This document shows positions 1 through 64,000 of a DNA stretch of 64,000 nucleotides, piece after piece. This stretch comes from Planctomycetes bacterium syqfu. GTDB taxonomy: Bacteria > Planctomycetota > Phycisphaerae > Phycisphaerales > Phycisphaeraceae. The notes below the pieces were generated by a model that was not told the origin of the DNA, made no database searches, and was given only the letters and a program-made list of their open reading frames with translations. Position numbers and translations under genes: made by a program. The stretch lies in contig CP087563.1 of the NCBI GenBank assembly GCA_020974905.1, positions 1,054,001-1,118,000 of the forward strand, in the 5' to 3' direction. Within the stretch, counting starts at the first letter, position 1; each line of letters starts with the position of its first letter.

Positions 1-2
1 GG

Positions 3-359
3 TTACCGAACGGCAGAGATAGCTTCATTCAGCCCGGGCTGAATAACCAATACCTCGTCAAGCCGAGTGATCCTGAATATTTCTGCAATCGCCGGTCGAA
101 TGCAACACAGGCACAGCTTGCCCTCATGGTTCGCTGCGGTCTCGTGAAGCGTCGTCAACATTCCCAATGCACTGGACGACATGTGAGAAACATCTGAGAA
201 GTCCAGTACGATCTTCGGGCACGACTGACTGGTTGCCAGTTCATTGAGACGATCACTGATCGCATCAATGCACACAGGGTCCAAAATCTTTCCGCTCAGA
301 GCAACGACATGCACGTCGTCCACTTGCTCGATCCGCATTTCATGCGATTGATCCTGCAT
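3..359 (-). CDS. STAS-domain anti-sigma-factor antagonist
   Basis: A 118-residue single-domain STAS protein of the SpoIIAA/RsbV type. In this family a conserved Ser or Thr is phosphorylated by an anti-sigma kinase, and the unphosphorylated form frees the sigma factor. The expected segment is present: IVLDFSDVSHMSSSALGML, where the serines after DVSHM occupy the phosphorylation position. The start is well placed, with AAGGAG seven bases before the ATG. It follows the PII gene by 96 bp on the same strand and may be the last gene of the metal-efflux transcription unit or stand alone. No partner kinase is visible, because the window ends just after the stop codon. A non-phosphorylated STAS sensor is possible but less likely. 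Confidence 0.8.
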   Translation of the reverse strand: MQDQSHEMRIEQVDDVHVVALSGKILDPVCIDAISDRLNELATSQSCPKIVLDFSDVSHMSSSALGMLTTLHETAANHEGKLCLCCIRPAIAEIFRITRLDEVLVIQPGLNEAISAVR

Positions 360-455
360 AGCAGTACTCCTTGGTGAGAGTCTATGGGTCGTTCAGCACG
401 GAACATTTCCTCGAGTCCATCGAACACACCGCTGATTCGTGATAGCGCCACTCGA

Positions 456-791
456 TCAGATTGCGTTTTGGTCGCGTTCCCCGGTACTGATGCGAACGGC
501 TTGTTCGATCGACGAAACGTATATCTTGCCGTCACCGCGTAAACCCGTATGGGCCTTTTCCTCGATGGCGCTCACGATCTGGTCCACCAGTTCATCGGCA
601 CAGTACACCTCGATTCGCACGATGGGATTCAAGTCGCTCACCTCGTGCGCGGAACGGCCGTCGGGGCCGTGTCCTCGACCGAAGCCGGTGGCCTGCGTGA
701 TGCTTGCTCCGGAGAGTCCCTCCACATGGTGAAGGGCCAGCATCACTTGCGAGAGACGAATCGACTTCACAAATGCTTCAACTTTCTTCAT
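456..791 (-). CDS. PII-family (GlnB-like) signalling protein linked to metal efflux
   Basis: A 111-residue PII protein. The C-terminal half is typical, with TGLRGDGKIYV followed by VRISTGERDQNAI, the nucleotide-binding B- and C-loop regions. The T-loop region (GFGRGHGPDGRSAHEVSD) is shorter than in GlnB/GlnK and lacks the uridylylated tyrosine, so classic nitrogen-cascade control by GlnD is unlikely. The ATG at 791 is preferred to an upstream in-frame TTG because GGAG lies six bases before it. The gene begins 16 bp after the RND pump stop codon, so it is almost certainly co-transcribed with the pump. A PII subgroup linked to heavy-metal RND genes has been described (PII-NG); placing this protein there is inference from context and the altered T-loop. 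Confidence 0.85.
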   Translation of the reverse strand: MKKVEAFVKSIRLSQVMLALHHVEGLSGASITQATGFGRGHGPDGRSAHEVSDLNPIVRIEVYCADELVDQIVSAIEEKAHTGLRGDGKIYVSSIEQAVRISTGERDQNAI

Positions 792-807
792 GGCGGTCTC
801 CAATTAC

Positions 808-3800
808 TTACCGTTGCTTAGCGATGGGTGTTGCGAATTCGACACGGGCGGCGAACCACTTGTAAAGCGATGGCACGACCAACAGCGTCAGGACGGTCGA
901 GGTCACCAAGCCACCGATGACGACGGTGGCGAGCGGCCGCTGCACCTCGCTGCCGGTGCCGGTCGCGAGCAGCAGGGGCACCAGGCCCAGCGCCGTGGTG
1001 ACGGCGGTCATCAGCACGGGACGAACGCGGAGCGATGCGCCTTCGACCGACGCTTCATCCATGGTTTTACCTTCTTCGAGCAGCTGATTGAGGTAGGTGA
1101 CCAGCACCATGCCGTTCTCAAGGGCGATGCCGAAAAGCGCGATAAAACCGACCGACGCGGGGACGGAGAGGTTCTCGCCGGCGATCCACAGGGCGACGAC
1201 GCCACCCACAAGTGCAAGCGGGATATTCAACAGGATCAGCAGCGTGTTCCCCAATGAATTGAAACTGCTGTAAAGCAACAGGCAAATGACCAGCAGCGTG
1301 ATGGGCACGACAAGGGCCAGCCGCTTGTTCGCTTCCTGCTGCAGGCGGAAAGCACCGCCCCAGGTCGTGAAGTAGCCAGCGGGAAGTCGCACGTTCTTGT
1401 CGATGGCGGCCTGGGCGTCCGCAACGAACGAACCGATGTCGCGGCCCACCACGTTGTTCTGGATGGTGATGAACCGCTGCGTGTCTTCGCGGGTGATCTG
1501 GCGCGGGCCGGTGATGCGCCTGATCTCGGCCAGGTCGGTGAGCGGCACGCGAAGGCCGGTCGGCGACTCAACCAGGATGTCACCGATCGCGCGGCGGGTT
1601 TCTCGGGCGTCGGGGGTATAGCGGACAAGGATGTCGAACCGTCGTATGCCCTCGAAGACCTGCCCCGCATCTTGTCCCCCGACCGCAGCACGGATGGTGT
1701 GCTGGACATCGGACAGATTCATGCCGTAACGGGCGATTGCCTCGAAGTTCGGCCGAATCAGCAACTGCGGCGTGCCCGTCACTTGGTCCACCTGAATGTC
1801 CGCCGCGCCGGGCACTTCGCGGAGTACTGCGGCGATGGCGTCGGCCTGCTCTTTGAGTTCGGCGAGGTCTTCGCCGAACAGCTTGACGGCGAGTTCCGCC
1901 TTAACGCCTTCGAGCAGTTCATCCACGGTCATCTCGATCGGCTGGGTCAGATTCGCCACGACCCCGGGCATGCCTTCGACCCTCTCACGAATCTGCGTTT
2001 CGATGAATCCCTGGTCGTTGGGCTGTCGCCATTGGTCCTTGGGCTTGAGGATGACATACATCTCGACCGAGTTGATCGGGTCAGCGTGTGCCCCAACTTC
2101 ACCTCGGCCGACGCGACTGGTGACCTCGGTCACTTCCGGGATGTCCAACAGCCTCCGTTCCACAATCAGCGCGGTTCGCTTGCTTTCATCTAGTGAGATG
2201 GATGGTGCCAGTGTCAGACGGACGACGATGGTGCCCTCGTTCAGACGCGGCGTAAACTCGGAACCAAGCAGCGGGAAGATCATTGTGCCAAGGGCCAATA
2301 GCGCCAAAGACAAGACGACGGCCGCCCATCGCTGACGAACGAAAAACCGGACGATCGGACGATAGGGAACCAGCAGAAGTCGGACGACCAGTGGTTCCTG
2401 TGACTTCATGTTGTTCTTGGCGGCATCGCCGGAGTTCGTTCGCTTTCCGACGAGCCGCTTCCAGAGCGGCGGTCTTGCGTCAGACCTGGGCCGACGCATG
2501 AGCAATCCGCCCAGCATCGGGGCAAGCATTAGCGCGAAGATAAGCGACCCGAGCATTGCCAGCGCCACGGTGTACGCCAACGGCCGAAACGTCTTGCCCT
2601 CGACGCCCTGCAACGTGAACAGCGGCAGGAACACGATGATGATGATCGCAATGGCAAACATGATCGGCCGGCCTACCTCATGGCAGGCTCGGGCGACGAT
2701 ATGAACTCTCGATTCATCCGGGTCCGCGTCGCGCAGCATTCGGTCGATGTTTTCGACCATGACAATCGTTCCATCGACCATCATGCCGATCGCGATCGCC
2801 AAACCACCCAGCGACATCAGGTTGGCCGACAGGTCAAACCAATACATCGCGATGAACGCGAACAGCACGGAGAACGGGATGGCCAACGCCACCACCACGC
2901 TCGGCCGGAACCCCCCCATGAACACCAGCAGAACCAGCACCACAAAGACAATGCCCGTCACAAGAGCTTCGGTGACCGTCGCGACCGACGACTCGACGAT
3001 GTCCTTCTGCTGATAGTACGGAACGAGCCGCAGACCATCCGGGAGGATCCCGTTGATCTCATCAATCTTGTTCTCAACCCGCTCGATAACGGTGGAAGCG
3101 TTTGTGCCATACAGTTTGACCACCATGCCGGCGACGACTTCGCCCTCGCCGTTTCGGGTCTGCAAGCCTCGTCGCACCGCGCCGCCGACTTTCAATTCCG
3201 CCACATCGTCGAGGTAGATCGGCCTTCCATCCTTGGTTTTTACTACGATTCGCCGCAGACCCTCCATATCTTGCGCGAGTCCAACGGAACGAACAACCAA
3301 TTCTTCGTTGTTCTCTTCGATGAATTGCGCGCCGACATTGAGGTTGTTCGCCTCAACGCGCTCGATCACGTCTGCGATGGTCAGGTCGTACCGCAACAGT
3401 GCGTCGGGGTCCAGCACGACGTGGTACTGCTTCTCGAATCCGCCGATGCCCAGTACCTCGGTCACACCCGGCACGCGGGCAAGGTTGCGGGCGACCACCC
3501 AGTCGTGCGTCGTTCGCAACTCTTCGAGGGTGTAGTTGCCAGTCGTATCTTCGAGAAAGTAGAAAAGCACCAACCCCATGCCGGTCGAGATCGGCCCCAT
3601 TCCGGGATCGCCGAAACCTTCGGGGATTTGTTCTCGCGCCTCCTGGAGCCGCTCATTCACGAGACGGCGCGAGAAGTAGATGTCGATGCCTTCCTCGAAG
3701 TAGACATTCACGACGGACAGGCCGAAGTTGGAGACGGATCGAATCTTCTCCACGCCCGGCAAGCCAAGCATCGCGGTCTCGACGGGGTACGTTACGAAGG

Positions 3801-3987
3801 CCTCGACCTCTTCGGGGGCAAGACCTTCGGTGACAGTGAATATCTGTACGAGGTTGGGCGACACATCCGGGAAGGCGTCCACAGGCAGCCGCGTGTAACT
3901 CCACCACCCGGCAGCCACCACCAGTAATGCGAGCACCGCCATCATCAGGCGATTGTTCAGCGAGTAATCAATCAGTTTGCTAATCAT
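808..3987 (-). CDS. CusA/CzcA-family heavy-metal efflux RND transporter
   Basis: Inner-membrane proton-driven pump of 1,059 residues, the usual length for HME-RND proteins. A membrane helix at residues 14-30 is followed by the first porter domain, a cluster of membrane helices from about residue 335, a second porter domain and a final helix cluster. The transmembrane-4 signature is clear (GGLAIAIGMMVDGTIVMVEN), with the acidic proton-relay residues D and E in place. The start has GGAG eight bases upstream. It works with the adaptor and outer-membrane genes immediately upstream to export metal from cytoplasm or periplasm to the outside. Metal specificity cannot be read safely; the TM4 segment is closer to CusA/HME-mixed types than to the classic CzcA DFGxxxDGA form. 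Confidence 0.95.
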   Translation of the reverse strand: MISKLIDYSLNNRLMMAVLALLVVAAGWWSYTRLPVDAFPDVSPNLVQIFTVTEGLAPEEVEAFVTYPVETAMLGLPGVEKIRSVSNFGLSVVNVYFEEGIDIYFSRRLVNERLQEAREQIPEGFGDPGMGPISTGMGLVLFYFLEDTTGNYTLEELRTTHDWVVARNLARVPGVTEVLGIGGFEKQYHVVLDPDALLRYDLTIADVIERVEANNLNVGAQFIEENNEELVVRSVGLAQDMEGLRRIVVKTKDGRPIYLDDVAELKVGGAVRRGLQTRNGEGEVVAGMVVKLYGTNASTVIERVENKIDEINGILPDGLRLVPYYQQKDIVESSVATVTEALVTGIVFVVLVLLVFMGGFRPSVVVALAIPFSVLFAFIAMYWFDLSANLMSLGGLAIAIGMMVDGTIVMVENIDRMLRDADPDESRVHIVARACHEVGRPIMFAIAIIIIVFLPLFTLQGVEGKTFRPLAYTVALAMLGSLIFALMLAPMLGGLLMRRPRSDARPPLWKRLVGKRTNSGDAAKNNMKSQEPLVVRLLLVPYRPIVRFFVRQRWAAVVLSLALLALGTMIFPLLGSEFTPRLNEGTIVVRLTLAPSISLDESKRTALIVERRLLDIPEVTEVTSRVGRGEVGAHADPINSVEMYVILKPKDQWRQPNDQGFIETQIRERVEGMPGVVANLTQPIEMTVDELLEGVKAELAVKLFGEDLAELKEQADAIAAVLREVPGAADIQVDQVTGTPQLLIRPNFEAIARYGMNLSDVQHTIRAAVGGQDAGQVFEGIRRFDILVRYTPDARETRRAIGDILVESPTGLRVPLTDLAEIRRITGPRQITREDTQRFITIQNNVVGRDIGSFVADAQAAIDKNVRLPAGYFTTWGGAFRLQQEANKRLALVVPITLLVICLLLYSSFNSLGNTLLILLNIPLALVGGVVALWIAGENLSVPASVGFIALFGIALENGMVLVTYLNQLLEEGKTMDEASVEGASLRVRPVLMTAVTTALGLVPLLLATGTGSEVQRPLATVVIGGLVTSTVLTLLVVPSLYKWFAARVEFATPIAKQR

Positions 3988-4031
3988 TAACAGTTCTCCA
4001 TCGGCCCTGCGCGGTCACGCGGGATAGTGAA

Positions 4032-5519
4032 TTAGTGGGCGTGGCCAGCATGCTCAAGCGTGCCGCGGCTCATCTCGGCTTTGAGCGCGAACCCGTTGCG
4101 GACGACAACCCGTTCGCCTGGCTTTAGACCGGCAGCGACTTCGACGGCGGCGTCGGTTTCACGTCCGATCTGAACCGGCCGGACCTCGAATCCGTCCTCC
4201 GTTTGCACGAACACTGCAACTCGACCTTCGATCTCCTGCAACGCCGATCGAGGCAGGACCAACGCACTTTGGTAGGTGTCCGTCGTGATGATTCCCTTGA
4301 TGAACATCCCGGGACGCCAGAGGCCGTCCGGGTTATCCAGCACGATTCGCGCTGTTGCCGTACGGGTCGCCTCGTCCAAAGCGGGACTGACAAAGGCGAT
4401 GGTGCCTGACGCATCGGGAATGCCGTGTCCAACCTCAATCTGAACGCGCATGCCCGCGCGAACATGTATCAGGTCTCGCTGGTACACCGTCAGATTGACC
4501 CACACACTCGACAGATCAGCGATGATGAACGGAACCTCTCCGGGCTGTTCACTGACCACCTCACCATGCGTAAGTTCCCGGGCAATCACGATCCCATCCA
4601 GCGGCGCTCGCATCTCGTATTCGCCGAGCGCCGTGTCCGGTAAATCAACCAGCGCTTTTGTTTCAGCCTCGCTTTGCCCCAGCGCGTGTAAGGCGCTCTC
4701 GGCCTGATTCATACTGATTTGCGCTTCTTTGATCGTCTGCTGCACCTCGAGCATTTCCAGATCAAATCCGATGCGAATCTCACGTAGCGTTTGACGTGCT
4801 TCGAGAACCTGTCGTTCTGTTCCGACTCGGCCTTCAAGGAGCCGCTCGTCGCGAGCCAGGTTTTCCTCTGCCAATACGATTCGACTCGCGTAGAGATCCT
4901 TCTTGGCCGACAGGTTTTCCTGCGCCAAAGTCAAGCGTGCCAACGCCGCCACGTATTCGCTCCGCGCCGCAGCCAGATCGCGGCTGCTGAGCACCGCCAT
5001 CACCTCTCCGGCATCGACGCGATCGCCGACGCTGTGATTCACTGCCTGAACTATCCCGGACACGCTCGGGGCGACATGGGCGATGCGGTCGGCATTGAAA
5101 ACCACTTCGCCCGGCAGCCTCAGTGTTTGCTCCAAAGATCCCGGGCCGGCCTCGTGAACGACAATGCCGTATTCTTTCATGGTCGCTGAATCGATCCGAA
5201 TCGCGCCTTCTTCTTCGTCATCATGACCGGCGTGATCGTCGTGGCTATCGGCTTCCCCACCGCCATGGTCGTTGTGATCGTCATGGCCTGAGGCTTCCTC
5301 ATCGTCGTGGTCAGCGTGGTTCTCGAGCGTACGCTTTAGTGCCGTGTCGTGATCTTGACCTGTGTCTTCGTTGGGTGCTGCTGTTGCCGGATGATCATGC
5401 CCCGCATGCTCATCATGGTCCGCGGCCTGCGCGAACACGAATGACGGGAAGGTTGTTTGAGTCAGGGCCAATGCGGTGACGGCGGCGATCGCAATAGTGA
5501 TCAGCGTGTACTTATTCAT
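4032..5519 (-). CDS. RND periplasmic adaptor (CusB/CzcB type) with His-rich N-terminus
   Basis: Membrane-fusion protein of 495 residues that joins the RND pump to the outer-membrane channel. An N-terminal hydrophobic segment (about residues 7-30) is a signal or anchor. Residues 33-105 are packed with His, Asp and Glu in repeated short forms such as AGHD, HDDHNDH and HDDHAGHDDEEE, a likely metal-binding or buffering tail. A lipoyl/barrel-sandwich half follows (LPGEVVFNADRIAHV), then a long coiled-coil hairpin, then the second barrel half (MRAPLDGIVIAREL). The protein ends in another His-containing tip (GHAH). Its start overlaps the stop of the outer-membrane gene by eight bases, so the two are translationally coupled. 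The His-rich insertion favours a divalent or copper-type substrate without deciding which. Confidence 0.93.
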   Translation of the reverse strand: MNKYTLITIAIAAVTALALTQTTFPSFVFAQAADHDEHAGHDHPATAAPNEDTGQDHDTALKRTLENHADHDDEEASGHDDHNDHGGGEADSHDDHAGHDDEEEGAIRIDSATMKEYGIVVHEAGPGSLEQTLRLPGEVVFNADRIAHVAPSVSGIVQAVNHSVGDRVDAGEVMAVLSSRDLAAARSEYVAALARLTLAQENLSAKKDLYASRIVLAEENLARDERLLEGRVGTERQVLEARQTLREIRIGFDLEMLEVQQTIKEAQISMNQAESALHALGQSEAETKALVDLPDTALGEYEMRAPLDGIVIARELTHGEVVSEQPGEVPFIIADLSSVWVNLTVYQRDLIHVRAGMRVQIEVGHGIPDASGTIAFVSPALDEATRTATARIVLDNPDGLWRPGMFIKGIITTDTYQSALVLPRSALQEIEGRVAVFVQTEDGFEVRPVQIGRETDAAVEVAAGLKPGERVVVRNGFALKAEMSRGTLEHAGHAH

Positions 5520-6948
5520 GGTCGTTGTCCTTGCTGCTGTTCTGGGTTGAGTCGATGGACGGCATGACAGGCGTTGTCGTGTTGACCGCGTCGAGAGGTT
5601 GACCGATCAACCCCTCAAGTTCGGCGACCGAACCGTGGTATTTCGCTAAGGCGTCGAGATACTGCTGTCGCAAGCCGATCAGCGTCCTCTCGGCGTCGAG
5701 CACGTCGAGGTATCCGAGATTGCCCCGCTCGAAGGCCTGGCGTATGTCGTGGTACGCCTGCGTCGCCGGCGGCAAGGCGTCGTCACGCAATCCCACAACC
5801 TCGTCGTAAGCGTTCGCCAACCGTGCATACGCCGATGCGATTGCTGCTTCGATCCGCAGCTCGACCGCCCGCTGCTGGTTTCGTGCCGACGCAACGCCGA
5901 ACCGGGCGGCAAGGACGTCGCCCTGACGACGATCAAAGACCGGTAGCGGGATTGACACGCCGGCGACCAGAGCGCTGTCATCCGTCTCATTGAACCAACG
6001 ATAGCCCAGGCCGGCGGTCATATCCGGTACGGCCTCGGCCCGCGCCAGTTCCATTTCTGCTTGTCGGCTGGCGATTTCTGTGACCCAACGGGCCACATCC
6101 GGATTCTGGCTAATCAGCGCTGCGAATGCAGTTACCGGCGGCGGCGCTTCCACACTGTCAAGATCACCCATTACAGTTTTGAAGGCCGGCGACGAACTGC
6201 CCCAGGTCAGCGACAGTTGGACGCGTGCCGATTCCAGTGAACGCTCCGCCCGCCGCAACGCGATCCTCGCCGTGGCCACCGGCACCGTCGCACGTGAACG
6301 CTCGACGGCAGGCGCATCACCAGCGTCAATGCGGTGGCCGATCGATTCGGCCACTTGCTCCGCCAGCGCCAAAGATTCGCGGGCCAGTTCCACCTGACGC
6401 TGCGCTGCCAGCACATCCATGTATCGCTGTGTGACTTCGGTCAACAGCGCCACCCGCGCCGACTCGTAGTCCCACCCGGCCAGCCGGCCCTGCAGACGGG
6501 CGAGGTCTTTGCGTCGCTTGATATCACCTCCCAGCGGAAACGACTGGCTCAGTGAAAGCGTGATCTCCGCCGCGTCGACACCGTCGAACGCGCCGGAACC
6601 GGCGAAGTTTTCGATCTCAAGCGACAGTTCAGGATTAGACCAAAGCCCTGCCTGAACGGTGCGGGCCTCCGCCGCCCTTACGTCATACCCGAACCGCGAG
6701 AGATCGGGATTGCCCAGCAACGCCGCCGCCAACGCGTCACGCAGCGATAGGTCGCCTGTCAGCTCATCGACGGGGTGACCCGGCGGCTGCGAATTGGCTT
6801 GATCGAGCGCGCGGGGTGGCTGGTAAGTTTCGTAAGACTCGCCAAGCGGACGCCGCAGCACCCAAGAATCGTTGAGCGGCGACGAGGCGCACCCGGCAAG
6901 ACCGATACCGACGGCAGCGCAAATTAATAGTTCAATTGTGTGGTTCAT
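5512..6948 (-). CDS. TolC-like outer-membrane efflux lipoprotein (CzcC/CusC type)
   Basis: Outer-membrane channel component, 478 residues from the chosen ATG. The start at 6948 is preferred over a further upstream codon because it gives a clean lipoprotein signal (hydrophobic stretch ending in the lipobox LAGC) and has AGGA seven bases before it. The body shows the two long alpha-helical repeats of the OEP family, rich in Ala, Arg, Glu and Gln; the second includes AYHDIRQAFERGNLGYLDVL, typical of the C-terminal helix pair. It is the first of the three pump genes and precedes the adaptor with an ATGAATAA overlap. Together the three proteins form an envelope-spanning metal exporter. Confidence 0.92.
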   Translation of the reverse strand: MNHTIELLICAAVGIGLAGCASSPLNDSWVLRRPLGESYETYQPPRALDQANSQPPGHPVDELTGDLSLRDALAAALLGNPDLSRFGYDVRAAEARTVQAGLWSNPELSLEIENFAGSGAFDGVDAAEITLSLSQSFPLGGDIKRRKDLARLQGRLAGWDYESARVALLTEVTQRYMDVLAAQRQVELARESLALAEQVAESIGHRIDAGDAPAVERSRATVPVATARIALRRAERSLESARVQLSLTWGSSSPAFKTVMGDLDSVEAPPPVTAFAALISQNPDVARWVTEIASRQAEMELARAEAVPDMTAGLGYRWFNETDDSALVAGVSIPLPVFDRRQGDVLAARFGVASARNQQRAVELRIEAAIASAYARLANAYDEVVGLRDDALPPATQAYHDIRQAFERGNLGYLDVLDAERTLIGLRQQYLDALAKYHGSVAELEGLIGQPLDAVNTTTPVMPSIDSTQNSSKDNDHE

Positions 6949-7054
6949 ACGTTGATCCTGATGAGGAAAGGGCGCGGTCACTGTCAATTCATCTCTGGGG
7001 AATGCGCGCACGGATACCGCGCACGCAATAGCGAACGGGAAGCGATTGACGGTG

Positions 7055-7450
7055 CTAAATCAGCAGAATGACGTTGCGAGCCAGAGACTTGGCCGAGTCA
7101 GGCGAGAAGATGTATGCAGGTACCCCGCAGACAGGCAAGGGGGCTTCAGGAAGTTCTGCGATATGGCGAGTGTGAAAAACCGGAACCAACGCCAAAACGG
7201 ATCGCTGTTCCGGATGCATCACGGGGGGCTGATCCAAGTTGGTATCGACGCACGGCCGAACATCCAGTTGATCGAACGCCGAAGCATTCACCGTAACGCG
7301 GTTGGATAATGCGGGTCCGCTCTTGTCGCACGGCTTCGAATGTGCAATTTCGATGGCAACGTGGTCGTTGCCCCCTTCGCACTGCACCATGAGCGGTCCA
7401 GCAATGGCGGCAACCAAAAGTTGGCTGCACATCAATACGATCGCCGTCAT
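7055..7450 (-). CDS. Small secreted Cys-containing protein heading the metal-efflux operon
   Basis: Uncharacterised protein of 131 residues. From the ATG at 7450 it starts with a signal-peptide-like hydrophobic run (TAIVLMCSQLLVAAIAGPL), then a short motif with Cys and His residues (VQCEGGNDHVAIE, then HSKPC). I recall similar small HVAIE-type proteins next to metal-efflux genes in other bacteria, but cannot name a function. An alternative ATG at 7474 would start almost exactly at the predicted transcription start, so 7450 is preferred. Neither has a strong Shine-Dalgarno sequence. The gene is the first in the operon and is probably exported to the periplasm, where metal binding or sensing would fit. 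Confidence 0.65.
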   Translation of the reverse strand: MTAIVLMCSQLLVAAIAGPLMVQCEGGNDHVAIEIAHSKPCDKSGPALSNRVTVNASAFDQLDVRPCVDTNLDQPPVMHPEQRSVLALVPVFHTRHIAELPEAPLPVCGVPAYIFSPDSAKSLARNVILLI

Positions 7451-7481
7451 TTGATGAAGAGGTCGACAGAGCATAGGCGAT

Positions 7482-7510
7482 ACTATAGGGGGGCACATCC
7501 CACTTGTCAA
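7482..7510 (-). promoter_or_regulatory. Sigma70-type promoter of the metal-efflux operon
   Basis: On the minus strand TTGACA (7505-7510) and TATAGT (7482-7487) are separated by exactly 17 bases, a near-consensus housekeeping promoter pointing into the metal operon. Small dyads overlap both boxes: CTTGACAAG at the -35 and CTATAG at the -10. These could be part of an operator. The 17-bp spacer is shorter than the 19-20 bp typical of MerR-family activated promoters, so repression or constitutive use is more likely. Confidence 0.75.
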
Positions 7511-7771
7511 GCGCAGCACGGTCGGGTCTGGCCACAAAATGGGGCGCGATTGGAGATGTTGCCGATACAGGGCTTATGACGCGGCATGGATGTTGCGGTG
7601 GGTGATAACGCTTTGTTCTGGTGAAGAAACCGTGACGCAGGCGATCGCGATAATGCACTGGCGAACAGACCCAACAAGCAGAATGGATTGCACGCAGATT
7701 GCACGACATCGCCCCACCAAGTTACACGGCCATAACGCATAATGGACGCGATCATTTGCAGGAGCGCCGCG

Positions 7772-8083
7772 ATGAATGCGACATCCCCGGAGTTCGAAGC
7801 TGAATGCCGGACGTTGCTTGATCGTTATTTCGCGTCCCACCCCGATGCGATGATGCACAAGCGAGCGCATAAGGCGCTGCGCATGCTTTGGGGGAGCGAA
7901 ACGCCCGTGAAAGGCAACGCAAATGGCTGGGCGGCAGGCATCATATACGCCGTCGGCACGTATGATCGACCGCCTGTTGGAGTGCCGGGCGTACTCAACA
8001 GCGAGTTCGAAAAGCTGATGGGCGTGTCGATGGGGGCCGCGCGACGCCGTGCCGCCGCAATTCGGGAACTGTTGATGCTTTGA
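7772..8083 (+). CDS. DUF6398-like small protein
   Basis: A 103-residue plus-strand protein, chosen from the ATG with GGAG seven bases upstream rather than the in-frame ATG at 7742. It contains the block GNANGWAAGIIYAVGTYDR and ends in a predicted helix-turn-helix-like tail (EFEKLMGVSMGAARRRAAAI), which resembles the DUF6398 family; that assignment is from memory of the pattern. It lies between the metal operon and the prophage and points towards the prophage end, so it could belong to the host or be a transferred passenger. No function is claimed. Confidence 0.6.
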   Translation: MNATSPEFEAECRTLLDRYFASHPDAMMHKRAHKALRMLWGSETPVKGNANGWAAGIIYAVGTYDRPPVGVPGVLNSEFEKLMGVSMGAARRRAAAIRELLML

Positions 8084-8104
8084 CGTGCCTGACCCCCGTT
8101 GGCG

Positions 8105-8138
8105 AAAACAAAAGGCCCGGCAAGGCCGAAGCCGAGCC
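8105..8138 (-). terminator. Intrinsic terminator at the end of the prophage late operon
   Basis: On the minus strand an 8-bp stem (GGCTCGGC pairing with GCCGGGCC, one G-T wobble) is followed by TTTTGTTTT. It lies 47 bp beyond the last leftward phage gene and marks the end of the late transcript. It also gives a practical left limit for the prophage. Confidence 0.7.
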
Positions 8139-8184
8139 CGGGGGCTAATTGATGCCTATTACATTACCGCCGGCCGGGCACTGG

Positions 8185-8472
8185 TCAAGCGCGGCCGCGC
8201 CACGACATCACTCGTTGGACGAGGTGCGTGAACCATTGCGCCAGCGCGCTCAGAAACAGAATCGGCAGCCCGCACCACCCCGCACGGTTCATCGCTGCCA
8301 CGCGCGATTTGCACCCGGCGCAGGGACGAACCAAACCAAAGGTGACGACTTGCATGAGCATCGACAACCAGTCGCCAGGTGGTAAGAGACGGTGTATGAA
8401 TGATGCACCCACGGGCGAGTTGCCCTGCCGAGCGGCGCTCTGATCGTGCAGTTTGTGATGGTGCGGTTTCAT
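8185..8472 (-). CDS. Small phage membrane protein with CAGC motif
   Basis: A 95-residue protein starting at an ATG that overlaps the upstream stop codon (ATGA). The middle carries FGLVRPCAGCKSRVAAMNRAG, a CxxC knuckle followed by a basic turn, and the end is hydrophobic (LPILFLSALAQWFTHLVQ). It is the last gene of the late transcript and lies 47 bp from the terminator. Two longer open frames that cover it start inside the preceding gene and are not needed. The function is unknown; the position and a single membrane segment would suit a lysis accessory or a tail-tip protein, but nothing in the sequence decides this. Confidence 0.6.
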   Translation of the reverse strand: MKPHHHKLHDQSAARQGNSPVGASFIHRLLPPGDWLSMLMQVVTFGLVRPCAGCKSRVAAMNRAGWCGLPILFLSALAQWFTHLVQRVMSWRGRA

Positions 8473-9119
8473 GCAATCGTGACCGTCGCGGTGCCGCCTG
8501 TGGCTGATGATCGATATCCGGATGGGTCGAACCACACGTTGGTCGCGCGTTCGAAGCACGAGGGATTCTGATTGGACACGACGTGCGTGCCGTGGCAAGG
8601 TCCGGGGGCGTTGGTGATGTCGATGACGCCCGCGAACGGACAATCGCCGCCGACAAGCGCAACGCCAAGTTTCAGGCCGGGGTTGAGACCGTAGTCCTCG
8701 CCCATGAAGAACTCGGCGACGACGGATAGATCCCACAGGCTCGGACTTTGCCAGTGCTGCGGATCGGTGCAGGTCGGATTAAACCAGAACTCGAGCTTGT
8801 AGTATTGCAGCACGGCGCGGTAGGCGTCGTAGTAGCACGGCCAACCGCCGTCCTTCGGCAGCGTGTAGCTGCCGTTGACGTCGGTGAGAATCGTCGCCCG
8901 AAAACTGTGCCCTGACGCTTCGCGGCACATGACAGCGCACGGCGTGATGCCCGCGACGTCCACCTGAATGGTCGACGGCAGCGCTCCGTCCGGGCAGATC
9001 GGACACGGAGGTCCGCCGCAGCATTCACCGCAGATCATGAAACGCCCGTCTTCATCAACGCCAAACGTACCGCCCCCGGAAGTCCGGGGGTCGATGTCGA
9101 ACTGACCGTTGCTGCCCAT
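8469..9119 (-). CDS. Phage structural protein of unknown function, Cys-rich N-terminus
   Basis: A 216-residue protein. The N-terminal quarter has a cysteine cluster (CGECCGGPPCPICPDG), followed by beta-rich sequence with no membrane segment (STIQVDVAGITPC, then LGVALVGGDCPFAGVIDI). It overlaps its upstream neighbour by one base (TGATG) once that neighbour's frameshift is corrected, and overlaps the downstream gene by four. This tight coupling in the late operon points to a virion or tail-tip component. The Cys cluster could bind zinc or form disulfides. No family is recognised. Confidence 0.6.
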   Translation of the reverse strand: MGSNGQFDIDPRTSGGGTFGVDEDGRFMICGECCGGPPCPICPDGALPSTIQVDVAGITPCAVMCREASGHSFRATILTDVNGSYTLPKDGGWPCYYDAYRAVLQYYKLEFWFNPTCTDPQHWQSPSLWDLSVVAEFFMGEDYGLNPGLKLGVALVGGDCPFAGVIDITNAPGPCHGTHVVSNQNPSCFERATNVWFDPSGYRSSATGGTATVTIA

Positions 9120-9980
9120 CAGTCACATGCCTCCACGTCGAGCGTTTCATTCGCGTCGTAGAGCACGAAGTCCGGGCCGTTGAAGTAACCCGTACCGGTT
9201 TCGCCAGCGCCGAGATTGGATGGAACGGACAATTTGCCGCGCACGGGGCGGCGGCTTCTTCGGTGCGAGGTTCGTACCGAGTAGAGCTCCACCTGTACTC
9301 GGTCCTGTCGCGTCGATCGTTCGAACGCGATAGGTGCGGTTGCACTGCTGCGTCTTGCTGCCGTCGGTGGTGCCGCCGTCGCGCCAGACCTTCACGGGGA
9401 CCAGTCCGGCCGCAGGTGCGGAGCCGAAACGGACGATGGCCCACTTTATTCCGGTGCCGGCGTCTATCCACAAGATGGTGATGGGTCCGCTGGACGCGGC
9501 CTTGAGCGCCGTGGCGTCGCCATCCTGCAACTCGGCGAACATGAAGGTTTCGTCATCGACTGCGACCTGGACGGGGCAGACGCCGCCGGCCCAGGCGCGG
9601 CCGATCGCGCCGGCACGCACGGGTTCGCTGAGGATCACGAAGCGGTCCGCGTGTTCGTCGAGGACGGGCACGACACATGCGAGTGCGATCTGGCGTTGGA
9701 ATTCTTCGAGATGATCGGCCGGCAGGAACACAGGCGCATCGATGCCGAGAATCTCGAAGCGCTGGCGGTCCTGACCGCTGTCGTTGCGGATGAGCACCAC
9801 GTTGCCGGCGTTTGGCGATGCATCGCCAGCCATGGATCGTGGCGGCGCGGTGGTCTGGCTCGATCGCTGTCGGTGCTGATGGTCGATCGCGGCATCGACG
9901 AACGCATTGAACGTCCGCGCCGGGATGCGCAGCGGGTCGCCGGGTTTCACCTTTTGAAGGATGTCACTTCCGGGGGTCAT
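9119..9980 (-). CDS. Phage tail-region protein, frameshifted near the C-terminus
   Basis: As read, the frame opened at 9980 runs to a stop at 9147 and ends in an implausible Arg-rich tail after ALLGTNLAPKKPPP. If one C is removed from the CCCC run at 9245-9248, the reading continues VRGKLSVPSNLGAGETGTGY, then FNGPDFVLYDANETLDVEACD, and stops exactly at a TGATG overlap with the next gene. The corrected product is about 287 residues. Its N-terminal part has the look of a late structural protein (LQKVKPGDPLRIPARTFNAF). Its start overlaps the upstream gene by ATGA. The shift may be a sequencing or assembly error in a GC-rich run, a real mutation, or less likely a programmed +1 shift. Confidence 0.65.
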
Positions 9981-10789
9981 GTTCCAATCCCCAAGGCCGC
10001 GAAGTCGCCTTCATCGTAGACCTTCTCGACGTAGACGGCGACTGGTTTCTTCACGATGACCAGCGCCGCTGTGTCCTCGACGTCGGCGTAGCGCACCCAG
10101 ATGTACTCCCAGCCCTTCTTGTCGACCCCCGGAATACTTCCGACCGTCATGCCGGTGCGGTTCGGCGATGCCGCGAACCGGAACGTGATCTCCCAGTCGC
10201 CCTGGCCACGCTTCGAGCCGGATGCGCCGAGGAACAAACACTCGCCAGGGTTCAAGCCCTTGAACGCGCCAGCATTGACCTTGCCCGTGAGATTGAACAG
10301 CGTGCCGCGATAGGCGAGCGTGACGGCGCTGTCATCAATGTAGTGCGTCTCGCCGAACTGATACACGGGCACGGTGATGTCGACGCCTTCGATGGACGAC
10401 TGGCTGACGCCGATCGCGCCCTGGAAGTCAGGCGCTGTCATCCCCGCGGCTGCGTAACCGCCGACGGTCTGCAGCGACTGGGTGATGTGCTGCGTGCCGC
10501 CGCCGGTGTCGAAGCTGAACGACGACTCGCCCGTCTCAGGCGGCGGCGCATTGCTGCCACCGGGCATCCCGTAGCGAACCGTGGCTTCCCACAGTTCGGG
10601 GCCGATGGGCTCGATGTGGATGCTTTGTTTTTCGAGACCGTCGTAGTCGTGCGGTGAGTTGGTATCCGCCGTGCTCTTCACCACCAGGTCGTCATCCGTA
10701 CCCCGCACCGTGTAGACGAGGTCCACCGAGGCGTTCTGCCCCGTGGTGGACTGGCGGCTTTCGATCTTCTCCTCGATGGTGACGGGCAC
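9977..10789 (-). CDS. Phage tail/baseplate-region protein of unknown family
   Basis: A 270-residue, beta-rich protein without membrane segments. Recognisable stretches are ESSFSFDTGGGTQHITQSL and GTLFNLTGKVNAGAFKGL, of a kind common in large conserved proteins encoded just after tape-measure genes. It is the first gene downstream of the tape-measure remnant and is coupled to the next gene by a 4-bp overlap. The order (tape measure, this gene, then two more structural genes) fits distal-tail or baseplate assembly. The family name is not known to me, so this role comes from position only. Confidence 0.6.
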   Translation of the reverse strand: MPVTIEEKIESRQSTTGQNASVDLVYTVRGTDDDLVVKSTADTNSPHDYDGLEKQSIHIEPIGPELWEATVRYGMPGGSNAPPPETGESSFSFDTGGGTQHITQSLQTVGGYAAAGMTAPDFQGAIGVSQSSIEGVDITVPVYQFGETHYIDDSAVTLAYRGTLFNLTGKVNAGAFKGLNPGECLFLGASGSKRGQGDWEITFRFAASPNRTGMTVGSIPGVDKKGWEYIWVRYADVEDTAALVIVKKPVAVYVEKVYDEGDFAALGIGT

Positions 10790-10824
10790 GGACGGGTCTC
10801 CAACTGGTGGTCTTACTTCCGGGG

Positions 10825-13365
10825 TCAGGCGAATGTCAGTCCGCTGCGCTGGGCTTCTGTGAGCAGGCGCTTGGTGTTCCTGGCGGTTTCTTCGGTGGCT
10901 TTGGCGGTGCGGTCGGCGGTGCCGTCGGAGGTCATCAGGCTCTGGATGGCGGCAGCATTGAACGTACCGCGCACCTCGACGGTGCGCTGACCGATACCGT
11001 TGAGCAGGTCGCCCAGGCCGGCGAGGCGGTTCTTTAGTTCCTCGAAGAGATCGGGTTGTTCGCTGGAGGACTTACCCTGTTCGGAGTCGCGGCGGCTCTG
11101 CGCGGCCTCGTCCAGGGCGGCGCGGTATTGCTTCCGCGCCTCCTCCAGCGCCGCCATCGATTCGTCGATCTGTTGCTGGTAGCGGGACCGCCGCTCGTCG
11201 TGCGCCTTCTTCGCCGCCTGGTCGATCGCCTGCTTCTCGGACTCGTACTCGGTGCCGATCTTGGCCAGGTCGGTTTGGCGCTGCTGCTCATTCTCGTTGA
11301 GCGCCTGCTGCTTCTGCAGCTGAATGTTCCGTTGATCGGCCTGCTCGTTGGTGCGGGCGATCTGGATCGCCTGATCGACGTCATAGTTCTCATCAAGCAT
11401 GCCCGCGATGTGGTGCAGGCCCTCCTCCACCTTGAGCTGCGCCTTGCGGAACGTGGACTGGAGGCCGGAGGTGAACTGGGTCCATACCTTATAAAGGAAG
11501 GACGTGGTCTCGACCCACACGGCGCGAAGGCCGTGCCATGCGGCGGCCAGGGCCTTCACCGCACCATAGAAGGCATCCACGGCGATGCTCATGAAGGTCT
11601 CTTTGAAGCCGATCCAGAGGCTTTCGAGGTAGTTGATGCCGCGCTGCCATTCGACCTTCAGGGCGAGCCACAGCACTTTGGCTGCCAAGGCGATGTCGCC
11701 GGCGGCCAGTGCGTCGGCGATACCCTGGTAGGCGACCAGCGCCCGGTCCTTGAGCCCCTGGAACTGGTCCGCCAGCCACTGGAGCAGCTGCGCCGCTGCG
11801 CCGGTGGCGTGCAGGATGACGCCGGCGAGGATGACCGCCCCCGCGATGACCAAGCCGATCGGCGACAGCAGCGCAGCCAGCGCCGAGCCGATGATCCCGA
11901 TCACGGTGCCGACACCGGACATGATCGACACGATGCCACCGAAGACATCCATCTTTATCTTTGAGTGCCTGACAATCCGAATTCTGGTGGGCAACAGAAT
12001 GACCCTGAGTCTCTTATCAGGGTCACGACCCTGAAAGATCCAGTCCCGTGTACCGATACGGGAGAAGTACCTGTCATGAATCCACCGTGCGCCTTTATTG
12101 CGATGTCTGCGCACGGCCCACCGCCATAGGGATTTCCAGATCGCGTTTTCAACTGCGGAGAAGGTATCACTACTGACGACATGACGATAATAATTACACC
12201 ATCCCCTTATCTTGGGGTTGAGTATTTTGATCATCGAATATGCCGGAATAGTGGGATTACTCTTGATCGTTCCTCGAATCTCTTTCAAGAATGCCTTTAC
12301 GCATTTGCGTGCAGGTCGGACAAACAACTTGCCGTCGGTCTTCTTGAAATTGAAACTAAGAAAATCAAAGCCTTCGTCGATATGCGTGATGACGGTCTTT
12401 TCTTCCGAGAGAGTCAATCCTCTTTCGGCCATAAAATCCCGCACCAACGGTTGAACTTCATTTTCAAGGAGTTCCTTTGAATCTCCCGTAATAATGAAGT
12501 CATCCGCATAGCGCACCAAATGAATCTTTGGATTCGTCCGGATGCGACGCCGACCCCAAGTACTGATGCGGCCTGCGAGCATTCCTTGTCGCATGAACTC
12601 CTCAAAAAGAAGGCGTTCAAGCCCGTCCAAAGCCATATTGGCCAGAATCGGTGAAATGATACCGCCTTGCGGTGTTCCCGATTCCGTATCGAAGAAGTTG
12701 CCTTCTTCCATATATCCCGCCTTCAACCACTGTCGGAGAATTCGTTTCTCCATGGGCACGTTATTCACGAGCCATTGATGGCTGATGTTGTCGAAGCAGC
12801 CTTTGATGTCCCCTTCAAGTATCCACTGCGCACAGTTTTTGCGACTAAGCGTTGCAAAACAGTATTCCTCGGCATCCGCACAAGATCGCTTGCGACGAAA
12901 TCCGAAAGAACCTTTGTCCGCAGTACATTCCGCCACGGGGTCCAGTGCCAGCCGGTATAGTGCCTGCATGGCTCGGTCCGTCATGGTGGGGATACCCAAG
13001 GGACGTTTCTTGCCGTTCGACTTGGGAATATATACGCGGCGGAGCGGCTTGGCTTTGTACCTTTCAGGGCGCAATTCCCGAATGGCCTTCGCCTTCTTCC
13101 TCGGCGAGTTCCAAAGCTTGCCGTCCACCCCAGCAGTTCTCCTGCCTTTGTTTTCCGTCACCCGTTTAACCGCCAATGCCTTGGCAGCAAACGAGCGAGT
13201 CAGGATGCGTGACAAGGCCTTGACCTTGCCGTAGCGTCCTTGCTTCTGCGCCTTCACGATTCGAGCTTGAAGACGCTGGATGATCTTGTCGACTTTGCGC
13301 CAGTCAATGGCATTCCAGTCCGCAAGCTCAGAGGCGCGCACGTCGGAGTTGCCTTCGACGTTCAT
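10825..13365 (-). CDS. Group II intron maturase fused in frame to tape-measure C-terminus
   Basis: An open frame of 846 residues from the ATG at 13365 (AAGGA ten bases upstream). Residues 1 to about 471 are a group II intron reverse transcriptase/maturase of the CL type: [20 protein letters not shown], the [20 protein letters not shown] block, the catalytic YADD, and the X domain ending in IVRHSKIK. At that point a normal maturase would continue into its DNA-binding and HNH endonuclease region. Here it joins [13 protein letters not shown] at 11952, the start of about 375 residues of tail tape-measure protein with hydrophobic helices ([20 protein letters not shown]) and a long Gln/Glu/Lys coiled coil. 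The tape-measure N-terminal half is missing. Translation might also restart at the ATG at 11952. A chimaeric assembly is possible, but the join is exactly in frame. Confidence 0.85.
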
Positions 13366-13876
13366 TGTTTCGCTTTCCTTGATTCTCATTCCACGACTCC
13401 AATCGTAATCGTGATCAGTTACCTGTCCGAAGTCTGCTCCCTTTCGGGCGGGGCAACGCACCCCTATCCCTTCCATTACAGAAGGGCATTCGCTTTTTCG
13501 GACCTCCTTTACCCGCACCCGGTCAGCTCGCCTCACGGCGATCTGTCCCTGGGATCTGTCGTTGCGCGATCCGCGGGAACGAATACGGGCTTACTGCGTT
13601 ACGCTTATGCACCCGAGTTGGGTTAGGTCCTGCCTCTCCGCCGGGGAGACTGTGTTCCGCGAAAGCCGGATGGGACAGCCAGCTTTCCCGCTCCCATGCC
13701 CTGTTTGGGCTGAGCCTGTCAGCACCTTTGGCTCATTCCTTTTGACGACGTTTCAAGCAGTTCACTTACATTGACCATACCACTCAAGCCTTGCCTCCCG
13801 TCGCATCGGTGCTTGCGACTGCGGCTCACCTCACGGTTTGCCTTATAAGGAGTACGTTGTCTCCGGGGCTTCACAC
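11953..13876 (-). mobile_element. Truncated group II intron (5' part and maturase only)
   Basis: The minus strand from 13876 begins GTGTG, the usual 5' end of a bacterial group II intron, and continues with domain I-like sequence (CTCCTTATAAGGCAAACC, GTGAGGTGAGCCGCAG) for about 510 bases before the maturase ATG. The 3' side has no maturase C-terminus, no stop and no domain V/VI hairpins, because tape-measure coding starts at 11952. Without domain V the intron cannot splice. A perfect 6-bp hairpin (CCGCTG/CAGCGG) lies in the 72-base 5' flank, between 13877 and the end of the upstream gene. Confidence 0.8.
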
Positions 13877-13948
13877 AAACGGATTACTCCAAATGCATGC
13901 CCGGGTAGGCTACCGCTGGCGGAACAGCGGCTCTGATCACTCTCCTTT

Positions 13949-14347
13949 CTAGCGAATCGAATCGCGCCAGAGAGGTGCAATAAGCGTCTTACGCATCGCA
14001 CGGCCCATCAACGGGCGTTTTGGGTAACGATGCCCACGGAAGCGACCGCCGAATTCATGGGCCATCGCCGAGGGGCCAACGTGGGCGAATCCGGGGCCGA
14101 TCAGTACACGGTCGTTACCTTCTCTGGCATAGACGATGGCACGCCGCAGTTGGCCGTGTCGCGTATGCGGTGGCGATCCAGGCAACGCATACCGCTTGCT
14201 CACGCGGATGCTGCGCCGGGCAGTCAACCGAATCGCCGCGCCGGCATGGCCCAAGCTTTGGAAACTCGCCTGGGCCATTTTTTGCCGGAGGAGTTTCTTG
14301 TTGATCCCCCCGGAAGCCCCCGGAGGTTTAAAGTGAACGCGCAGCAT
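13949..14347 (-). CDS. HK97 gp10-like head-tail connector protein
   Basis: A 132-residue basic protein resembling the HK97-gp10-like putative tail-component family. Supporting segments are the LGHAGAAIRLTARRSIRVS region, ATHTRHGQLRRAIVYA-like sequence (here PPHTRHGQLRRAIVYA), and AHEFGGRFRGHRYPKRPLMGRA, where the family has its conserved EFG..RP motif. The ATG at 14347 follows GAGG by five bases. It lies between tail-terminator-like and tape-measure genes, as expected for a connector. A good Shine-Dalgarno sequence (AAAGGAG) follows its stop, but the gene it served has been lost to the intron-associated rearrangement. Confidence 0.72.
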   Translation of the reverse strand: MLRVHFKPPGASGGINKKLLRQKMAQASFQSLGHAGAAIRLTARRSIRVSKRYALPGSPPHTRHGQLRRAIVYAREGNDRVLIGPGFAHVGPSAMAHEFGGRFRGHRYPKRPLMGRAMRKTLIAPLWRDSIR

Positions 14348-14354
14348 CAATACC

Positions 14355-14786
14355 TCACTTGGTAATCCGGTACGTCAACGTCAGCACCGATGTGAACACC
14401 CGCTGTTGAGCAAGATGCGATGAGTCATACACCGGCTCATTTTCAATCTTGATCCAAATGGCATACGGCATCTCGGTCAGTGGCTGGCGTTGCAGGTATT
14501 CAGCAATCTGCTGAACCAATCCACTCAATTCCTTAACGGCAGTATCGATTTCATCCTGCGGCACGGTGAGTTTTTGCTGAATGCCGATATCGACCTGACA
14601 GTCATATTGGCTGAGTTTTCGTGTAATGCTCTGAACCTGCACACCACGAGGAACCACGCTGATGGTCAACTCACGCAACTGCGACAGATCGTGAATCGGC
14701 AACACCTGTCGTTTTGCATGGGTGATGATCTCCGATTGATTGAGTTGTGATGTGACTGCATCAGCCAGATCAATGGTCATTTGCAT
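14355..14786 (-). CDS. Tail-terminator-like (tail completion) protein
   Basis: A 143-residue protein starting at an ATG with GGAGG six bases upstream. The middle has alternating strand and helix sequence (ELTISVVPRGVQVQSITRKL, then DCQVDIGIQQKL) and the C-terminus ends in a strand pair (RVFTSVLTLTYRITK), the layout of small tail-terminator or minor-capsid proteins. It stands between a head-tail gene set and the gp10-like gene, where such proteins normally lie. The assignment is from order and fold character, not from a diagnostic motif. Confidence 0.55.
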   Translation of the reverse strand: MQMTIDLADAVTSQLNQSEIITHAKRQVLPIHDLSQLRELTISVVPRGVQVQSITRKLSQYDCQVDIGIQQKLTVPQDEIDTAVKELSGLVQQIAEYLQRQPLTEMPYAIWIKIENEPVYDSSHLAQQRVFTSVLTLTYRITK

Positions 14787-14805
14787 ATTCACCCTCCCCC
14801 CCGGA

Positions 14806-15039
14806 TTAACCCCGGAAAATACTAAAAAGAATGTTCACCAGACTCGTGACACCTGCACCGGCAATGAGCCACATCCAACGTGCGTGACGAATCGCATTCT
14901 GTTCCAGACGATCCAGACGAATGTTGATGCCCGGTTCACCATTGCCACGGATGGCATGATCGAGTCGGTCGAGTTTGTTGTGCAGTTCATCGAACTGCGA
15001 ACAACTGGAATCGAATCCTTGATGCGTTGGGTTGGTCAT
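14806..15039 (-). CDS. Small coiled-coil plus transmembrane phage protein
   Basis: A 77-residue protein. A predicted coiled coil (DELHNKLDRLDHAIRGNG, then INIRLDRLEQNAIRH) is followed by one membrane helix (MWLIAGAGVTSLVNILFSIF). This arrangement resembles XhlA-type holin accessory proteins and other small phage membrane proteins, and would be the only lysis-like candidate in the element. Its place among connector genes is unusual for lysis. The ATG overlaps the upstream stop (ATGA), which fixes the start. Confidence 0.6.
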   Translation of the reverse strand: MTNPTHQGFDSSCSQFDELHNKLDRLDHAIRGNGEPGINIRLDRLEQNAIRHARWMWLIAGAGVTSLVNILFSIFRG

Positions 15040-15401
15040 GTATTTGTGTCTCCCAGTAAACGAGTGTGGATACGTAGGGTTGTGTGGTACGGATCGCAGT
15101 AGCGAAAGCAACCATCGTCACCAAAGTTGGCGATCTCATATTGCTTACTGTCCATCGTCAGAACATCGCCGGGCGTGGGTTCAAACTCTGCCGGGAAGTC
15201 ATCAGCATTGATTAAAAAATCCCACATGCTCGATTCGATGGCCACGCCACCGACAGTGGATTTTTCATACTTACTGATGCCCGGCGAAGCATGGACGGTG
15301 TACGAGGAGTCGCCTTGTTTATAGACGACCTCCTGCGTACACCATCCCACCCTCACCCTGGCGAGCCACTGCATGCCTTCTTTCATGTAGTCTCTGGCCA
15401 T
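15036..15401 (-). CDS. Head-tail joining-like protein
   Basis: A 121-residue protein with beta-rich sequence, including EFEPTPGDVLTMDSKQYEI and YCDPYHTTLRIHTRLLG. The layout (small barrel-like protein with a GDxL-type turn and a C-terminal strand) fits head-tail adaptors that follow the capsid genes. It lies directly downstream of the decoration-protein gene and upstream of a small membrane protein, with an ATGA overlap to the latter. No diagnostic motif is recognised, so the role is inferred mainly from order. Confidence 0.5.
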   Translation of the reverse strand: MARDYMKEGMQWLARVRVGWCTQEVVYKQGDSSYTVHASPGISKYEKSTVGGVAIESSMWDFLINADDFPAEFEPTPGDVLTMDSKQYEIANFGDDGCFRYCDPYHTTLRIHTRLLGDTNT

Positions 15402-15416
15402 ACAGTTCGCCTTTGA

Positions 15417-15749
15417 TCATGCGGTGAGTTTGACGCGAACGGTGGCATCATTGTCACCGGCATCAGCCACAGCCTTGCCCATGTACTTGCCTTCGATTTC
15501 GGTGGGAGTCACGTATTTGTTGGCCGAATCCCAGTAGAGCTTGGTGCCCGTGGTGATGGCCATGCCTGGGCCACCGATCTTGGGGACATCAAAGATGCCG
15601 GTCAGCGACAGACTGCCGAGGGTGTCAGCCGGAATGTCGAGTTTGGCAATACCCACCAGGTCGCCTTGGACAACCACATCGCCTGCGGCCACATCAGCGG
15701 CTGGGGTGTAGTCGATACTGTCACCTTTGTGAACGTAAGTTGCGGTCAT
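15417..15749 (-). CDS. DUF2190 capsid decoration protein
   Basis: A 110-residue protein matching the DUF2190 pattern: an N-terminal strand (TYVHKGDSIDYTPAADVAAG), the segment VVVQGDLVGIAKLDIPAD, then LTGIFDVPK and the KLYWDSANKYVT turn. In other phages this family forms trimers on the capsid surface and stabilises the head. It follows the protease-capsid gene directly, the usual place for a decoration protein. Confidence 0.85.
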   Translation of the reverse strand: MTATYVHKGDSIDYTPAADVAAGDVVVQGDLVGIAKLDIPADTLGSLSLTGIFDVPKIGGPGMAITTGTKLYWDSANKYVTPTEIEGKYMGKAVADAGDNDATVRVKLTA

Positions 15750-15812
15750 GTATGAATACTCCTGTTGAAATTGAGTGGATCAGAAAATGTCACGAAGTCA
15801 CGCGAAGACAAA

Positions 15813-17894
15813 TCATGCTTCACCCTTCATCTTTAGTGCGCCACGGTGGTCCTGTTCGCGGACGCCGAAGTCGATGTAGCCACGGAACTGGATACCCAAC
15901 GTGTTGAAGTCGGCATCGGTTTTTTCAACGGTGGGACGATCCACGCCGTTGAGAAATGCCACTTCAATCGAGGGCAGACGATTGGGGTCGGCCAACAGAT
16001 ACCATGCCTTGCTGCTGGCTCCGGTGAAGCTGGCATTGGCCAGGTAGACGCTGGAGACCACGTCGAACTTGCCCACGTGCGGATTGGTCGACGGTTTGGC
16101 CTTGTTGGCAGTGGTGGTTTCGTTGAGCTGGATGCTCTTCATGAGCAGTTCAGCCGCGACCTTCAGGGCTGTGGGTACGAGCAGGACGTTGGCAGGCATG
16201 CCCAGGGGCTTGCCATTGGGCTTGATCTGTTCGCTGAATTTGACTTCAGCAGCGGTCAGGCCATCGACGGACAAGGCAGTATCCACGCCTTCGAGATAGT
16301 TGTTGTGATCAGCGTGAAAGAAGGACTTGTTGTCGGACTGGTTGGGGTTGCGCAGCCACAGGCCCCATACCGCATCGGCGATGGCCTCTGCAGCACCCAT
16401 GCCAATCTGACGCGGGATGTCAGTGAACGCGCCCATGTCATCGTTGATGATCATCTGGCGAGTGAGGGCAAACATGATGCCATGAGTGTCGGCACGCTGA
16501 CCGAACTTCTGTTCATCGAGCTTGCCGTGCTTCAGTTCACCGTCGGGACCGACCTGCTCGAACTTGAACGCACCGGTCATGCGGTAACGGCTGTGTTCCT
16601 TGAAGTCGTTGACGCTGGCGATCTTGGCGATGCGACGCCAGGCATCTTCAACGTAGTTGTAGCCTTCGAGCAACATCTTGTTGGCGATGTTGCTGAGAAT
16701 CCCCGGAAGGGACGCCGTGCTGAAGGCAGCCTGCAACCAACCGGTAGCATCACGACGGAAGCGCGGCAGTTGCTGGCCGGATACCAGTTCGCAGAACTCC
16801 TGCACACCGATGCCACGAAGTTTGTCGGCAGCTTCGAGGACAGGTTCAGCGTACATCGCTTCGATGCGGGTATTGGGCAAACCACTGGCCATCATGGCGA
16901 CCGCTTCGAACACCTGCGGGTTGTTGGGACGCTGATTGGCATGGGTATGAACTGCAACAGGGAGTTGCGGACGCGACGCGCGGAGAACATGCAGTTCGGT
17001 CTTGGTCACATCCCAACCCTCCTCGATAGCCTGGGCTTCGATGTCCGGATGTTTGCCATCGCAGGTGCTGCGGATGGCCTGGATGCGACGGGTTTCCTCA
17101 GCCATCTGCTTGCGCATCTGCATCATCGGGTTTTGATCAGCCGGGGCGTTCGTGCTCGGGGCATCCGACACATCTTGCGTTGCACGCGCGGCGATGGCGG
17201 CAGGACGTAAGGACGACGGGGTCGGCGCTTTGGGCGGCGTGGGGTCGGTGGTCGGAGGTGTGGCCGGTTTGGGATCGGTGGCGACGGTGGTGGTTGCTTG
17301 GCTCTGTGTACCATGCGGCATAGACGATTGCTCCTTGCTGTTTGCTGCGATACGGGCAGACGTAGACGAGTCTGCCCCGTTATCGACGAATGAGATTTCT
17401 TTGAGGGTTGCTTTGCGGACGACGTGGATGGGGCCATCGAACGTCCGGCCATTGACGGTGACGTTCTGGCCATTGGGAATGAATTGGGCATCGATCACGG
17501 CTGCGCCGATGCTGGCCTGCCAGGGAAAACCGTTCTGGCCGCTACGAATCACGTCACGCGCCCAACTGGTATCACGGCTGACAAGACCTTCGGCCACCAA
17601 CGATCCGTTTTCGACGGCGACGCGCTGCGTGTGGCCGACGCCCTGACGCGATTGATGATCCAGCCGAACCGGGATGTCCTGACGGTCAATGGCCAGCCCT
17701 TCCAGATCCACGACAACAGGATGCGGAAAGCCCTCGATTCGCATTAGGCCACCGGTGTAGGCGACCATCCGAAACTGCGGCACCCCGGAAGCCCCGCCCC
17801 CGGATTGTTTTTCACCGGCGGCTTCGATGGTCAATGGGCAGATGAACGACAGTTGATCAGGCAATTGTTGAGTTGACGACAGTGTCATCGGCAT
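15813..17894 (-). CDS. Prohead protease fused to major capsid protein
   Basis: A 693-residue two-part protein. Residues 1 to about 190 are a capsid maturation protease: PVRLDHQSRQGVGHT holds the candidate catalytic His and FPWQASIGAAV the Ser, followed by VRKATLKEISFVDNGAD. Residues about 190-265 form a Thr/Pro/Ala-rich linker. From about residue 270 the major capsid protein follows, with GYNYVEDAWRRIAKI, the RQMIINDDMGAFTDIPRQIG block and a C-terminal RGYIDFGVREQDHRGA. The start, with AGGAG ten bases upstream, overlaps the portal gene by 38 bases. Fusing the two enzymes means the protease and linker probably act as an internal scaffold and are cut away during head maturation. Confidence 0.88.
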   Translation of the reverse strand: MPMTLSSTQQLPDQLSFICPLTIEAAGEKQSGGGASGVPQFRMVAYTGGLMRIEGFPHPVVVDLEGLAIDRQDIPVRLDHQSRQGVGHTQRVAVENGSLVAEGLVSRDTSWARDVIRSGQNGFPWQASIGAAVIDAQFIPNGQNVTVNGRTFDGPIHVVRKATLKEISFVDNGADSSTSARIAANSKEQSSMPHGTQSQATTTVATDPKPATPPTTDPTPPKAPTPSSLRPAAIAARATQDVSDAPSTNAPADQNPMMQMRKQMAEETRRIQAIRSTCDGKHPDIEAQAIEEGWDVTKTELHVLRASRPQLPVAVHTHANQRPNNPQVFEAVAMMASGLPNTRIEAMYAEPVLEAADKLRGIGVQEFCELVSGQQLPRFRRDATGWLQAAFSTASLPGILSNIANKMLLEGYNYVEDAWRRIAKIASVNDFKEHSRYRMTGAFKFEQVGPDGELKHGKLDEQKFGQRADTHGIMFALTRQMIINDDMGAFTDIPRQIGMGAAEAIADAVWGLWLRNPNQSDNKSFFHADHNNYLEGVDTALSVDGLTAAEVKFSEQIKPNGKPLGMPANVLLVPTALKVAAELLMKSIQLNETTTANKAKPSTNPHVGKFDVVSSVYLANASFTGASSKAWYLLADPNRLPSIEVAFLNGVDRPTVEKTDADFNTLGIQFRGYIDFGVREQDHRGALKMKGEA

Positions 17895-19356
17895 TGGCAG
17901 TAGGCTCCTGTGTGGGTAAAGAAGAAGCAGGTTGGACAGGCTGACTCTCCGAAACGGTCAGCCCGAGTTGGACCATGAGTTTGGTTTCCTTGGCACGCTG
18001 GCGAAGTTCGGTTTCCCAATCCTTGCCTTGACGGGCATATTCAGCGGCCAGCGTGGTGGTGTGGCTGCTCAGACGTTTGGCCTGAGCATTGGCTTCCTTG
18101 GCTGGATCGACATGCTCGGTGCCGTCGAAAAACCAGCCCTTGTTGAGTCGAACCGGTCGCAAGCCACGCAAAATCGAAAACTCTGGCGTCAACATGGCTT
18201 CACGTATCCACGCATTGAAGATTTGATCCAGCACAATCTCAGCCAGATTCGCTTGTTCCACCCGAATGGACTTGTAGTAGGTCTGATGATCGAGTCGGCC
18301 CGATGCATAGTTGTAGCCCGACGAATTGCAGGCCGCGATGTTGTAGGGAAGGTTCAAACAGCGCGCGATTTCGTTAAGAATCTCGCGTTTGAATTCGGCA
18401 TACGTAGTGGCTGGTTGCTGCGAATCGATCTGCCCCAAGCGCCAACCATCGGGCAATACGGTGGCCATACGTTTTTCAAGATTGACGATGTCCATTGGAT
18501 CAAGCGGTTGTGCTTCACCGTTAGCTGGTGAATCGGTGTACAACACGGCAGCAAAATCGGCAGCGGTTTCGGCTGCAGCGATCACCGCCAGGGTATACCG
18601 ACGCAACTGGGCAAACAGTGGCAGCGCAGGGGTGATCTCAGGAATCCCGCGATGTTGTTCGGGCCGATCCGTTCGGAACCAGTGGATCACTGAAGCTGCA
18701 GGCACCTCATCGTACTGCGACATCCATGTGGAGTAGTTGCCCATGCCGCCGGGATGCTGACGCAGAATGGAATAGAACTGAGGATTACCAAAGCTGTCGA
18801 GGATCACGCCATCGACGTCGTTGCGAGTGGGCAACATCACCGGTGACGATGATGTGATGCGGTCGGCCTCGATGAGTTGAAGATCAAGAGCAACCGGTGA
18901 ATCGACATTGGGATTGAAATTCAAAACACCAAACGCTTCACCGTCCGTACTCTTTGCCATCCGCATGGTTCGGAGCTTGGCAGCCAAGTTGACGGCCTTG
19001 CTCCACTGGTCAAAGGCATCTTCAATCTGCCGGTTAAGCGTGTCGTACTTGGTGAGCAACTGCAAACGCGGTCCAGTACCGATGCAGTCGTTGGCCATCG
19101 TCAGCACAATGCCCTTGGCATAGCTGTTGTTGGCTACCTCGTACCGGGCACGCTCACGCAGCTTCTTGCGGATGTCCGCAGACGCAGCACAATCAGCTGA
19201 CATCGCGTCAGCCATCGCCCAATGCCGGGCATTCTCCGCCGTGGTCTGCGCCGCGTCGTAACGTGCCCGTACCACGTTGGCCACCGGCACGCTGCGCATC
19301 TGCTGTTGGCGTTGCGTCTGCGGTTTGGATTTTTTGAACCAATTCAGAAGTTGCAT
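17857..19356 (-). CDS. Phage portal protein, lambda family
   Basis: A 499-residue portal of the lambda gpB type, forming the dodecameric ring through which DNA is packaged. Characteristic blocks are RARYEVANNSYAKGIVLTMA, NDCIGTGPRLQL, the TDGEAFGVLNFNP wing, IHWFRTDRPEQHRGIPEITP and EIARCLNLPYNIAACNSSGY with YASGRLDHQ. The last residues overlap the protease-capsid gene. Its stop-start relation with the small upstream gene shows a single late operon. Confidence 0.93.
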   Translation of the reverse strand: MQLLNWFKKSKPQTQRQQQMRSVPVANVVRARYDAAQTTAENARHWAMADAMSADCAASADIRKKLRERARYEVANNSYAKGIVLTMANDCIGTGPRLQLLTKYDTLNRQIEDAFDQWSKAVNLAAKLRTMRMAKSTDGEAFGVLNFNPNVDSPVALDLQLIEADRITSSSPVMLPTRNDVDGVILDSFGNPQFYSILRQHPGGMGNYSTWMSQYDEVPAASVIHWFRTDRPEQHRGIPEITPALPLFAQLRRYTLAVIAAAETAADFAAVLYTDSPANGEAQPLDPMDIVNLEKRMATVLPDGWRLGQIDSQQPATTYAEFKREILNEIARCLNLPYNIAACNSSGYNYASGRLDHQTYYKSIRVEQANLAEIVLDQIFNAWIREAMLTPEFSILRGLRPVRLNKGWFFDGTEHVDPAKEANAQAKRLSSHTTTLAAEYARQGKDWETELRQRAKETKLMVQLGLTVSESQPVQPASSLPTQEPTANADDTVVNSTIA

Positions 19357-19550
19357 TAAACCGTGCCCCCGGGATTGATCTTGAAAATCTTCACACCCAA
19401 TCCCTTGGACTGAGCAGCCTTCTTCGATGCCAGGTAACGATCCACGGCGATCTGATCCTTCAGTGAATGCTGCTTGACGTGTTGACCGTCGACCGACACC
19501 TCAGCCGGTGCGGCAGCGTTTTCTTCAAGGTTGTTGTTGGTTTCAGTCAT
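19356..19550 (-). CDS. Small head-tail joining protein (gpW-like position)
   Basis: A short protein of 64 residues from the ATG at 19550 (71 if a GTG at 19571 is used). The C-terminal half, LKDQIAVDRYLASKKAAQSK, then GLGVKIFKINPGGTV, is the kind of sequence found in small proteins between terminase and portal genes of lambda-like phages (gpW position). The N-terminus is Glu/Asn-rich and probably disordered. It overlaps the portal start by one base. A copy of the 32-bp element lies 25 bp upstream, so transcription of the head genes may begin here. Confidence 0.6.
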   Translation of the reverse strand: MTETNNNLEENAAAPAEVSVDGQHVKQHSLKDQIAVDRYLASKKAAQSKGLGVKIFKINPGGTV

Positions 19551-19574
19551 GGGTTTTTCTTTCTCCGTCACCCT

Positions 19575-19606
19575 CTATATCTGCAGTTGGGCTTAAAACG
19601 TTGCGC
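19575..19606 (-). promoter_or_regulatory. 32-bp phage element, copy 1 (head genes)
   Basis: On the minus strand GCGCAAC, nine variable bases, then CCAACTGCAG and ATATAG. It lies between the terminase stop and the small connector gene, 25 bp before its ATG. All three copies share identical internal spacing and orientation and end in a TRTAG box suited to a -10 element. Confidence 0.65.
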
Positions 19607-19621
19607 TGTCATTAAGATTTT

Positions 19622-21910
19622 TTACCGACGGCCTTGTTGCAGGTCTGACAGTTTCAAACGTTTGGCAGGCGCACGGTTCGTACCGGCAATTCCGTTGAGA
19701 TTTGCACCTTGAATGCTAGCTGCCACGGCACAACCCACTAAACAATCCAACCAGTGGTTATCAGGGCGGGTGGCACGCAACTTCCACTCATCGACAATGC
19801 GGTCACGAGCAGTGGTCTTCACACGAAACTCCGCAGTGAGATGATCAGCAAGCAGGCGGTGCTTCACCGAATCCCGGCCAAAGAGGCTCAAGCATCCGGG
19901 ATCACCCATGGACACAGCCAACCGGGCATGAACAAAACTTTTCCAGTAGTTGGTATCCACCAGGACATGCCGAATCTGTCGACGCCCTGTGGTATTGGGA
20001 ATCCGCCAGTGATGTCCAACCCGATCACCGCGTTTACGTTTGTATTCACTGAATGGAATACCCGAAGCACCCACATAGCGACCATGGCTGGGCAATAAGA
20101 CTGACGCATAATCGCTCTGCCGACAGAACTGATAAACCACATCCGTGGATTGGCCCCAGTTGGCATCGATCATGCAGCGGTCGATCCGCATGTCAGCACC
20201 ATCTTCCCGACGGTACACCATGGGTAATCGCTCGGATGTCAATTGTTCCAAGCCGTGGAATATCTGGCCTTCCAAGCCTGCCCCGGGTTTGATGCGTTTA
20301 AGCGTGGAACGAATGTCGTTGAGTGTGAAGTAGGATCGTTTCTGATCGGGCCACGTGCCATAGTCCAGCACATAGCCGGTGAAATCATCCTCAAATCCAC
20401 AGAGCATCCAGAACAAGGCTTTCTGCTGAACGTCAATGAACATCGTCAGATGATTACAACCGATGGGAATGGCTGCTCGGGCATAGCCATTGGTCTTGGC
20501 GGCAATCTCATCGGCAGTCAGCATCTCTTCACCGATGGCTTCGACAATCGGTTCGTTCTGATATTCCGCAAAGAATGCAGATTCATCACGCAGTCGCAGA
20601 TTCATCGCATGCTGCAAAGCCGACAGTTCGTCTTCGTTGTAACGCTGCGGCCATGCGACGATACTGCCGGTGTCCATAGCCTGCCTGTGATCACGGTAAA
20701 ATTCGGTCGCTTGTGAACCATCACCATCGTTGCGCAGACTGTCAGCACGAATCTCTGCGTACTTCGCCCATAGCTTGTCACTTCCGGGGGCTGGGAAGGC
20801 ATACACCATCTTCGTCCGCTCGCCTTGCCACTCTGGATGTTTGTCCCGATCTAGGATGTTGTCAGCCATGTCCGCGGGCCGGATCACCGTGCATGCCATG
20901 AGTCCGGCGATCTTCTTGCCCGGTCCGGCCATGCCCAGCACATCGCCTGCCAGAATCGCTTCACGTCGTTGGCTTTGCGAGGGTGACCATGCCGACTCGG
21001 TTGTTTGCGGGTCGTCGACCAGAACGAGTTGCGGTCGAACCACCTGCCCATCAGCGCGGGCATAGTTCTGCCCACGAATGTCGCTGCCCTTCATGCCGCT
21101 TGATGAAATGACAATCCCCGACGACAGGCTGCCTTCGATCACCGGCAACACCACGCGATCCGATGACCAGTCGATGCGCGTGGGCACACCGTTATACTTC
21201 TGTCCCTTCTGTCGATTGGTGATCCGCTCCAAACAACGAATCGGATACGTCACCTCCGGATAATCCTCATGCAATAGCGGATTGGTCTCCAGCCAAATCT
21301 TGATGTTTTCCAGCAGATCGCGGGCACGTTCAGCGCTGGCGGCAACCAGGCAGATGAACGGTGATGCGCCAATTAACGCCGCCCATAACACGGCAGCCTG
21401 GCACAAAACTGTTTTTCCTGATCCGCGCGGCATCGCCATGGCAAACAGCCCGCCTGTGCGCACGGCCTTTTCAATTTTGTCGATCACCCGCAGGTGATCA
21501 TCCGACCATGGCAGATAAAAAACCTCGGCAAAATACGTCTCACAGAACGCTCGGAAGGATGCGATGCACCGAGCCTTGCGATCTGGATCAATGACTGCCG
21601 GTATCTCGCCAATATCCTGAGCCGAACGTACCGCCTCTGCATTACGTTCGGCCTGACGTGCTTTCTGTTCCTCGTAACTCAACGGGCCCGACTTGGGCTT
21701 GGCATATTCCAGCGTCAGCCATGCGGCATACCGGAACAGATCCACCGTCTGCGGATTAGATGGATCACTGATGCTGTAGCCCGCACGGTTGCGATGGCGG
21801 CGGAGCTGGAACTCTGTCAATGGATCAGCATTGGGAATATCGATGGCGTTGACGATACGCAGTAAGTCGGCTGGCCGGAGTTGGCGTGGGTTGAATGATT
21901 TTTTACTCAT
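19622..21910 (-). CDS. Phage terminase large subunit
   Basis: A 762-residue packaging motor and nuclease. The ATPase has a Walker A AMPRGSGKTVL at about residue 165 and a Walker B QLVLVDDPQT at about residue 300. The C-terminal half contains FIDVQQKALFWMLCGFED, with the first acidic residue of an RNase H-like nuclease, and the later acidic segments RCMIDANWG and HWLDCLVGCAVAA. The N-terminal 100 residues form an extra domain. The start overlaps the upstream small gene by eight bases. Length and domain order fit large terminases of the GpA-like group found with lambda-type portals. Confidence 0.92.
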   Translation of the reverse strand: MSKKSFNPRQLRPADLLRIVNAIDIPNADPLTEFQLRRHRNRAGYSISDPSNPQTVDLFRYAAWLTLEYAKPKSGPLSYEEQKARQAERNAEAVRSAQDIGEIPAVIDPDRKARCIASFRAFCETYFAEVFYLPWSDDHLRVIDKIEKAVRTGGLFAMAMPRGSGKTVLCQAAVLWAALIGASPFICLVAASAERARDLLENIKIWLETNPLLHEDYPEVTYPIRCLERITNRQKGQKYNGVPTRIDWSSDRVVLPVIEGSLSSGIVISSSGMKGSDIRGQNYARADGQVVRPQLVLVDDPQTTESAWSPSQSQRREAILAGDVLGMAGPGKKIAGLMACTVIRPADMADNILDRDKHPEWQGERTKMVYAFPAPGSDKLWAKYAEIRADSLRNDGDGSQATEFYRDHRQAMDTGSIVAWPQRYNEDELSALQHAMNLRLRDESAFFAEYQNEPIVEAIGEEMLTADEIAAKTNGYARAAIPIGCNHLTMFIDVQQKALFWMLCGFEDDFTGYVLDYGTWPDQKRSYFTLNDIRSTLKRIKPGAGLEGQIFHGLEQLTSERLPMVYRREDGADMRIDRCMIDANWGQSTDVVYQFCRQSDYASVLLPSHGRYVGASGIPFSEYKRKRGDRVGHHWRIPNTTGRRQIRHVLVDTNYWKSFVHARLAVSMGDPGCLSLFGRDSVKHRLLADHLTAEFRVKTTARDRIVDEWKLRATRPDNHWLDCLVGCAVAASIQGANLNGIAGTNRAPAKRLKLSDLQQGRR

Positions 21911-22124
21911 CGTCCGCCTCCATCTCCGGCCGAGCCAGGAACGCTACGTATTCGATCAAGCTGAAGGTGCCATCGGCGCGGAGCAGTTGGCCATCATCGA
22001 CAACCTGTTGAATCTGCTCTTCATCGATCCGGCGATTGAATGCCTTGGACAGAATCTGCGCCGCCTGCGGCACAGTTATGGCTGTGATCTTCAGCTTTTT
22101 CGAGTTGTCTGTTGGATGTGTCAT
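21903..22124 (-). CDS. Small terminase-like DNA-binding protein
   Basis: A 73-residue protein with a likely helix-turn-helix (VPQAAQILSKAFNRRIDEEQ) followed by QVVDDGQLLRADGTFSLIEY, a layout like excisionase or Nu1-type small terminase domains. Its position directly before the large terminase supports the small-subunit role, but it is much shorter than Nu1. It begins the leftward late operon; the 113-bp gap to the divergent plus-strand genes must hold promoters for both directions. Confidence 0.5.
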   Translation of the reverse strand: MTHPTDNSKKLKITAITVPQAAQILSKAFNRRIDEEQIQQVVDDGQLLRADGTFSLIEYVAFLARPEMEADDE

Positions 22125-22237
22125 CAAAATTCAAAAACACCTTAAAAATAAGTGTAAAAATGCCAAATCCGAGTTGATGATGGCGCGATTTCATTGCTCA
22201 ATGTGTCTGTCACGCGAACAAGAAAGGAACCAACGCA

Positions 22238-22432
22238 ATGGCCAGAAAAACCACCAAGCGGATGCAGGCATACCAGGACGCAACGATCAACGAGATCGCA
22301 CAACGCATTCTTGGCATTGACACCTTGGAGACACGCAAAAGTGATTCATTGGATTTTCACGAGGTCGCCATCTGGAACATCAAGGAGGCGTTGGAAGCCG
22401 CCTTTGAAGCGGGACGCAAAGCCGACCATTAA
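22238..22432 (+). CDS. DUF6900 small protein
   Basis: A 64-residue protein with a strongly recognisable core, INEIAQRILGIDTLETRKSD followed by SLDFHEVAIWNIKEALEAAF, typical of the DUF6900 family seen in plasmids and phages. The role is unknown. It is the first of six plus-strand genes that interrupt the leftward phage operons and has AAAGGA nine bases before the ATG. An imperfect inverted repeat (ACACCTTA / TAAGTGT) lies upstream in the divergent gap. Confidence 0.75.
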   Translation: MARKTTKRMQAYQDATINEIAQRILGIDTLETRKSDSLDFHEVAIWNIKEALEAAFEAGRKADH

Positions 22433-22457
22433 CCCCTCGCATAGGAGAAACACATAC

Positions 22458-22718
22458 ATGCGAATCACACGAATTGATTTTGAAGGACGCGAAGGCTACT
22501 TCGCCATCGCCAAACGAAAACGCGATGCCAAACAGATTGAGGTGGAAGTATTGCAACCGAACCACCAAGCCAGCCATTGGGTGAACGCAGACGATGAAGA
22601 CGAATTGTTTGCTATGGCAGCCTTCCTGCAGGAACTGCTTGATGGCTACGAAGGCAATATGGAAGAAGCATCCTGCTACTACAACGCACTGATGTCCATC
22701 AGCGACGTCGGAATTTGA
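22458..22718 (+). CDS. Small phage protein of unknown function
   Basis: An 86-residue acidic protein beginning MRITRIDFEGREGYFAIAKR, with an ATG preceded by AGGAG ten bases upstream. The N-terminal half looks like a small beta sheet (YFAIAKRKRDAKQIEVEVLQ) and the C-terminal half is helical. A longer frame starting at 22194 would overlap the DUF6900 gene and is rejected. Co-directional and close to its neighbours, it belongs to the plus-strand cluster. No family is recognised. Confidence 0.6.
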   Translation: MRITRIDFEGREGYFAIAKRKRDAKQIEVEVLQPNHQASHWVNADDEDELFAMAAFLQELLDGYEGNMEEASCYYNALMSISDVGI

Positions 22719-22727
22719 GGAACCACC

Positions 22728-22979
22728 ATGACGACCACCAAACACAAAAAACAAACAGCCCAAGACGCCTACGCCCAACATCGCAAAGACATCACCAGCC
22801 TCATGCTCTGGCTGGAACTCGAACTGGAAAAACATCGCATCAACGCCAAAGGTAAGACCGACAACTGGGCGATGAGCGAAGACCTTCAACTCACCCGAAA
22901 ACAACTGATAGAGGTACTGTCCTCGCTCTCGCACAGCGAACAACATGAAATCGAAGCACTGCTCAGCGAAAGTCGCTGA
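22728..22979 (+). CDS. Small helical phage protein of unknown function
   Basis: An 83-residue charged protein, predicted almost entirely helical (MLWLELELEKHRINAK, then LTRKQLIEVLSSLSHSEQHE). It starts nine bases after the previous stop codon with GAGGA upstream, so the two genes are co-translated. Nothing in the sequence points to a function. Confidence 0.6.
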   Translation: MTTTKHKKQTAQDAYAQHRKDITSLMLWLELELEKHRINAKGKTDNWAMSEDLQLTRKQLIEVLSSLSHSEQHEIEALLSESR

Positions 22980-23018
22980 GCATTTTTGTTTACCAATTAC
23001 CACAAGGACTAAATCATC

Positions 23019-23576
23019 ATGAAACAAGAAGACATCCAAATCGGCGGCACATATCTGGTCGGCCTTGCTGGCAACCTCGTCCCGGTCCTGATCACCGAAG
23101 ACCATACCTCGGGCACCGGCTGGCTGGGCAAAACAATCAAGACAGGCAAGCAAATTACGATTCGGTCGGCCCAGCGCATTCACCAAGCCGTGGAGAGCGA
23201 CAAGGACGCCAGTGCCGCCAAACAGGGCAAACGCAAACCCAAGGCGACGGCGAATACCACCAACGCCTCCAAACGCGACACGGGCACCCCCCGAAAGAGT
23301 GCCGCGACGGGTGGCGACCAGGTCACTACTGGTAAACCCATGAGTTTGATCAACGCTGCGGCCCACATTCTGGCTCAAGATGATCAAGAGCCATTGCGAT
23401 GCAAGGACATCGTCGAGAAGGCCATCAGCCAGAACCTTTGGCAACCGGGTAAGGGACTGACCCCGGCAGCAACGCTTTCGGCAGCGATGATGCGTGAGAT
23501 CAAAACCAAGGGCAATGACAGCCGGTTCGTTAAAGCCGAGCGCGGCCTGTTCACCATCAAAGCAAAGGGAGCGTGA
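23019..23576 (+). CDS. HARE-HTH domain protein
   Basis: A 185-residue protein in three parts. The N-terminal 55 residues form a small barrel-like domain (IGGTYLVGLAGNLVPVLITE). A basic Lys/Ala/Thr-rich linker follows, then a C-terminal winged helix (SLINAAAHILAQDDQEPLRC, then KDIVEKAISQNLWQPGKGLT and FVKAERGLFTIK) that matches the HARE-HTH domain shared by bacterial RNA polymerase delta, restriction enzymes and eukaryotic ASXL proteins. It probably binds DNA and may regulate phage genes or take part in DNA modification. It has AAGGA ten bases before the start. Confidence 0.8.
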   Translation: MKQEDIQIGGTYLVGLAGNLVPVLITEDHTSGTGWLGKTIKTGKQITIRSAQRIHQAVESDKDASAAKQGKRKPKATANTTNASKRDTGTPRKSAATGGDQVTTGKPMSLINAAAHILAQDDQEPLRCKDIVEKAISQNLWQPGKGLTPAATLSAAMMREIKTKGNDSRFVKAERGLFTIKAKGA

Positions 23577-23579
23577 TCC

Positions 23580-23924
23580 ATGCCACGTCCCAACCGACAA
23601 CGCGACGTGACGTTCCGTGTCATCGACGATCACCTGGAAATGCACGTCACCTTCAAGCATCAGCCGGACCGCAATTACGTCCACCGATGCACGCGCGATG
23701 TGTTCCGCGACGTTGCTTATGCCATTGAAGACCATGCTGCAGGCGGCACGACACATGAGCAAATCGTCCATGTCATTGACGCGCCCTGCACACAGGTCAA
23801 CGTCGCGTTGGCTTTCATGAAGGAACGCGGATGCGTCGAAACCCGTCACCGTCGCACCTTCCCGGCGTCGGACATCGTGTACGAGGACGCCATGATTGAG
23901 TTCATGCATCTGGCAGATCACTGA
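23580..23924 (+). CDS. Small winged-helix-like phage protein
   Basis: A 114-residue protein starting four bases after the HARE-HTH stop, with GGGAG before the ATG. The last part, THEQIVHVIDAPCTQVNVAL followed by AFMKERGCVETRHRRTF, reads as a winged helix (helix, turn, recognition helix and wing). Its 3' end overlaps the stop of the convergent methyltransferase gene by seven bases, leaving no room for a terminator between the two transcripts. The function is unknown, probably regulatory. Confidence 0.6.
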   Translation: MPRPNRQRDVTFRVIDDHLEMHVTFKHQPDRNYVHRCTRDVFRDVAYAIEDHAAGGTTHEQIVHVIDAPCTQVNVALAFMKERGCVETRHRRTFPASDIVYEDAMIEFMHLADH

Positions 23925-25300
23925 TCGCATGCAACCACCTCCTTCTTCACCCCGGCATCCGTCGGGGTTTTCTCAGTGGCAGCAATCCGCTGTGCCTTCC
24001 GGCCCGAAAATTCTTCCCAACGTTTCACGATGATGTCACAATAGAGATCATCAAGTTCCATCAGGAATGCGTTGCGTCCGGTCTGCTCACAGCCGATGAG
24101 TGTCGATCCGCTGCCACCGAATAAATCCAACACGTTGTCACCAGGTATCGATGAATATTGGAGCGCACGGATCGCCAGTTCGACCGGTTTCTCGGTGAGG
24201 TGGGACATGGCCTGAGGATTCACCTTCTTAATGGGCCACAGATCAAGCGCGTTGGTAGGACCCCTGAAGGTGTGACCTGCTCCCTGCTTCCAAGTATAAA
24301 AACAAATTTCGAAGCAATTCATCATATCCTTCCGTGTTAAAACAGGATGCAGCTTATTCCAGACGATGCACTGGCTGAAGTAAAACCCTGCTTCTTTGAG
24401 TGCAGCAGGATAGTTGGCGAGGTTGGCATAGCCGCCCCAGATGTAGGCGGTTTTGCCAGGCTTCATCACGCGCGATGCATTGTTGAACCATGCCCGCAGC
24501 AACCTGTCGAACTCTTCCTCGGTCACGAAGTCATTGGCCAGAGGACGATCCTTGGCACGGAGTTTTTTCTGCGTCGGCTTGTTCTTTTCCGGGTGACGAG
24601 CGACATCCATTTTTTGATGATGTGTTTGCTTGAAGGATGAATTGCCAGCGGCGATGGCATTGTTGGAACGTGGCTCCAGGCGGACATTATACGGCGGGTC
24701 GGTATGTAGCAGATCAATGGTTGCGCCATCCAACAGACGATCCAAATCTTCCTCCGAACTACTGTCGCCACACATCAGACGATGGTTGCCGAGTATCCAA
24801 ATGTCACCGCGTTTGGTGGTCGCTGCATCCGGTGGCTCGGGGATGGAATCTGGATCAGTCAAGCCTTCCTGCACGCCTTGGGCGGCATTGAGCAATTGTC
24901 CGAGTTCCTCTTCATCGAAGGCCAAAATGTCCATGTCGAATCCACCCTCACGCAACTCGTTGAGTTCGATGGGCAGGATGGACATGTCCCACTCGGCGAT
25001 TTCGCCAGTGCGGTTGTCGGCCAGGCGGTATGCACGAACTTGCTCCGCTGTCAGATCGGTGGCCACATGCACCGGCACCTTGGCAAGGCCGAGTTTTGTT
25101 GCGGCTTTCCAGCGCGTGTGTCCGGCGATGATCACGCCGTCCTCGTCCACGACGATGGGTTGCCGAAACCCAAACTCCGACAGCGATGCGGCCACGGCAT
25201 CCACCGCCTTGTCATTTAGACGCGGGTTGCGTTCATAGGGTTTGACGTCCTCAATGTTGCGAAGTTCGACGGCAAAGTTGGCAGTAGCGGTATTGGTCAT
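23918..25300 (-). CDS. ParB-like domain fused to N6-adenine DNA methyltransferase
   Basis: A 460-residue fusion. Residues about 10-100 are a ParB/Srx-like domain (PYERNPRLNDKAVDAVAASL, then VIIAGHTRWKAATKLGL). From about residue 165 a beta-class methyltransferase follows, with LLHTDPPYNVRL (motif IV, DPPY) before GDNVLDLFGGSGSTLIG (motif I, SAM binding), the order typical of beta-type adenine or N4-cytosine enzymes. An insertion of about 60 residues lies between motif IV and the target-recognition region. Fusions of this kind are common in phages and protect or mark phage DNA. The start overlaps the HNH gene stop (ATGA). Confidence 0.9.
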   Translation of the reverse strand: MTNTATANFAVELRNIEDVKPYERNPRLNDKAVDAVAASLSEFGFRQPIVVDEDGVIIAGHTRWKAATKLGLAKVPVHVATDLTAEQVRAYRLADNRTGEIAEWDMSILPIELNELREGGFDMDILAFDEEELGQLLNAAQGVQEGLTDPDSIPEPPDAATTKRGDIWILGNHRLMCGDSSSEEDLDRLLDGATIDLLHTDPPYNVRLEPRSNNAIAAGNSSFKQTHHQKMDVARHPEKNKPTQKKLRAKDRPLANDFVTEEEFDRLLRAWFNNASRVMKPGKTAYIWGGYANLANYPAALKEAGFYFSQCIVWNKLHPVLTRKDMMNCFEICFYTWKQGAGHTFRGPTNALDLWPIKKVNPQAMSHLTEKPVELAIRALQYSSIPGDNVLDLFGGSGSTLIGCEQTGRNAFLMELDDLYCDIIVKRWEEFSGRKAQRIAATEKTPTDAGVKKEVVACDQ

Positions 25301-25593
25301 TTGGATTCCTTTTGATTCTTACGGGTTGCATTCCACCGGGCCACGCCACGGCAGAGCTTGATAAATTCGTCATTGGTCATCGAGCCTTTGGCTCGGTTTA
25401 CGTCTTTGTGCAGAACCTGGGTGTTTTCGATGGCATGTTCACCACCACAGCCGATGGGAACGATGTGATCCAAAGCAGAGGAGTCAGGGGTGAGTTCACG
25501 TCCGGTCAAACTGCAACGGTATTGCTGATACTCGAGCAAACGCAGAACATTTTCGGTGGACACATTGCCGATCGGCCTGGCGACGGTCACCAT
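25297..25593 (-). CDS. HNH endonuclease
   Basis: A 98-residue HNH nuclease: LEYQQYRCSLTGRELTPDSS, then ALDHIVPIGCGGEHAIENTQ and VLHKDVNRAKGSM. The Asp-His pair, the central Asn and the final Asn-Lys are at the expected places; only one typical zinc-ligand Cys is clear, so this may be a zinc-free variant. The ATG at 25593 overlaps the upstream stop, which argues for a separate gene rather than the long upstream extension of the same frame. It ends in an ATGA overlap with the methyltransferase, a pairing that could act as a mobile nuclease or a restriction-like unit. Confidence 0.75.
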   Translation of the reverse strand: MVTVARPIGNVSTENVLRLLEYQQYRCSLTGRELTPDSSALDHIVPIGCGGEHAIENTQVLHKDVNRAKGSMTNDEFIKLCRGVARWNATRKNQKESK

Positions 25594-25919
25594 GTCCGTT
25601 TGCTCTTGCGGATGTATCGACTGCCTCCTGATGCTCTCCGGGTCGCCCACAGATACCACGGGCTTTTTTGCGCATGATTCTTCTTGCAGGCCAGAATCGC
25701 AGCCGCCAATCGAGCGAACACTTTCCACGTTGGCCGTGGTGTGACTTTGACATTGCCTTTTGCCGGTGGACGGCTCATTCGTATCTGCCATCCCTTGGCC
25801 ATGCTGTGAGCCGCGCGAGACCACGGAGCCATTAACATGCGGCCATTTCTCAGATCGTTGTTGAGGTTGTACCGGAGTCGACCGATTACCTTTTGCCATT
25901 TTTCGTGTTGATTTTCCAT
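25587..25919 (-). CDS. Basic phage protein of unknown function
   Basis: A 110-residue strongly basic protein (for example KVIGRLRYNLNNDLRNGRM and SGGSRYIRKSKRTW). It competes with a longer open frame in another phase covering 25297-26286. This shorter frame is preferred because its stop overlaps the HNH start by seven bases and its composition is more protein-like. A weak Shine-Dalgarno sequence (AAGGA, 11 bases) precedes the ATG. A DNA-binding role would suit its charge, but no motif supports it. The 239 bp upstream, up to 26159, are GC-rich and hold no convincing gene. Confidence 0.45.
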   Translation of the reverse strand: MENQHEKWQKVIGRLRYNLNNDLRNGRMLMAPWSRAAHSMAKGWQIRMSRPPAKGNVKVTPRPTWKVFARLAAAILACKKNHAQKSPWYLWATRRASGGSRYIRKSKRTW

Positions 25920-26158
25920 GCATTGATTGATCCTTATGGGTTAAAAATTTTGCGGCGCGTTCACAACAAACTGTTCCATATAACGTGGCTCGTTCCGCCG
26001 CCATCGAAAAGGCCCCTGGGGGAAGGAACCATTGCATGATCGGCACAGGTCGCCCCCTGCGGCCGCCCGCCGTCACAGGCGGTACAGGTCTACCTGCCCA
26101 GCCCGGACGCCACAGACGCCAACCTGTGGCGATGTAGGGCGAGCGAGTTGAGCATGGA

Positions 26159-26389
26159 TCATGAAGCTGCTTTGCGCAGACATGCGTCACAGTTTTTGTG
26201 TCCCGAGCGTGGTTCGAATTTGCCGCACCAATCGTTTGGCCAGACAGCGGGCCAGGCGATACGGTTGGGAAGTAAGCGACACTCATCGTCTATGCTCGGA
26301 ACGGGTGCATGGCGATGACAAGTACCCAATTGGTTTTTCATATCACCAAATTCAAAATATTTACAATCACGACAATGCGATTCATACAT
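26159..26389 (-). CDS. Small Cys-rich zinc-binding-like phage protein
   Basis: A 76-residue protein with a clear zinc-knuckle layout: CRDCKYFE near the start, GTCHRHAP, then a WPAVWPNDWCGKFEP segment and a final CDACLRK pair. Small proteins with this CxxC...WCGxF pattern recur in phage and plasmid early regions. They probably bind zinc, but their role is unknown. The ATG is preceded by AAGGA. Upstream lies the repeat-rich region proposed here as an origin. Confidence 0.65.
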   Translation of the reverse strand: MYESHCRDCKYFEFGDMKNQLGTCHRHAPVPSIDDECRLLPNRIAWPAVWPNDWCGKFEPRSGHKNCDACLRKAAS

Positions 26390-26716
26390 TCAGTAGTTCC
26401 TTTACGTAGGTAGTTTGATATTCATTTCCGGCCACAGAGGAAGATATGATCAGGCCCCAAAAAGAAAACCGAGAAAACCGCGCCTCGCACGCGTACGCGC
26501 GCACACGCGGCGCGGGGGGTATAGTAAGAGAGAGAGTGTTTTTCTATATATATTATTCATAAGTTCTTTTTCTATTGCCCTTTGCGATTTTGAGAAAACC
26601 GTTTTTTGTTGCGCGGTTTTCTGCGGTTTTCTTCGGTTTTCTCCCCCAATTGGGGCGATTGGCGGGTATTTTGCGTGTTGATGCAGAGAAAACCGCGCGG
26701 TTTTCTCCCCGGTGTT
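26390..26716. other. Candidate replication origin: iterons, AT-rich tract and palindrome
   Basis: This non-coding stretch lies between the Cys-rich gene and the 3' end of the primase gene. It holds at least eight half-sites of GAGAAAACCG or its complement: 26464-26471 (short), 26471-26480, 26592-26601, 26614-26622, 26624-26632 and 26634-26643, plus two making the perfect 22-bp palindrome at 26686-26707. An AT-rich tract (about 26536-26600, with TATATATATTATTCATAAG) lies between the two iteron groups and would suit strand opening. CCCCAATTGGGG adds a second palindrome near 26644-26655. Repeats, AT-rich segment and adjacent primase together look like a phage origin. A regulatory role cannot be excluded. 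Confidence 0.6.
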
Positions 26717-28990
26717 TCACAGAAGTATCCAACCCTTTCGCGGTTTGGTACTGCCTTCAATGGTTTGAAACAGGATGCGTTTCTGCTTGGTCAGCGCTTC
26801 GATGATGTTGTCATAGGTGCTGGGACTGGTGGCCATATGTCGACGCAGACGCCAGTCGGGCATGGGATACCAATCCTCTTTGCCAGAGTGTTTGCTACGG
26901 ATGAGGTAGCGCAATGCCTTCTTGCACTCGGCATCAAAATCGTTGGTACTGACATATTGATTGGCCATGTAGAGCATGCGCTGGATCTGATGCTCGACGA
27001 ACGCGCTGGCCCAGCGTACGGCATCGACACTGATTTCCGGTTGGGTGTGGTTTTCACTGCATGCGTAGAGCAGCGCCAGCTTGCGGGCGTTTTCATTGGC
27101 ACGGCCCCACACCGTCATCGCCACTTCGTCTTTGCGATCCTCAGCCTGGGCGTATTCACGATCAGCGCTTTGCCGGAAGTCATTGATGATTGTTTTGGCC
27201 TGGTCGCTGTAGGGCACAATGACGGGCACCGGGTAAAAACCGAGGAGGTTGCCACGATGTTCGCCTGGCTGGTAATTGCCCCACCAGCGCGCGGTTTCCA
27301 CCAGGCGGTCGGGCATGCTGTCGACGAGCCCGGGTTCCTGACCTGCTGAACGTTTACCCGTATCCACGATGACCATGCGGGCGAAGAAGCCATTGGTGAG
27401 CATGCGTTCGGACATGGCCTCGTAATAGTGCGTGGGTGTCGCGGTGCCGAAAACGGTGAGATGTGGTTGATGGATGACACCGGGGATGCGCGGCTTGCCG
27501 GCCTTGGATCGCATGGAATACATCATGCTGGCTGAGGAGAACAGTTCCAGCAGCACGGTCATGATCGATTCATTGCGCGCGTCCTTGGCTTTGCTGACGG
27601 CCTGGAGAATGCCGTCGATCTCATCGGTTTGATACATCGTGCAAGGCTGAGTAGCCAGTTGATCTTCGATGCCTTCACCGGATGCAAACTTGCGGCAAAG
27701 CGAATCGGCCATGTTGGCCGCGATGGCCAGGTGGGCGTTGATCTGGCGCGGGTAGTTCTTGCCGGCAGAGGATGAACCCAAGGCGAGCAGATAAATGTTG
27801 GTGCGCAGGTCGCCGGCTTCCCGCACCTTACGCCCGCAGAGATAGGATTGCATGGCCAGAGCGCCACAGAATGCCATGCCCAGGGACGGGTACGGCGCAT
27901 TGGCCATGCAGAAGTCGATCACCTCACCGATGAACCCGGGAATGTAGAGCAGGTTTTCAGGGAGCGGCCCCGGATCGGGTACGGTTAATGTGGCATCATC
28001 CTGTTCATCACCAGCCAGGATGCCCGATAGGTCCACATCGGAATTGTCCTGATCATTGAGATCATTACCGAACCCGTTCTTGGCCAACGTCTTGGTCGCT
28101 GCGGTAAAGTCACCACCGTGTTCCAGCAGTGCATACACAGCAAACGGCGAGTAACCACGATTGGGCTCAAACGGGTCGGCGTTGGATGAGAAAACATAAA
28201 ACACGCGATCCTTGAGCGTGGCCGACCAGCCGGTGTCTTTGCCTGGGCGACGCCAGTATTCGTTTTCACCGGGCGCGGCCAGCGTCCAGCCGTGTGTGCG
28301 TAGCAGGTCCTGCACTTCACCGCGTTTGTTGAAATCGTCACCCGGTCTGTAAGCATTGTCGGTCGCACAATGGCCATTGTCCGCAGACATCTGGCACCTG
28401 TGCGAATGGTGGGCCGATGTACTCGCACCATCGACCACCGGTGGGCAGTATTCATTGAGTTCCCAGGCCGTTTGCAACAACGTGTCACGCTGTGCTTCAG
28501 TGAGGACGGGCAGGTGTCCCAAGTCGCTCTGCATCAGCTCATAGCCCGGTGTGGGTGAACAGAGGAATAGTCCACCTTCACCACGGGTTTCGATAAGCGT
28601 CAAGATTTTGTCGTCGGCTTTGCGCTGGGCCAGTTTGATGTTGCCGCAGACGGGCACATCGCAACGATAGATCACATGCATGCCACCGGAAGGTGTCGAT
28701 TCGATCACCAGATGGTCACGTAGATCAGCGGGAATACGATCCATCCAAGCAGGGAACAATTCACCGCCACCATCGAAGTCGATGATCTCCAGATTGCCGG
28801 AGACTTGGCCGCAGATGATGCACACGGCATCGCCCCATGGCCATGAGTTGAGTTCAGCAGGCAGTGGTAACCGCTGCTGATATTGTTTCCACTTGCCAAT
28901 GGCCGGACGTTTTTCCGTGCGAATCGCTGGCAGGACAGACAAGCCGACATCCAAGTAGTTTTGAGCGGTATTCATGATTGGTTCATTCAT
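26717..28990 (-). CDS. Prim-Pol primase fused to DUF3987 helicase-like domain
   Basis: A 757-residue replication protein. The N-terminal 200 residues are a bifunctional primase-polymerase domain: LSVLPAIRTEKRPAIGKWKQ, the metal-binding LEIIDFDGG and STPSGGMHVIYR. From about residue 370 a DUF3987 region follows with a Walker A-like loop (LGSSSAGKNYPRQI), QTDEIDGILQAVSKAK as the acidic motif, and later helicase-type blocks. Such fusions act as primase and probably helicase for phage replication. The start overlaps the upstream nuclease stop by one base (TGATG). The gene ends ten bases from the palindrome of the proposed origin. Confidence 0.87.
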   Translation of the reverse strand: MNEPIMNTAQNYLDVGLSVLPAIRTEKRPAIGKWKQYQQRLPLPAELNSWPWGDAVCIICGQVSGNLEIIDFDGGGELFPAWMDRIPADLRDHLVIESTPSGGMHVIYRCDVPVCGNIKLAQRKADDKILTLIETRGEGGLFLCSPTPGYELMQSDLGHLPVLTEAQRDTLLQTAWELNEYCPPVVDGASTSAHHSHRCQMSADNGHCATDNAYRPGDDFNKRGEVQDLLRTHGWTLAAPGENEYWRRPGKDTGWSATLKDRVFYVFSSNADPFEPNRGYSPFAVYALLEHGGDFTAATKTLAKNGFGNDLNDQDNSDVDLSGILAGDEQDDATLTVPDPGPLPENLLYIPGFIGEVIDFCMANAPYPSLGMAFCGALAMQSYLCGRKVREAGDLRTNIYLLALGSSSAGKNYPRQINAHLAIAANMADSLCRKFASGEGIEDQLATQPCTMYQTDEIDGILQAVSKAKDARNESIMTVLLELFSSASMMYSMRSKAGKPRIPGVIHQPHLTVFGTATPTHYYEAMSERMLTNGFFARMVIVDTGKRSAGQEPGLVDSMPDRLVETARWWGNYQPGEHRGNLLGFYPVPVIVPYSDQAKTIINDFRQSADREYAQAEDRKDEVAMTVWGRANENARKLALLYACSENHTQPEISVDAVRWASAFVEHQIQRMLYMANQYVSTNDFDAECKKALRYLIRSKHSGKEDWYPMPDWRLRRHMATSPSTYDNIIEALTKQKRILFQTIEGSTKPRKGWILL

Positions 28991-29397
28991 CAGTTGCACA
29001 GGATTTCCTTTGTTTGATTCATGGCCGAGTTGGCTAAGGCCCAGTCTTTCCACGCGGCAATCTCCCGCCGCAACACATTGATATCTGCCAGCTCGGGCGG
29101 CGATATCTTTCCCTTCCATACAGTCCGGAAGCTGTCGACCGCCATCCGTTCCGCATCACCTTCAACGACAAACACGGTCGCCGGGCAGAGTAAAGTCAGT
29201 CGTTCAAACAAAAGTTCCTGACCTTTGCAGATGCGTTGATGCTCTTTCCATTCGAGGAACAGGAGATTGCCACTGATTTCCGTCACGGCATCAATGTCGC
29301 TGAAGGCGATCCGACCGGGCAGACAATCGGCAAACATTTCGATCTTGGGACGTTTCTTGAGATTGAAGCAGCCCTGCCGATTACAGTTCCAGAGCAT
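28990..29397 (-). CDS. PD-(D/E)XK-like phage nuclease
   Basis: A 135-residue protein. A small Cys-containing start (CNRQGCFNLKKRPK) leads into GRIAFSDIDAVTEISGNLLF and LEWKEHQRICKGQ. The Asp followed by a strand ending in E-W-K is the PD-(D/E)XK signature found in small VRR-NUC-like phage nucleases. ATVFVVEGDAE then forms the next core strand. The ATG at 29397 is chosen because the longer frame upstream runs antisense to nothing and lacks family-like sequence. The gene is coupled to the primase, suggesting a role in replication or recombination. Confidence 0.65.
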   Translation of the reverse strand: MLWNCNRQGCFNLKKRPKIEMFADCLPGRIAFSDIDAVTEISGNLLFLEWKEHQRICKGQELLFERLTLLCPATVFVVEGDAERMAVDSFRTVWKGKISPPELADINVLRREIAAWKDWALANSAMNQTKEILCN

Positions 29398-29410
29398 GGG
29401 GTTGTACCCG

Positions 29411-30556
29411 TTACTTGGCGGCATAGAACACATCCCCCAAGTCTTCGAACGCCTTGGTAAATCCATCGATGTTGTCACCGATGTACAACACCGCCTGTCC
29501 CTGCAACGGAGCGGAGGTTTTGTCCGGATGCCAGAAACGCACGCGCCCAACGGGAAAGCACACAGCCGATGCGACGGACAACAGTGCATGGAACCACTTG
29601 GTCTCTGTCGCGTTGTTCACCAGGACGATAGCCTGCGTGACATTGCCAGCCTCGTACTCTTGGACAAGTTTTTCGCAGAACTGCTGGATCAACGGTTGGG
29701 CATACGGCGGGTTCATGAACACACGGCCATGCCAGTTCTGTTGCAAACCGTTATCGTCAGCAGTAAAGATTCGCGTTGCACCGACGACCTTGTTGGCCGC
29801 GACGCTGGATGCCGGATCGAGATCGATCCCACCCATGACATCTGTCGCACGCTCGATGTACTGCGCCGGGGTGTACCATTCATTGTCGCCCGTGTTGTTG
29901 GCCACATGAGGCTTGGTCACCGACTCGCGTGCCTGCTGAATTTCCGATGGTGTTGGATTTTCAGGCAGGGAACGTGCGGCCTGTACCACTTCCTGACGTG
30001 CGGGTTTGATTTGGCCACTAACGATTTCACGATTGAGATCAAGACGATCAACGGCATCCGCGAATTGACCATCACGTTCAATGGTGCAGTGACTTACACG
30101 ATGCTCTTTGGCCAGGCGTTCCGAAGTTTTCAAATCCTCATTTTGAGGATTTGAAAATTCACCACGTCGATTACCACCACACGAACTCTTTAAACGGTTG
30201 TATCGTCGTCCGCGTAATAGACTCATCTGCTCAGGTGATAAATTGCGTCTGCCCAATTGATGGGTGTCGATCCAGTCGGCAGCAGCCGCACGATCCGGCA
30301 AACTGACAGGATGCAATTCGTAATCAATGCTGTACCGATCACAGATGGCTTTGCGGTTGTGACCATCAAGCAGAATGCATTGCTCAGCCCATACAATCAG
30401 CGGATCGATGCAGCCGTCGCGCAAGAGATTCTCTTCCAGGCCGGACAGTTCCTCATCCGTGAGTGGTGGAATCAGACTCTGGAATTCATCATCGATAACA
30501 ACGCTCAGCGATGCATCGAGGATTGCAGGATTGTTTTCAACATTGGTTGTATTCAT
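29411..30556 (-). CDS. ParB-like domain fused to phage Dam-type adenine methyltransferase
   Basis: A 381-residue fusion. Residues about 20-110 form a ParB-like domain (IVWAEQCILLDGHNRKAICD), followed by a region with helix-turn-helix character (LAKEHRVSHCTIERDGQFAD). The C-terminal 180 residues belong to the phage N6-adenine methyltransferase (Dam) family: NEWYTPAQYIERA, IDLDPASS, the catalytic RVFMNPPYAQPL and VCFPVGRVRFW. This is a second, unrelated adenine methylase in the same phage, with the same N-terminal partner type. The start has AAGG seven bases before the ATG. Confidence 0.9.
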   Translation of the reverse strand: MNTTNVENNPAILDASLSVVIDDEFQSLIPPLTDEELSGLEENLLRDGCIDPLIVWAEQCILLDGHNRKAICDRYSIDYELHPVSLPDRAAAADWIDTHQLGRRNLSPEQMSLLRGRRYNRLKSSCGGNRRGEFSNPQNEDLKTSERLAKEHRVSHCTIERDGQFADAVDRLDLNREIVSGQIKPARQEVVQAARSLPENPTPSEIQQARESVTKPHVANNTGDNEWYTPAQYIERATDVMGGIDLDPASSVAANKVVGATRIFTADDNGLQQNWHGRVFMNPPYAQPLIQQFCEKLVQEYEAGNVTQAIVLVNNATETKWFHALLSVASAVCFPVGRVRFWHPDKTSAPLQGQAVLYIGDNIDGFTKAFEDLGDVFYAAK

Positions 30557-30567
30557 AAGGTTGCCTT

Positions 30568-32319
30568 TCAAAAAGGAATGTCATCGTCATCGGGCCATTG
30601 AGTCCATGGTTGATCAGGCGACACCGCGCTTGTGTTGGCCACCAGTTCTCGTTCATCGCTGCCATCAATGCGTGGTGGAATGGACCCCAATTCGTAATTG
30701 GTAATGCGGTCGAATTTTTCGCCGGTGACGGATCGCACGGTGATGGACAACGGTTGGGCCAAGACACCGTTTTCTGCCAACTCGACTGCGTGCTCCACGG
30801 TGTTGGGCATTGGTTCATTGGATCGGGCCTGCCACCATGTATGGGCTTTCTGCCAGGCGTAGCTGCCTTTGGGATGCGCGACGCAGATCCATTCACTGTG
30901 GTATTCGTTGAACCCGCAACGGTAATCGACACGCAAGGTTTTGGGATGTTCAGGTGGTGCGCCGCGTTTGGTGTGGATGCTGTAATACACTGAGCTGACG
31001 TCGTAATCCGTCTCGGTGACTTCACCAGACAACACACCTGCCGTCGAAGCACTGCCGTCATGTTTTTCCCGCTCAGGTGGTGGAAACTCATGGCCACAAT
31101 CCGGGCACACGCTGTACGACGCATGGATCAATGCCTGGCAATTGGGACATTCTTTGGCAGGCGCTTCACCACCACGGCCATCGGCTTTATCCTTAATCTG
31201 TAAGGCATCGACCGGACCATGCCGTAAGATGTTGCCACCAAAATCCAGCACCAGGCAGTTGGTTTTGGCCGGATGCAGTCGGAAGCCACGACCCAGCATT
31301 TGATAGTAGAGGCCGGGTGAGTTGGTTGGTCGCAGCAGTGCGACGCAATCAATGTTGGGGGCGTCGAACCCTGTCGTCAGCACATTGACGTTGACCAGGT
31401 ATTTGAGGTCGCCATCCTTGAACCGCCTGAGGATGTCATCGCGAAAGATGCCTGAACTATCACCACAGACGAATCCACAGTCGTAGCCCATGTCACCAAG
31501 GACACGCTGCACATGTTGGGCATGCTGTACACTGGCAGCAAAGATCAATACCGAATTGCGGTCGTGCGTCTGCTCGACGATTTCCCGGCATGCTGAATGA
31601 ACAAGACCGTCATCGTCCATCAATGCTTCGACTTCACCGGCAATGAATTCGCCAGCACGGACATGCAGACCGGACGTATCCGCCTTGCGCCGACCAGCCT
31701 TGGTTTTGAGCGGACATAGATAGCCTTGGGCGATCAGTTCACGAATGCCAACCTCATAGCAGACGTGGTTGAGGAGATTGTCAGGGCCACAAATGGTTCC
31801 GCTGGTCATGCGGTACGGTGTCGCCGTCAAGCCGATGAGTCTGATATTGGGATTGACGATCCGTGCATCCTTGATGAATTGCTGATACATGCCTTCGCCA
31901 TTGGGCGGGAGCATATGAGCTTCATCAATCAGCACCAGATCAAAACGATCCAATTCCGCTGCCTTGCGGTAGACACTTTGTATGCCTGCCACAATGATCG
32001 CATGGTCTGTGTCGCGGCTTTTCAACCCCGCTGAGTAACATCCAATTTGATGCCACAGATCGGGTGCCATAACATGCAATTTATCGATGGCCTGCTCCAA
32101 CAACTCCTTGACATGGGCAAGGATCAGAACACGACCATCCCACTTCTGCACAGCGTCTCGGCAGATGGTAGCCATCACCGGGGTCTTCCCCGATGCCGTT
32201 GGCAGCACAATACAAGGATTATCATCCCGACTGCGCAAATGCTTATACACAGCGTCCACCGCCTCAGCCTGGTACGGGCGTAAGGTGATCACAGGTTGTT
32301 GGGCGCAAGCCTGTATCAA
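30568..32319 (-). CDS. DEAD/DEAH-box superfamily 2 helicase
   Basis: A 583-residue SF2 helicase of the phage SSL2/ResIII type. Motifs in order: QAEAVDAVYKHL (Q-like), IVLPTASGKT (I), VLIDEAHML (II), GLTATPYR (III), LVNVNVLTTGFDAPN (V) and YYQMLGRGFRLHP (VI). A four-cysteine zinc finger (CPNC, then CPDCG) follows at about residue 400. The start is a TTG that overlaps the upstream stop (TTGA) and has GAGGTGG four bases before it; no in-frame ATG sits better. It probably unwinds DNA for phage replication or recombination. Confidence 0.9.
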   Translation of the reverse strand: MIQACAQQPVITLRPYQAEAVDAVYKHLRSRDDNPCIVLPTASGKTPVMATICRDAVQKWDGRVLILAHVKELLEQAIDKLHVMAPDLWHQIGCYSAGLKSRDTDHAIIVAGIQSVYRKAAELDRFDLVLIDEAHMLPPNGEGMYQQFIKDARIVNPNIRLIGLTATPYRMTSGTICGPDNLLNHVCYEVGIRELIAQGYLCPLKTKAGRRKADTSGLHVRAGEFIAGEVEALMDDDGLVHSACREIVEQTHDRNSVLIFAASVQHAQHVQRVLGDMGYDCGFVCGDSSGIFRDDILRRFKDGDLKYLVNVNVLTTGFDAPNIDCVALLRPTNSPGLYYQMLGRGFRLHPAKTNCLVLDFGGNILRHGPVDALQIKDKADGRGGEAPAKECPNCQALIHASYSVCPDCGHEFPPPEREKHDGSASTAGVLSGEVTETDYDVSSVYYSIHTKRGAPPEHPKTLRVDYRCGFNEYHSEWICVAHPKGSYAWQKAHTWWQARSNEPMPNTVEHAVELAENGVLAQPLSITVRSVTGEKFDRITNYELGSIPPRIDGSDERELVANTSAVSPDQPWTQWPDDDDIPF

Positions 32320-33152
32320 TCGACCACCTCCTCAGGCAGCATGAAGTGTTCAGCCCGGACGGGACGCAAGATCGAGCGGGTCTCACCGTGGAGCCAGTGC
32401 AGGAGGACACATTCGATCTTGCCGTAAAACTCCTTCTGGATCGTTCGGTTGCGCAAGCTGCCTGTTGCCATCAACTGGTCACGCAGTTTGATAATGATGG
32501 TGTCGTCTGTGTTTTCGATCATGCCTGTGGACAGGACCCGGCAGAATTGGGCCAGTTGATCGTGATCCACCGAATACCAGGCCCGCGCGATCACGGCACG
32601 TGTGGTCGCCGTACTCACACCCCGGACGGTTCCAACGACCGGCAGATTTTCAATGGCAAACGCAATGGCATCGTGATGGGTTCGCAGAGCCAGGGAGGTT
32701 TCTGCCGGAGACAAACTCGGTGAATTGACAAACCCGCCGAGCATACTGCGCAAAGTTGCCAGATGTTGATGTGTCACTTCACCGTTTTTCCCGGCAATAT
32801 TGAGGATATCCGCCATCGAGCGCGTCTTGCCACAATCGATGGTCATTAACACCTCCGGGGCAACGTTGCGCCAGACATACATTTCCACAGTCACACCAGC
32901 CATGGTGATGGCCCACAAGCGGTGCTGGCCATCGAGCAAAATACCGTTGGAATCAAAGGCAATACCAGCATGCGTCAATCGCCACTTGCCCTCGGACATG
33001 TCGCGGGCCAGGCGATGGACATGTTGGTCGGATACCTTACGGTTGTTGGTGTTGGAAATTTCGAGCCAGCGTAGTGCCATCTCCGGCCTAATGCTGACAC
33101 ATTCAACAGTGGGGACGTTGTTGGCAAATTGGGTTTGTTGGGTTGCTGTCAT
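32316..33152 (-). CDS. ParB/DGQHR-like phage protein
   Basis: A 278-residue protein. The N-terminal 100 residues show a ParB-like layout: NRKVSDQHVHRLARDMSEGK, then GILLDGQHRLWAITMAGVTV, where GQHR is the nucleotide-binding signature. The remainder is helical with no recognised domain. It is one of four ParB-like proteins in this phage. Start and stop are both fixed by 4-bp overlaps (ATGA upstream, TTGA downstream). It may be a DNA-bound clamp or an enzyme acting on nucleotides; the sequence does not decide. Confidence 0.7.
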   Translation of the reverse strand: MTATQQTQFANNVPTVECVSIRPEMALRWLEISNTNNRKVSDQHVHRLARDMSEGKWRLTHAGIAFDSNGILLDGQHRLWAITMAGVTVEMYVWRNVAPEVLMTIDCGKTRSMADILNIAGKNGEVTHQHLATLRSMLGGFVNSPSLSPAETSLALRTHHDAIAFAIENLPVVGTVRGVSTATTRAVIARAWYSVDHDQLAQFCRVLSTGMIENTDDTIIIKLRDQLMATGSLRNRTIQKEFYGKIECVLLHWLHGETRSILRPVRAEHFMLPEEVVD

Positions 33153-33880
33153 GCAGCACCTTCTTTCTGTTCCTGGAGATATTGATTCAGAGATTCGATT
33201 AATTGCTGGGCATAGTCCGTGCCCATGGCCGACACGATGGCGCGAGCGCCAAAGGCCGGATCGTGCGGAAGATTCAGATTGGTTTGAGCCAGCGCGGGGC
33301 GTGACTGACGGATGGGATTGTGTGATTTGGAACGATGGGCGGTGGACTTACGACTGTTTTTCTGCTTGTGCGTTTTACCGCCGCGTTTGTACTTGACGGT
33401 CTTGGGCTTGGAATCTATCTGCGGAATTTCCGCAGATAGACTTTTGCGAGTTGCGCCAACGGTCTTATCGCTCAGACCACATTGTTTGGCAATTTCACGA
33501 TTGGACCACTGCGACCACTCCTCGTCTTCAAGCATGATCAATACGGATTTTCGTTTATCCGCACTTGTCCGACGCAAGCCATGTTTGGCATTGGCACCCA
33601 CCGAATACAGAATCGCATCGCGTTGCGTGCCCTGGCGGATGTCGGCAAAGACATATTCGCAATCGATCTTTTTGTTGGCCCAATAGCGGTGGAAACCATC
33701 AGCCAGCCAATAGTTTGCTCCGTCAAAAAACACCGTCACAGGCGGCAAATTAAATCCCGAACCGTAGAGTTCGGCATAGTCGGCCACCACCTGCTCGTCG
33801 ATGGCGACACGCGGTTGCGTGCCGCCATCGATGCGAATCTGGTTGAGTTGGAGAGTCTGGGTTTGAATTTCAGTTGTCAT
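33149..33880 (-). CDS. ParB-like protein with helix-turn-helix
   Basis: A 243-residue protein from the ATG at 33880. The N-terminal ParB-like domain reads LNQIRIDGGTQPRVAIDEQV, then YWLADGFHRYWANKKIDCEY, with GFHR in the signature position. A helix-turn-helix follows (WSNREIAKQCGLSDKTVGAT), then a very basic Lys/Arg/Ser/His linker and a C-terminal helix. This is the layout of phage ParB/RepB-type regulators that recognise DNA sites. It overlaps the RusA gene by 11 bases and the next ParB-like gene by four. Confidence 0.75.
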   Translation of the reverse strand: MTTEIQTQTLQLNQIRIDGGTQPRVAIDEQVVADYAELYGSGFNLPPVTVFFDGANYWLADGFHRYWANKKIDCEYVFADIRQGTQRDAILYSVGANAKHGLRRTSADKRKSVLIMLEDEEWSQWSNREIAKQCGLSDKTVGATRKSLSAEIPQIDSKPKTVKYKRGGKTHKQKNSRKSTAHRSKSHNPIRQSRPALAQTNLNLPHDPAFGARAIVSAMGTDYAQQLIESLNQYLQEQKEGAA

Positions 33881-34283
33881 TGAAACGTTCGCTTTCAAGG
33901 CTGGGCATCGGGCTGCCACATAACGGGCAACGATGAAGTGGGTACTCTTGGATTCGCACGACCAGTTGGCCACCGGGGATGGGCAATTTGCGTTGCGAAA
34001 TCAGCAAATCGATCTGCGAATCATCCAGGTAAATTCCGGCATGTTGCATCGAGTCCAGAGCAGCTTTCTGAATGTTGTCCAGATCGCGCCGCCGCCGATC
34101 CGGTGGGAACGCATCCATCGCCAGGGCAAGGCGACCGTCCCGCGGGGGTTGGCCACCGAAGCCCTGGCACTGCGTCACTACCTGCTGGCGATACGCCCGA
34201 CCTTCACGACTGATGAGCGTTCGCCCCCGGAAGTGTCGCCAGTAGTGATTGATCGAAGGTGGGTATGGCAAGACTAATTCCAT
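33870..34283 (-). CDS. RusA-family Holliday junction resolvase
   Basis: A 137-residue protein. The RusA core is plain: LPYPPSINHYWRHFRGRTLI at the start and FPPDRRRRDLDNIQKAALDS followed by GIYLDDSQID, containing the conserved Asp residues that bind magnesium. The last 30 residues add a Cys pair (HRCPLCGSPMPS) that looks like a half zinc ribbon and is not part of typical RusA. The enzyme cuts four-way junctions during phage recombination or before packaging. Confidence 0.9.
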   Translation of the reverse strand: MELVLPYPPSINHYWRHFRGRTLISREGRAYRQQVVTQCQGFGGQPPRDGRLALAMDAFPPDRRRRDLDNIQKAALDSMQHAGIYLDDSQIDLLISQRKLPIPGGQLVVRIQEYPLHRCPLCGSPMPSLESERFNDN

Positions 34284-34294
34284 GCGACACCTCC

Positions 34295-34774
34295 TTAGCG
34301 TTTCCAGGGCGGCGTGTTGCCGGTAGCCGCCTGGGATTGGGCAGTGGACGCGTCGCTTGAACTGCTGACAGTCTGCTTGGCCTTCGGTTCGTAACCTTTA
34401 ACCTCGTTGCTCAAATCACCTGTATCAGGCCGTTTTTTGAGCTTGACGCTGATCACCAACGGCAGGTTGTGCAGATCAACACTGTCGCGCGGTTGCATGA
34501 CATTGACTGCACGACAGATGGCTGACAGGTCGCCTTGTGCGATTTTCACGGCAGTGGCATTGGGGTTTTCCAGGTTCAAGCGTGACCAGAGTTGCCTGCC
34601 TTTGTAGTCACCTTCCAGAATGCTGAAGGTGAGTTCGAGATAGCTGCCGTTCCCGGATTTTGTGGGCTTGGTTTCCGACGCGGTGATCGCTGCCAGGTAC
34701 TTGCCTGCCGGGATTGGCTCGAATGAGCTGTTGGGTTCGACTTCATTTGCGTTAAAGCCATTGAGATTAGCCAT
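34295..34774 (-). CDS. DUF669 phage single-stranded-DNA-binding-like protein
   Basis: A 159-residue protein matching DUF669: FEPIPAGKYLAAITASETKP, then SYLELTFSILEGDYKGRQLW, and a disordered C-terminus ending in PPWKR, the acidic/aromatic tip seen in SSB-like proteins. In phages these genes accompany a RecA-like ATPase and recombination nucleases, as here. The ATG follows GGAGG by eight bases. Confidence 0.82.
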   Translation of the reverse strand: MANLNGFNANEVEPNSSFEPIPAGKYLAAITASETKPTKSGNGSYLELTFSILEGDYKGRQLWSRLNLENPNATAVKIAQGDLSAICRAVNVMQPRDSVDLHNLPLVISVKLKKRPDTGDLSNEVKGYEPKAKQTVSSSSDASTAQSQAATGNTPPWKR

Positions 34775-34831
34775 GGGATAGTCCTCCATTGATTGGAAAA
34801 TGGTTTGATCGTTGAATAGGTGAGAGTGGGG

Positions 34832-35629
34832 TTAATGCTTGTGTTTGGCCGTTTGGTTCGACGTGGGTGTATCGGCCTGCGTCATCGCTTCCATCAGGGC
34901 ATACCATGACAGTGGTAATTCCGCTGGCAAACCGAAGCGATTCTTGGCCACGCAGGCTGGACTGCCCACGCAGCGGAGAATACGTTCACCACCATCCTTG
35001 CCCAGACCGGAGGCAAGCGTGCGTGTGCGATTAAAGCCAGTGTCTTCCGTTCGCGTGATCACCTTGCGTGTGGCAAACAACACGGCGTCAGCCCATTCGG
35101 TAATCACTGCATTGGCATGTTTGTGCAATCGCGGGGAAAACCGATCATACGCACCGACTTCCGGATCGGAGAAGGTTTCCACCTTGGCATGGGCCAAGCA
35201 GATCACACACATGCTGCGATCCTTACGCAGCACATCCAGGCCGGAGAGGATGGTTCGCCAATGCGTCAGGGCATGTGTGTAGCCTCGGGCATAACCGCCG
35301 TCGACCTTTTCGATACTGCTGACACCATACTCGCGGCAAAGACGATCCCAGACAAGGCGTTCGAGCCAGTCCAAAGAGTCGATGACAACTGTCTGGTATT
35401 CATGCTTCTCGTTGATCAAAGCATCGATGGATTTGATCACATCATCGAACTTGGTGGCCAAGGGGAAGCTGGCACAATCGATCTGGTCCAAGCCTTCTTC
35501 CGTGGGAATGAATACCGCATTGGGTGCTTGCGATGCGGTGGTGGATTTACCGATTCCTTCGATACCGTAAAGCACCATGCGGGGCGGTTGTTGCTTGGGA
35601 CCTTGATGAATCTGCTGGATTAATGACAT
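34832..35629 (-). CDS. RecA-like recombination ATPase (Sak4-like)
   Basis: A 265-residue ATPase of the AAA_24/Sak4 type. It has Walker A YGIEGIGKST, a Walker B strand TVVIDSLDWLERL and the MCVICLAHAKVETFSD block. Sak4-like proteins promote single-strand annealing or strand exchange together with an SSB, and the DUF669 gene next to it fits that pairing. The start overlaps the stop of the upstream wHTH gene by ten bases. Confidence 0.82.
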   Translation of the reverse strand: MSLIQQIHQGPKQQPPRMVLYGIEGIGKSTTASQAPNAVFIPTEEGLDQIDCASFPLATKFDDVIKSIDALINEKHEYQTVVIDSLDWLERLVWDRLCREYGVSSIEKVDGGYARGYTHALTHWRTILSGLDVLRKDRSMCVICLAHAKVETFSDPEVGAYDRFSPRLHKHANAVITEWADAVLFATRKVITRTEDTGFNRTRTLASGLGKDGGERILRCVGSPACVAKNRFGLPAELPLSWYALMEAMTQADTPTSNQTAKHKH

Positions 35630-35919
35630 TCATGTGCTCCTGTATTTGCGTTGATGGGAAACCATGTCATGGCACGGCGGCCGGTGATTTGGCAGTGCCG
35701 GGCCGGGCCGTTGGTGATGAAACCGGATTGCCGAAGTTCGGGCAGGCGCTTGTGTGCTTTGATGTCGATCAGGTCTTCAATCTCCCGCGCGGTCAGGCCA
35801 GGCAATGCGGTCACCGCTTCCAGGCAACGATTGCGTTGCATTTGCGCGACACCGCTGGATTCGATCTGGCTACCGGCCAGTACGGATGTCAACGGATCGT
35901 CCGTTCGATGGTTTTGCAT
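35620..35919 (-). CDS. Small winged-helix phage protein
   Basis: A 99-residue protein from the ATG at 35919 with GAGG nine bases upstream. The second half, LPGLTAREIEDLIDIKAHKR followed by LPELRQSGFITNGPARHCQI, is a MarR-like winged helix: helix, turn, recognition helix and wing. Small wHTH proteins of this kind often sit in phage recombination operons. It overlaps the RecA-like gene by ten bases. The role is unknown. Confidence 0.65.
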   Translation of the reverse strand: MQNHRTDDPLTSVLAGSQIESSGVAQMQRNRCLEAVTALPGLTAREIEDLIDIKAHKRLPELRQSGFITNGPARHCQITGRRAMTWFPINANTGAHECH

Positions 35920-35964
35920 CGGGGGTATCCTCGTGGTTTGATGTGGCGTTGTATGGGTTACCAA

Positions 35965-36072
35965 AGCGACGACCGGGGATCGAACCCGGATTGGACTGGA
36001 AATCACAGCTATCCAACATGAACACGGAACTAAAATCGTGATTCACACTCTCCCGTTGAGAGTTACCGTCGC
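35965..36072 (-). ncRNA. tRNA-like RNA with abnormal middle
   Basis: On the minus strand GCGACGG (36066-36072) pairs over seven positions with TCGTCGC (35966-35972), with one G-T pair. After TA comes a four-pair D stem (ACTC/GAGT) around a GG-containing loop, and before the 3' strand a perfect five-pair T arm (CCGGG, loop TTCGATC, CCCGG). Between them lie 57 nt instead of the usual 23 (or about 40 in long-arm tRNAs). Part of this folds as TGAA/CACG against CGTGTTCA with one bulge around ATTTTAGTTC, and another as TTGGA/TCCAA. No CCA is encoded. It may be a decayed or interrupted tRNA, or a tRNA mimic. Confidence 0.55.
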
Positions 36073-36260
36073 ATGTGCCCGGCATCACACCGGGCCAAGG
36101 TCATCCGTGGATCGGCACCCGCTTGACCAGACGGGCGAAAGTGAGATCAGCCATATCGCGCTCTCACGGATTACGCGCCGAGCAGATTCCGGGGGTTCGG
36201 AAGTTTGAGCGGTGAAGAACAAATCCCGCTACGTCAATCTGCCCGGACTCATGCACAACA
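36073..36260. other. Gap between exonuclease gene and tRNA-like element
   Basis: Together with the tRNA-like element this makes a 341-bp stretch without a normal gene. The only open frame with a plausible start is 17 codons (36101-36154, minus, MADLTFARLVKRVPIHG), with a weak ribosome site. A small hairpin (GCCCGG/CCGGGC, minus strand) lies just before the tRNA-like 5' end. Nothing else is recognised. Confidence 0.4.
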
Positions 36261-37076
36261 TCAGGAGCCCTCGAGCATGCGAATGTCTTCATAGCCGGTG
36301 GGCCAGTGATCGGTTTGTCGGCAAGCCATAAGCCGTTCGATGGCGGCTTGATTGCTAACCTGGGCTATCGCCAGGGAGACGGGTGTTAACCGCCAGACAC
36401 CGCAGCGATACGGTTCTTTTTTCTCAATGGCCACGATGTGAACCGGAACCTGAATGCCAATGACTTTGGCAAGCACCGCCTGGTAAAAGGCCAGTTGATT
36501 CATATAGCGATACCGCCTGGCATCAGCTTCAAACCATGTCAGATCATCACAGGTCTTAAGGTCGACAATACCGCGATGCGGATGCAGCCAGTCGAGTCGG
36601 ATTTGGCAAGGCAAACCGCAGTAATCGGTGCGCATAACACCTTCGGCACGGCCATAGAGCAGCAGGTCCACAGCCTCGTCATTCATCGAAATCCCGCTGG
36701 CCATGTTTTCAATGAGATCAATCTGGTCATTGGACAGAACAGGTTTGCCCTGGATATCAGCCCACTCACGAAATGCCTTGGTGTTGGAACCGAAGGGACG
36801 ACCTGTGGACGGATTGATCGGCCCACCCAGAGCAAATTCAGATTCATACACATCACGGCCTTCAAGAATCCGGCAGTGTGTTGCACGGCCAACCAGATAG
36901 GCACTCGAATCCTGATCTGCCATCAGGCCAGTGCGTTTCTTGTGATACAGCCACGGGCATTTCATAAAATCCAGAAGCTGGTGGCTGCTGAGAAAATCCT
37001 TGGCCTTGCCGTGGTATTCAGCGGCAGGTTCGGTTTCAAGGACGTCCAGGTCGATGTGGAGAGCATTGTCATTCAT
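36261..37076 (-). CDS. PD-(D/E)XK exonuclease (RecE-like, DUF3799 type)
   Basis: A 271-residue nuclease. The N-terminal block FLSSHQLLDFMKCPWLYHKK with YLVGRATHCRILEGR is typical of the PDDEXK_1/DUF3799 group. The active-site strand is QIRLDWLHPHRGIVDLKTCD, with Asp and the D-L-K triad. RYMNQLAFYQAVLAK then completes the fold with the Q-motif helix. These act as double-strand exonucleases that feed annealing proteins. The gene overlaps the sigma-factor stop by four bases, and a copy of the 32-bp element lies 32 bp upstream of its start. Confidence 0.85.
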   Translation of the reverse strand: MNDNALHIDLDVLETEPAAEYHGKAKDFLSSHQLLDFMKCPWLYHKKRTGLMADQDSSAYLVGRATHCRILEGRDVYESEFALGGPINPSTGRPFGSNTKAFREWADIQGKPVLSNDQIDLIENMASGISMNDEAVDLLLYGRAEGVMRTDYCGLPCQIRLDWLHPHRGIVDLKTCDDLTWFEADARRYRYMNQLAFYQAVLAKVIGIQVPVHIVAIEKKEPYRCGVWRLTPVSLAIAQVSNQAAIERLMACRQTDHWPTGYEDIRMLEGS

Positions 37077-37714
37077 TGGGTCACCTCTTTGTTACCGGGT
37101 TCACTCTCTACATCTGCAGTTGGGGCAAAAGTGTTGCGCTCTTCATTCCAAACTTCCATACCGGCCTTGATAAACCGCTCACGGATGCGACCGATGATGC
37201 GACTCATGGAACAACGGTGAACCCCGATGCGGTCAGCTACTTCGCTTGGCGAATAGACCATCAGCAACCGGGCAATATGCTGGTCGCGTTTGGAAAGACG
37301 CGTAATCGCTGACTGCATGTCCAAACGCAGTGTGCTCAGATCTTGCTCGCTGAGTTGGCCTTGCCTTGGATCGTTGCCTGTGGGTTGAAACTCAGATGCC
37401 ACTTCGTCAAAGCTCAATGGGGTGTCGGACGCATGGCGCAACTGCGTGCAACGTTGCCGCATGACGTAAAGGACATAGCGATCCAGCACGCGATTGATGA
37501 ACGTCTCACGTTTGGCCAGGGACGGGTTGAACCGTCTGAACGCTGTGAGCAGTTCAATCACCATGTCGTTGCGAACGTCTTCCTGGTCCTCGTCGGACAG
37601 GTCGAACTGGAACCGCAACTTCTGAACACGAAAGTCAATTCGTGCCATCGCATAGTCGTCGATTGGTTGGGTTGTGGGGTTGGAAGAAGGGGTAAGGTTG
37701 GTGGGTAATGCCAT
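37073..37714 (-). CDS. Phage-encoded sigma70-family RNA polymerase sigma factor
   Basis: A 213-residue sigma-like protein. Region 2 is recognisable in LSDEDQEDVRNDMVIELLTA followed by FRRFNPSLAKRETFINRVLD and RYVLYVMRQRC. Region 4 reads LSKRDQHIARLLMVYSPSEV, then ADRIGVHRCSMSRIIGRIRE, a helix-turn-helix for the -35 box. The ATG at 37714 has GGGAG eight bases upstream and is preferred to 37744, which has none. Its 3' end contains one copy of the 32-bp element that may be its own target. The start codon is overlapped by an ATCTGCAAAA repeat, so expression is probably controlled. Confidence 0.82.
   Translation of the reverse strand: MALPTNLTPSSNPTTQPIDDYAMARIDFRVQKLRFQFDLSDEDQEDVRNDMVIELLTAFRRFNPSLAKRETFINRVLDRYVLYVMRQRCTQLRHASDTPLSFDEVASEFQPTGNDPRQGQLSEQDLSTLRLDMQSAITRLSKRDQHIARLLMVYSPSEVADRIGVHRCSMSRIIGRIRERFIKAGMEVWNEERNTFAPTADVESEPGNKEVTQ
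37108..37139 (-). promoter_or_regulatory. 32-bp phage element, copy 2 (exonuclease operon)
   Basis: Minus strand: GCGCAAC, nine variable bases, CCAACTGCAG, ATGTAG. It lies inside the last codons of the sigma gene and 32 bp before the exonuclease ATG. Its conservation inside coding sequence, in a part of the protein that is otherwise tail-like, argues that the DNA element is what is selected. Confidence 0.65.
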
Positions 37715-37896
37715 CTGCAAAACTCCCGTACGAGGGTCAGTCATCGCGACCCACGGCGGGCCGCACCGACCTCCGGGCGTTTTGCAGATAATGGCGCAAA
37801 AAAATCTGCAAAAAATGCAAATGGTTATTCAGATGTCATTTGCGCGCACAAAAAAAGCTTTTGCACTTGCGCATTCTGGGCGTAACTGCAAAAGCT
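37713..37896. promoter_or_regulatory. Inverted-repeat operator cluster upstream of the phage sigma gene
   Basis: Two perfect 10-bp inverted repeats: TTTTGCAGAT (37780-37789) with ATCTGCAAAA (37804-37813), and AGCTTTTGCA (37856-37865) with TGCAAAAGCT (37887-37896). A third copy of ATCTGCAAAA at 37713-37722 overlaps the sigma start codon. Shorter TTTGCA/TGCAAA forms fill the space between. This looks like the binding region of a repressor or activator controlling the sigma gene, and includes the 174-bp gap to the next gene. Confidence 0.6.
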
Positions 37897-37918
37897 CGTT
37901 GGATTGGGCACGCGATGG

Positions 37919-38881
37919 CTACTTGCCGTAGCGTAAAATCTCCTCAGGATCGTTGGCGATTTCATAGAGTATCTTGAGCTGCGGATCAGCTCTAAAGCAC
38001 CGGGTGATGTTGTGCGGCTGAAGTCCTGTCAACCTGGCCAATTCTGTCTTGGTCAGAAAGAGCACCAGCTTCGTGCCTCTGCCGGCATCACGGTTGAACA
38101 CCACGCCATCTCGGGACGAACGGATATGCTCCAGCAGAGCGACCTTGACCTTTTCGGCCTTGGCCATCAATTCCGCACGCTTGGCCAAAGGTTTCTTTTT
38201 CCGGTAGTTGCTAGGCAGTGTGATCTGGACCATCTGGGCAAACCCCTGCATGTATTTTTCCCATGCAGGGGTTTCATAAAATGCATTGTCCTCGGGCTCG
38301 ATCACTTCACTCAATGGCACGAACAGCATCTTCTTCGACCGGGCCCGCGCGTCGATCTGGCTATTCCAGTTCATGCGACTGGGCGTGAGTAGAATGGCAC
38401 CGGGTCGGTCACAATGGGCTTGCAACTGCAACAACTCATCCCGAAGTATCCTTGGGTGTTGGCACAGCATCAGGTAAACCGGAAAACTCGCCGACTGTTG
38501 AGGCTCCCAGTTTCCGATCTGCAGGAACCGCGCATTCTGATCAACAGGTGTCTTGGCGATGTTGACACCATCCAACACCTTGCAGAGCATCGAACGCACA
38601 TCCCGCAGATTCAACTGATATAAAACCGCATCGGCACTGGTCAGACGAAGACGATGCCGGTAGTCATCCGGATCGATGGCCACGACATCGTCCTGCGCAT
38701 GACGGATGATCTTCATCGGTTGACCATGGCGACGCGGGTTCGGATAAGACGTGGCCATGACATCAAGCGGCTGGAGGAATGGCAGCACTGCATCCACGCA
38801 GTCGGTCGCCACCTGCTGCCATTCCACCATCACCGCAGTTCTGTCAGAGCGCGTCTCAAGCCATCGCCAAAACGGCTTCAT
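37919..38881 (-). CDS. Conserved-looking phage protein with C-terminal helix-turn-helix
   Basis: A 320-residue protein of no family I recognise. The ATG at 38881 with GGAG nine bases upstream is preferred to in-frame starts at 38887 and 38920. The central part has hydrophobic strands (RPGAILLTPSRMNWNSQID). The end carries a likely helix-turn-helix (FLTKTELARLTGLQPHNITR) followed by a short helix. It overlaps the upstream unknown gene by 26 bases. The two genes, between recombinase and sigma factor, probably act together, perhaps in regulation or replication. Confidence 0.55.
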   Translation of the reverse strand: MKPFWRWLETRSDRTAVMVEWQQVATDCVDAVLPFLQPLDVMATSYPNPRRHGQPMKIIRHAQDDVVAIDPDDYRHRLRLTSADAVLYQLNLRDVRSMLCKVLDGVNIAKTPVDQNARFLQIGNWEPQQSASFPVYLMLCQHPRILRDELLQLQAHCDRPGAILLTPSRMNWNSQIDARARSKKMLFVPLSEVIEPEDNAFYETPAWEKYMQGFAQMVQITLPSNYRKKKPLAKRAELMAKAEKVKVALLEHIRSSRDGVVFNRDAGRGTKLVLFLTKTELARLTGLQPHNITRCFRADPQLKILYEIANDPEEILRYGK

Positions 38882-40061
38882 CGGCATGGACTCCTTCGCC
38901 AGTGACTTTGACGAACCCACGCTTGGTCAGCCAATCATGAATCATCGAATTATCCGTCTCACGGTCAAACGTCGCGGTATTGGGCGGTGTGATTGTCACA
39001 CAGCGTTCGCGCCCACCGACAAACGTGACCTTGAACTTGGCCTTGATCAGCCTGGTGCTGGACTGTTCGTCCTGCAGCTCGCGTTGCTGATGTTTTAAGG
39101 CCACAAACACGTCGTCCGCTCGCCGGATTTCAATATCTCGCTGATTGCTGCTGTGTTGAATGTGAAGCTCGTAGAGCACAATGCCGGTGATACCCGCTAC
39201 ATCAGCACACGTCAGTGAAGCGCGCGCGTTTTCAATCAGGGGCAGTAGTGAGTATTTTTCGATGATGTTGCCAAAGCAGAAGAAGTCATCATCAGCAAAC
39301 AGGTGCCTGCCGAACAACTGGCAGTAGATTTCCCGTTCGCCTTTGGTGTCGGCATAGATCGCCAGTTCACCCGTTTGGGGGTAATAGATCAAGACATCGA
39401 ATTTTTCAGGCCGATAGAAGACGCTGCCCGAATCGCCATCCACCTCCACCGTGCCTTCACGCTTGATGCGTTGTCCATGACGCACGAGGAACCAGAACCC
39501 ATCCTCACGCGGGAAAGGGAAGACCCGCGCACCACGTCCTTTTTTCTTGAACTCGAACCATTTGTTTAGATCATTTTCCAACGCAATGACAGTGTCCGTC
39601 TCAGGAAACATCAGGCTCGGGCGATTCACCTCGGTGGTGAAGAACGACTGGAATGTCTTGGGGCGGACACGATTCTGCTCGGCATGAACACGTTCAAGAA
39701 TATTCGGATCAATCAGCCATACGCGCAACGTCAGGTCTTCAGGCGTGGGGTCCTCAACACCCAGGTCGACGCCAAACTCCTGAATCTCCTCAAGGATGCG
39801 GTCGTAGCAATCGGCGTCGGCTAAGCCATCGACAAAAAAGAGAGCATCAAGCAATGATTCAGGCGTGTCGATACTCGGCGACATCAGAATTTTGGCCAGC
39901 GAGGTGTGATCAAAATGATCGGGGTTGGCTGGCCAGGACATGCCGCGCTGGCCCGTTAAAAAATCCCGGTAAGGATTAAGAAATTGCATCAACAGTTGGG
40001 TGTTGATCCGCTTGAGAATCGCGACGTTCGTAAAACGCTTGAGTCGTAATGTTTGAGCCAC
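38856..40061 (-). CDS. Large phage early protein of unknown function
   Basis: A 401-residue protein. I start it at a GTG (40061) because AAGGAG lies six bases before it; earlier in-frame TTG and ATG codons have no ribosome site. The sequence is soluble and mixed alpha/beta, with DGFWFLVRHGQRIKREGTVE and KFDVLIYYPQTGELAIYADT in the middle and a C-terminal TKRGFVKVTGEGV. The KREGTVEVDGD and YADTKGERE stretches have some nuclease-fold flavour, but no catalytic set can be assigned. It overlaps and precedes the HTH-containing unknown gene. Confidence 0.55.
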   Translation of the reverse strand: MAQTLRLKRFTNVAILKRINTQLLMQFLNPYRDFLTGQRGMSWPANPDHFDHTSLAKILMSPSIDTPESLLDALFFVDGLADADCYDRILEEIQEFGVDLGVEDPTPEDLTLRVWLIDPNILERVHAEQNRVRPKTFQSFFTTEVNRPSLMFPETDTVIALENDLNKWFEFKKKGRGARVFPFPREDGFWFLVRHGQRIKREGTVEVDGDSGSVFYRPEKFDVLIYYPQTGELAIYADTKGEREIYCQLFGRHLFADDDFFCFGNIIEKYSLLPLIENARASLTCADVAGITGIVLYELHIQHSSNQRDIEIRRADDVFVALKHQQRELQDEQSSTRLIKAKFKVTFVGGRERCVTITPPNTATFDRETDNSMIHDWLTKRGFVKVTGEGVHADEAVLAMA

Positions 40062-40252
40062 CAAGGACTCCTTCCCCCGCATCGGGCAGAACAGAAACAG
40101 ATTGTCCCGGACCAATCCATGGCCCACTGCCAGTGCCAAGCAAGGTGTGTGCCAAAACGGCCAAATGATTAAAGGATGTTTTGGTGTTGAGTTATAAATC
40201 CCGGCACAGGCTAGCCTATCTGCCTTGACGTGCGTTCAGCCACAATAACCTG

Positions 40253-40660
40253 TCACTGTGGCAGACACGAGGCCAACTGCTTCCACAGACGCCGTTGCTT
40301 TCGCCAATCGAATTGAGCCACGATGGGGCGCACATCGCGCTCGGTGACTGGGTCCTTGCCTTGGGTGATGGGTGGTAGATGCAGGATGTCCTCCTGGATG
40401 TCCGGAGCCAGGTACAGCAGGTTCATGATCTGGGTGACGCGAGCGCGGGTGATGTAGCCCAACTCGGCCAACTGAGCCTGGTCGGCAATGGCACCTTCGT
40501 GGATGAGCCGATCGAACTTGATCGCCAATGCCATGAGGCGCGAAAGCCGTGGGACGCGATGATTCGGCGTGTCGCGGATCGGGGCGGGACCAGGCTTGAG
40601 CTCCCGCTTGCCCTTGTTGGCCGTCGCAAAATGAATCTTATGCAAAACAGTGTTGGACAT
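40253..40660 (-). CDS. Small recombinase-linked HTH protein
   Basis: A 135-residue protein whose start overlaps the recombinase 3' end by 23 bases. The middle, IADQAQLAELGYITRARVTQ followed by IMNLLYLAPDIQEDILHLPP, is a helix-turn-helix with a helical extension resembling the ParB/KorB middle domain. The C-terminal part is basic and Trp/Arg-rich. Small proteins of this type follow large serine recombinases in many mobile elements and may act as recombination directionality factors or regulators; that role is inferred from position. Confidence 0.65.
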   Translation of the reverse strand: MSNTVLHKIHFATANKGKRELKPGPAPIRDTPNHRVPRLSRLMALAIKFDRLIHEGAIADQAQLAELGYITRARVTQIMNLLYLAPDIQEDILHLPPITQGKDPVTERDVRPIVAQFDWRKQRRLWKQLASCLPQ

Positions 40661-42209
40661 CAGTGCTCCGTTGGTTTTCAGGTGACAGTGTGCTTATGCC
40701 AGCAGCGTGGTAAGTCAATGCAATGGTCTCGTCCTTGCCGTCATATTCGATGCGTTCAATCAGCAGGTGAACCAACTTGGCTTTGTCTGCTGGTGACATC
40801 GTCTCCCAAACCGGATGGAAGGATTCGATGGCACCCGTCAATTCATCTGGATTGAGCATGCGGTGGCGAATGGCGACGATCTGAGCATTGATCTCCTGGA
40901 TAATTTCCTGCTGTTCATGAATTCGGCTCTGCAATTGATCCAATTGCCGCGTGGCCCGCTCGTCGTAACCGGCCCGTGCGGACAATTCACCAATCTGGCC
41001 GCTTAGCTGCTTGATCGTTTTCTCGACATCGGTGCGTTGTTTTTCGTGCTTGGTGATTTCATCCTGAAGATGGGCCTGCGTGGTGCAGAGCGCATCGTGC
41101 AGGATGTCCTGATCCTGGCCGAGATTTTTGATCTGCTCGACGACAAAATCCTCCAGCTGCTTGGCGGGTAAGGATGGGGCGGGGCACTCATCCCAGCCTT
41201 TTTTCTGAGCCTTGATGCAGACGTAGTACCGATACCGTTTGCTACCGCGTGTGGCAAAGTGATGGCTCATGGCACATCCACATGCCTTGCACCGCACCAG
41301 CCCTTTGAGCAAAGCGCCATGCTTGTTGCGGCTGTGTTTGCCCCCGGAATTCCGATTGCGTCGTAACAGCCCCTGGACACGGGCAAACAGGTCCTCGTCG
41401 ATGATCGCTTCATGCTCGCCATCATGGATTTCGCTTTTGTATGTGATTTTTCCAAGGTAAACCACGTTGGTGAGTACTTTCTGCAAGGCGGATTTGTCAT
41501 ATTCCGCACCACCACGCATCGTGCCTTTCAAGGTTTCGTACTGCTTGGTCTTCCAGCCTCGCTTCTTGATGGCGCGAAGCGTGGGCAGCATTGAGCCGTT
41601 CTTCAGGTACATCTGATAGATGGAGCGGACCCTTTTAGCCTCCTCATCGTTTACCAGGATTCGCGTGCCACGTTTGTCGCGGACGCGGTCATAACCCAAA
41701 ATCGGTGGGCCACCGGTCCATTTACCCTTGCGACGGGCCGCCGCAATCTTGTCCCGCGTGCGTTCGGAGATGATCTCACGTTCAAACTGGGCAAAACTCA
41801 ACAGAATGTTCAACGTCAATCGGCCCATGCTGCTGGTCGTGTTGAACTGCTGCGTGACGCTGACAACCGACACTTTCTGAGCATCGAGCGACTCCATAAT
41901 CTTGGCAAAGTCCATCAGGCTACGGCTGAGACGGTCGATTTTGTACACGATGATGCAATCAATTTTGCCTTCAGCGATATCATTCATCAGTCGCTGAAAT
42001 GCCGGGCGATCTGTGTTGCCGCCAGAGAAACCCGCATCGTCATACCGCTCATCAAGGCATATCCAGCCCTCATGCTTCTGGCTACGGATGTAGGCTTCGC
42101 CGGAATCGCGTTGGGCATCGAGTGAATTGAAATCGAGATCGAGATTCTCATCCGTACTCTTGCGGGTGTAGATCGCACAGCGCACCGGATCGGGCTTATC
42201 CTGGCTCAT
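40638..42209 (-). CDS. Large serine recombinase (phage integrase)
   Basis: A 523-residue serine integrase. The resolvase-type N-terminus has AIYTRKSTDENLDLDFNSLD with the catalytic Ser, then DAGFSGGNTDRPAFQRLMND and IIVYKIDRLSRSLMDFAKIM. A recombinase domain follows (GPPILGYDRVRDKRGTRILV), then a zinc ribbon (VRCKACGCAMSHHF with a later CPAPS) interrupted by a coiled coil (about residues 385-450). This is the enzyme expected to integrate and excise the phage at short att sites. It is coupled by ATGA to the DUF2924 gene upstream. Confidence 0.95.
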   Translation of the reverse strand: MSQDKPDPVRCAIYTRKSTDENLDLDFNSLDAQRDSGEAYIRSQKHEGWICLDERYDDAGFSGGNTDRPAFQRLMNDIAEGKIDCIIVYKIDRLSRSLMDFAKIMESLDAQKVSVVSVTQQFNTTSSMGRLTLNILLSFAQFEREIISERTRDKIAAARRKGKWTGGPPILGYDRVRDKRGTRILVNDEEAKRVRSIYQMYLKNGSMLPTLRAIKKRGWKTKQYETLKGTMRGGAEYDKSALQKVLTNVVYLGKITYKSEIHDGEHEAIIDEDLFARVQGLLRRNRNSGGKHSRNKHGALLKGLVRCKACGCAMSHHFATRGSKRYRYYVCIKAQKKGWDECPAPSLPAKQLEDFVVEQIKNLGQDQDILHDALCTTQAHLQDEITKHEKQRTDVEKTIKQLSGQIGELSARAGYDERATRQLDQLQSRIHEQQEIIQEINAQIVAIRHRMLNPDELTGAIESFHPVWETMSPADKAKLVHLLIERIEYDGKDETIALTYHAAGISTLSPENQRSTDVQHCFA

Positions 42210-42721
42210 TCAGATTCCTCGCTTGTCGCTATGTCGAAAAACTTGTACCCATTCCAATGCCCACCTGTGATTGCGTGGGCTACCGCAGACAGGCTCTTGT
42301 ACCGCCTGCCATCGTAGGCAAACCCGTTATCAAGGACATCGACGACATATTGGTGGCCCTTGTAAACCCGTATGAGTTGGCCACCTGGCATCGGCAACCT
42401 TGCATCATGCGTTCTCTTGCCATATTTGCGTGCGGGTTGCTGGACATCGGCAGGTCGATCCAGCAAGGCCATTGCCATGTCCTTGGGTGGGATCACCCGC
42501 AAATCCTGATCGCGTGCCAGTTGCTTGGCACGGCGTTGGGCTCGTTCTGACAGGCCACCTTCAGCCAGGGCCTGGATACGCCATGCACACCGTCGGATCA
42601 GCCACTGCCTGTTGCAACTGCGAGACAGTTCGCCGTACAGATCCGCATACCGCTTCCGCAGTTGCCTGGGCGGCATGTGCTTCAAGGCCAACAGTTCGTT
42701 TTCAATGGGGGTTGGTTTCAA
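42206..42721 (-). CDS. DUF2924 protein
   Basis: A 171-residue protein of the DUF2924 family: LRKRYADLYGELSRSCNRQW, then LIRRCAWRIQALAEGGLSER, a linker, PGGQLIRVYKGHQYVVDVLD and YKSLSAVAHAITGGHWNGYK with FFDI. The last block is a recognised DNA-binding-like mini-domain. Genes of this family stand immediately before large serine recombinases in many actinobacterial, proteobacterial and planctomycete elements and are thought to assist them. Confidence 0.9.
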   Translation of the reverse strand: MKPTPIENELLALKHMPPRQLRKRYADLYGELSRSCNRQWLIRRCAWRIQALAEGGLSERAQRRAKQLARDQDLRVIPPKDMAMALLDRPADVQQPARKYGKRTHDARLPMPGGQLIRVYKGHQYVVDVLDNGFAYDGRRYKSLSAVAHAITGGHWNGYKFFDIATSEESE

Positions 42722-42777
42722 TGCTCAAACGTCCTTTCTCACGTTGTTAACCGCTTGGTTGTGGACACACTGAGCCA

Positions 42778-42987
42778 TTAACTGGCCGTGAGATCAAGGC
42801 CGCTTTGGACATTGGAGCAGATTTTTTGAGAGGTGGTTGTTGGGCCAGATGCCGGTGGCGATTCCGGCGTAGACATGGGGATATCGATGCCCTCATGCAT
42901 TCTGGCAAGTTGACCTGCAAGCAGGTTGATGATCTGGCGACGACGCTGCTGAGCCGTCAGTACAGGCGTGGACTTCCGTGGCCGCAT
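42778..42987 (-). CDS. Small basic protein at the head of the recombinase operon
   Basis: A 69-residue protein beginning MRPRKSTPVLTAQQRRRQII with GGAGG nine bases upstream of the ATG. The N-terminal half is basic and helical (INLLAGQLARMHEG); the rest is Pro/Ser/Thr-rich and probably unstructured. It precedes DUF2924 and the recombinase and is the first gene downstream of a 32-bp element copy. It is most likely an accessory of the integration module, but no motif supports a specific role. Confidence 0.6.
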   Translation of the reverse strand: MRPRKSTPVLTAQQRRRQIINLLAGQLARMHEGIDIPMSTPESPPASGPTTTSQKICSNVQSGLDLTAS

Positions 42988-43030
42988 GGACAATTACCTC
43001 CGACATGCTGATTCGTGATTCGTGCAATCA

Positions 43031-43062
43031 CTACATCTGCAGTTGGAGCGTTTTTGTTGCGC
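43031..43062 (-). promoter_or_regulatory. 32-bp phage element, copy 3 (recombinase operon)
   Basis: Minus strand: GCGCAAC, nine variable bases, CCAACTGCAG, ATGTAG. It lies 44 bp before the first gene of the recombinase operon and is the outermost recognisable phage feature on this side, used here as the approximate right limit of the prophage. Confidence 0.65.
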
Positions 43063-43133
43063 GGAGCATTTGAATTGTTTGTGTGTACATCCTCGGAAAG
43101 AAATGATATTTTACTTCATCAGTAGAATGTATT

Positions 43134-43174
43134 GAGTTCGTAGCATCACATTGGGTTTGATAATCATTCCGGGG
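43134..43174 (+). repeat. Direct repeat A1 flanking a small accessory gene
   Basis: First copy of an imperfect 41-42 bp direct repeat, starting GAG(T/C)TCGTAGCATCACATT and ending TTCCGGGG. It precedes the small membrane-protein gene at 43244. The second copy is at 43612-43653, so the two bracket a discrete unit of about 480 bp. Confidence 0.75.
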
Positions 43175-43243
43175 ACGTTGGCATTCACCGCTCGCCAAGA
43201 TTCCGCGGCTGGGCAACTGAGCGGAAACGTTAGGCATAAGCAC

Positions 43244-43579
43244 ATGAAGCGTCGGAAGACCATTATCCTCGTCACCGTTGGCTTGACTGTTGCCTTAGGC
43301 GTCGTGTTTCGTATCTTCTGCGGCATTTTCGTGATTCAGCCAATTGGAGCTGTTCCCGATGGTGCCACTATCATCTACTGGCGTAGCGGCTTGAATTTGC
43401 CATTCGTTGCTTCCGCAGACGGTATCCTAGAAGACTCTGATGCCGGTGTATCTTTACTTGGTCGCGGTATTGTCCTTGCCAAGCTTGCGGAACCAATTCG
43501 CGAAAGAGAAATTACACGCTTCGTATACTCAGAGTGGCTGTATCTTTGGTCGACTGGGGGAAAGTCTTATGAGCATTGA
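43244..43579 (+). CDS. Small membrane-anchored protein in a cassette-like unit
   Basis: A 111-residue protein with an N-terminal basic patch and one membrane helix (KRRKTIILVTVGLTVALGVV), then a short soluble part (DGATIIYWRSGLNLPFVASA). It is tightly bracketed: GTTAGGC ends eight bases before the ATG and GCCTAAC begins one base after the stop codon, the arrangement of core sites in integron gene cassettes. No complete attC fold could be drawn. No family is recognised. Confidence 0.55.
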   Translation: MKRRKTIILVTVGLTVALGVVFRIFCGIFVIQPIGAVPDGATIIYWRSGLNLPFVASADGILEDSDAGVSLLGRGIVLAKLAEPIREREITRFVYSEWLYLWSTGGKSYEH

Positions 43580-43611
43580 TGCCTAACCTCTCCACTTGCC
43601 AGACGCGACTA

Positions 43612-43653
43612 GAGCTCGTAGCATCACATTCGTCTTGTAAAATACTTCCGGGG
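43612..43653 (+). repeat. Direct repeat A2
   Basis: Second copy of the 41-42 bp direct repeat seen at 43134-43174. It precedes the transglutaminase-like gene, so each copy sits in the leader of a separate plus-strand gene. The 3' part contains TAAAAT (here) or TAATCA (copy 1), so a promoter role is possible. Confidence 0.75.
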
Positions 43654-43686
43654 TCTTGTCCTTAGCGGGTCTATCGGAGATACGTG

Positions 43687-44532
43687 ATGACACAGTTCTT
43701 TACGGGTGACCCAACGCCACTACTAAAAGACCTTGGCGTTGACATCTCGCAGCCAGGCTTTTACGACGATCCTCGGTTCGTTGCACAAGAACAGTCAAAT
43801 CCCGCATTTTTGGACTGCTATGCGTCTTTCGTTCGTCGGGTTGATCGAACTGCCGTATATGACCAAGAAGCGAGAGCCCGAATTCGAGCCGTCTGCGATT
43901 TCCTCTACAACCAGTTGGCGACCGATGGTAGATTGGGTGCCTGTGTCGATATATCCATGGGCGTCTCGCGCTTTCTGGAGCTCCTTGGTGTGTGGAACTA
44001 CTGCGCCCAAGGTGGGATGACCATCGAGTTCCACGACTCAGTGGGATTATCAACCATCTATCTAGCACCGGTCGGCGGGACGCAGGACAAGGCTACTGGT
44101 CATGCATGGGTCGTTGCGCCACCATTTGAGATTGTGGACATATCCATAGGATTGCAGCCTTACAAGCGCGAGGTCGGCAATCTTCTACCGCATTACATAC
44201 TGGCAGATTCAGTGCGCAAGACATCTGGGACCGTCAATGATTGGCTCGATCCTGATGACTACATGCACTTTGTACGTCGCTTCGGACGGAAACCAACAAT
44301 GACTGATCTACAGAAGCTTGTGGGATCGGATGTGATCGACAGGTCCGTGCACTACGGCGTCCACTACGTGGATCATACCTCGTGCAAGATCAAATACCTG
44401 ACTTGCGGTGTGAGTGCACCAAATGCGCCTTTTGAACGGATGGCGTGTCTGCAACTCAATGGCAGCAACACCACCGAATTGTGGGCCCACTTTCTTGAAC
44501 AGTACCCAGAGTATAGGGCAGATCAGTCCTGA
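43687..44532 (+). CDS. Transglutaminase/cysteine-peptidase-like protein
   Basis: A 281-residue protein from an ATG with GGAG seven bases upstream. A papain-like triad can be read in the right order: Cys in RLGACVDISMGVSRFLELLG, His in ATGHAWVVAPPF and Asp in FEIVDISIGLQPYKR. This is the layout of transglutaminase-like enzymes, which cleave or cross-link amide bonds. There is no signal peptide, so it acts in the cytoplasm unless exported otherwise. It lies in accessory DNA between repeats and hipBA and might be a toxin or defence effector, but that is speculation. Confidence 0.6.
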   Translation: MTQFFTGDPTPLLKDLGVDISQPGFYDDPRFVAQEQSNPAFLDCYASFVRRVDRTAVYDQEARARIRAVCDFLYNQLATDGRLGACVDISMGVSRFLELLGVWNYCAQGGMTIEFHDSVGLSTIYLAPVGGTQDKATGHAWVVAPPFEIVDISIGLQPYKREVGNLLPHYILADSVRKTSGTVNDWLDPDDYMHFVRRFGRKPTMTDLQKLVGSDVIDRSVHYGVHYVDHTSCKIKYLTCGVSAPNAPFERMACLQLNGSNTTELWAHFLEQYPEYRADQS

Positions 44533-44615
44533 AAAGACGTGACCAGTCAAGGCTTGTGGCAACGCAAACAGTAACCTGTTGCCTACGCCGTCGCATTTCC
44601 CACTCGTCGGGAATA

Positions 44616-45866
44616 TTAGGCGCGGGACAGACTCTCAAGCAGCCAAGACGCCCGCTTGTTGATGATGTCGGCCACGCGCTGGGCCATTGCCACATCGGTC
44701 GGCGCACTAAGAACGGTTTCATTCCGCAGTCCGTCGTGCGTCTTGCCGCAGAGAAGCTCGATGCGCTCACGCAGCATGGGCCAGCCCACGCTGGCTTCTT
44801 TGGCCATCTTCTGCCAGTGCTCGGGCGTGATTCTTTCGATGGATTCGCTCTTACCGATCTTCATGGCCGGGGTCTTGGACAGTTCCGGCCAGGCCAGCGT
44901 ACAGACCAGATCGTACAAGGGCGCGAGTCGTCGGTTGCCCTTGTGATAAAGGATCGAGTAATTCTTGCCGTGGGCGTCGGCATTCCCGATCAGCACGTTG
45001 AAAATCAGGCCGTCCAGGAAGTCCCGGATGTCCAGTGCCGCGATGGTGGACCAGTCGCGGAGCAGGCCAATGCAGTCGCGCAGCAGCGGTCCACCTTCCT
45101 GCTGGTACTTCCGCTCCGGGGGAAAACCCAGGGCCTGGCAGAAATCCTCCTGATGAACGCGCGTGACCGAGCCATCCTCGTCGATGGTGCGATCATATCG
45201 TTGGACGACGATGCACGGTTTGTCTCCAGCCAAGCGGACGGACACCGAAGGAACGTTTAGGCCGATCGTTTTGGCCAGCGTCATGCAGAGGACTTCGACG
45301 GCCACCAGTCCGGGGAAATGATCGGGTTCCGGCTTGATGATGTGCGTGCTGGGCGTGTTGCCCAGTGGCAGCGCGACAACGGCATCCAGAATCAGCACCG
45401 GCAGCTTCGACTGCGCCCCGGCCAGAGAAAGCCGCAGCCCTTCGTGGCCCGCCAGCAGCGGGTGGCGGGGCAGTTCCGCGACGATCTCTTCCAGTTCCTT
45501 CTCGCTTAATTCACGCACGCGCCGCTCGCCCACGGTCGGAGGCGGCGAGTCTTCCGGTAACAGGCTGACCGCCCCGGCGCATTCGCCGCCAATGCGTTCG
45601 AGCATGGCGAAATCGTTGCGTTCGCTGATGCCCAGGATGGCGGCGATCTGTTGCCTGGGTCCCTCATCAGGGAGAATGCCCGCGAAGAACGGACGGGCAT
45701 GTTTTCCCCGAAATGATTCGCTTTGCAGCGGCAGCGACCGCGAAAGAGGCATGGCGTTCGGTCTGCCCAGCCATTGCTGAGCGTAACGGAACTCAAGAAG
45801 CCCGCTGTCATCCTGGTCGAGTGTTCCGACCTGCTCGCCATTGAGATGGACCGTCAGCCGTTTCAT
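44616..45866 (-). CDS. hipA: HipA-family serine/threonine kinase toxin
   Basis: A 416-residue HipA. The N-terminal subdomain starts RLTVHLNGEQVGTLDQDD and contains LPDEGPRQQIAAILGI. The kinase core has LSLAGAQSKLPV (ATP-binding loop), HIIKPEPDHFPGLV with the ATP-binding Lys, the catalytic NVLIGNADAHGKNYSIL and the metal-binding LAPLYDLVCTLAW. HipA phosphorylates glutamyl-tRNA synthetase or a related target and slows growth, causing dormancy. It overlaps the antitoxin gene by four bases (ATGA), the standard arrangement. Confidence 0.95.
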   Translation of the reverse strand: MKRLTVHLNGEQVGTLDQDDSGLLEFRYAQQWLGRPNAMPLSRSLPLQSESFRGKHARPFFAGILPDEGPRQQIAAILGISERNDFAMLERIGGECAGAVSLLPEDSPPPTVGERRVRELSEKELEEIVAELPRHPLLAGHEGLRLSLAGAQSKLPVLILDAVVALPLGNTPSTHIIKPEPDHFPGLVAVEVLCMTLAKTIGLNVPSVSVRLAGDKPCIVVQRYDRTIDEDGSVTRVHQEDFCQALGFPPERKYQQEGGPLLRDCIGLLRDWSTIAALDIRDFLDGLIFNVLIGNADAHGKNYSILYHKGNRRLAPLYDLVCTLAWPELSKTPAMKIGKSESIERITPEHWQKMAKEASVGWPMLRERIELLCGKTHDGLRNETVLSAPTDVAMAQRVADIINKRASWLLESLSRA

Positions 45867-46102
45867 GGCATCATGCTCTCCGTTGCATTGCCGCCCATCG
45901 TCGTCAGCTCGATGGCCAGTCCCAGCGATTGGAGGACCTGCAGTGTCTTACCTATTTGACAGGTAGGCTTGCCTTTCTCCAAGTCGACGATGAACCGCAG
46001 CCCCGTACCACAGGTCATGGCCAATTCTTTCTGGGTGATCTTCAACTGCTTTCGCCGCGTTCGGATCACCGCTCCGAGTTGTGTTGTCGTTTGGGTCTTC
46101 AT
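45863..46102 (-). CDS. hipB: HipB-like antitoxin, XRE-type DNA-binding protein
   Basis: A 79-residue helix-turn-helix protein: LGAVIRTRRKQLKITQKELA, then MTCGTGLRFIVDLEKGKPTC and QIGKTLQVLQSLGLAIEL. It neutralises HipA and represses the pair by binding palindromes upstream. The start at 46102 gives the normal HipB length; the longer frame upstream runs through the operators and is rejected. Confidence 0.93.
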   Translation of the reverse strand: MKTQTTTQLGAVIRTRRKQLKITQKELAMTCGTGLRFIVDLEKGKPTCQIGKTLQVLQSLGLAIELTTMGGNATESMMP

Positions 46103-46109
46103 GGTGTTC

Positions 46110-46215
46110 CCGATCGGTAATATATCGGCCACTGACCGGTCAATCAATAGAAATTTTACCGATCGGTAAAACATTTCCCAAAACGGCCAGTTTGGGTTGG
46201 AATATTCCCGATCGG
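46110..46215. promoter_or_regulatory. Three evenly spaced HipB operators
   Basis: The core CCGATCGG occurs at 46110-46117, 46159-46166 and 46208-46215. The middle copy is part of a perfect 18-bp palindrome (46154-46171, TTTTACCGATCGGTAAAA). Centres are exactly 49 bp apart, so the sites are regularly phased upstream of hipB and suit cooperative repression with DNA bending. Confidence 0.85.
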
Positions 46216-46355
46216 TGTATTTTACAACCGAATGGGGGCTTAACCACAAGCGGGTACGTTGTTCACGTCACCTTCTCACTGGCGACTTGAGCCGCCAGGT
46301 TCTACATGCGTAACGATCCGCAGGCTCCAACACCATTGCGTGTTCGGTACGGCAA

Positions 46356-46517
46356 TCACCTTGCAAAATCCTGGCAGGTTTGAAATTGAGCGTCACAGGA
46401 TGAGAAATCCGTCAGTGTCTCGACGGACTGGCGAGTGTAGATGGCGTAGCGGATGGGCTTGGGCTTGGGTGGTCCGTAAAGCGCTCGCTCAAGAATTGGG
46501 TTGCGTGGTTGAGTCAT
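46356..46517 (-). pseudogene. Truncated serine recombinase, N-terminal stump
   Basis: The minus-strand frame from the ATG at 46517 encodes 53 residues: after MTQPRNPILERALYGPPKPK it reads IRYAIYTRQSVETLTDFSSC, then DAQFQTCQDFAR, and stops. IYTRQS holds the catalytic serine position, and the DFSSCDAQFQTCQDFA segment is typical of another group of large serine recombinases, distinct from the phage integrase (which has STDENLDLDFNSLDAQ). The remaining 400 or more residues are missing. This marks the scar of a second mobile element between hipBA and the ATPase pair. The rest of the 46216-46557 interval shows no gene. Confidence 0.7.
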
Positions 46518-46557
46518 CGTCCCGGTATATGCTCATCACATTGGCAACAAGGTTACC

Positions 46558-47241
46558 TCACGGCGAGACATTGGATAGTTGTTCCAATGTAGTCAACCAT
46601 TCATTGAAATGCCGGCACTTTTCTCGAAGCGTTTGCAGGCCGATTTTTCCTGCTACAGCCACACCAGCCGTCACCTTGTCATATTCAGGTATTTCGTTGA
46701 GGATTCGCTTGGAGGGGGCAGTCATGGGGTCGTCATTAATCAACTCGGGATTTTGGTTGACCACCATGGCAATCAGGTTGTTGATCGGGCGGTCATGCTC
46801 CAGATATTCCCAATCGAGTTGTTGTGGGTCTGCCAGAATCAACGCTTCAAACTCATGCAACTGGATATAAGGAATGAATCGCCTACTGGCGAGATCGCTG
46901 GCCATGGATTCTTCAAGAATCCGAATGCATTCATACTTGTCGGTTTGTTTTTTGGCTTGCGTGTATCCAGGAAAATCATTAGGCAAAGCATAGAGATCAA
47001 ACATAGTGGAGAATCGGCACTCGGCATGCTTATCTTCCTTGAGCCAATTCTGAATATCCTTCTTGGCTTTTTGGTAGCTCAACAAACCACCACGATATTC
47101 CTTGGCGGCTCGATTGTCTTTACTGGTCAAAACACGGCGAGCATCAACCAGAACATCATAACGGGCTAAGTGCGGGGTGAGTACATTTTTCACGAAAGCC
47201 TGTTCTGCGTGACCTTCAGCGGTGATGTGCAGGCGGATCAT
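46558..47241 (-). CDS. DUF4276 (TOPRIM-like) protein
   Basis: A 227-residue protein of the DUF4276 family. It has RLHITAEGHAEQAFVKNVL at the start, the acidic centre RFSTMFDLYALPNDFPGYTQ and the QLHEFEALILADPQQL block. The Glu near the start and the Asp residues in MFDLY are the expected metal-binding residues of a TOPRIM-like nuclease. Together with the upstream AAA ATPase, to which it is coupled by ATGA, it resembles two-gene abortive-infection systems in which the ATPase senses phage and the TOPRIM partner acts. The pair's defence role is inferred. Confidence 0.85.
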   Translation of the reverse strand: MIRLHITAEGHAEQAFVKNVLTPHLARYDVLVDARRVLTSKDNRAAKEYRGGLLSYQKAKKDIQNWLKEDKHAECRFSTMFDLYALPNDFPGYTQAKKQTDKYECIRILEESMASDLASRRFIPYIQLHEFEALILADPQQLDWEYLEHDRPINNLIAMVVNQNPELINDDPMTAPSKRILNEIPEYDKVTAGVAVAGKIGLQTLREKCRHFNEWLTTLEQLSNVSP

Positions 47242-48350
47242 GGCTGACCTCCCAGCACATTTTTCTCCCATAGTTCGGAGAGACTGTAGCGATCAAGCCA
47301 GTCTTTCAACTGTTCTGAATCCATCGTCTTGAAAATGGAACAGTTCTTTTCATCATTCCGCTCGACGACAACAAGATCATCTGCTGAAAACTCATCCACC
47401 AGACGCGTGGACTGGGTGGCCAGCAGCAATTGTGTTTTTTGTGCTGCGGAACGAACGATTCCCGCCAGTTCAGCAATCGCAGCGGGATGGAGCCCCAACT
47501 CCGGTTCATCCAATACGATGAACTTGGGCAACAGATCCGGGGGTTGCAAAAGAAGCGTTACCAAGGCCATGAAACGTAGTGATCCATCGGATATCTGATC
47601 GGGGTCAAAGAGATAGTCGCTGCCGGAAGCATCCTTCCAGTTCAAACGGACATAGTCCTTGTTGCCAGGGATTGGCTCAAGGTCAAAGTCTCCGAATTGG
47701 GGCATGACCCGCTGGATATGCCGGACAATGCGTTCGTAATATTTTGTGTACTTGTTATGGTCCTTGAGCATTTTCAGGAAGGCTGCCAGATTACCTGCAT
47801 CACTGCGGAGATACTTTGCATCATCAACATAACCACGATCCTTGATCTTTGCGGTGTCTGACGTGTCATGGAATTGGTACGTGCGGATGCCGGACAACAG
47901 GCCGTGGAGCACTTTGCTGGTTTGCTGTTTATCTTTTTTAAGTTCGGACTCAGCTCCTCCGGATTCCAGAAAGTACTGCTGTGGTTTGGACTCACCGATT
48001 TTGTGATAAGTAATTTTTTCGCCACTGATGAATAAGCGATCAGGCAAACCGTATGACAGCTTCACCTCGTATGTGTCGTGAGCAGCGTCATCTTCAAACT
48101 TCAGTTCAAATGAAATGGACTCGGTTTGTTTGGGGCCGTAGAACAGCAATCGACTAACACCTTGTTTGCCAACATACTGTTGGAGAGCACCAGTCGTCAT
48201 GTAATTTAGCATCTTGAAAAACGACACCAAGTTGCTTTTGCCCGAACCATTGGCTCCCAGCAGGACCGTCACATCGCGGAGCGGAATGATTTGGCCATCC
48301 TGCCCGTCGATGGACTTGTATCCTTTTAAATGTATTTCGTGTAATTTCAT
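47238..48350 (-). CDS. AAA_21-family (SMC/RecF-like) ATPase
   Basis: A 370-residue ATPase. Walker A is LLGANGSGKSNLVSFF near residue 35, the ABC-like signature region is QISDGSLRFMALVTLLL, and Walker B with the catalytic Glu is FIVLDEPELGLHPAAIAEL. The H-loop region is TQLLLATQSTRLVDEF. This compact form without a long coiled coil is the AAA_21 type often paired with DUF4276, as here. The ATG at 48350 has GGAG six bases upstream; an upstream GTG is less likely. Confidence 0.9.
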   Translation of the reverse strand: MKLHEIHLKGYKSIDGQDGQIIPLRDVTVLLGANGSGKSNLVSFFKMLNYMTTGALQQYVGKQGVSRLLFYGPKQTESISFELKFEDDAAHDTYEVKLSYGLPDRLFISGEKITYHKIGESKPQQYFLESGGAESELKKDKQQTSKVLHGLLSGIRTYQFHDTSDTAKIKDRGYVDDAKYLRSDAGNLAAFLKMLKDHNKYTKYYERIVRHIQRVMPQFGDFDLEPIPGNKDYVRLNWKDASGSDYLFDPDQISDGSLRFMALVTLLLQPPDLLPKFIVLDEPELGLHPAAIAELAGIVRSAAQKTQLLLATQSTRLVDEFSADDLVVVERNDEKNCSIFKTMDSEQLKDWLDRYSLSELWEKNVLGGQP

Positions 48351-48671
48351 GACCATCTCCACACGCCGCTATTTGTCCAGTACTTTGTACCTGTAAAGCC
48401 ACTCACTTGCCAATCGTCAACGAGAAGTATGTACCTTGCTCTTTTGTTCGATACTCCGCGTTTAACAGCAGGCCACCCCGGACTGTACGGCCTTGTTAAC
48501 CCGTACTGCGTCCAGGCGGTGAGAGTCTGAGAATTGGGCCCAAAATCATCCTGACCCGGAAAATCGCGGTTAACAGGATGGAGAATCTGGTGGCGAGATC
48601 TCGCCCAGCAACACTCCCATATCTCTTGCACACAGCGACTTATAGCGCGACTTTTTCCGGTCACATCACAA
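48351..48671. other. Intergenic region without recognisable gene
   Basis: About 320 bp between the ATPase gene and the tRNA terminator. Open frames here are short and carry no recognisable protein. GTTAACC appears twice, and one short inverted repeat (GGCGAGATCTCGCC) is present near 48591-48604. It may be leader sequence of the ATPase pair or remnant mobile DNA. Confidence 0.4.
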
Positions 48672-48707
48672 GCAAAAAATAAGCCCGCATCAATTTGACG
48701 CGGGCTT
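48672..48707 (-). terminator. Intrinsic terminator after tRNA-Asn
   Basis: Minus strand AAGCCCGC pairs with GCGGGCTT (48681-48688 and 48700-48707) around a 11-base loop and is followed by TATTTTTTGC. It begins six bases after the tRNA 3' end and terminates its transcript. Confidence 0.85.
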
Positions 48708-48712
48708 CAAAA

Positions 48713-48785
48713 CTCCTCCGACTGGACTCGAACCAGTAACCTAGCGGTTAACAGCCGCTCGCTCTACCAATTGAGCTACAGAGGA
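48713..48785 (-). tRNA. tRNA-Asn (anticodon GTT)
   Basis: A 73-nt tRNA on the minus strand. Acceptor TCCTCTG pairs with CGGAGGA (one G-T). The D arm contains GTAGCTCAATTGGTAGAGC. The anticodon stem AGCGG/CCGCT encloses CTGTTAA, giving anticodon GTT. The T arm has the loop TTCGAGT. The discriminator base is G, and CCA is not encoded. Confidence 0.97.
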
Positions 48786-48941
48786 TCAATTGAGACGGAT
48801 AAGATAACAAACTGACAGAGACTTGCAAGTCCATCTGACAAAATTTTTCATCCAAATGTCACCTTTTTAATGCGTCAAGACACAGTGCTTCTGATGAGGG
48901 TAAACGTGGGTTTGCCATAAGTCCTTAAAAGGAGCAAGTTC

Positions 48942-49439
48942 ATGTCTAAAATAATGTTATGGGCATTGGTGATCACGCTGTCCATCGCTGGTGTCGGAGC
49001 AACGGTGGCGGCAGAATCCGGGGCCTTGGGATCAGGACAAAGCTGGCGGAACCTGCCTGGGGGAAGGCTGTTACAGGGGCAGATCGGGCGGTTAATGTCG
49101 CTGCGGGCAGAGTTGAATCTCAGTGATGAGCAACGCAGCCAGATTCGCCAAATGCCCCACTCCAAGAAGTCGCAGATCAGCAAGTTGCTAACCCAACTGG
49201 TCGAGCAACGCAGCACGTTACGAGACATGGCAATACAGGAAACACCAGACAAGAAAACCATCCAGAAAACCTCGGATCAGATGGCAAAGACCGTCGCTCA
49301 AGCAGCAATACTTGGCGGGGAACTGAGGCAGAAAATCATGACTGTCATGGACGATGAACAACGTTTGATTCTGGCTGCCGTCCAGTCGGATCGACAGGAT
49401 GCGATGGACAAGTGGCTAAGCGAACTGGCTCAACCATGA
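48942..49439 (+). CDS. Spy/CpxP-like periplasmic protein
   Basis: A 165-residue exported protein: a signal peptide (LWALVITLSIAGVGATVAA) followed by a helical domain with the LTxxQ-type motif LNLSDEQRSQIRQMPHSKKS and the helix ending MDDEQRLILAAV. This is the fold of Spy/CpxP chaperones and of CnrX/ZraP metal sensors. AGGAG lies seven bases before the ATG. Directly downstream are relics of an ECF sigma factor and a membrane sensor, an arrangement like the Cnr metal-response system. It may therefore once have been a periplasmic metal or stress sensor. Confidence 0.8.
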   Translation: MSKIMLWALVITLSIAGVGATVAAESGALGSGQSWRNLPGGRLLQGQIGRLMSLRAELNLSDEQRSQIRQMPHSKKSQISKLLTQLVEQRSTLRDMAIQETPDKKTIQKTSDQMAKTVAQAAILGGELRQKIMTVMDDEQRLILAAVQSDRQDAMDKWLSELAQP

Positions 49440-49536
49440 TCAAACCATTGACATCGATGCACCTCATTTGGCATGTCGTATCTGATTTACAGAGACTTAG
49501 AATACAGAGCTGTCCCCTGTTGATTGTGCGTCCGAG

Positions 49537-50058
49537 ATGAACCAGATCGACATGCACGACATCCAATCATCGTGTGAAGGCGATCAGCAGGCTTACGAGC
49601 GAATCATCAAGCGACATCAACATGCCCTGCCCAAGCATCTGTGGCGGTTTACATGTGACGACTGGAGCTTGAGGAGTTGGTTCAGGAAACATTCGTCCAG
49701 GCATGGTAGTCCCTGCACACCTACCGTCAACAGGCGCCGTTGCGACATTAGCTGATGCGGATCGCAACGCGTGCGGGTTATCGCTACTGGAAAAAACGTT
49801 GGCGGTATGCTCAAATCGACGATGATGCAGCACAGCGACTGTAGGCATCCCCCAACACAGGACAACACGACCGATGAAGTAGCAGAGTACGTGCATCACC
49901 TGCTTGGCCAGCTCGCCCCGGGGGATCGCATGATTATGACCACAGCAGTCTCTGCTGCTGCGGCCGTAACCATCGGTCTTTTGCGTCTGGGGATTTATCA
50001 GCAGTTGACCGACCCGTTTGCGGATTTTCTGATCCAGATGTCAGAGAGCCTCCAGTGA
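49537..50058 (+). pseudogene. Decayed ECF sigma factor gene
   Basis: The frame opened at 49537 starts like an ECF sigma factor (CEGDQQAYERIIKRHQHALP). After CDDWS the homology moves to another phase, where EELVQETFVQAW (region 2) is followed by TAG. Further on SLHTYRQQAPLRH and LMRIATRAGYRYWKKR are separated by a second TAG, and AQIDDDAAQRL by a third. Region 4 begins in yet another phase (VAEYVHHLLGQLAPGDRMIM), then joins unrelated hydrophobic sequence. At least two frameshifts and three stops make a functional product impossible. The locus probably encoded the sigma factor that answered to the upstream Spy-like protein. Confidence 0.75.
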
Positions 50059-50577
50059 GCGAACAAGCCAACGATCAACCGATGCACGCTACGGATCCAA
50101 CGTCTACCCCAATGCGACCAGCCAACCAGCATCGCGGTGTTTCGAATCATGGACGCCCCAGGCGATGGGTGCACATCGTCTTTCTTCTGGTGATCTTTTT
50201 CAACGGCATGGTCCCTGTGGTGGTCTGATGCTTTACGGCATTGTTCATCGCATGCGTTCCCATTTAGCTGATCCGCAGGCCCGTGAAGCAACATGGACTC
50301 ATCCTATTTCGCGACGTCTTGCTCTGGATGATGCACAAAACAAGCGCTCCAGAAAGTGATGCTCGAATCCTCTTTGCATTTTGAAACGTTGCGTCAGGAG
50401 ATGCATCCCAAAATCCATCATGAGCTTGATCGCATGGCTGCGGAAGTCACAAAGGTCCTGCCCGAAGACAAAGCCAAGACGTGGCAAACGCAATTTACAA
50501 ACCTTAGACAAACCTGGTTCCCCACCCGCATGCATCAGTCATCATCCCCATCCGAATCGTCCAGCCCACCTGAGTGA
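50055..50577 (+). pseudogene. Decayed membrane-anchored heavy-metal-sensor-like gene
   Basis: Three short frames overlap end to start (50055-50228, 50228-50359, 50359-50577). Joined with two single-base corrections they read as one protein: a basic start, a membrane helix (WVHIVFLLVIFFNGM) running into LMLYGIVHRMRSHLADPQ, then LALDDAQ continuing as KQALQKVMLESSLHFETLRQ and EMHPKIHHELDRMAAEVTKV. This is the layout of a membrane-bound periplasmic metal sensor or Spy-like protein. The second break lies in the AAAA run near 50336-50341. The TGATG overlaps alternatively allow three tiny coupled genes, but the continuity of the joined sequence favours a broken gene. Confidence 0.6.
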
Positions 50578-51305
50578 TGAGCAAGCTTAACCCTCCCCCC
50601 ATGCCATCCTCCCAACCTGAGTTTATAATCAAGAATATTGCCTGTTTTGGCTAGAGATGCGTGATTAGGGTTTTGGGATTAGGGTTGTTAGATGGAAGTC
50701 TCTTGGCTTGGCTTGTTTTGCCTTGTCGTAATCCCTAATCCCTTTTCAACGCGTTCAATGCTTAAACAAAACTCAGGTTACCGAGTTCTATTCTGTCATC
50801 TCACTGGCAATTCACGCCACCAGGAGCCCCATATGATCTTGGCCAGCCCAACGCCCATCATGGCCTTCACAACAAATCGCGCAAGTACTTTTTATCACGG
50901 CAAATCGATCTCGGCTTGATTATGACAATTCGTTCATGATGTAACGGTTATAACGAATAGGTCGTTTGTTTTTTTGTCGGACCCCTTCAAATTCACATTG
51001 TCTTCACATGATTTTTCATACAATGTGCAACGTTGAATGTGCGTTTTATCGGGCGTTTACGGATGCTCGTTCAACTAGGGGGACTTCTACCAGTACACAA
51101 TCAAGTCCCCGTGATGCATGTTTGATCATGTGATCCTGTGCATTTGGCACGAGATCGTTGTATGCATTGTCAGAACGGTTTTGATGATGCCCGGGAAAAC
51201 AAATTTGGATATCGCTTTGAGGTTTCGGGAAAAGACTTCAAGGCTGTGGACAAGGATCGTTGTTGACGCACGATTCATTCCATGGGGATATCCGGGAGAT
51301 GCAAC
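50578..51305. other. Long intergenic region upstream of the giant gene
   Basis: About 730 bp with no convincing gene. A near-perfect inverted repeat GGGATTAGGG (around 50678) and CCCTAATCCC (around 50733) could form a large hairpin. A segment at about 50793-50825 (TCACTGGCAATTCACGCCAC) resembles one at 46262-46299. AT-rich DNA at 50930-51040 may hold the promoter of the giant gene, but no near-consensus pair of boxes could be fixed. Confidence 0.4.
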
Positions 51306-54300
51306 ATGTCTGCAAGTTCCGTTGCGTATGAGTACTGCCAACGTCTGATCCATCGCTTTGCTGAAAACCGCAAGACGCTGACCAGCAAATTCAAACGATC
51401 CAATCGCCATCAAGCGGATAACGCGATGGTCGAAGCCCTGGAAAACCGCATCCTGCTTTCAGGCTCCGATGTCGCGGTGGCTTACGTGGATGACGATTGG
51501 GCAGCCCTTTCAATCGGCGTTGATCCGGATGGTGACGGCCCTGCTGGTGAATATGGCGTGGATGCCTTTGCCTCCATCCAGGACGCCATCGACAACCTCG
51601 CTGCCGATGGCACGATTCACGTTGCAGACGGGACCTACACCGAGAACCTGAGCATCACGCAGAATCTCACCCTGCTCTCGGACAACGGCCGCGATGTCAC
51701 CTTCATCAACGGCCTATCCGGCGAAGGTGCCTCAGGTGCCATCACCATCTCCAATGCCACCACCGATGTGCAGATCGGTGACATTAATCAGGGCTTTAGC
51801 ATCCTCGGTATCGACAACGGTAACGCTGCTGTTGAAAACGCTGCGGTCTACCTGCAGGGTTCACACTCAGGCATGTCCATCATCGGTAATGAGATCATTG
51901 CCAACGGCGATCACGGCCTGCTCACAGAGTATTCTGCTGCTATCACCAACATGACCGTCGACAGCAACATCTTCTCCGGTCAGACATTCGTCGGCGTCAA
52001 TCCCGGTGGTGAAGGTTTCAGCCAGCAATTCTCACTGGATAACGTTCCTCGCCAACTTGTCGCTTTTGGCGGTGGCGCCACTTCGAACAATAACTTTATC
52101 GCCTTCACCAACAACGACATCACCGGCACCGCAGGCGGCGTCAACATTAATGGTGACGAACAAGGCAACAGCCTGGTCACCATCGACACTCAAAATTCCA
52201 TCATCACCGGCAACACCTTCGAAGGCACCACCACACGCTATGGCGCAGCCCTGCGCGCTCGCGGCAGCGGTAACGCCACCATCACCGGCAATACGTTCAT
52301 CAGCACGTACATGGGTGAAAACACATCCATGCTCTACACCGATACGAACACCATTAATTCGGTGTATCCCGGTTTGATCAATAAAATCGTTGAGTTCGAA
52401 AATGACTTTGATGGTGGTGCATACATCAGCGGTGGTAGCACCGTGACCACCGGCATCGAAGGCATCATCGAAAACGCAGTTGCCGGAACCATCATTCATG
52501 TACTCGCTGGCAATTATGATGCTGACATCACCATCAGCCAGAATGACATTACTGTGTACGGCCCCCATAGTGAATTTACCAAACTGGATTCTGGTAGACG
52601 CGCAATCGATGGTGAAGCCGAAATCACCGGCGGGTTCCGCGTTCAAGGTGACGATGTGACACTCGCAGGACTAACCATCCTCAATGGCATCGGGCCTGCA
52701 GGCATTGGTGACATCACAGCGGTCCATCTGGCAGCCGGCACCACCGGTCACACAATTGCCAATAACGCCATCATCGGTACGGATGCAGCAGGTTCACGTG
52801 GCATTGTCGCTTCAAGTCCAGTTGGTTCATTCACTGTCGTGAACAACGACATCTCTGCTTGGACCAGTGGCATGTATATCAACCCTGGTAGCGATGGCGT
52901 GCAGGTACTCAACAATATCATTCACGACAACTTTGTGGGCATGTCTGCCGACAACGCAATCAATCTCTCCGTAGCCAATAACTTTTTCACAAATAACAGC
53001 TATGAACATATCGGTCTTGGCACGCCTGGCGCAGGCGTGGTGATCACCGAAAACAGCTTTGATGCCAACAGCCCGTCGGTTTCCAACTACGGCGGTGTGG
53101 AAGTTGATGCGTCAACCAACTGGTGGGGAACCACTGATCTGGCGTTGATCGGGGTCAACCTTACTACCAATGCTTCAAGTGATGTGGACTACTCCCCCAT
53201 TCTTAACGATGGTACCGATTTATATACATACCCTGAGCATTATTACTTGCCAGATTATTACGGCTTCCAACCCGATACCGGTAACGTCACAGTCCACACA
53301 CAGGGTTCACAGGATACTGGCTCTGTCATTCAGGAAGCATTAGACGCCCTGTCCAACGGCGACACGCTTATCCTCGACGGCGACTACACCGGCGATATCA
53401 CCATTGGCAACGGGCTGATCGTTGGGGGGGATTTCACCACCGATGGCCAGTTGATCCTCGAAGACGGTGCAACCCTCGCCCCCGGCAATTCCCCGGCTAT
53501 CGTCAATGTCGGTGGTCTTGCCATGGGCACCGGTGAAACACTGGCGATCGAACTCTTTGGCACAACTGCTGGCACCGAGCACGATCAAGTCAATGTCACC
53601 GGCACGGTCGATATCACCGACAGTACCCTCGACCTCACTCTCGGTTACTATCCCACCACTTCCGGTGCCAGCTTCACCATCATCAACAACGATGATGTCG
53701 ACAGCATCGTCGGAACCTTCGCAGGTTTGGCCGAAGGTGCAACCTTCACCCTCAACTACGGCGGTGTCGATTTTGATGCGAGCATCACCTACGTTGGTGG
53801 CGATGGCAACGATGTGGTGATCACCACCGATAGCTATGCGATCACCGATGTCTACGTCGATGACGACTGGGCAGGACTCTCCGTCGGTGATGATCCCGAT
53901 GGTGTTGGTCCATTGCAGGGTATTGGCTTTGACGCCTTTGCCAATATTCAGGATGCCATTGATGCAGTCAATCCACGCGGCAATGTCTATGTTGCTGCTG
54001 GACACTATGTAATTGACAGCACGATTACGACCAACAAATCCGTCAACCTGATTGGTGCGCAAGCGGATAACGACCCGCGTACAGAAGCAGGACTGCGTAC
54101 GGCTGGTGATGCAAATGAGAGTGTTATTGATGGTAACGGCTTGGTCGACAATCTGATTGATCTGTCATTTGGTGTCATTACCATCAACGGTTTTGAGTTC
54201 CGTGAAAGTACAGATGCAGCGGTCCATTCGGATCACACGGGCAATGCGACCATTTCCAACAACATCATTCACGACTCTGATAATTACGGCATTGAAATCA

Positions 54301-57300
54301 TCAGCCCTGCATTCACCACAACGATCCAAAACAATCTGATCTTTAACACAGGTAACGATGGGATTACAGCCACCAGCAGACATGGAATACCACAGATTCT
54401 TGACAATGAACTGCACAACATCACCGCATCAATCGCGGCAATTCATGTCTATGATTCAAATTCTGCACTTATTGACGGCAATATCGTCCGTGACGTGCTG
54501 GCTGGCGATGGTATTCGTGCAGGTAACATCACGCCTGGCACTGGGGGATTTGGTGGCAGTACAACAATCACGAACAATACCGTCTATAACATCGCTGGTG
54601 ATGGGATTGCCAGTTATGGTGAAGCCCAACGTTTCTACTTCAATGAAGTCTACAACACATCTGGCCCAAACGGCGGTATCTATGCGACTCGTGTCGCCAG
54701 CACGAATATCCAAAACAATTACGTTCACGACAATGTCTATGGCATTTCCGTGGGTTCTGGTGACTGGATTCGATTGGATAATAACACCCTCGAAAACAAC
54801 AGTTCAGGACATGTCCTGATTGACAGCAGCTTTGGTGGGAATGGTGAACTTTTTAGCATTTATTACAGCAGCTTTGACACCAACAGTCAGGCAATCATCA
54901 ACAATTGCATAGCTTTAACGGCCCCAATTTCCCTAAACTGGTTCGGGACCACCGACCTGTCGATCATCGCCAGCAATCTTGCCGGCTCTGTTTATTACAA
55001 TCCCATCCTGGTTTCTGGAATAGATACAGACGCAAATGCCATCGGCTTTCAACCTGACACATCGGCATTGATTGTCCATACAAATGGCAGAGGTATTAAC
55101 AGAATTTCAATCGGTGTTAAGTATGTCGATCCCAATGGCACAGTTACCGTTACTCAAGGCGACTACACGGACTCCGTCACCGTCGACAACGGCATCCGTC
55201 TTGAAGGCAAATTCAACCTCGACGGCACATTAACCTTTGTAGATGGTGCGACATTCGCCCCCGGCAACTCTCCCACCATCGTCAACACTGGCGATCTGTC
55301 AATGACCACCGGAACCACGTTGGAAATCGAACTCTTCGGTACCACGCCCGGCAGTGAGTATGACCAGGTCAATGTCACCGGCACCGTCGACATCACCGAT
55401 GCAACACTGGACCTGTCACTTGGTTACCTTCCTTCATCCGGTGATCAATTCACCATCATCAACAATGATGCGACTGATGCCATTACCGGTACATTTTCTG
55501 GTTTGGCTGAAGGTGATACGGTTACGGCCAATTACAACGGCGTCGACTTTGACTTGACCATCAGCTATGTCGGAGGAGACGGCAATGATGTCGTCCTCTC
55601 ACTGGATAACACAATCTACGATGTGATTTACGTTGATGATGATTGGACTGGCACGGGTTTTGGCAACGATCCAGATGCTGGTGGCCCTGCTTCAATCTAC
55701 GGTGTCAATGCGTTTGATAACATTTCAGATGCTATCGCAGCTGTCAATGCTGGTGGAACGATCCACATCGCTGCAGGCGATTACGATCAAGGCACGATCA
55801 ATCTCAACAAGGATGGCGTTACTCTGACAGGTGCACAGGCAGGTACCAATGCCAGCAGCCGTGACAATGTCGACGTCACCGATGAAACCGTCATCCATGG
55901 CACGATTGTCGTCGGCCATGATGTCACCGGCGCAACCATCGACGGTCTGTTCATGCAGGACTTCACCAACAGCTCTGCGGAATACTTCGGCGTCTTCGTC
56001 AGTGGCGGTGCAGATCAGACCACCGTTCAGAACGTCTACTTCCAGGGGACGGCGCCCGATGTGCTACAAAACGGCATCGTCACCAGCATCGCAGGCACCA
56101 CCAACAACGTCTTCACCCAAAACGTCTACAACAACACCTACTACGGCGTCTATCTCAACCCCAACTCGGTGGGCAACGAGATTTCCGACAGCCTGATCAC
56201 CAACACGCGAATTGGCTATGTCATCGACACCGCTGAAAACACCACCGTCACCGGCAACACCTTTGACAGTTCCACCGGTGTTTACTTCTGGGATGGTGGT
56301 ACGGCAAGCGTCGGCGATAACACCGGCGTGACCATCGAAAACAACACGTTCCAAAACGGCACCGGCATCCGCGATTCCTATGTCACCGTCAATGACCCGG
56401 GCCTCACCGTGGACCTGTCCAACAATACCTTCGATGGCAAACTTCCCTCTGCCATGTCACTGAGTGAACTCTTTGATCTGGAAGACAGGATCACCCATGC
56501 CATCGACGATGCAGCGTATGATTCACTGGGCATCGTCGTGGCAGACAACCTCTATGTCACCCAACTCAGTAGTTCAATCCAGAACGGCATCGACGCAGCG
56601 ACAGCAGGCGACACGCTCTACGTACAGGCCGGCACGTTCACCGAAAATCTCACCGTGGACAAAACCCTGCAGATTCTCGGTGCAGGCAGCGGCTTGACCA
56701 TTCTCGAAGCTGGCAACGATGTCGGTATCAATGTCACCACGGGTGGCACCAGTGCAGCGGAAGCAGACCGACTGCTCATCAACGGCATGACCATCAACAA
56801 CGCAGCCTCCATGGGCATCGACATTGATGGCACCGTCTCCTACATCACCATCGACGATGTCGACGTCAATGTCGATGGCGTCAGCCGCACCGACTACGGC
56901 ATCAACATTGCAGCCACCGCTGATGTCACCGACCTGCTCATCGACAACTCAAACTTCTCGACCAACTCCGAAGGTGCCGGCATGCATGTGCATGGCAGTG
57001 TCGATGGCCTGACCATCATTGATTCGCATTTCGATGGCAATAACATCGGCTTCTATGCCTTCCAGGTCGATGGTTCGGATACCGTCCTCAACAACGTGGA
57101 CATCTCCGACACGTCATTCAGCAACAACACCTACAAGGGCATGTACATTGAAAAACTCAGTAACGCCCTGCTGGATAACATCACCATCAACAACTCCGGT
57201 ACGCTTAGTGGCACGGCAGACGGCCTTGCAGGTTATGAAGTCTGGCCGACTGGTATTGACCTGAATCTCAAGTATTACGATTACGAAAATATCACGATTC

Positions 57301-60300
57301 AGAATTCAAGCATTACCGACTCAGGTACCGCCAACCCAGCCAATGGTGCAGGCCTTGCAGTCAAAACCCGTGATGACGGCAGCTACGCGACGCATCCGGC
57401 TACACTGAACGGCCTGACCGTCGTCAATAACTTTATCAACGGTTCTCAAACAGCCATACGTGTGGGGGAACCCGGCAAAGGCAATACGGGTTTATCCAAC
57501 GTCAGTATGGACTTCAACGATCTTTCCGGATCACTGACCGAGAACATCATTGACAACCAATCCATTGATGACGTCAATGCTTCGGCAAACTGGTTTGGCA
57601 CAGCCGACCTGACCAGCATTGCCAATGCCATCATTGGGGCTGTAGATTTTTCGCCGATCATCGAAACCGGCATAGATACGCAACCTGGTACAAACGGCTT
57701 CCAGCCGGACCTTTCTGCGTTGACGGTTCATCTTGATGGCTCGCAAGTAACGGGGCTGATCACTGAAGCAATGAGCCTTATCGCTGACAACGGCATCATC
57801 ACTGTCGATTCGGGAACATACACAGACAATGTGACGATTGGTAGTGCTGTAACGATTCAAGGTGATTTCGACATTGATGGCACGTTGACTTTAACGGATG
57901 GCGCCGTCTTCGCTCCCGGCAACTCCCCTGCGATCGTCAACACCGGTGATCTGAGCATGACTGCGGGTACGACCCTTGAGATCGAACTCGACGGCCCAAC
58001 CGTTGGCACGGAATACGACCAAGTCAACGTCACCGGCACGGTCGACATCACCGACGCCACACTCGACGTTGCACTCAATCACTTACCGTCATCAGCCAAC
58101 GAATTCGTCATCGTCAACAACGACGGTGCGGATGCTGTCGTCGGAACCTTCGATGGACTGGCTGAAGGTGACACCATCACCATCGATGGCATCGTCCTGA
58201 CCATCAGCTACGTCGGCGGTGATGGCAATGACATCTCTCTTTCAACCGCAAGTAACTTCGATGTGATTTACGTCGATGACGATTGGTCCGGCACCGACTT
58301 CGGAAATGATCCCGATGCAGGTGGTCCAGCAGGTCTCTACGGCGTGAATGCATTCGATAACATCAACGACGCAATGGATGCGGTCAACACAGGTGGAACC
58401 ATCTACGTCCTGACAGGCAGCTACACCGAAGGTGTGAGCATTGACAAGTCCGTCAACCTGCTGGGGGCCAATGCGGATGTCGATCCGACCAACAGTGGCG
58501 TGCGCAACGCTGAATCCACCATCATCGGTAATGTCAACATCGTTTCTGACGATGTGGTCTTCAACGGTTTTGAACTCACCGACTACAACTACAACGGTCT
58601 GACCATCGGCGGGCAGGTCTCCAACATTGTCATCAGCAACAACTACATCCACGATTCAATCGGTGGCAACACCGCAATTCTGCTGTCTCCCGACGCAGAT
58701 GAAACACCCAATGGTGAAGTCGTTGCCCTGACCAACATCGATATTTTCAACAACTACGTGGTGACCAACAGTTCCATCAACAACCAGGTCGGCATCCGCT
58801 TCAGTGGTCCGGCTTACACGCATCAGGTGCAGTACAACCAGGTCACCATCGATAGCAACGAAATCACCGGCACAGGTGTCGGGCACTATGGTATCTTCTC
58901 CGGTTCCAATCCTGCTGGCTATTCCATGCAGGATGCAGTGATCACCAACAACTACATCCACGATGTGGCAAGCGGGATCAACCTGGGCAATATGTTCAAC
59001 GGCCTTGTCGATAACAACCTCATCGATGGCACCTCAGGCACCGGTGCATCACTGGGCGTCATCGACGGCACGATCTCAAACAACACCTTTGCCAACGTCG
59101 GCAGCCAACTGACCGAAGGTGGCACCGCTGCCATCGGTATTTGGGGGACGGAATATGGTTTCACCGCCACCACCAATGCCACCCTCACCGGCAATGTCAT
59201 TTACTTTAACGACAATGCCAACGCCACCATCAGCGGTGTCTACACGCGTGAAGGTGCAGACAGTGACAATATCCACATCAACGAGAACAGCTTCATCAAT
59301 GGCGGTCAAAGTGCAGACGCCTTTGCGGTGGCCAACTGGTCCATGGATGACGGCATGCTCGATGCTTCCAACAACTGGTGGTCCACAACCGATGCCAGCG
59401 AAGTTGCAGCACTGACTTCTGATTCATATGAAGAAGAAACCTCACCGGGTGTCTTTGAAACCTTCACCAGTGGTGACGTTGACTCCTCCCCGTTCCTTGA
59501 ATCGGGCACGGATATCGACGGCTCAACCGCAGGCTTTCAGGGTGACTTCTCTTCATTGACCGTGCACACCTTTGGCGCTCAGACCGATGGCTTGATCCAG
59601 GAAGGTATTGATGATGTCGATGTCAACGGCACCGTACATGTCGCAGCAGGCACCTATGCGGAACACGACATCGTCGTAGACAAAGCCGTCTCCATCGTGG
59701 GTGAAGGCTCAGATGTTGTGACCGTAGATCATCACTACTATCAGTCCGGCCACTACACCACTGGTTTTGATATTCAGTCTGATGACATCAACATCTCTGG
59801 CATGACGCTTGAAAATGCAGTCTACACCATCAATGTCTTTGAACAGGATATCACCAACCTATCACTCTCTGATGTGGTTATCCAAAAAACGCAAAGTGTT
59901 TACTATGCTCCCACTGCTATCAGAATCAATGATTCAATTGCAAGTAACATCAATATCGATCACGTTGAATTCTATGAAATGTATAAAGGTATCAGTGTCG
60001 GCGGATCAGCAGGCAACATTGTGAATGGCTTATCCATTACAAATTCAAAATTCATTTCAACTGATCCGTTCAGAAACAACGTCGGCATTTCGACTGCTGC
60101 CCCACTTACCAATCTGGTGATTACAGATTCGCTGTTTTCCGGCAATAAAACCGGGATTACCAGCTCATTAAATGGCGACACACTTATTGAAAACAACACG
60201 TTTAGCGAAAATAACTTTGGCATCTTATTTACCAAGGGTTCTGCTGCTTCCATCGATGAAGACGGCGAAGTTATCGTCAATAACAATCAATTTACGAATA

Positions 60301-63300
60301 ATGCATATGCTGCGTTACGAACCGTCGTATTCAGCGATTTATCAAACAGAACACTTGATGTCCCAATCACCATTCGTAACAACACAATAACGCAAGACGT
60401 TTCTCTGTATACGATCTACCCCTATCAATTCGCAATCGATATTTCTTTGATGTCAGGCCCGACACATGAAACGATTAACATCATCGAAAACAATATCACC
60501 TTAACTGGAACGCCCGACTCAAAGGAATATGGCGCGATTGCAGTTCGTGGCGGTCTCACTGACGTAAACATCGAACGCAATACGTTAGAAGGCGGTAACA
60601 TCGGATCCTATCCCGGATTGGTTGCAACATCCGGTATCGTGCTTTCGACAAATCATGTTGATGAAGGCTATGCTGCATACATAGGTGAATTCGATAGTTC
60701 AGACAGCCTGTATATTGCAAACAACTTCATCAATAACTTTGATGCTGCTTTTTCCATCATTGAGAACTCGGGGTATATCAGCCCGTCATACTTAAGCTCT
60801 CTTCCCACTGACGCACAGGTGGTTCTGTATAACAACGACCTTTCAGGCAACACAGCAGGCATTGTTGCGCTTGAGTCGGGAGAAACGATTGATGCATCAA
60901 ACAACTGGTGGGGCTCAACGGATGTCTCAACCGTGGCCGGTATGATGTCAGGCAATGTCGACTTCTCCCCATTCCTCGAATCGGGTACTGACACCGATCT
61001 GGCTACTGAAGGTTTCCAGGGTGACTTCTCCGTCCTGACCGCTCATGACGAAGGTGCACAAACCAGCAACATCATTTATGAAGCCATTCGTGCAGTGGAT
61101 ACCAACGGCACAGTGCATGTGGACGCAGGTACCTATCAGACATCTTCCTATCACGTGAAACCAGCAGATGAAATCGATGGTCCCATTGTTACCGAATATC
61201 CACATCTCTACGTTGACAAGGCGGTAAATCTGCTTGGTGCCAATGCAGGTATCAACCCCAACACCGAATCACGTGGCGAAGAAACCACCATCCTTGGCAG
61301 CATCGTCATCGCTGCCCCGTACGTCAACTTGGATGGCTTCGAGTTGACAGGTGATGTGGACGAATACTCCCAGACTAATATCCTTGGCAAACTCTATCTT
61401 GCCAGCGGCATAGGTGGGACGACGCTGCAAAACCTCTACATTCACGATGTCGATTTCGGTGAAGTCCCAGTTTACAGCAATGAAGTTATCATTCTGAGTT
61501 CCAGTGCAGACACCACCATCATTGACAACAATATCCAAGGCGGTATGACGTTCTATCACAACTCACTCTCATCCACTAGTACTGGATCATGGTCAAGCAC
61601 CCTGATTAAGGACAATGTCATTGGTGGCATCGGCAGCAGCAATCGCTATGGCAACTACTCCTGGTACTACGACTTCTATAGCCTTCAAATCCTGGATAAT
61701 CAGCTCGGCAGCATCTCGCTGCGTTCACTCAATGATGCACTGATTGATGGTAATACTTTCTCAGGCGGCATTTCAGCCACCGGTTCAGGCACCATCTCCA
61801 ACAATGACCTTCGTGCAGGTGGGGCTCTGTACCTGGGACTCAGTGACTCGATCAAGCAGAATGCCGGTGCCACGTTTGATATTACCCACAACTTCTTTAC
61901 CTACAACACCAGTACCGATATCGCTGAAACAGCAGTCATCTACCTCAACCGTTGGGCAGGTGCCAGTTCGATTCATATCAATGAAAACAGTTTCACCGAT
62001 GGTGGTGCTCGTAATGACGCCAATGCCGTGATCAATCGCGATTTGGACGACCATGTTCTTGATCTTTCCAACAACTGGTGGGATACGACGGACATCAACC
62101 AAATCGTCGACCTAACCTATAACCTGACAAGCCAAGGCAGTGAAAACTATGCCGGCCTCGTCGACACCAGCCCGTTCCTCGAATCCGGTACCGACACCGA
62201 TCTGATTACCCCCGGCTTCCAAGGTGATTTTTCTGCTCTGACCGCTCATGTGGACAGTGCCCAGACCACCGGCAATATCAATGAAGCCTTAAGCAACGTC
62301 GAAGCAGGCGGCATCGTCCATGTCCTCGATGGTACCTACACCGAAGATGTCACCGTCGACAACGGCGTGACTGTCGCTGGCTCCTTCGATCTCGATGGCA
62401 CCCTGTCTCTGACTGGCAGTGCTCAACTGCTGCCTGGCAACAGCCCCGGTATCGTCAGCACCGGTGACTTTTCGGCTGACAGCTCAAGCATCATCGGCAT
62501 CGAACTCGACGGGGCAGATGCAGGTACCGGTTATGACCAGATTCAGGTCACAGGCACCGTCGATATCACCGATGCCACACTCGATCTGTCACTGAACTAC
62601 TTGCCCAGTGGTGAGGAATTTGTGATTATCGATAATGATGGCAGTGATGCCGTTATCGGAGCATTTGACGGCTATGCCGAAGGCAGCACCTTCGTATTGA
62701 CTGACTCTGTTTCCGGTGAAGAGGTCGAATTCACCATCACCTACACCGGCGGTGATGGCAATGATGTGGTCCTCACAACCAACGAACCACCGACAGCCAA
62801 CAATGTTGCCATCAACGCTACCGAAGATGGCCCCGCAGTACTCGGCAACTTCGATGGTGCTGATCCCAATGCCAACGATTCTCTCACTTACCAACTCGTC
62901 GACCTGCCAACCAACGGCACGGTCATCAACAACAACGACGGTACCTTCAGCTATACCGCAGGTGATTTGCCCAATCTCAATAACGGTGAAACCAAACAAG
63001 TCACCTTCACCTACAAGGCGGTTGACAATCATGGCGAAGAAAGCAGCTTGGCAACCGTGACAGTCACCGTCTCTGGCGTCAATGAAATCCCCGACGGTCC
63101 CGTTGCTTATCTCAACGGCTCAGTCGATAATGCTTTCACCACTTCGGATAGCGATGTCGACATTGATGTTATTGCCAATGACACCGGGGAAAATCTGCAT
63201 GTCACCCGCGTCGACCTCACAAGTGATCTCGGTGCGACCGTTTCAATCAATCCTGACGGGACCATTCACTATGAACCGGGCAGTGTGTTTGACAGCTACG

Positions 63301-64000
63301 CCCCAGGCCAGGAGATTCTCGACTACTTCCGTTACGATCTGCAGGATCCCTATGGCAATGGCGATACCACCCGTGTGAACGTTTGGGTCACCGTCGTGGA
63401 TGCCGTCAACGATGCACCTGTTGCTGAAAATGTCGCAGGTAATGCAGTCGAAGACGGTCCTGCTGTTACGCTGGCTTTCAATGCAGACGACCAGGATAGC
63501 GATGACACACCTTCCTCGTTGACCTACAGCATTGTTTCATCACCATCGTTTGGAAGTGTGATCAACAACGGCGATGGGACATTCAGCTACACCTCCGGTG
63601 ATTTGCCTGAACTGGACTTCGGTGAAAACCAACAGGTCACCTTCACGTACAAGGCCACGGACTCGCATGGCCTGGACTCCAATGTTGCAACAGTTACCAT
63701 CACCATTGCAGGACAGAATGAAGACTCACCTGAGAATGATGCGCCCATTGCCATGAATGTCGCAGGTAATGTCTCAGAGGATGGCCCTGCAGTCACGTTG
63801 GCATTTGATGCCGATGATACGGATGCGGATGACGACCCGACGACATTGACCTACACCATTCTCAGCACGCCAGCCAACGGCATTCTGATTAACAATGGTG
63901 ATGGGACATTCAGTTTTGATCCGGATGGAGACTTTGAAGCCTTGACGCTGGGACAGACGCAGGATGTCGTCTTCACCTACAAGGCAACGGATTCACATGG
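51306..64000 (+). CDS. Giant secreted beta-helix / cadherin-like surface protein (3' end outside window)
   Basis: Open from the ATG at 51306 (GGGAG seven bases upstream) to the window end without a stop, over 4,231 residues. Residues 45-53 (LENRILLSG) match the LEPR-XLL leader of large exported planctomycete and lentisphaeral proteins. Four modules follow, each opening with YVDDDW (residues 60, 850, 1442, 2322), running through right-handed parallel beta-helix repeats full of N-x-I-T/S turns and NWWG/NWFG motifs, and ending in an autotransporter-type strand repeat (APGNSP, then GGDGNDVV). From about residue 3826 come tandem cadherin/VCBS-like repeats (EDGPAV, NGDGTFSYT, VTFTYKATDSHG). It is probably a cell-surface adhesin or polysaccharide-binding/degrading protein. 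No catalytic residues were recognised. Confidence 0.9.
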   Translation, partial: MSASSVAYEYCQRLIHRFAENRKTLTSKFKRSNRHQADNAMVEALENRILLSGSDVAVAYVDDDWAALSIGVDPDGDGPAGEYGVDAFASIQDAIDNLAADGTIHVADGTYTENLSITQNLTLLSDNGRDVTFINGLSGEGASGAITISNATTDVQIGDINQGFSILGIDNGNAAVENAAVYLQGSHSGMSIIGNEIIANGDHGLLTEYSAAITNMTVDSNIFSGQTFVGVNPGGEGFSQQFSLDNVPRQLVAFGGGATSNNNFIAFTNNDITGTAGGVNINGDEQGNSLVTIDTQNSIITGNTFEGTTTRYGAALRARGSGNATITGNTFISTYMGENTSMLYTDTNTINSVYPGLINKIVEFENDFDGGAYISGGSTVTTGIEGIIENAVAGTIIHVLAGNYDADITISQNDITVYGPHSEFTKLDSGRRAIDGEAEITGGFRVQGDDVTLAGLTILNGIGPAGIGDITAVHLAAGTTGHTIANNAIIGTDAAGSRGIVASSPVGSFTVVNNDISAWTSGMYINPGSDGVQVLNNIIHDNFVGMSADNAINLSVANNFFTNNSYEHIGLGTPGAGVVITENSFDANSPSVSNYGGVEVDASTNWWGTTDLALIGVNLTTNASSDVDYSPILNDGTDLYTYPEHYYLPDYYGFQPDTGNVTVHTQGSQDTGSVIQEALDALSNGDTLILDGDYTGDITIGNGLIVGGDFTTDGQLILEDGATLAPGNSPAIVNVGGLAMGTGETLAIELFGTTAGTEHDQVNVTGTVDITDSTLDLTLGYYPTTSGASFTIINNDDVDSIVGTFAGLAEGATFTLNYGGVDFDASITYVGGDGNDVVITTDSYAITDVYVDDDWAGLSVGDDPDGVGPLQGIGFDAFANIQDAIDAVNPRGNVYVAAGHYVIDSTITTNKSVNLIGAQADNDPRTEAGLRTAGDANESVIDGNGLVDNLIDLSFGVITINGFEFRESTDAAVHSDHTGNATISNNIIHDSDNYGIEIISPAFTTTIQNNLIFNTGNDGITATSRHGIPQILDNELHNITASIAAIHVYDSNSALIDGNIVRDVLAGDGIRAGNITPGTGGFGGSTTITNNTVYNIAGDGIASYGEAQRFYFNEVYNTSGPNGGIYATRVASTNIQNNYVHDNVYGISVGSGDWIRLDNNTLENNSSGHVLIDSSFGGNGELFSIYYSSFDTNSQAIINNCIALTAPISLNWFGTTDLSIIASNLAGSVYYNPILVSGIDTDANAIGFQPDTSALIVHTNGRGINRISIGVKYVDPNGTVTVTQGDYTDSVTVDNGIRLEGKFNLDGTLTFVDGATFAPGNSPTIVNTGDLSMTTGTTLEIELFGTTPGSEYDQVNVTGTVDITDATLDLSLGYLPSSGDQFTIINNDATDAITGTFSGLAEGDTVTANYNGVDFDLTISYVGGDGNDVVLSLDNTIYDVIYVDDDWTGTGFGNDPDAGGPASIYGVNAFDNISDAIAAVNAGGTIHIAAGDYDQGTINLNKDGVTLTGAQAGTNASSRDNVDVTDETVIHGTIVVGHDVTGATIDGLFMQDFTNSSAEYFGVFVSGGADQTTVQNVYFQGTAPDVLQNGIVTSIAGTTNNVFTQNVYNNTYYGVYLNPNSVGNEISDSLITNTRIGYVIDTAENTTVTGNTFDSSTGVYFWDGGTASVGDNTGVTIENNTFQNGTGIRDSYVTVNDPGLTVDLSNNTFDGKLPSAMSLSELFDLEDRITHAIDDAAYDSLGIVVADNLYVTQLSSSIQNGIDAATAGDTLYVQAGTFTENLTVDKTLQILGAGSGLTILEAGNDVGINVTTGGTSAAEADRLLINGMTINNAASMGIDIDGTVSYITIDDVDVNVDGVSRTDYGINIAATADVTDLLIDNSNFSTNSEGAGMHVHGSVDGLTIIDSHFDGNNIGFYAFQVDGSDTVLNNVDISDTSFSNNTYKGMYIEKLSNALLDNITINNSGTLSGTADGLAGYEVWPTGIDLNLKYYDYENITIQNSSITDSGTANPANGAGLAVKTRDDGSYATHPATLNGLTVVNNFINGSQTAIRVGEPGKGNTGLSNVSMDFNDLSGSLTENIIDNQSIDDVNASANWFGTADLTSIANAIIGAVDFSPIIETGIDTQPGTNGFQPDLSALTVHLDGSQVTGLITEAMSLIADNGIITVDSGTYTDNVTIGSAVTIQGDFDIDGTLTLTDGAVFAPGNSPAIVNTGDLSMTAGTTLEIELDGPTVGTEYDQVNVTGTVDITDATLDVALNHLPSSANEFVIVNNDGADAVVGTFDGLAEGDTITIDGIVLTISYVGGDGNDISLSTASNFDVIYVDDDWSGTDFGNDPDAGGPAGLYGVNAFDNINDAMDAVNTGGTIYVLTGSYTEGVSIDKSVNLLGANADVDPTNSGVRNAESTIIGNVNIVSDDVVFNGFELTDYNYNGLTIGGQVSNIVISNNYIHDSIGGNTAILLSPDADETPNGEVVALTNIDIFNNYVVTNSSINNQVGIRFSGPAYTHQVQYNQVTIDSNEITGTGVGHYGIFSGSNPAGYSMQDAVITNNYIHDVASGINLGNMFNGLVDNNLIDGTSGTGASLGVIDGTISNNTFANVGSQLTEGGTAAIGIWGTEYGFTATTNATLTGNVIYFNDNANATISGVYTREGADSDNIHINENSFINGGQSADAFAVANWSMDDGMLDASNNWWSTTDASEVAALTSDSYEEETSPGVFETFTSGDVDSSPFLESGTDIDGSTAGFQGDFSSLTVHTFGAQTDGLIQEGIDDVDVNGTVHVAAGTYAEHDIVVDKAVSIVGEGSDVVTVDHHYYQSGHYTTGFDIQSDDINISGMTLENAVYTINVFEQDITNLSLSDVVIQKTQSVYYAPTAIRINDSIASNINIDHVEFYEMYKGISVGGSAGNIVNGLSITNSKFISTDPFRNNVGISTAAPLTNLVITDSLFSGNKTGITSSLNGDTLIENNTFSENNFGILFTKGSAASIDEDGEVIVNNNQFTNNAYAALRTVVFSDLSNRTLDVPITIRNNTITQDVSLYTIYPYQFAIDISLMSGPTHETINIIENNITLTGTPDSKEYGAIAVRGGLTDVNIERNTLEGGNIGSYPGLVATSGIVLSTNHVDEGYAAYIGEFDSSDSLYIANNFINNFDAAFSIIENSGYISPSYLSSLPTDAQVVLYNNDLSGNTAGIVALESGETIDASNNWWGSTDVSTVAGMMSGNVDFSPFLESGTDTDLATEGFQGDFSVLTAHDEGAQTSNIIYEAIRAVDTNGTVHVDAGTYQTSSYHVKPADEIDGPIVTEYPHLYVDKAVNLLGANAGINPNTESRGEETTILGSIVIAAPYVNLDGFELTGDVDEYSQTNILGKLYLASGIGGTTLQNLYIHDVDFGEVPVYSNEVIILSSSADTTIIDNNIQGGMTFYHNSLSSTSTGSWSSTLIKDNVIGGIGSSNRYGNYSWYYDFYSLQILDNQLGSISLRSLNDALIDGNTFSGGISATGSGTISNNDLRAGGALYLGLSDSIKQNAGATFDITHNFFTYNTSTDIAETAVIYLNRWAGASSIHINENSFTDGGARNDANAVINRDLDDHVLDLSNNWWDTTDINQIVDLTYNLTSQGSENYAGLVDTSPFLESGTDTDLITPGFQGDFSALTAHVDSAQTTGNINEALSNVEAGGIVHVLDGTYTEDVTVDNGVTVAGSFDLDGTLSLTGSAQLLPGNSPGIVSTGDFSADSSSIIGIELDGADAGTGYDQIQVTGTVDITDATLDLSLNYLPSGEEFVIIDNDGSDAVIGAFDGYAEGSTFVLTDSVSGEEVEFTITYTGGDGNDVVLTTNEPPTANNVAINATEDGPAVLGNFDGADPNANDSLTYQLVDLPTNGTVINNNDGTFSYTAGDLPNLNNGETKQVTFTYKAVDNHGEESSLATVTVTVSGVNEIPDGPVAYLNGSVDNAFTTSDSDVDIDVIANDTGENLHVTRVDLTSDLGATVSINPDGTIHYEPGSVFDSYAPGQEILDYFRYDLQDPYGNGDTTRVNVWVTVVDAVNDAPVAENVAGNAVEDGPAVTLAFNADDQDSDDTPSSLTYSIVSSPSFGSVINNGDGTFSYTSGDLPELDFGENQQVTFTYKATDSHGLDSNVATVTITIAGQNEDSPENDAPIAMNVAGNVSEDGPAVTLAFDADDTDADDDPTTLTYTILSTPANGILINNGDGTFSFDPDGDFEALTLGQTQDVVFTYKATDSH
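51483..62780 (+). repeat. Four long-range repeat modules inside the giant gene
   Basis: Module starts (YVDDDW) lie at 51483, 53853, 55629 and 58269; the matching ends (GGDGND) lie near 53799, 55572, 58215 and 62748. Module lengths are about 773, 574, 863 and 1,494 residues. The last one contains three NWW-bearing sub-units (near 59371, 60901 and 62071). The end segments are the best conserved parts, suggesting growth by duplication. Confidence 0.8.
62781..64000 (+). repeat. Tandem cadherin/VCBS-like repeats in the giant gene
   Basis: At least three similar units of roughly 100-115 residues, with a divergent one between the first and second. They carry EDGPAV near their starts, a central NGDGTFSYT or NGDGTFSFD turn and an end KATDSHG or KAVDNHG. 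The last unit is cut by the window edge. The Asp-rich turns suggest calcium binding. Confidence 0.8.

Follow-up and report, generated by a model that had tools for sequence, protein, structure and literature searches.

An intact HEC-01 gene pair, predicted to act in phage defense, at the edge of a planctomycete genomic island

Two overlapping genes close to a tRNA in Planctomycetes bacterium syqfu raise the question of whether they form an anti-phage system and, if so, of which kind. An earlier interpretation made from the DNA letters without database searches (the sequence-only reading) had proposed a candidate system in which an SMC-like ATPase is coupled to a TOPRIM-like protein. Here we ask what the genes encode, whether they form an intact and recurrent unit and how the two proteins might work together, using the whole 64,000-nt stretch of DNA analyzed (the window) and relatives of the pair elsewhere.

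Family assignment of the gene pair

The pair consists of the following features.

47238..48350, minus strand: HEC-01A, AAA_21/SMC-like ABC ATPase, 370 aa (Pfam, PADLOC, AlphaFold)
46558..47241, minus strand: HEC-01B, DUF4276 protein, 227 aa, TOPRIM-like predicted nuclease (Pfam, PADLOC, AlphaFold, profile)
47238..47241, minus strand: ATGA overlap of the ATPase stop and the DUF4276 start (sequence)

The proposed coupling and the identity of both proteins hold, the Pfam matches lying far beyond chance: AAA_21 (PF13304; E 3.7e-28, 99.9 bits against a cut-off of 27) and SMC_N (E 1.8e-11) on the ATPase, and DUF4276 (PF14103; E 2.3e-52, 178.5 bits against a cut-off of 30.2) on its partner. The DUF4276 start is most likely the ATG at 47241 (227 aa) and not that at 47271 (237 aa), which yields the 4-nt overlap with the ATPase stop; family scans of this protein were run on the longer 237-aa version. 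A GGAG lies six bases upstream of the ATPase start ATG at 48350, and promoter and terminator scans around the pair gave no signal above shuffle level.

The sequence-only reading had called for a PADLOC search, and PADLOC-DB returned HEC-01A for the ATPase (PDLC04175, E 1.6e-130; residues 1-369, the protein being given without its first Met, on positions 5-362 of a 363-position model) and HEC-01B for the DUF4276 protein (PDLC04188, E 8.9e-79; residues 3-233 of the 237-aa version on positions 4-227 of 230). HEC-01 is the best-ranked PADLOC model for the two proteins alike, and all five families matching the DUF4276 protein at E up to 0.1 are HEC-01B. In the window copy the two HEC-01 genes lie side by side on one strand, with the 4-nt overlap. 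Measured against its counterpart in a second species of the genus (G003), the ATPase gene has a dN/dS of 0.07 (65 differences, 51 synonymous); it has therefore been maintained and is under purifying selection. On sequence grounds, the window pair is an ordinary, intact member of HEC-01.

It follows that the candidate is already catalogued, PADLOC-DB 2.0.0 listing both components as HEC-01: the defense reading is supported by this assignment and by relatives in BREX and restriction-modification (R-M) loci, while the pair is not a new candidate. The source preprint is reportedly that of Payne et al. 2024. A literature search, judged by titles and abstract starts among the matches listed, found no functional study of HEC-01; "HEC-01" together with "PADLOC" gave no match in the literature searched, and the term DUF4276 was absent from the main texts searched, PMC12839542 included. 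PMC12724379 has HEC-01 among its detected systems.

Genomic island

The surroundings of the pair contain the features listed below.

808-7011: RND efflux operon (ACR_tran, HlyD_D23, OEP), on the island
10825-13931: group II intron (Rfam RF02012) with a reverse transcriptase (RT)/maturase ORF
about 15.8-21.9 kb: phage capsid, portal and terminase genes
40638-42209: large serine recombinase, apparently intact, with a DUF2924 gene
44616-45866 and 45863-46102, both minus strand: hipBA (second start by our own reading)
48713-48785, minus strand: tRNA-Asn(gtt), right edge of the island (ARAGORN, Rfam)
51282-64000: open frame of >4,200 codons reaching the window end, outside the island

The source genome (7.38 Mb) belongs to the same genus as Phycisphaerales bacterium UBA7800 (DLCK01000013.1 has the same pair). 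Window positions 1-47,798 are nearly identical, in two blocks, to G003: six positions differ within the first 11.9 kb and one between 11,946 and 47,798. The stretch from 47,799 to 48,831 is rich in differences, with 119 over about 1,030 bases when viewed in 500-base bins; the drop in identity at 47799 is abrupt and falls inside the ATPase gene, and beyond the tRNA-Asn there is little DNA similarity to G003. Leftward, near-identity stops at G000:C1 1,040,985, and at this left end a 61-base stretch is 93% like the G003 right end (tRNA-Asn 3' end plus terminator) and 80% like the window's own right end over 50 bases.

We read these patterns as a tRNA-Asn island of roughly 62 kb (window 1-48831; G003:C31 30205-95619) that two species have recently come to share, and whose end next to the tRNA, one half of the ATPase gene included, is a mosaic with an older past; G003 is a draft MAG, and a chimeric assembly is a possible source of the same pattern. 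A donor and an exact crossover are things we infer. In G001 the pair is absent at the tRNA, but the contig stops some 275 bases beyond the 3' end of the tRNA and is uninformative as to an empty site.

An accessory island with hipBA beside a tRNA had been proposed, and the near-identical block, the hipBA genes and tRNA-Asn(gtt) support it, as the capsid, portal and terminase genes do the proposed prophage. The "recombinase scars" did not fare as well: the large serine recombinase appears intact instead, and a direct-repeat scan, covering 36-49 kb, found one pair of 41 nt. Besides the efflux operon, the intron, the phage structural genes, the recombinase, hipBA and the pair, the island carries DNA methylase genes. 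The pair itself is free-standing, its neighbors being hipBA (a toxin-antitoxin locus), the tRNA and a Metal_resist-type gene.

Two side observations concern the island. Three palindromic boxes (nCCGATCGGTn) lie at 46108, 46157 and 46206, spaced by exactly 49 bases and spanning 46108-46217 upstream of hipB, and from their sequence and position are likely HipB operators; with up to two mismatches the window holds four matches against 1.4 expected, a count that three shuffles reached. G003 carries about 3.55 kb extra at window position 11946, between the two blocks and within the RT ORF; this may be a second intron nested in the first.

Linkage and distribution

The subfamily profile of the DUF4276 protein matches 26 of 392 sampled genomes of the phylum, its own included (E up to 0.001), a patchy distribution. 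Besides the window's own, 25 places reach E 1e-40; an adjoining ATPase is found at 24 of the 24 with a locus (two of which are rows of the profile itself) and, by a separate check, at the 25th, G392:C99. Among weaker DUF4276 loci, two of the five examined have an adjoining ATPase. Searched for in reverse, the ATPase reaches E 1e-40 or better at 30 places in 21 of 384 genomes (a total that covers the own place and in which one gene appears as two pieces), 26 of them with DUF4276 within a 1.5-kb flank; the other four comprise two contig ends, one apparent truncated DUF4276 start and one divergent DUF4276 recognized by the profile only.

The gap from ATPase to DUF4276 ranges from -8 to +2 nt in 25/25 loci and is exactly -4 in 17/25. 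A script picked these starts close to the expected position, and the loci include two pairs of mutual copies and one (L027) whose DUF4276 frame stops early. By the annotators' own starts, the genes overlap by 1-8 nt in all ten plasmid loci examined. The two proteins diverge in step, their distances being correlated (r 0.90, 21 pairs, 0 of 10,000 permutations), which fits, as expected, a unit that moves together and is expected too of any two neighboring genes doing so.

Relatives extend well beyond the phylum. ATPases 80-84% identical to that of the window occur in Oligosphaera, a verrucomicrobial MAG and a spirochaete MAG, and 12 plasmid records carry the DUF4276 gene of the pair, with the ATPase directly upstream in 10 of the 10 examined. 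Phage records gave no matches. In viral contigs a single-sequence scan found none and an alignment scan two loci, one being a Mu-like prophage (L073) in which the pair directly follows a repressor-like gene on a contig that also carries MuA-like, MuB-like, terminase and portal genes, all named from our reading of the translations.

Defense context of relatives

Several relatives lie within defense loci. In Oligosphaera ethanolica (L018) the order is PglX-A-B-PglZ-BrxL, A and B being the pair, with BrxC upstream, and a Geobacteraceae contig has A-B-PglZ-BrxL. On a Desulfobacteraceae contig the genes ahead of the pair encode a type IIG-like enzyme and a HEC-06/Orf5-type protein; in a gammaproteobacterial MAG those after it encode a type I methylase, a specificity subunit and a Ppl-like protein. 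Aeromonas plasmids have it among type III methylase and restriction genes, and in Ideonella a methylase and a PDC-S02 (Mrr) protein adjoin it. At six of the ten plasmid loci examined the pair is not among R-M genes. In the genome of the window, the check for defense genes covers the surroundings of the pair. Among ten intact named relatives, the neighbors of six were scanned in part, and four of these have defense matches nearby (L018, L020, L022 and L025), and PADLOC gave no match among the four genes scanned in L024 or the one in L019. As a separate observation, the Nostoc plasmid pCENA543b (L031) carries a HEC-01 pair, a Piwi-domain gene and a PD-(D/E)XK gene.

We also compared 149 ORFs around 22 pairs with 127 of 128 control ORFs (one of >1500 aa was dropped) from 18 of 20 requested regions, hand-picked in the same genomes, two genomes having no control. 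At 1e-15 the PADLOC families listed near pairs include type III and II methylases, MzaA, DrmD, AbiEi, BrxH, a DRT-type RT, REase_I, PDC-M41/M30, kinase-type models (PD-T4-6, mad6) and RtcR; at 1e-20, with two kinases left out, REase_III, ZorD/DpdE, PDC-S14 and PDC-S02 also appear. Matches listed for the controls include SoFic, MTase_I, IetA and the same kinase-type and RtcR models. Each list holds the best 25 families, a single protein may match several families, greedy ORF calling left some ORFs overlapping the pair on the other strand, and thresholds differ (1e-15 and 1e-20); we therefore give no enrichment figure, and the comparison is only suggestive. The sequence-only reading had named a lack of enrichment of homologs in defense islands among the findings that would count against it, and the placement of some relatives in BREX and R-M loci speaks against such a lack.

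The ATPase

The principal ATPase motifs are given below for an alignment of 22 rows, L027 kept in.

48234..48257, minus strand: Walker A, residues 32-39, GANGSGKS; G32, N34, G35, G37, K38 and S39 invariant in 22/22 rows
47484..47522, minus strand: Walker B and D-loop, residues 277-289, FIVLDEPELGLHP; 281-289 DEPELGLHP invariant in 22/22 rows

An SDG signature and a TQS motif are further present, and all motif residues are invariant or nearly so across the 22 rows. The AlphaFold model (pLDDT 82.9) matches SMC and Rad50 heads with Z of about 18-22 and PtuA with Z 19.0. Among the best 25 of 128 PADLOC matches, mad3 reaches 7e-34, and the AriA model PDLC02980 reaches E 2.6e-26, far weaker than HEC-01A and with a length and match range equal to those of the generic AAA_21 model.

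A predicted TOPRIM-like fold in the DUF4276 protein

Candidate active-site residues of the DUF4276 protein are listed for an alignment of 21 rows, from which L027 (early stop in the ORF call), L029 and L030 (no whole ORF) were left out; from their sequences, the DUF4276 genes of these three loci look broken or doubtful.

47203..47217, minus strand: TOPRIM-like motif I, residues 9-13, EGHAE; E9, G10 and E13 invariant in 21/21 rows
46990..46998, minus strand: D82-L83-Y84, DxD-like with Tyr for the second Asp; D82 and Y84 invariant in 21/21 rows
46846..46857, minus strand: H129-E130-F131-E132; E130 and E132 in 21/21 rows

The TOPRIM topology has the order strand-helix-strand-helix-strand, with a Glu at the first turn and an Asp at the end of the third strand. 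The AlphaFold model (pLDDT 88.3, pTM 0.85, 11 sequences) follows this order: E9 occupies the turn between the first strand (residues 2-8) and the first helix (residues 11-26), and D82 ends the third strand. Foldseek gave no match at E 0.001 or less with this model; its top two rows are OLD C-terminal regions (probability 1.00, E 1.1e-3 and 2.2e-3). In the VIA comparison the top row is an uncharacterized protein (2p62, Z 8.9), and OLD follows at Z 8.5 (rmsd 4.1, 171 aligned), a score close to the 7-8 that is usual as the best Z when a model has no clear match. In the PARIS complex 8ux9 chain B is AriA, and chain A, accordingly read as AriB, has Z 7.1 (rmsd 5.0, 179 residues), retron Eco8 6.6 and Gabija 5.4, rows that are tied with the unrelated PurE (6.8) and a designed Rossmann fold (6.6). 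The strength of the fold evidence is the recurrence of OLD-type defense nucleases among the structural matches.

A profile alignment points the same way. An hhalign comparison, run without a negative control, with OLD TOPRIMs from related genomes (12 of 16 loci, the four weakest left out) gave E 1.1e-4 and probability 57, pairing E9-G-x-x-E13 with OLD VEGxTE and D82-L-Y84 with OLD DLD. By sequence no solved structure of the HEC-01 effector turned up, the DUF4276 profile matching no PDB chain at E up to 10. With these modest scores, the overall fold of the modeled DUF4276 protein is TOPRIM-like, in agreement with the label given to it by the sequence-only reading through the fold matches to OLD and PARIS and the alignment of E9, E13 and D82.

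In a wider set of 31 rows, from 45 loci searched with the same-family profile and with some rows duplicating one locus, D82 is Asp in 30/30 scorable rows, Y84 is Tyr in 27/30, E130 is conserved in 28/30 and E132 in 30/30. From the Tyr in these 27/30 and the former 21/21 rows, the second Asp of DxD is lost across the set, and catalysis could thus differ or be lost. The TOPRIM superfamily is marked by DxD, and the protein is for this reason called TOPRIM-like. It is possible, from the conservation, that E130 and E132 serve as further metal ligands.

Proposed mechanism and alternatives

We assign a probability of roughly 0.7 to the reading that the intact HEC-01 pair is an abortive infection module in which an ATPase sensor controls a silent TOPRIM-type nuclease. 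HEC-01A, resembling an SMC/Rad50-head ABC ATPase, would be sensor and regulator, and HEC-01B, as a metal-dependent TOPRIM-type nuclease, the effector; the products of the overlapping genes would assemble into a complex, with the nuclease held silent in it. The trigger would be a phage product, plausibly an agent against restriction or BREX; it would change the ATPase, the changed ATPase would free or activate the nuclease, and the freed nuclease would cut host tRNA or DNA so that the infection is aborted. We infer the complex, its trigger, the nuclease activity, its target and the protection. A defense function of the pair is predicted with good confidence and a TOPRIM-type nuclease effector with slightly less, both being probable; release of the nuclease in the manner of PARIS, an analogy, is the most likely scheme and is put forward tentatively.

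The same parts may be wired otherwise, with an OLD- or Gabija-like nuclease attacking phage DNA ends or structures directly and the ATPase acting as DNA sensor. This is a credible possibility, at less than even odds, to which the closest named folds (OLD C-terminal domains, which outscore the PARIS chain) and the ATPase matches to SMC and Rad50 heads lend weight; the pair has two separate genes as in PARIS, however, rather than the fused OLD/GajA form, and no helicase gene lies directly beside it. That the pair is an addiction or toxin-antitoxin module stabilizing a mobile island, one protein neutralizing the other and phage defense being secondary, appears improbable. Its occurrence on plasmids, the island and a Mu-like prophage, the Pfam text for AAA_21 ("putative AbiEii toxin") and the hipBA locus next door would suit such a role, but some relatives sit inside BREX and R-M loci and the best PADLOC models are HEC-01, those for the DUF4276 protein being HEC-01B throughout.

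RecF-RecR combines an SMC-like ATPase with a TOPRIM partner, and the SMC/Rad50-like ATPase and TOPRIM-like protein of the window could by that likeness be a repair pair serving mobile elements and not defense. We regard this as very improbable, the patchy distribution (26/392), the 80-84% identical ATPases in other phyla and the relatives in defense loci pointing to an accessory, transferred module.

Returning to the sensor-controlled nuclease, the intact pair, purifying selection on the ATPase gene, candidate active-site residues and BREX relatives make HEC-01 readily testable. They raise the question of whether it fires as a backup when phages disable restriction, as PMC12839542 proposes for TOPRIM-linked OLD-ABC modules in BREX. 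A bolder version, which we think rather unlikely, is that DUF4276 proteins form a distinct TOPRIM branch with Tyr for the second catalytic Asp and with E130 and E132 completing the metal site, and that the pair guards BREX and R-M against phage anti-restriction proteins as a backup alarm shared across phyla, with a cleavage target of its own.

Comparison with known systems

The sequence-only reading placed the pair within the logic of PARIS and OLD with different domain families, and the HEC-01 match, the TOPRIM-like fold with its modest scores, the 24/24 linkage and the BREX and R-M relatives bear this out. PARIS likewise has two genes, an ABC ATPase (AriA) and a TOPRIM-like partner (AriB), and 8ux9_A is among the structural matches, but the DUF4276 protein has no AriB profile match (PADLOC, E up to 0.1). 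According to PMC12409363, AriA holds AriB silent until phage triggers release it and tRNA is cut.

OLD, Gabija GajA and retron Eco8 OLD combine an SMC/ABC ATPase with TOPRIM and are among the best sequence, fold and profile matches. They are single fused polypeptides whereas the window pair is two ORFs, OLD TOPRIMs have DxD where the DUF4276 protein has D-x-Y, and no GajB helicase or reverse transcriptase gene lies directly beside the window pair. Septu differs in its partner, the HNH protein PtuB in place of DUF4276. For MADS, the ATPase scores 89.4 bits with the NCBIfam MAD3 model against a cut-off of 420; no other MAD model was among the matches listed for seven window proteins scanned (for the ATPase, the best 25 of 128), and a MAD3/MAD4 literature search gave only unrelated papers among the matches listed.

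The term "Hma-embedded candidate" is explained in PMC12988326 and PMC12111858. HEC-04 (IbfA) is such a candidate that also joins an ABC ATPase to TOPRIM, reported in the latter as protective against T4 and T5, but it is fused in one protein. TOPRIM-linked OLD-ABC modules, proposed as backup effectors inside BREX in PMC12839542, are a further likeness, relatives L018 and L020 being of this kind. The closest correspondence is with HEC-01 of PADLOC-DB, whose two components both window proteins match over nearly their full length in one operon, with no essential difference: the window copy stands by itself at a tRNA, outside Hma or any other system.
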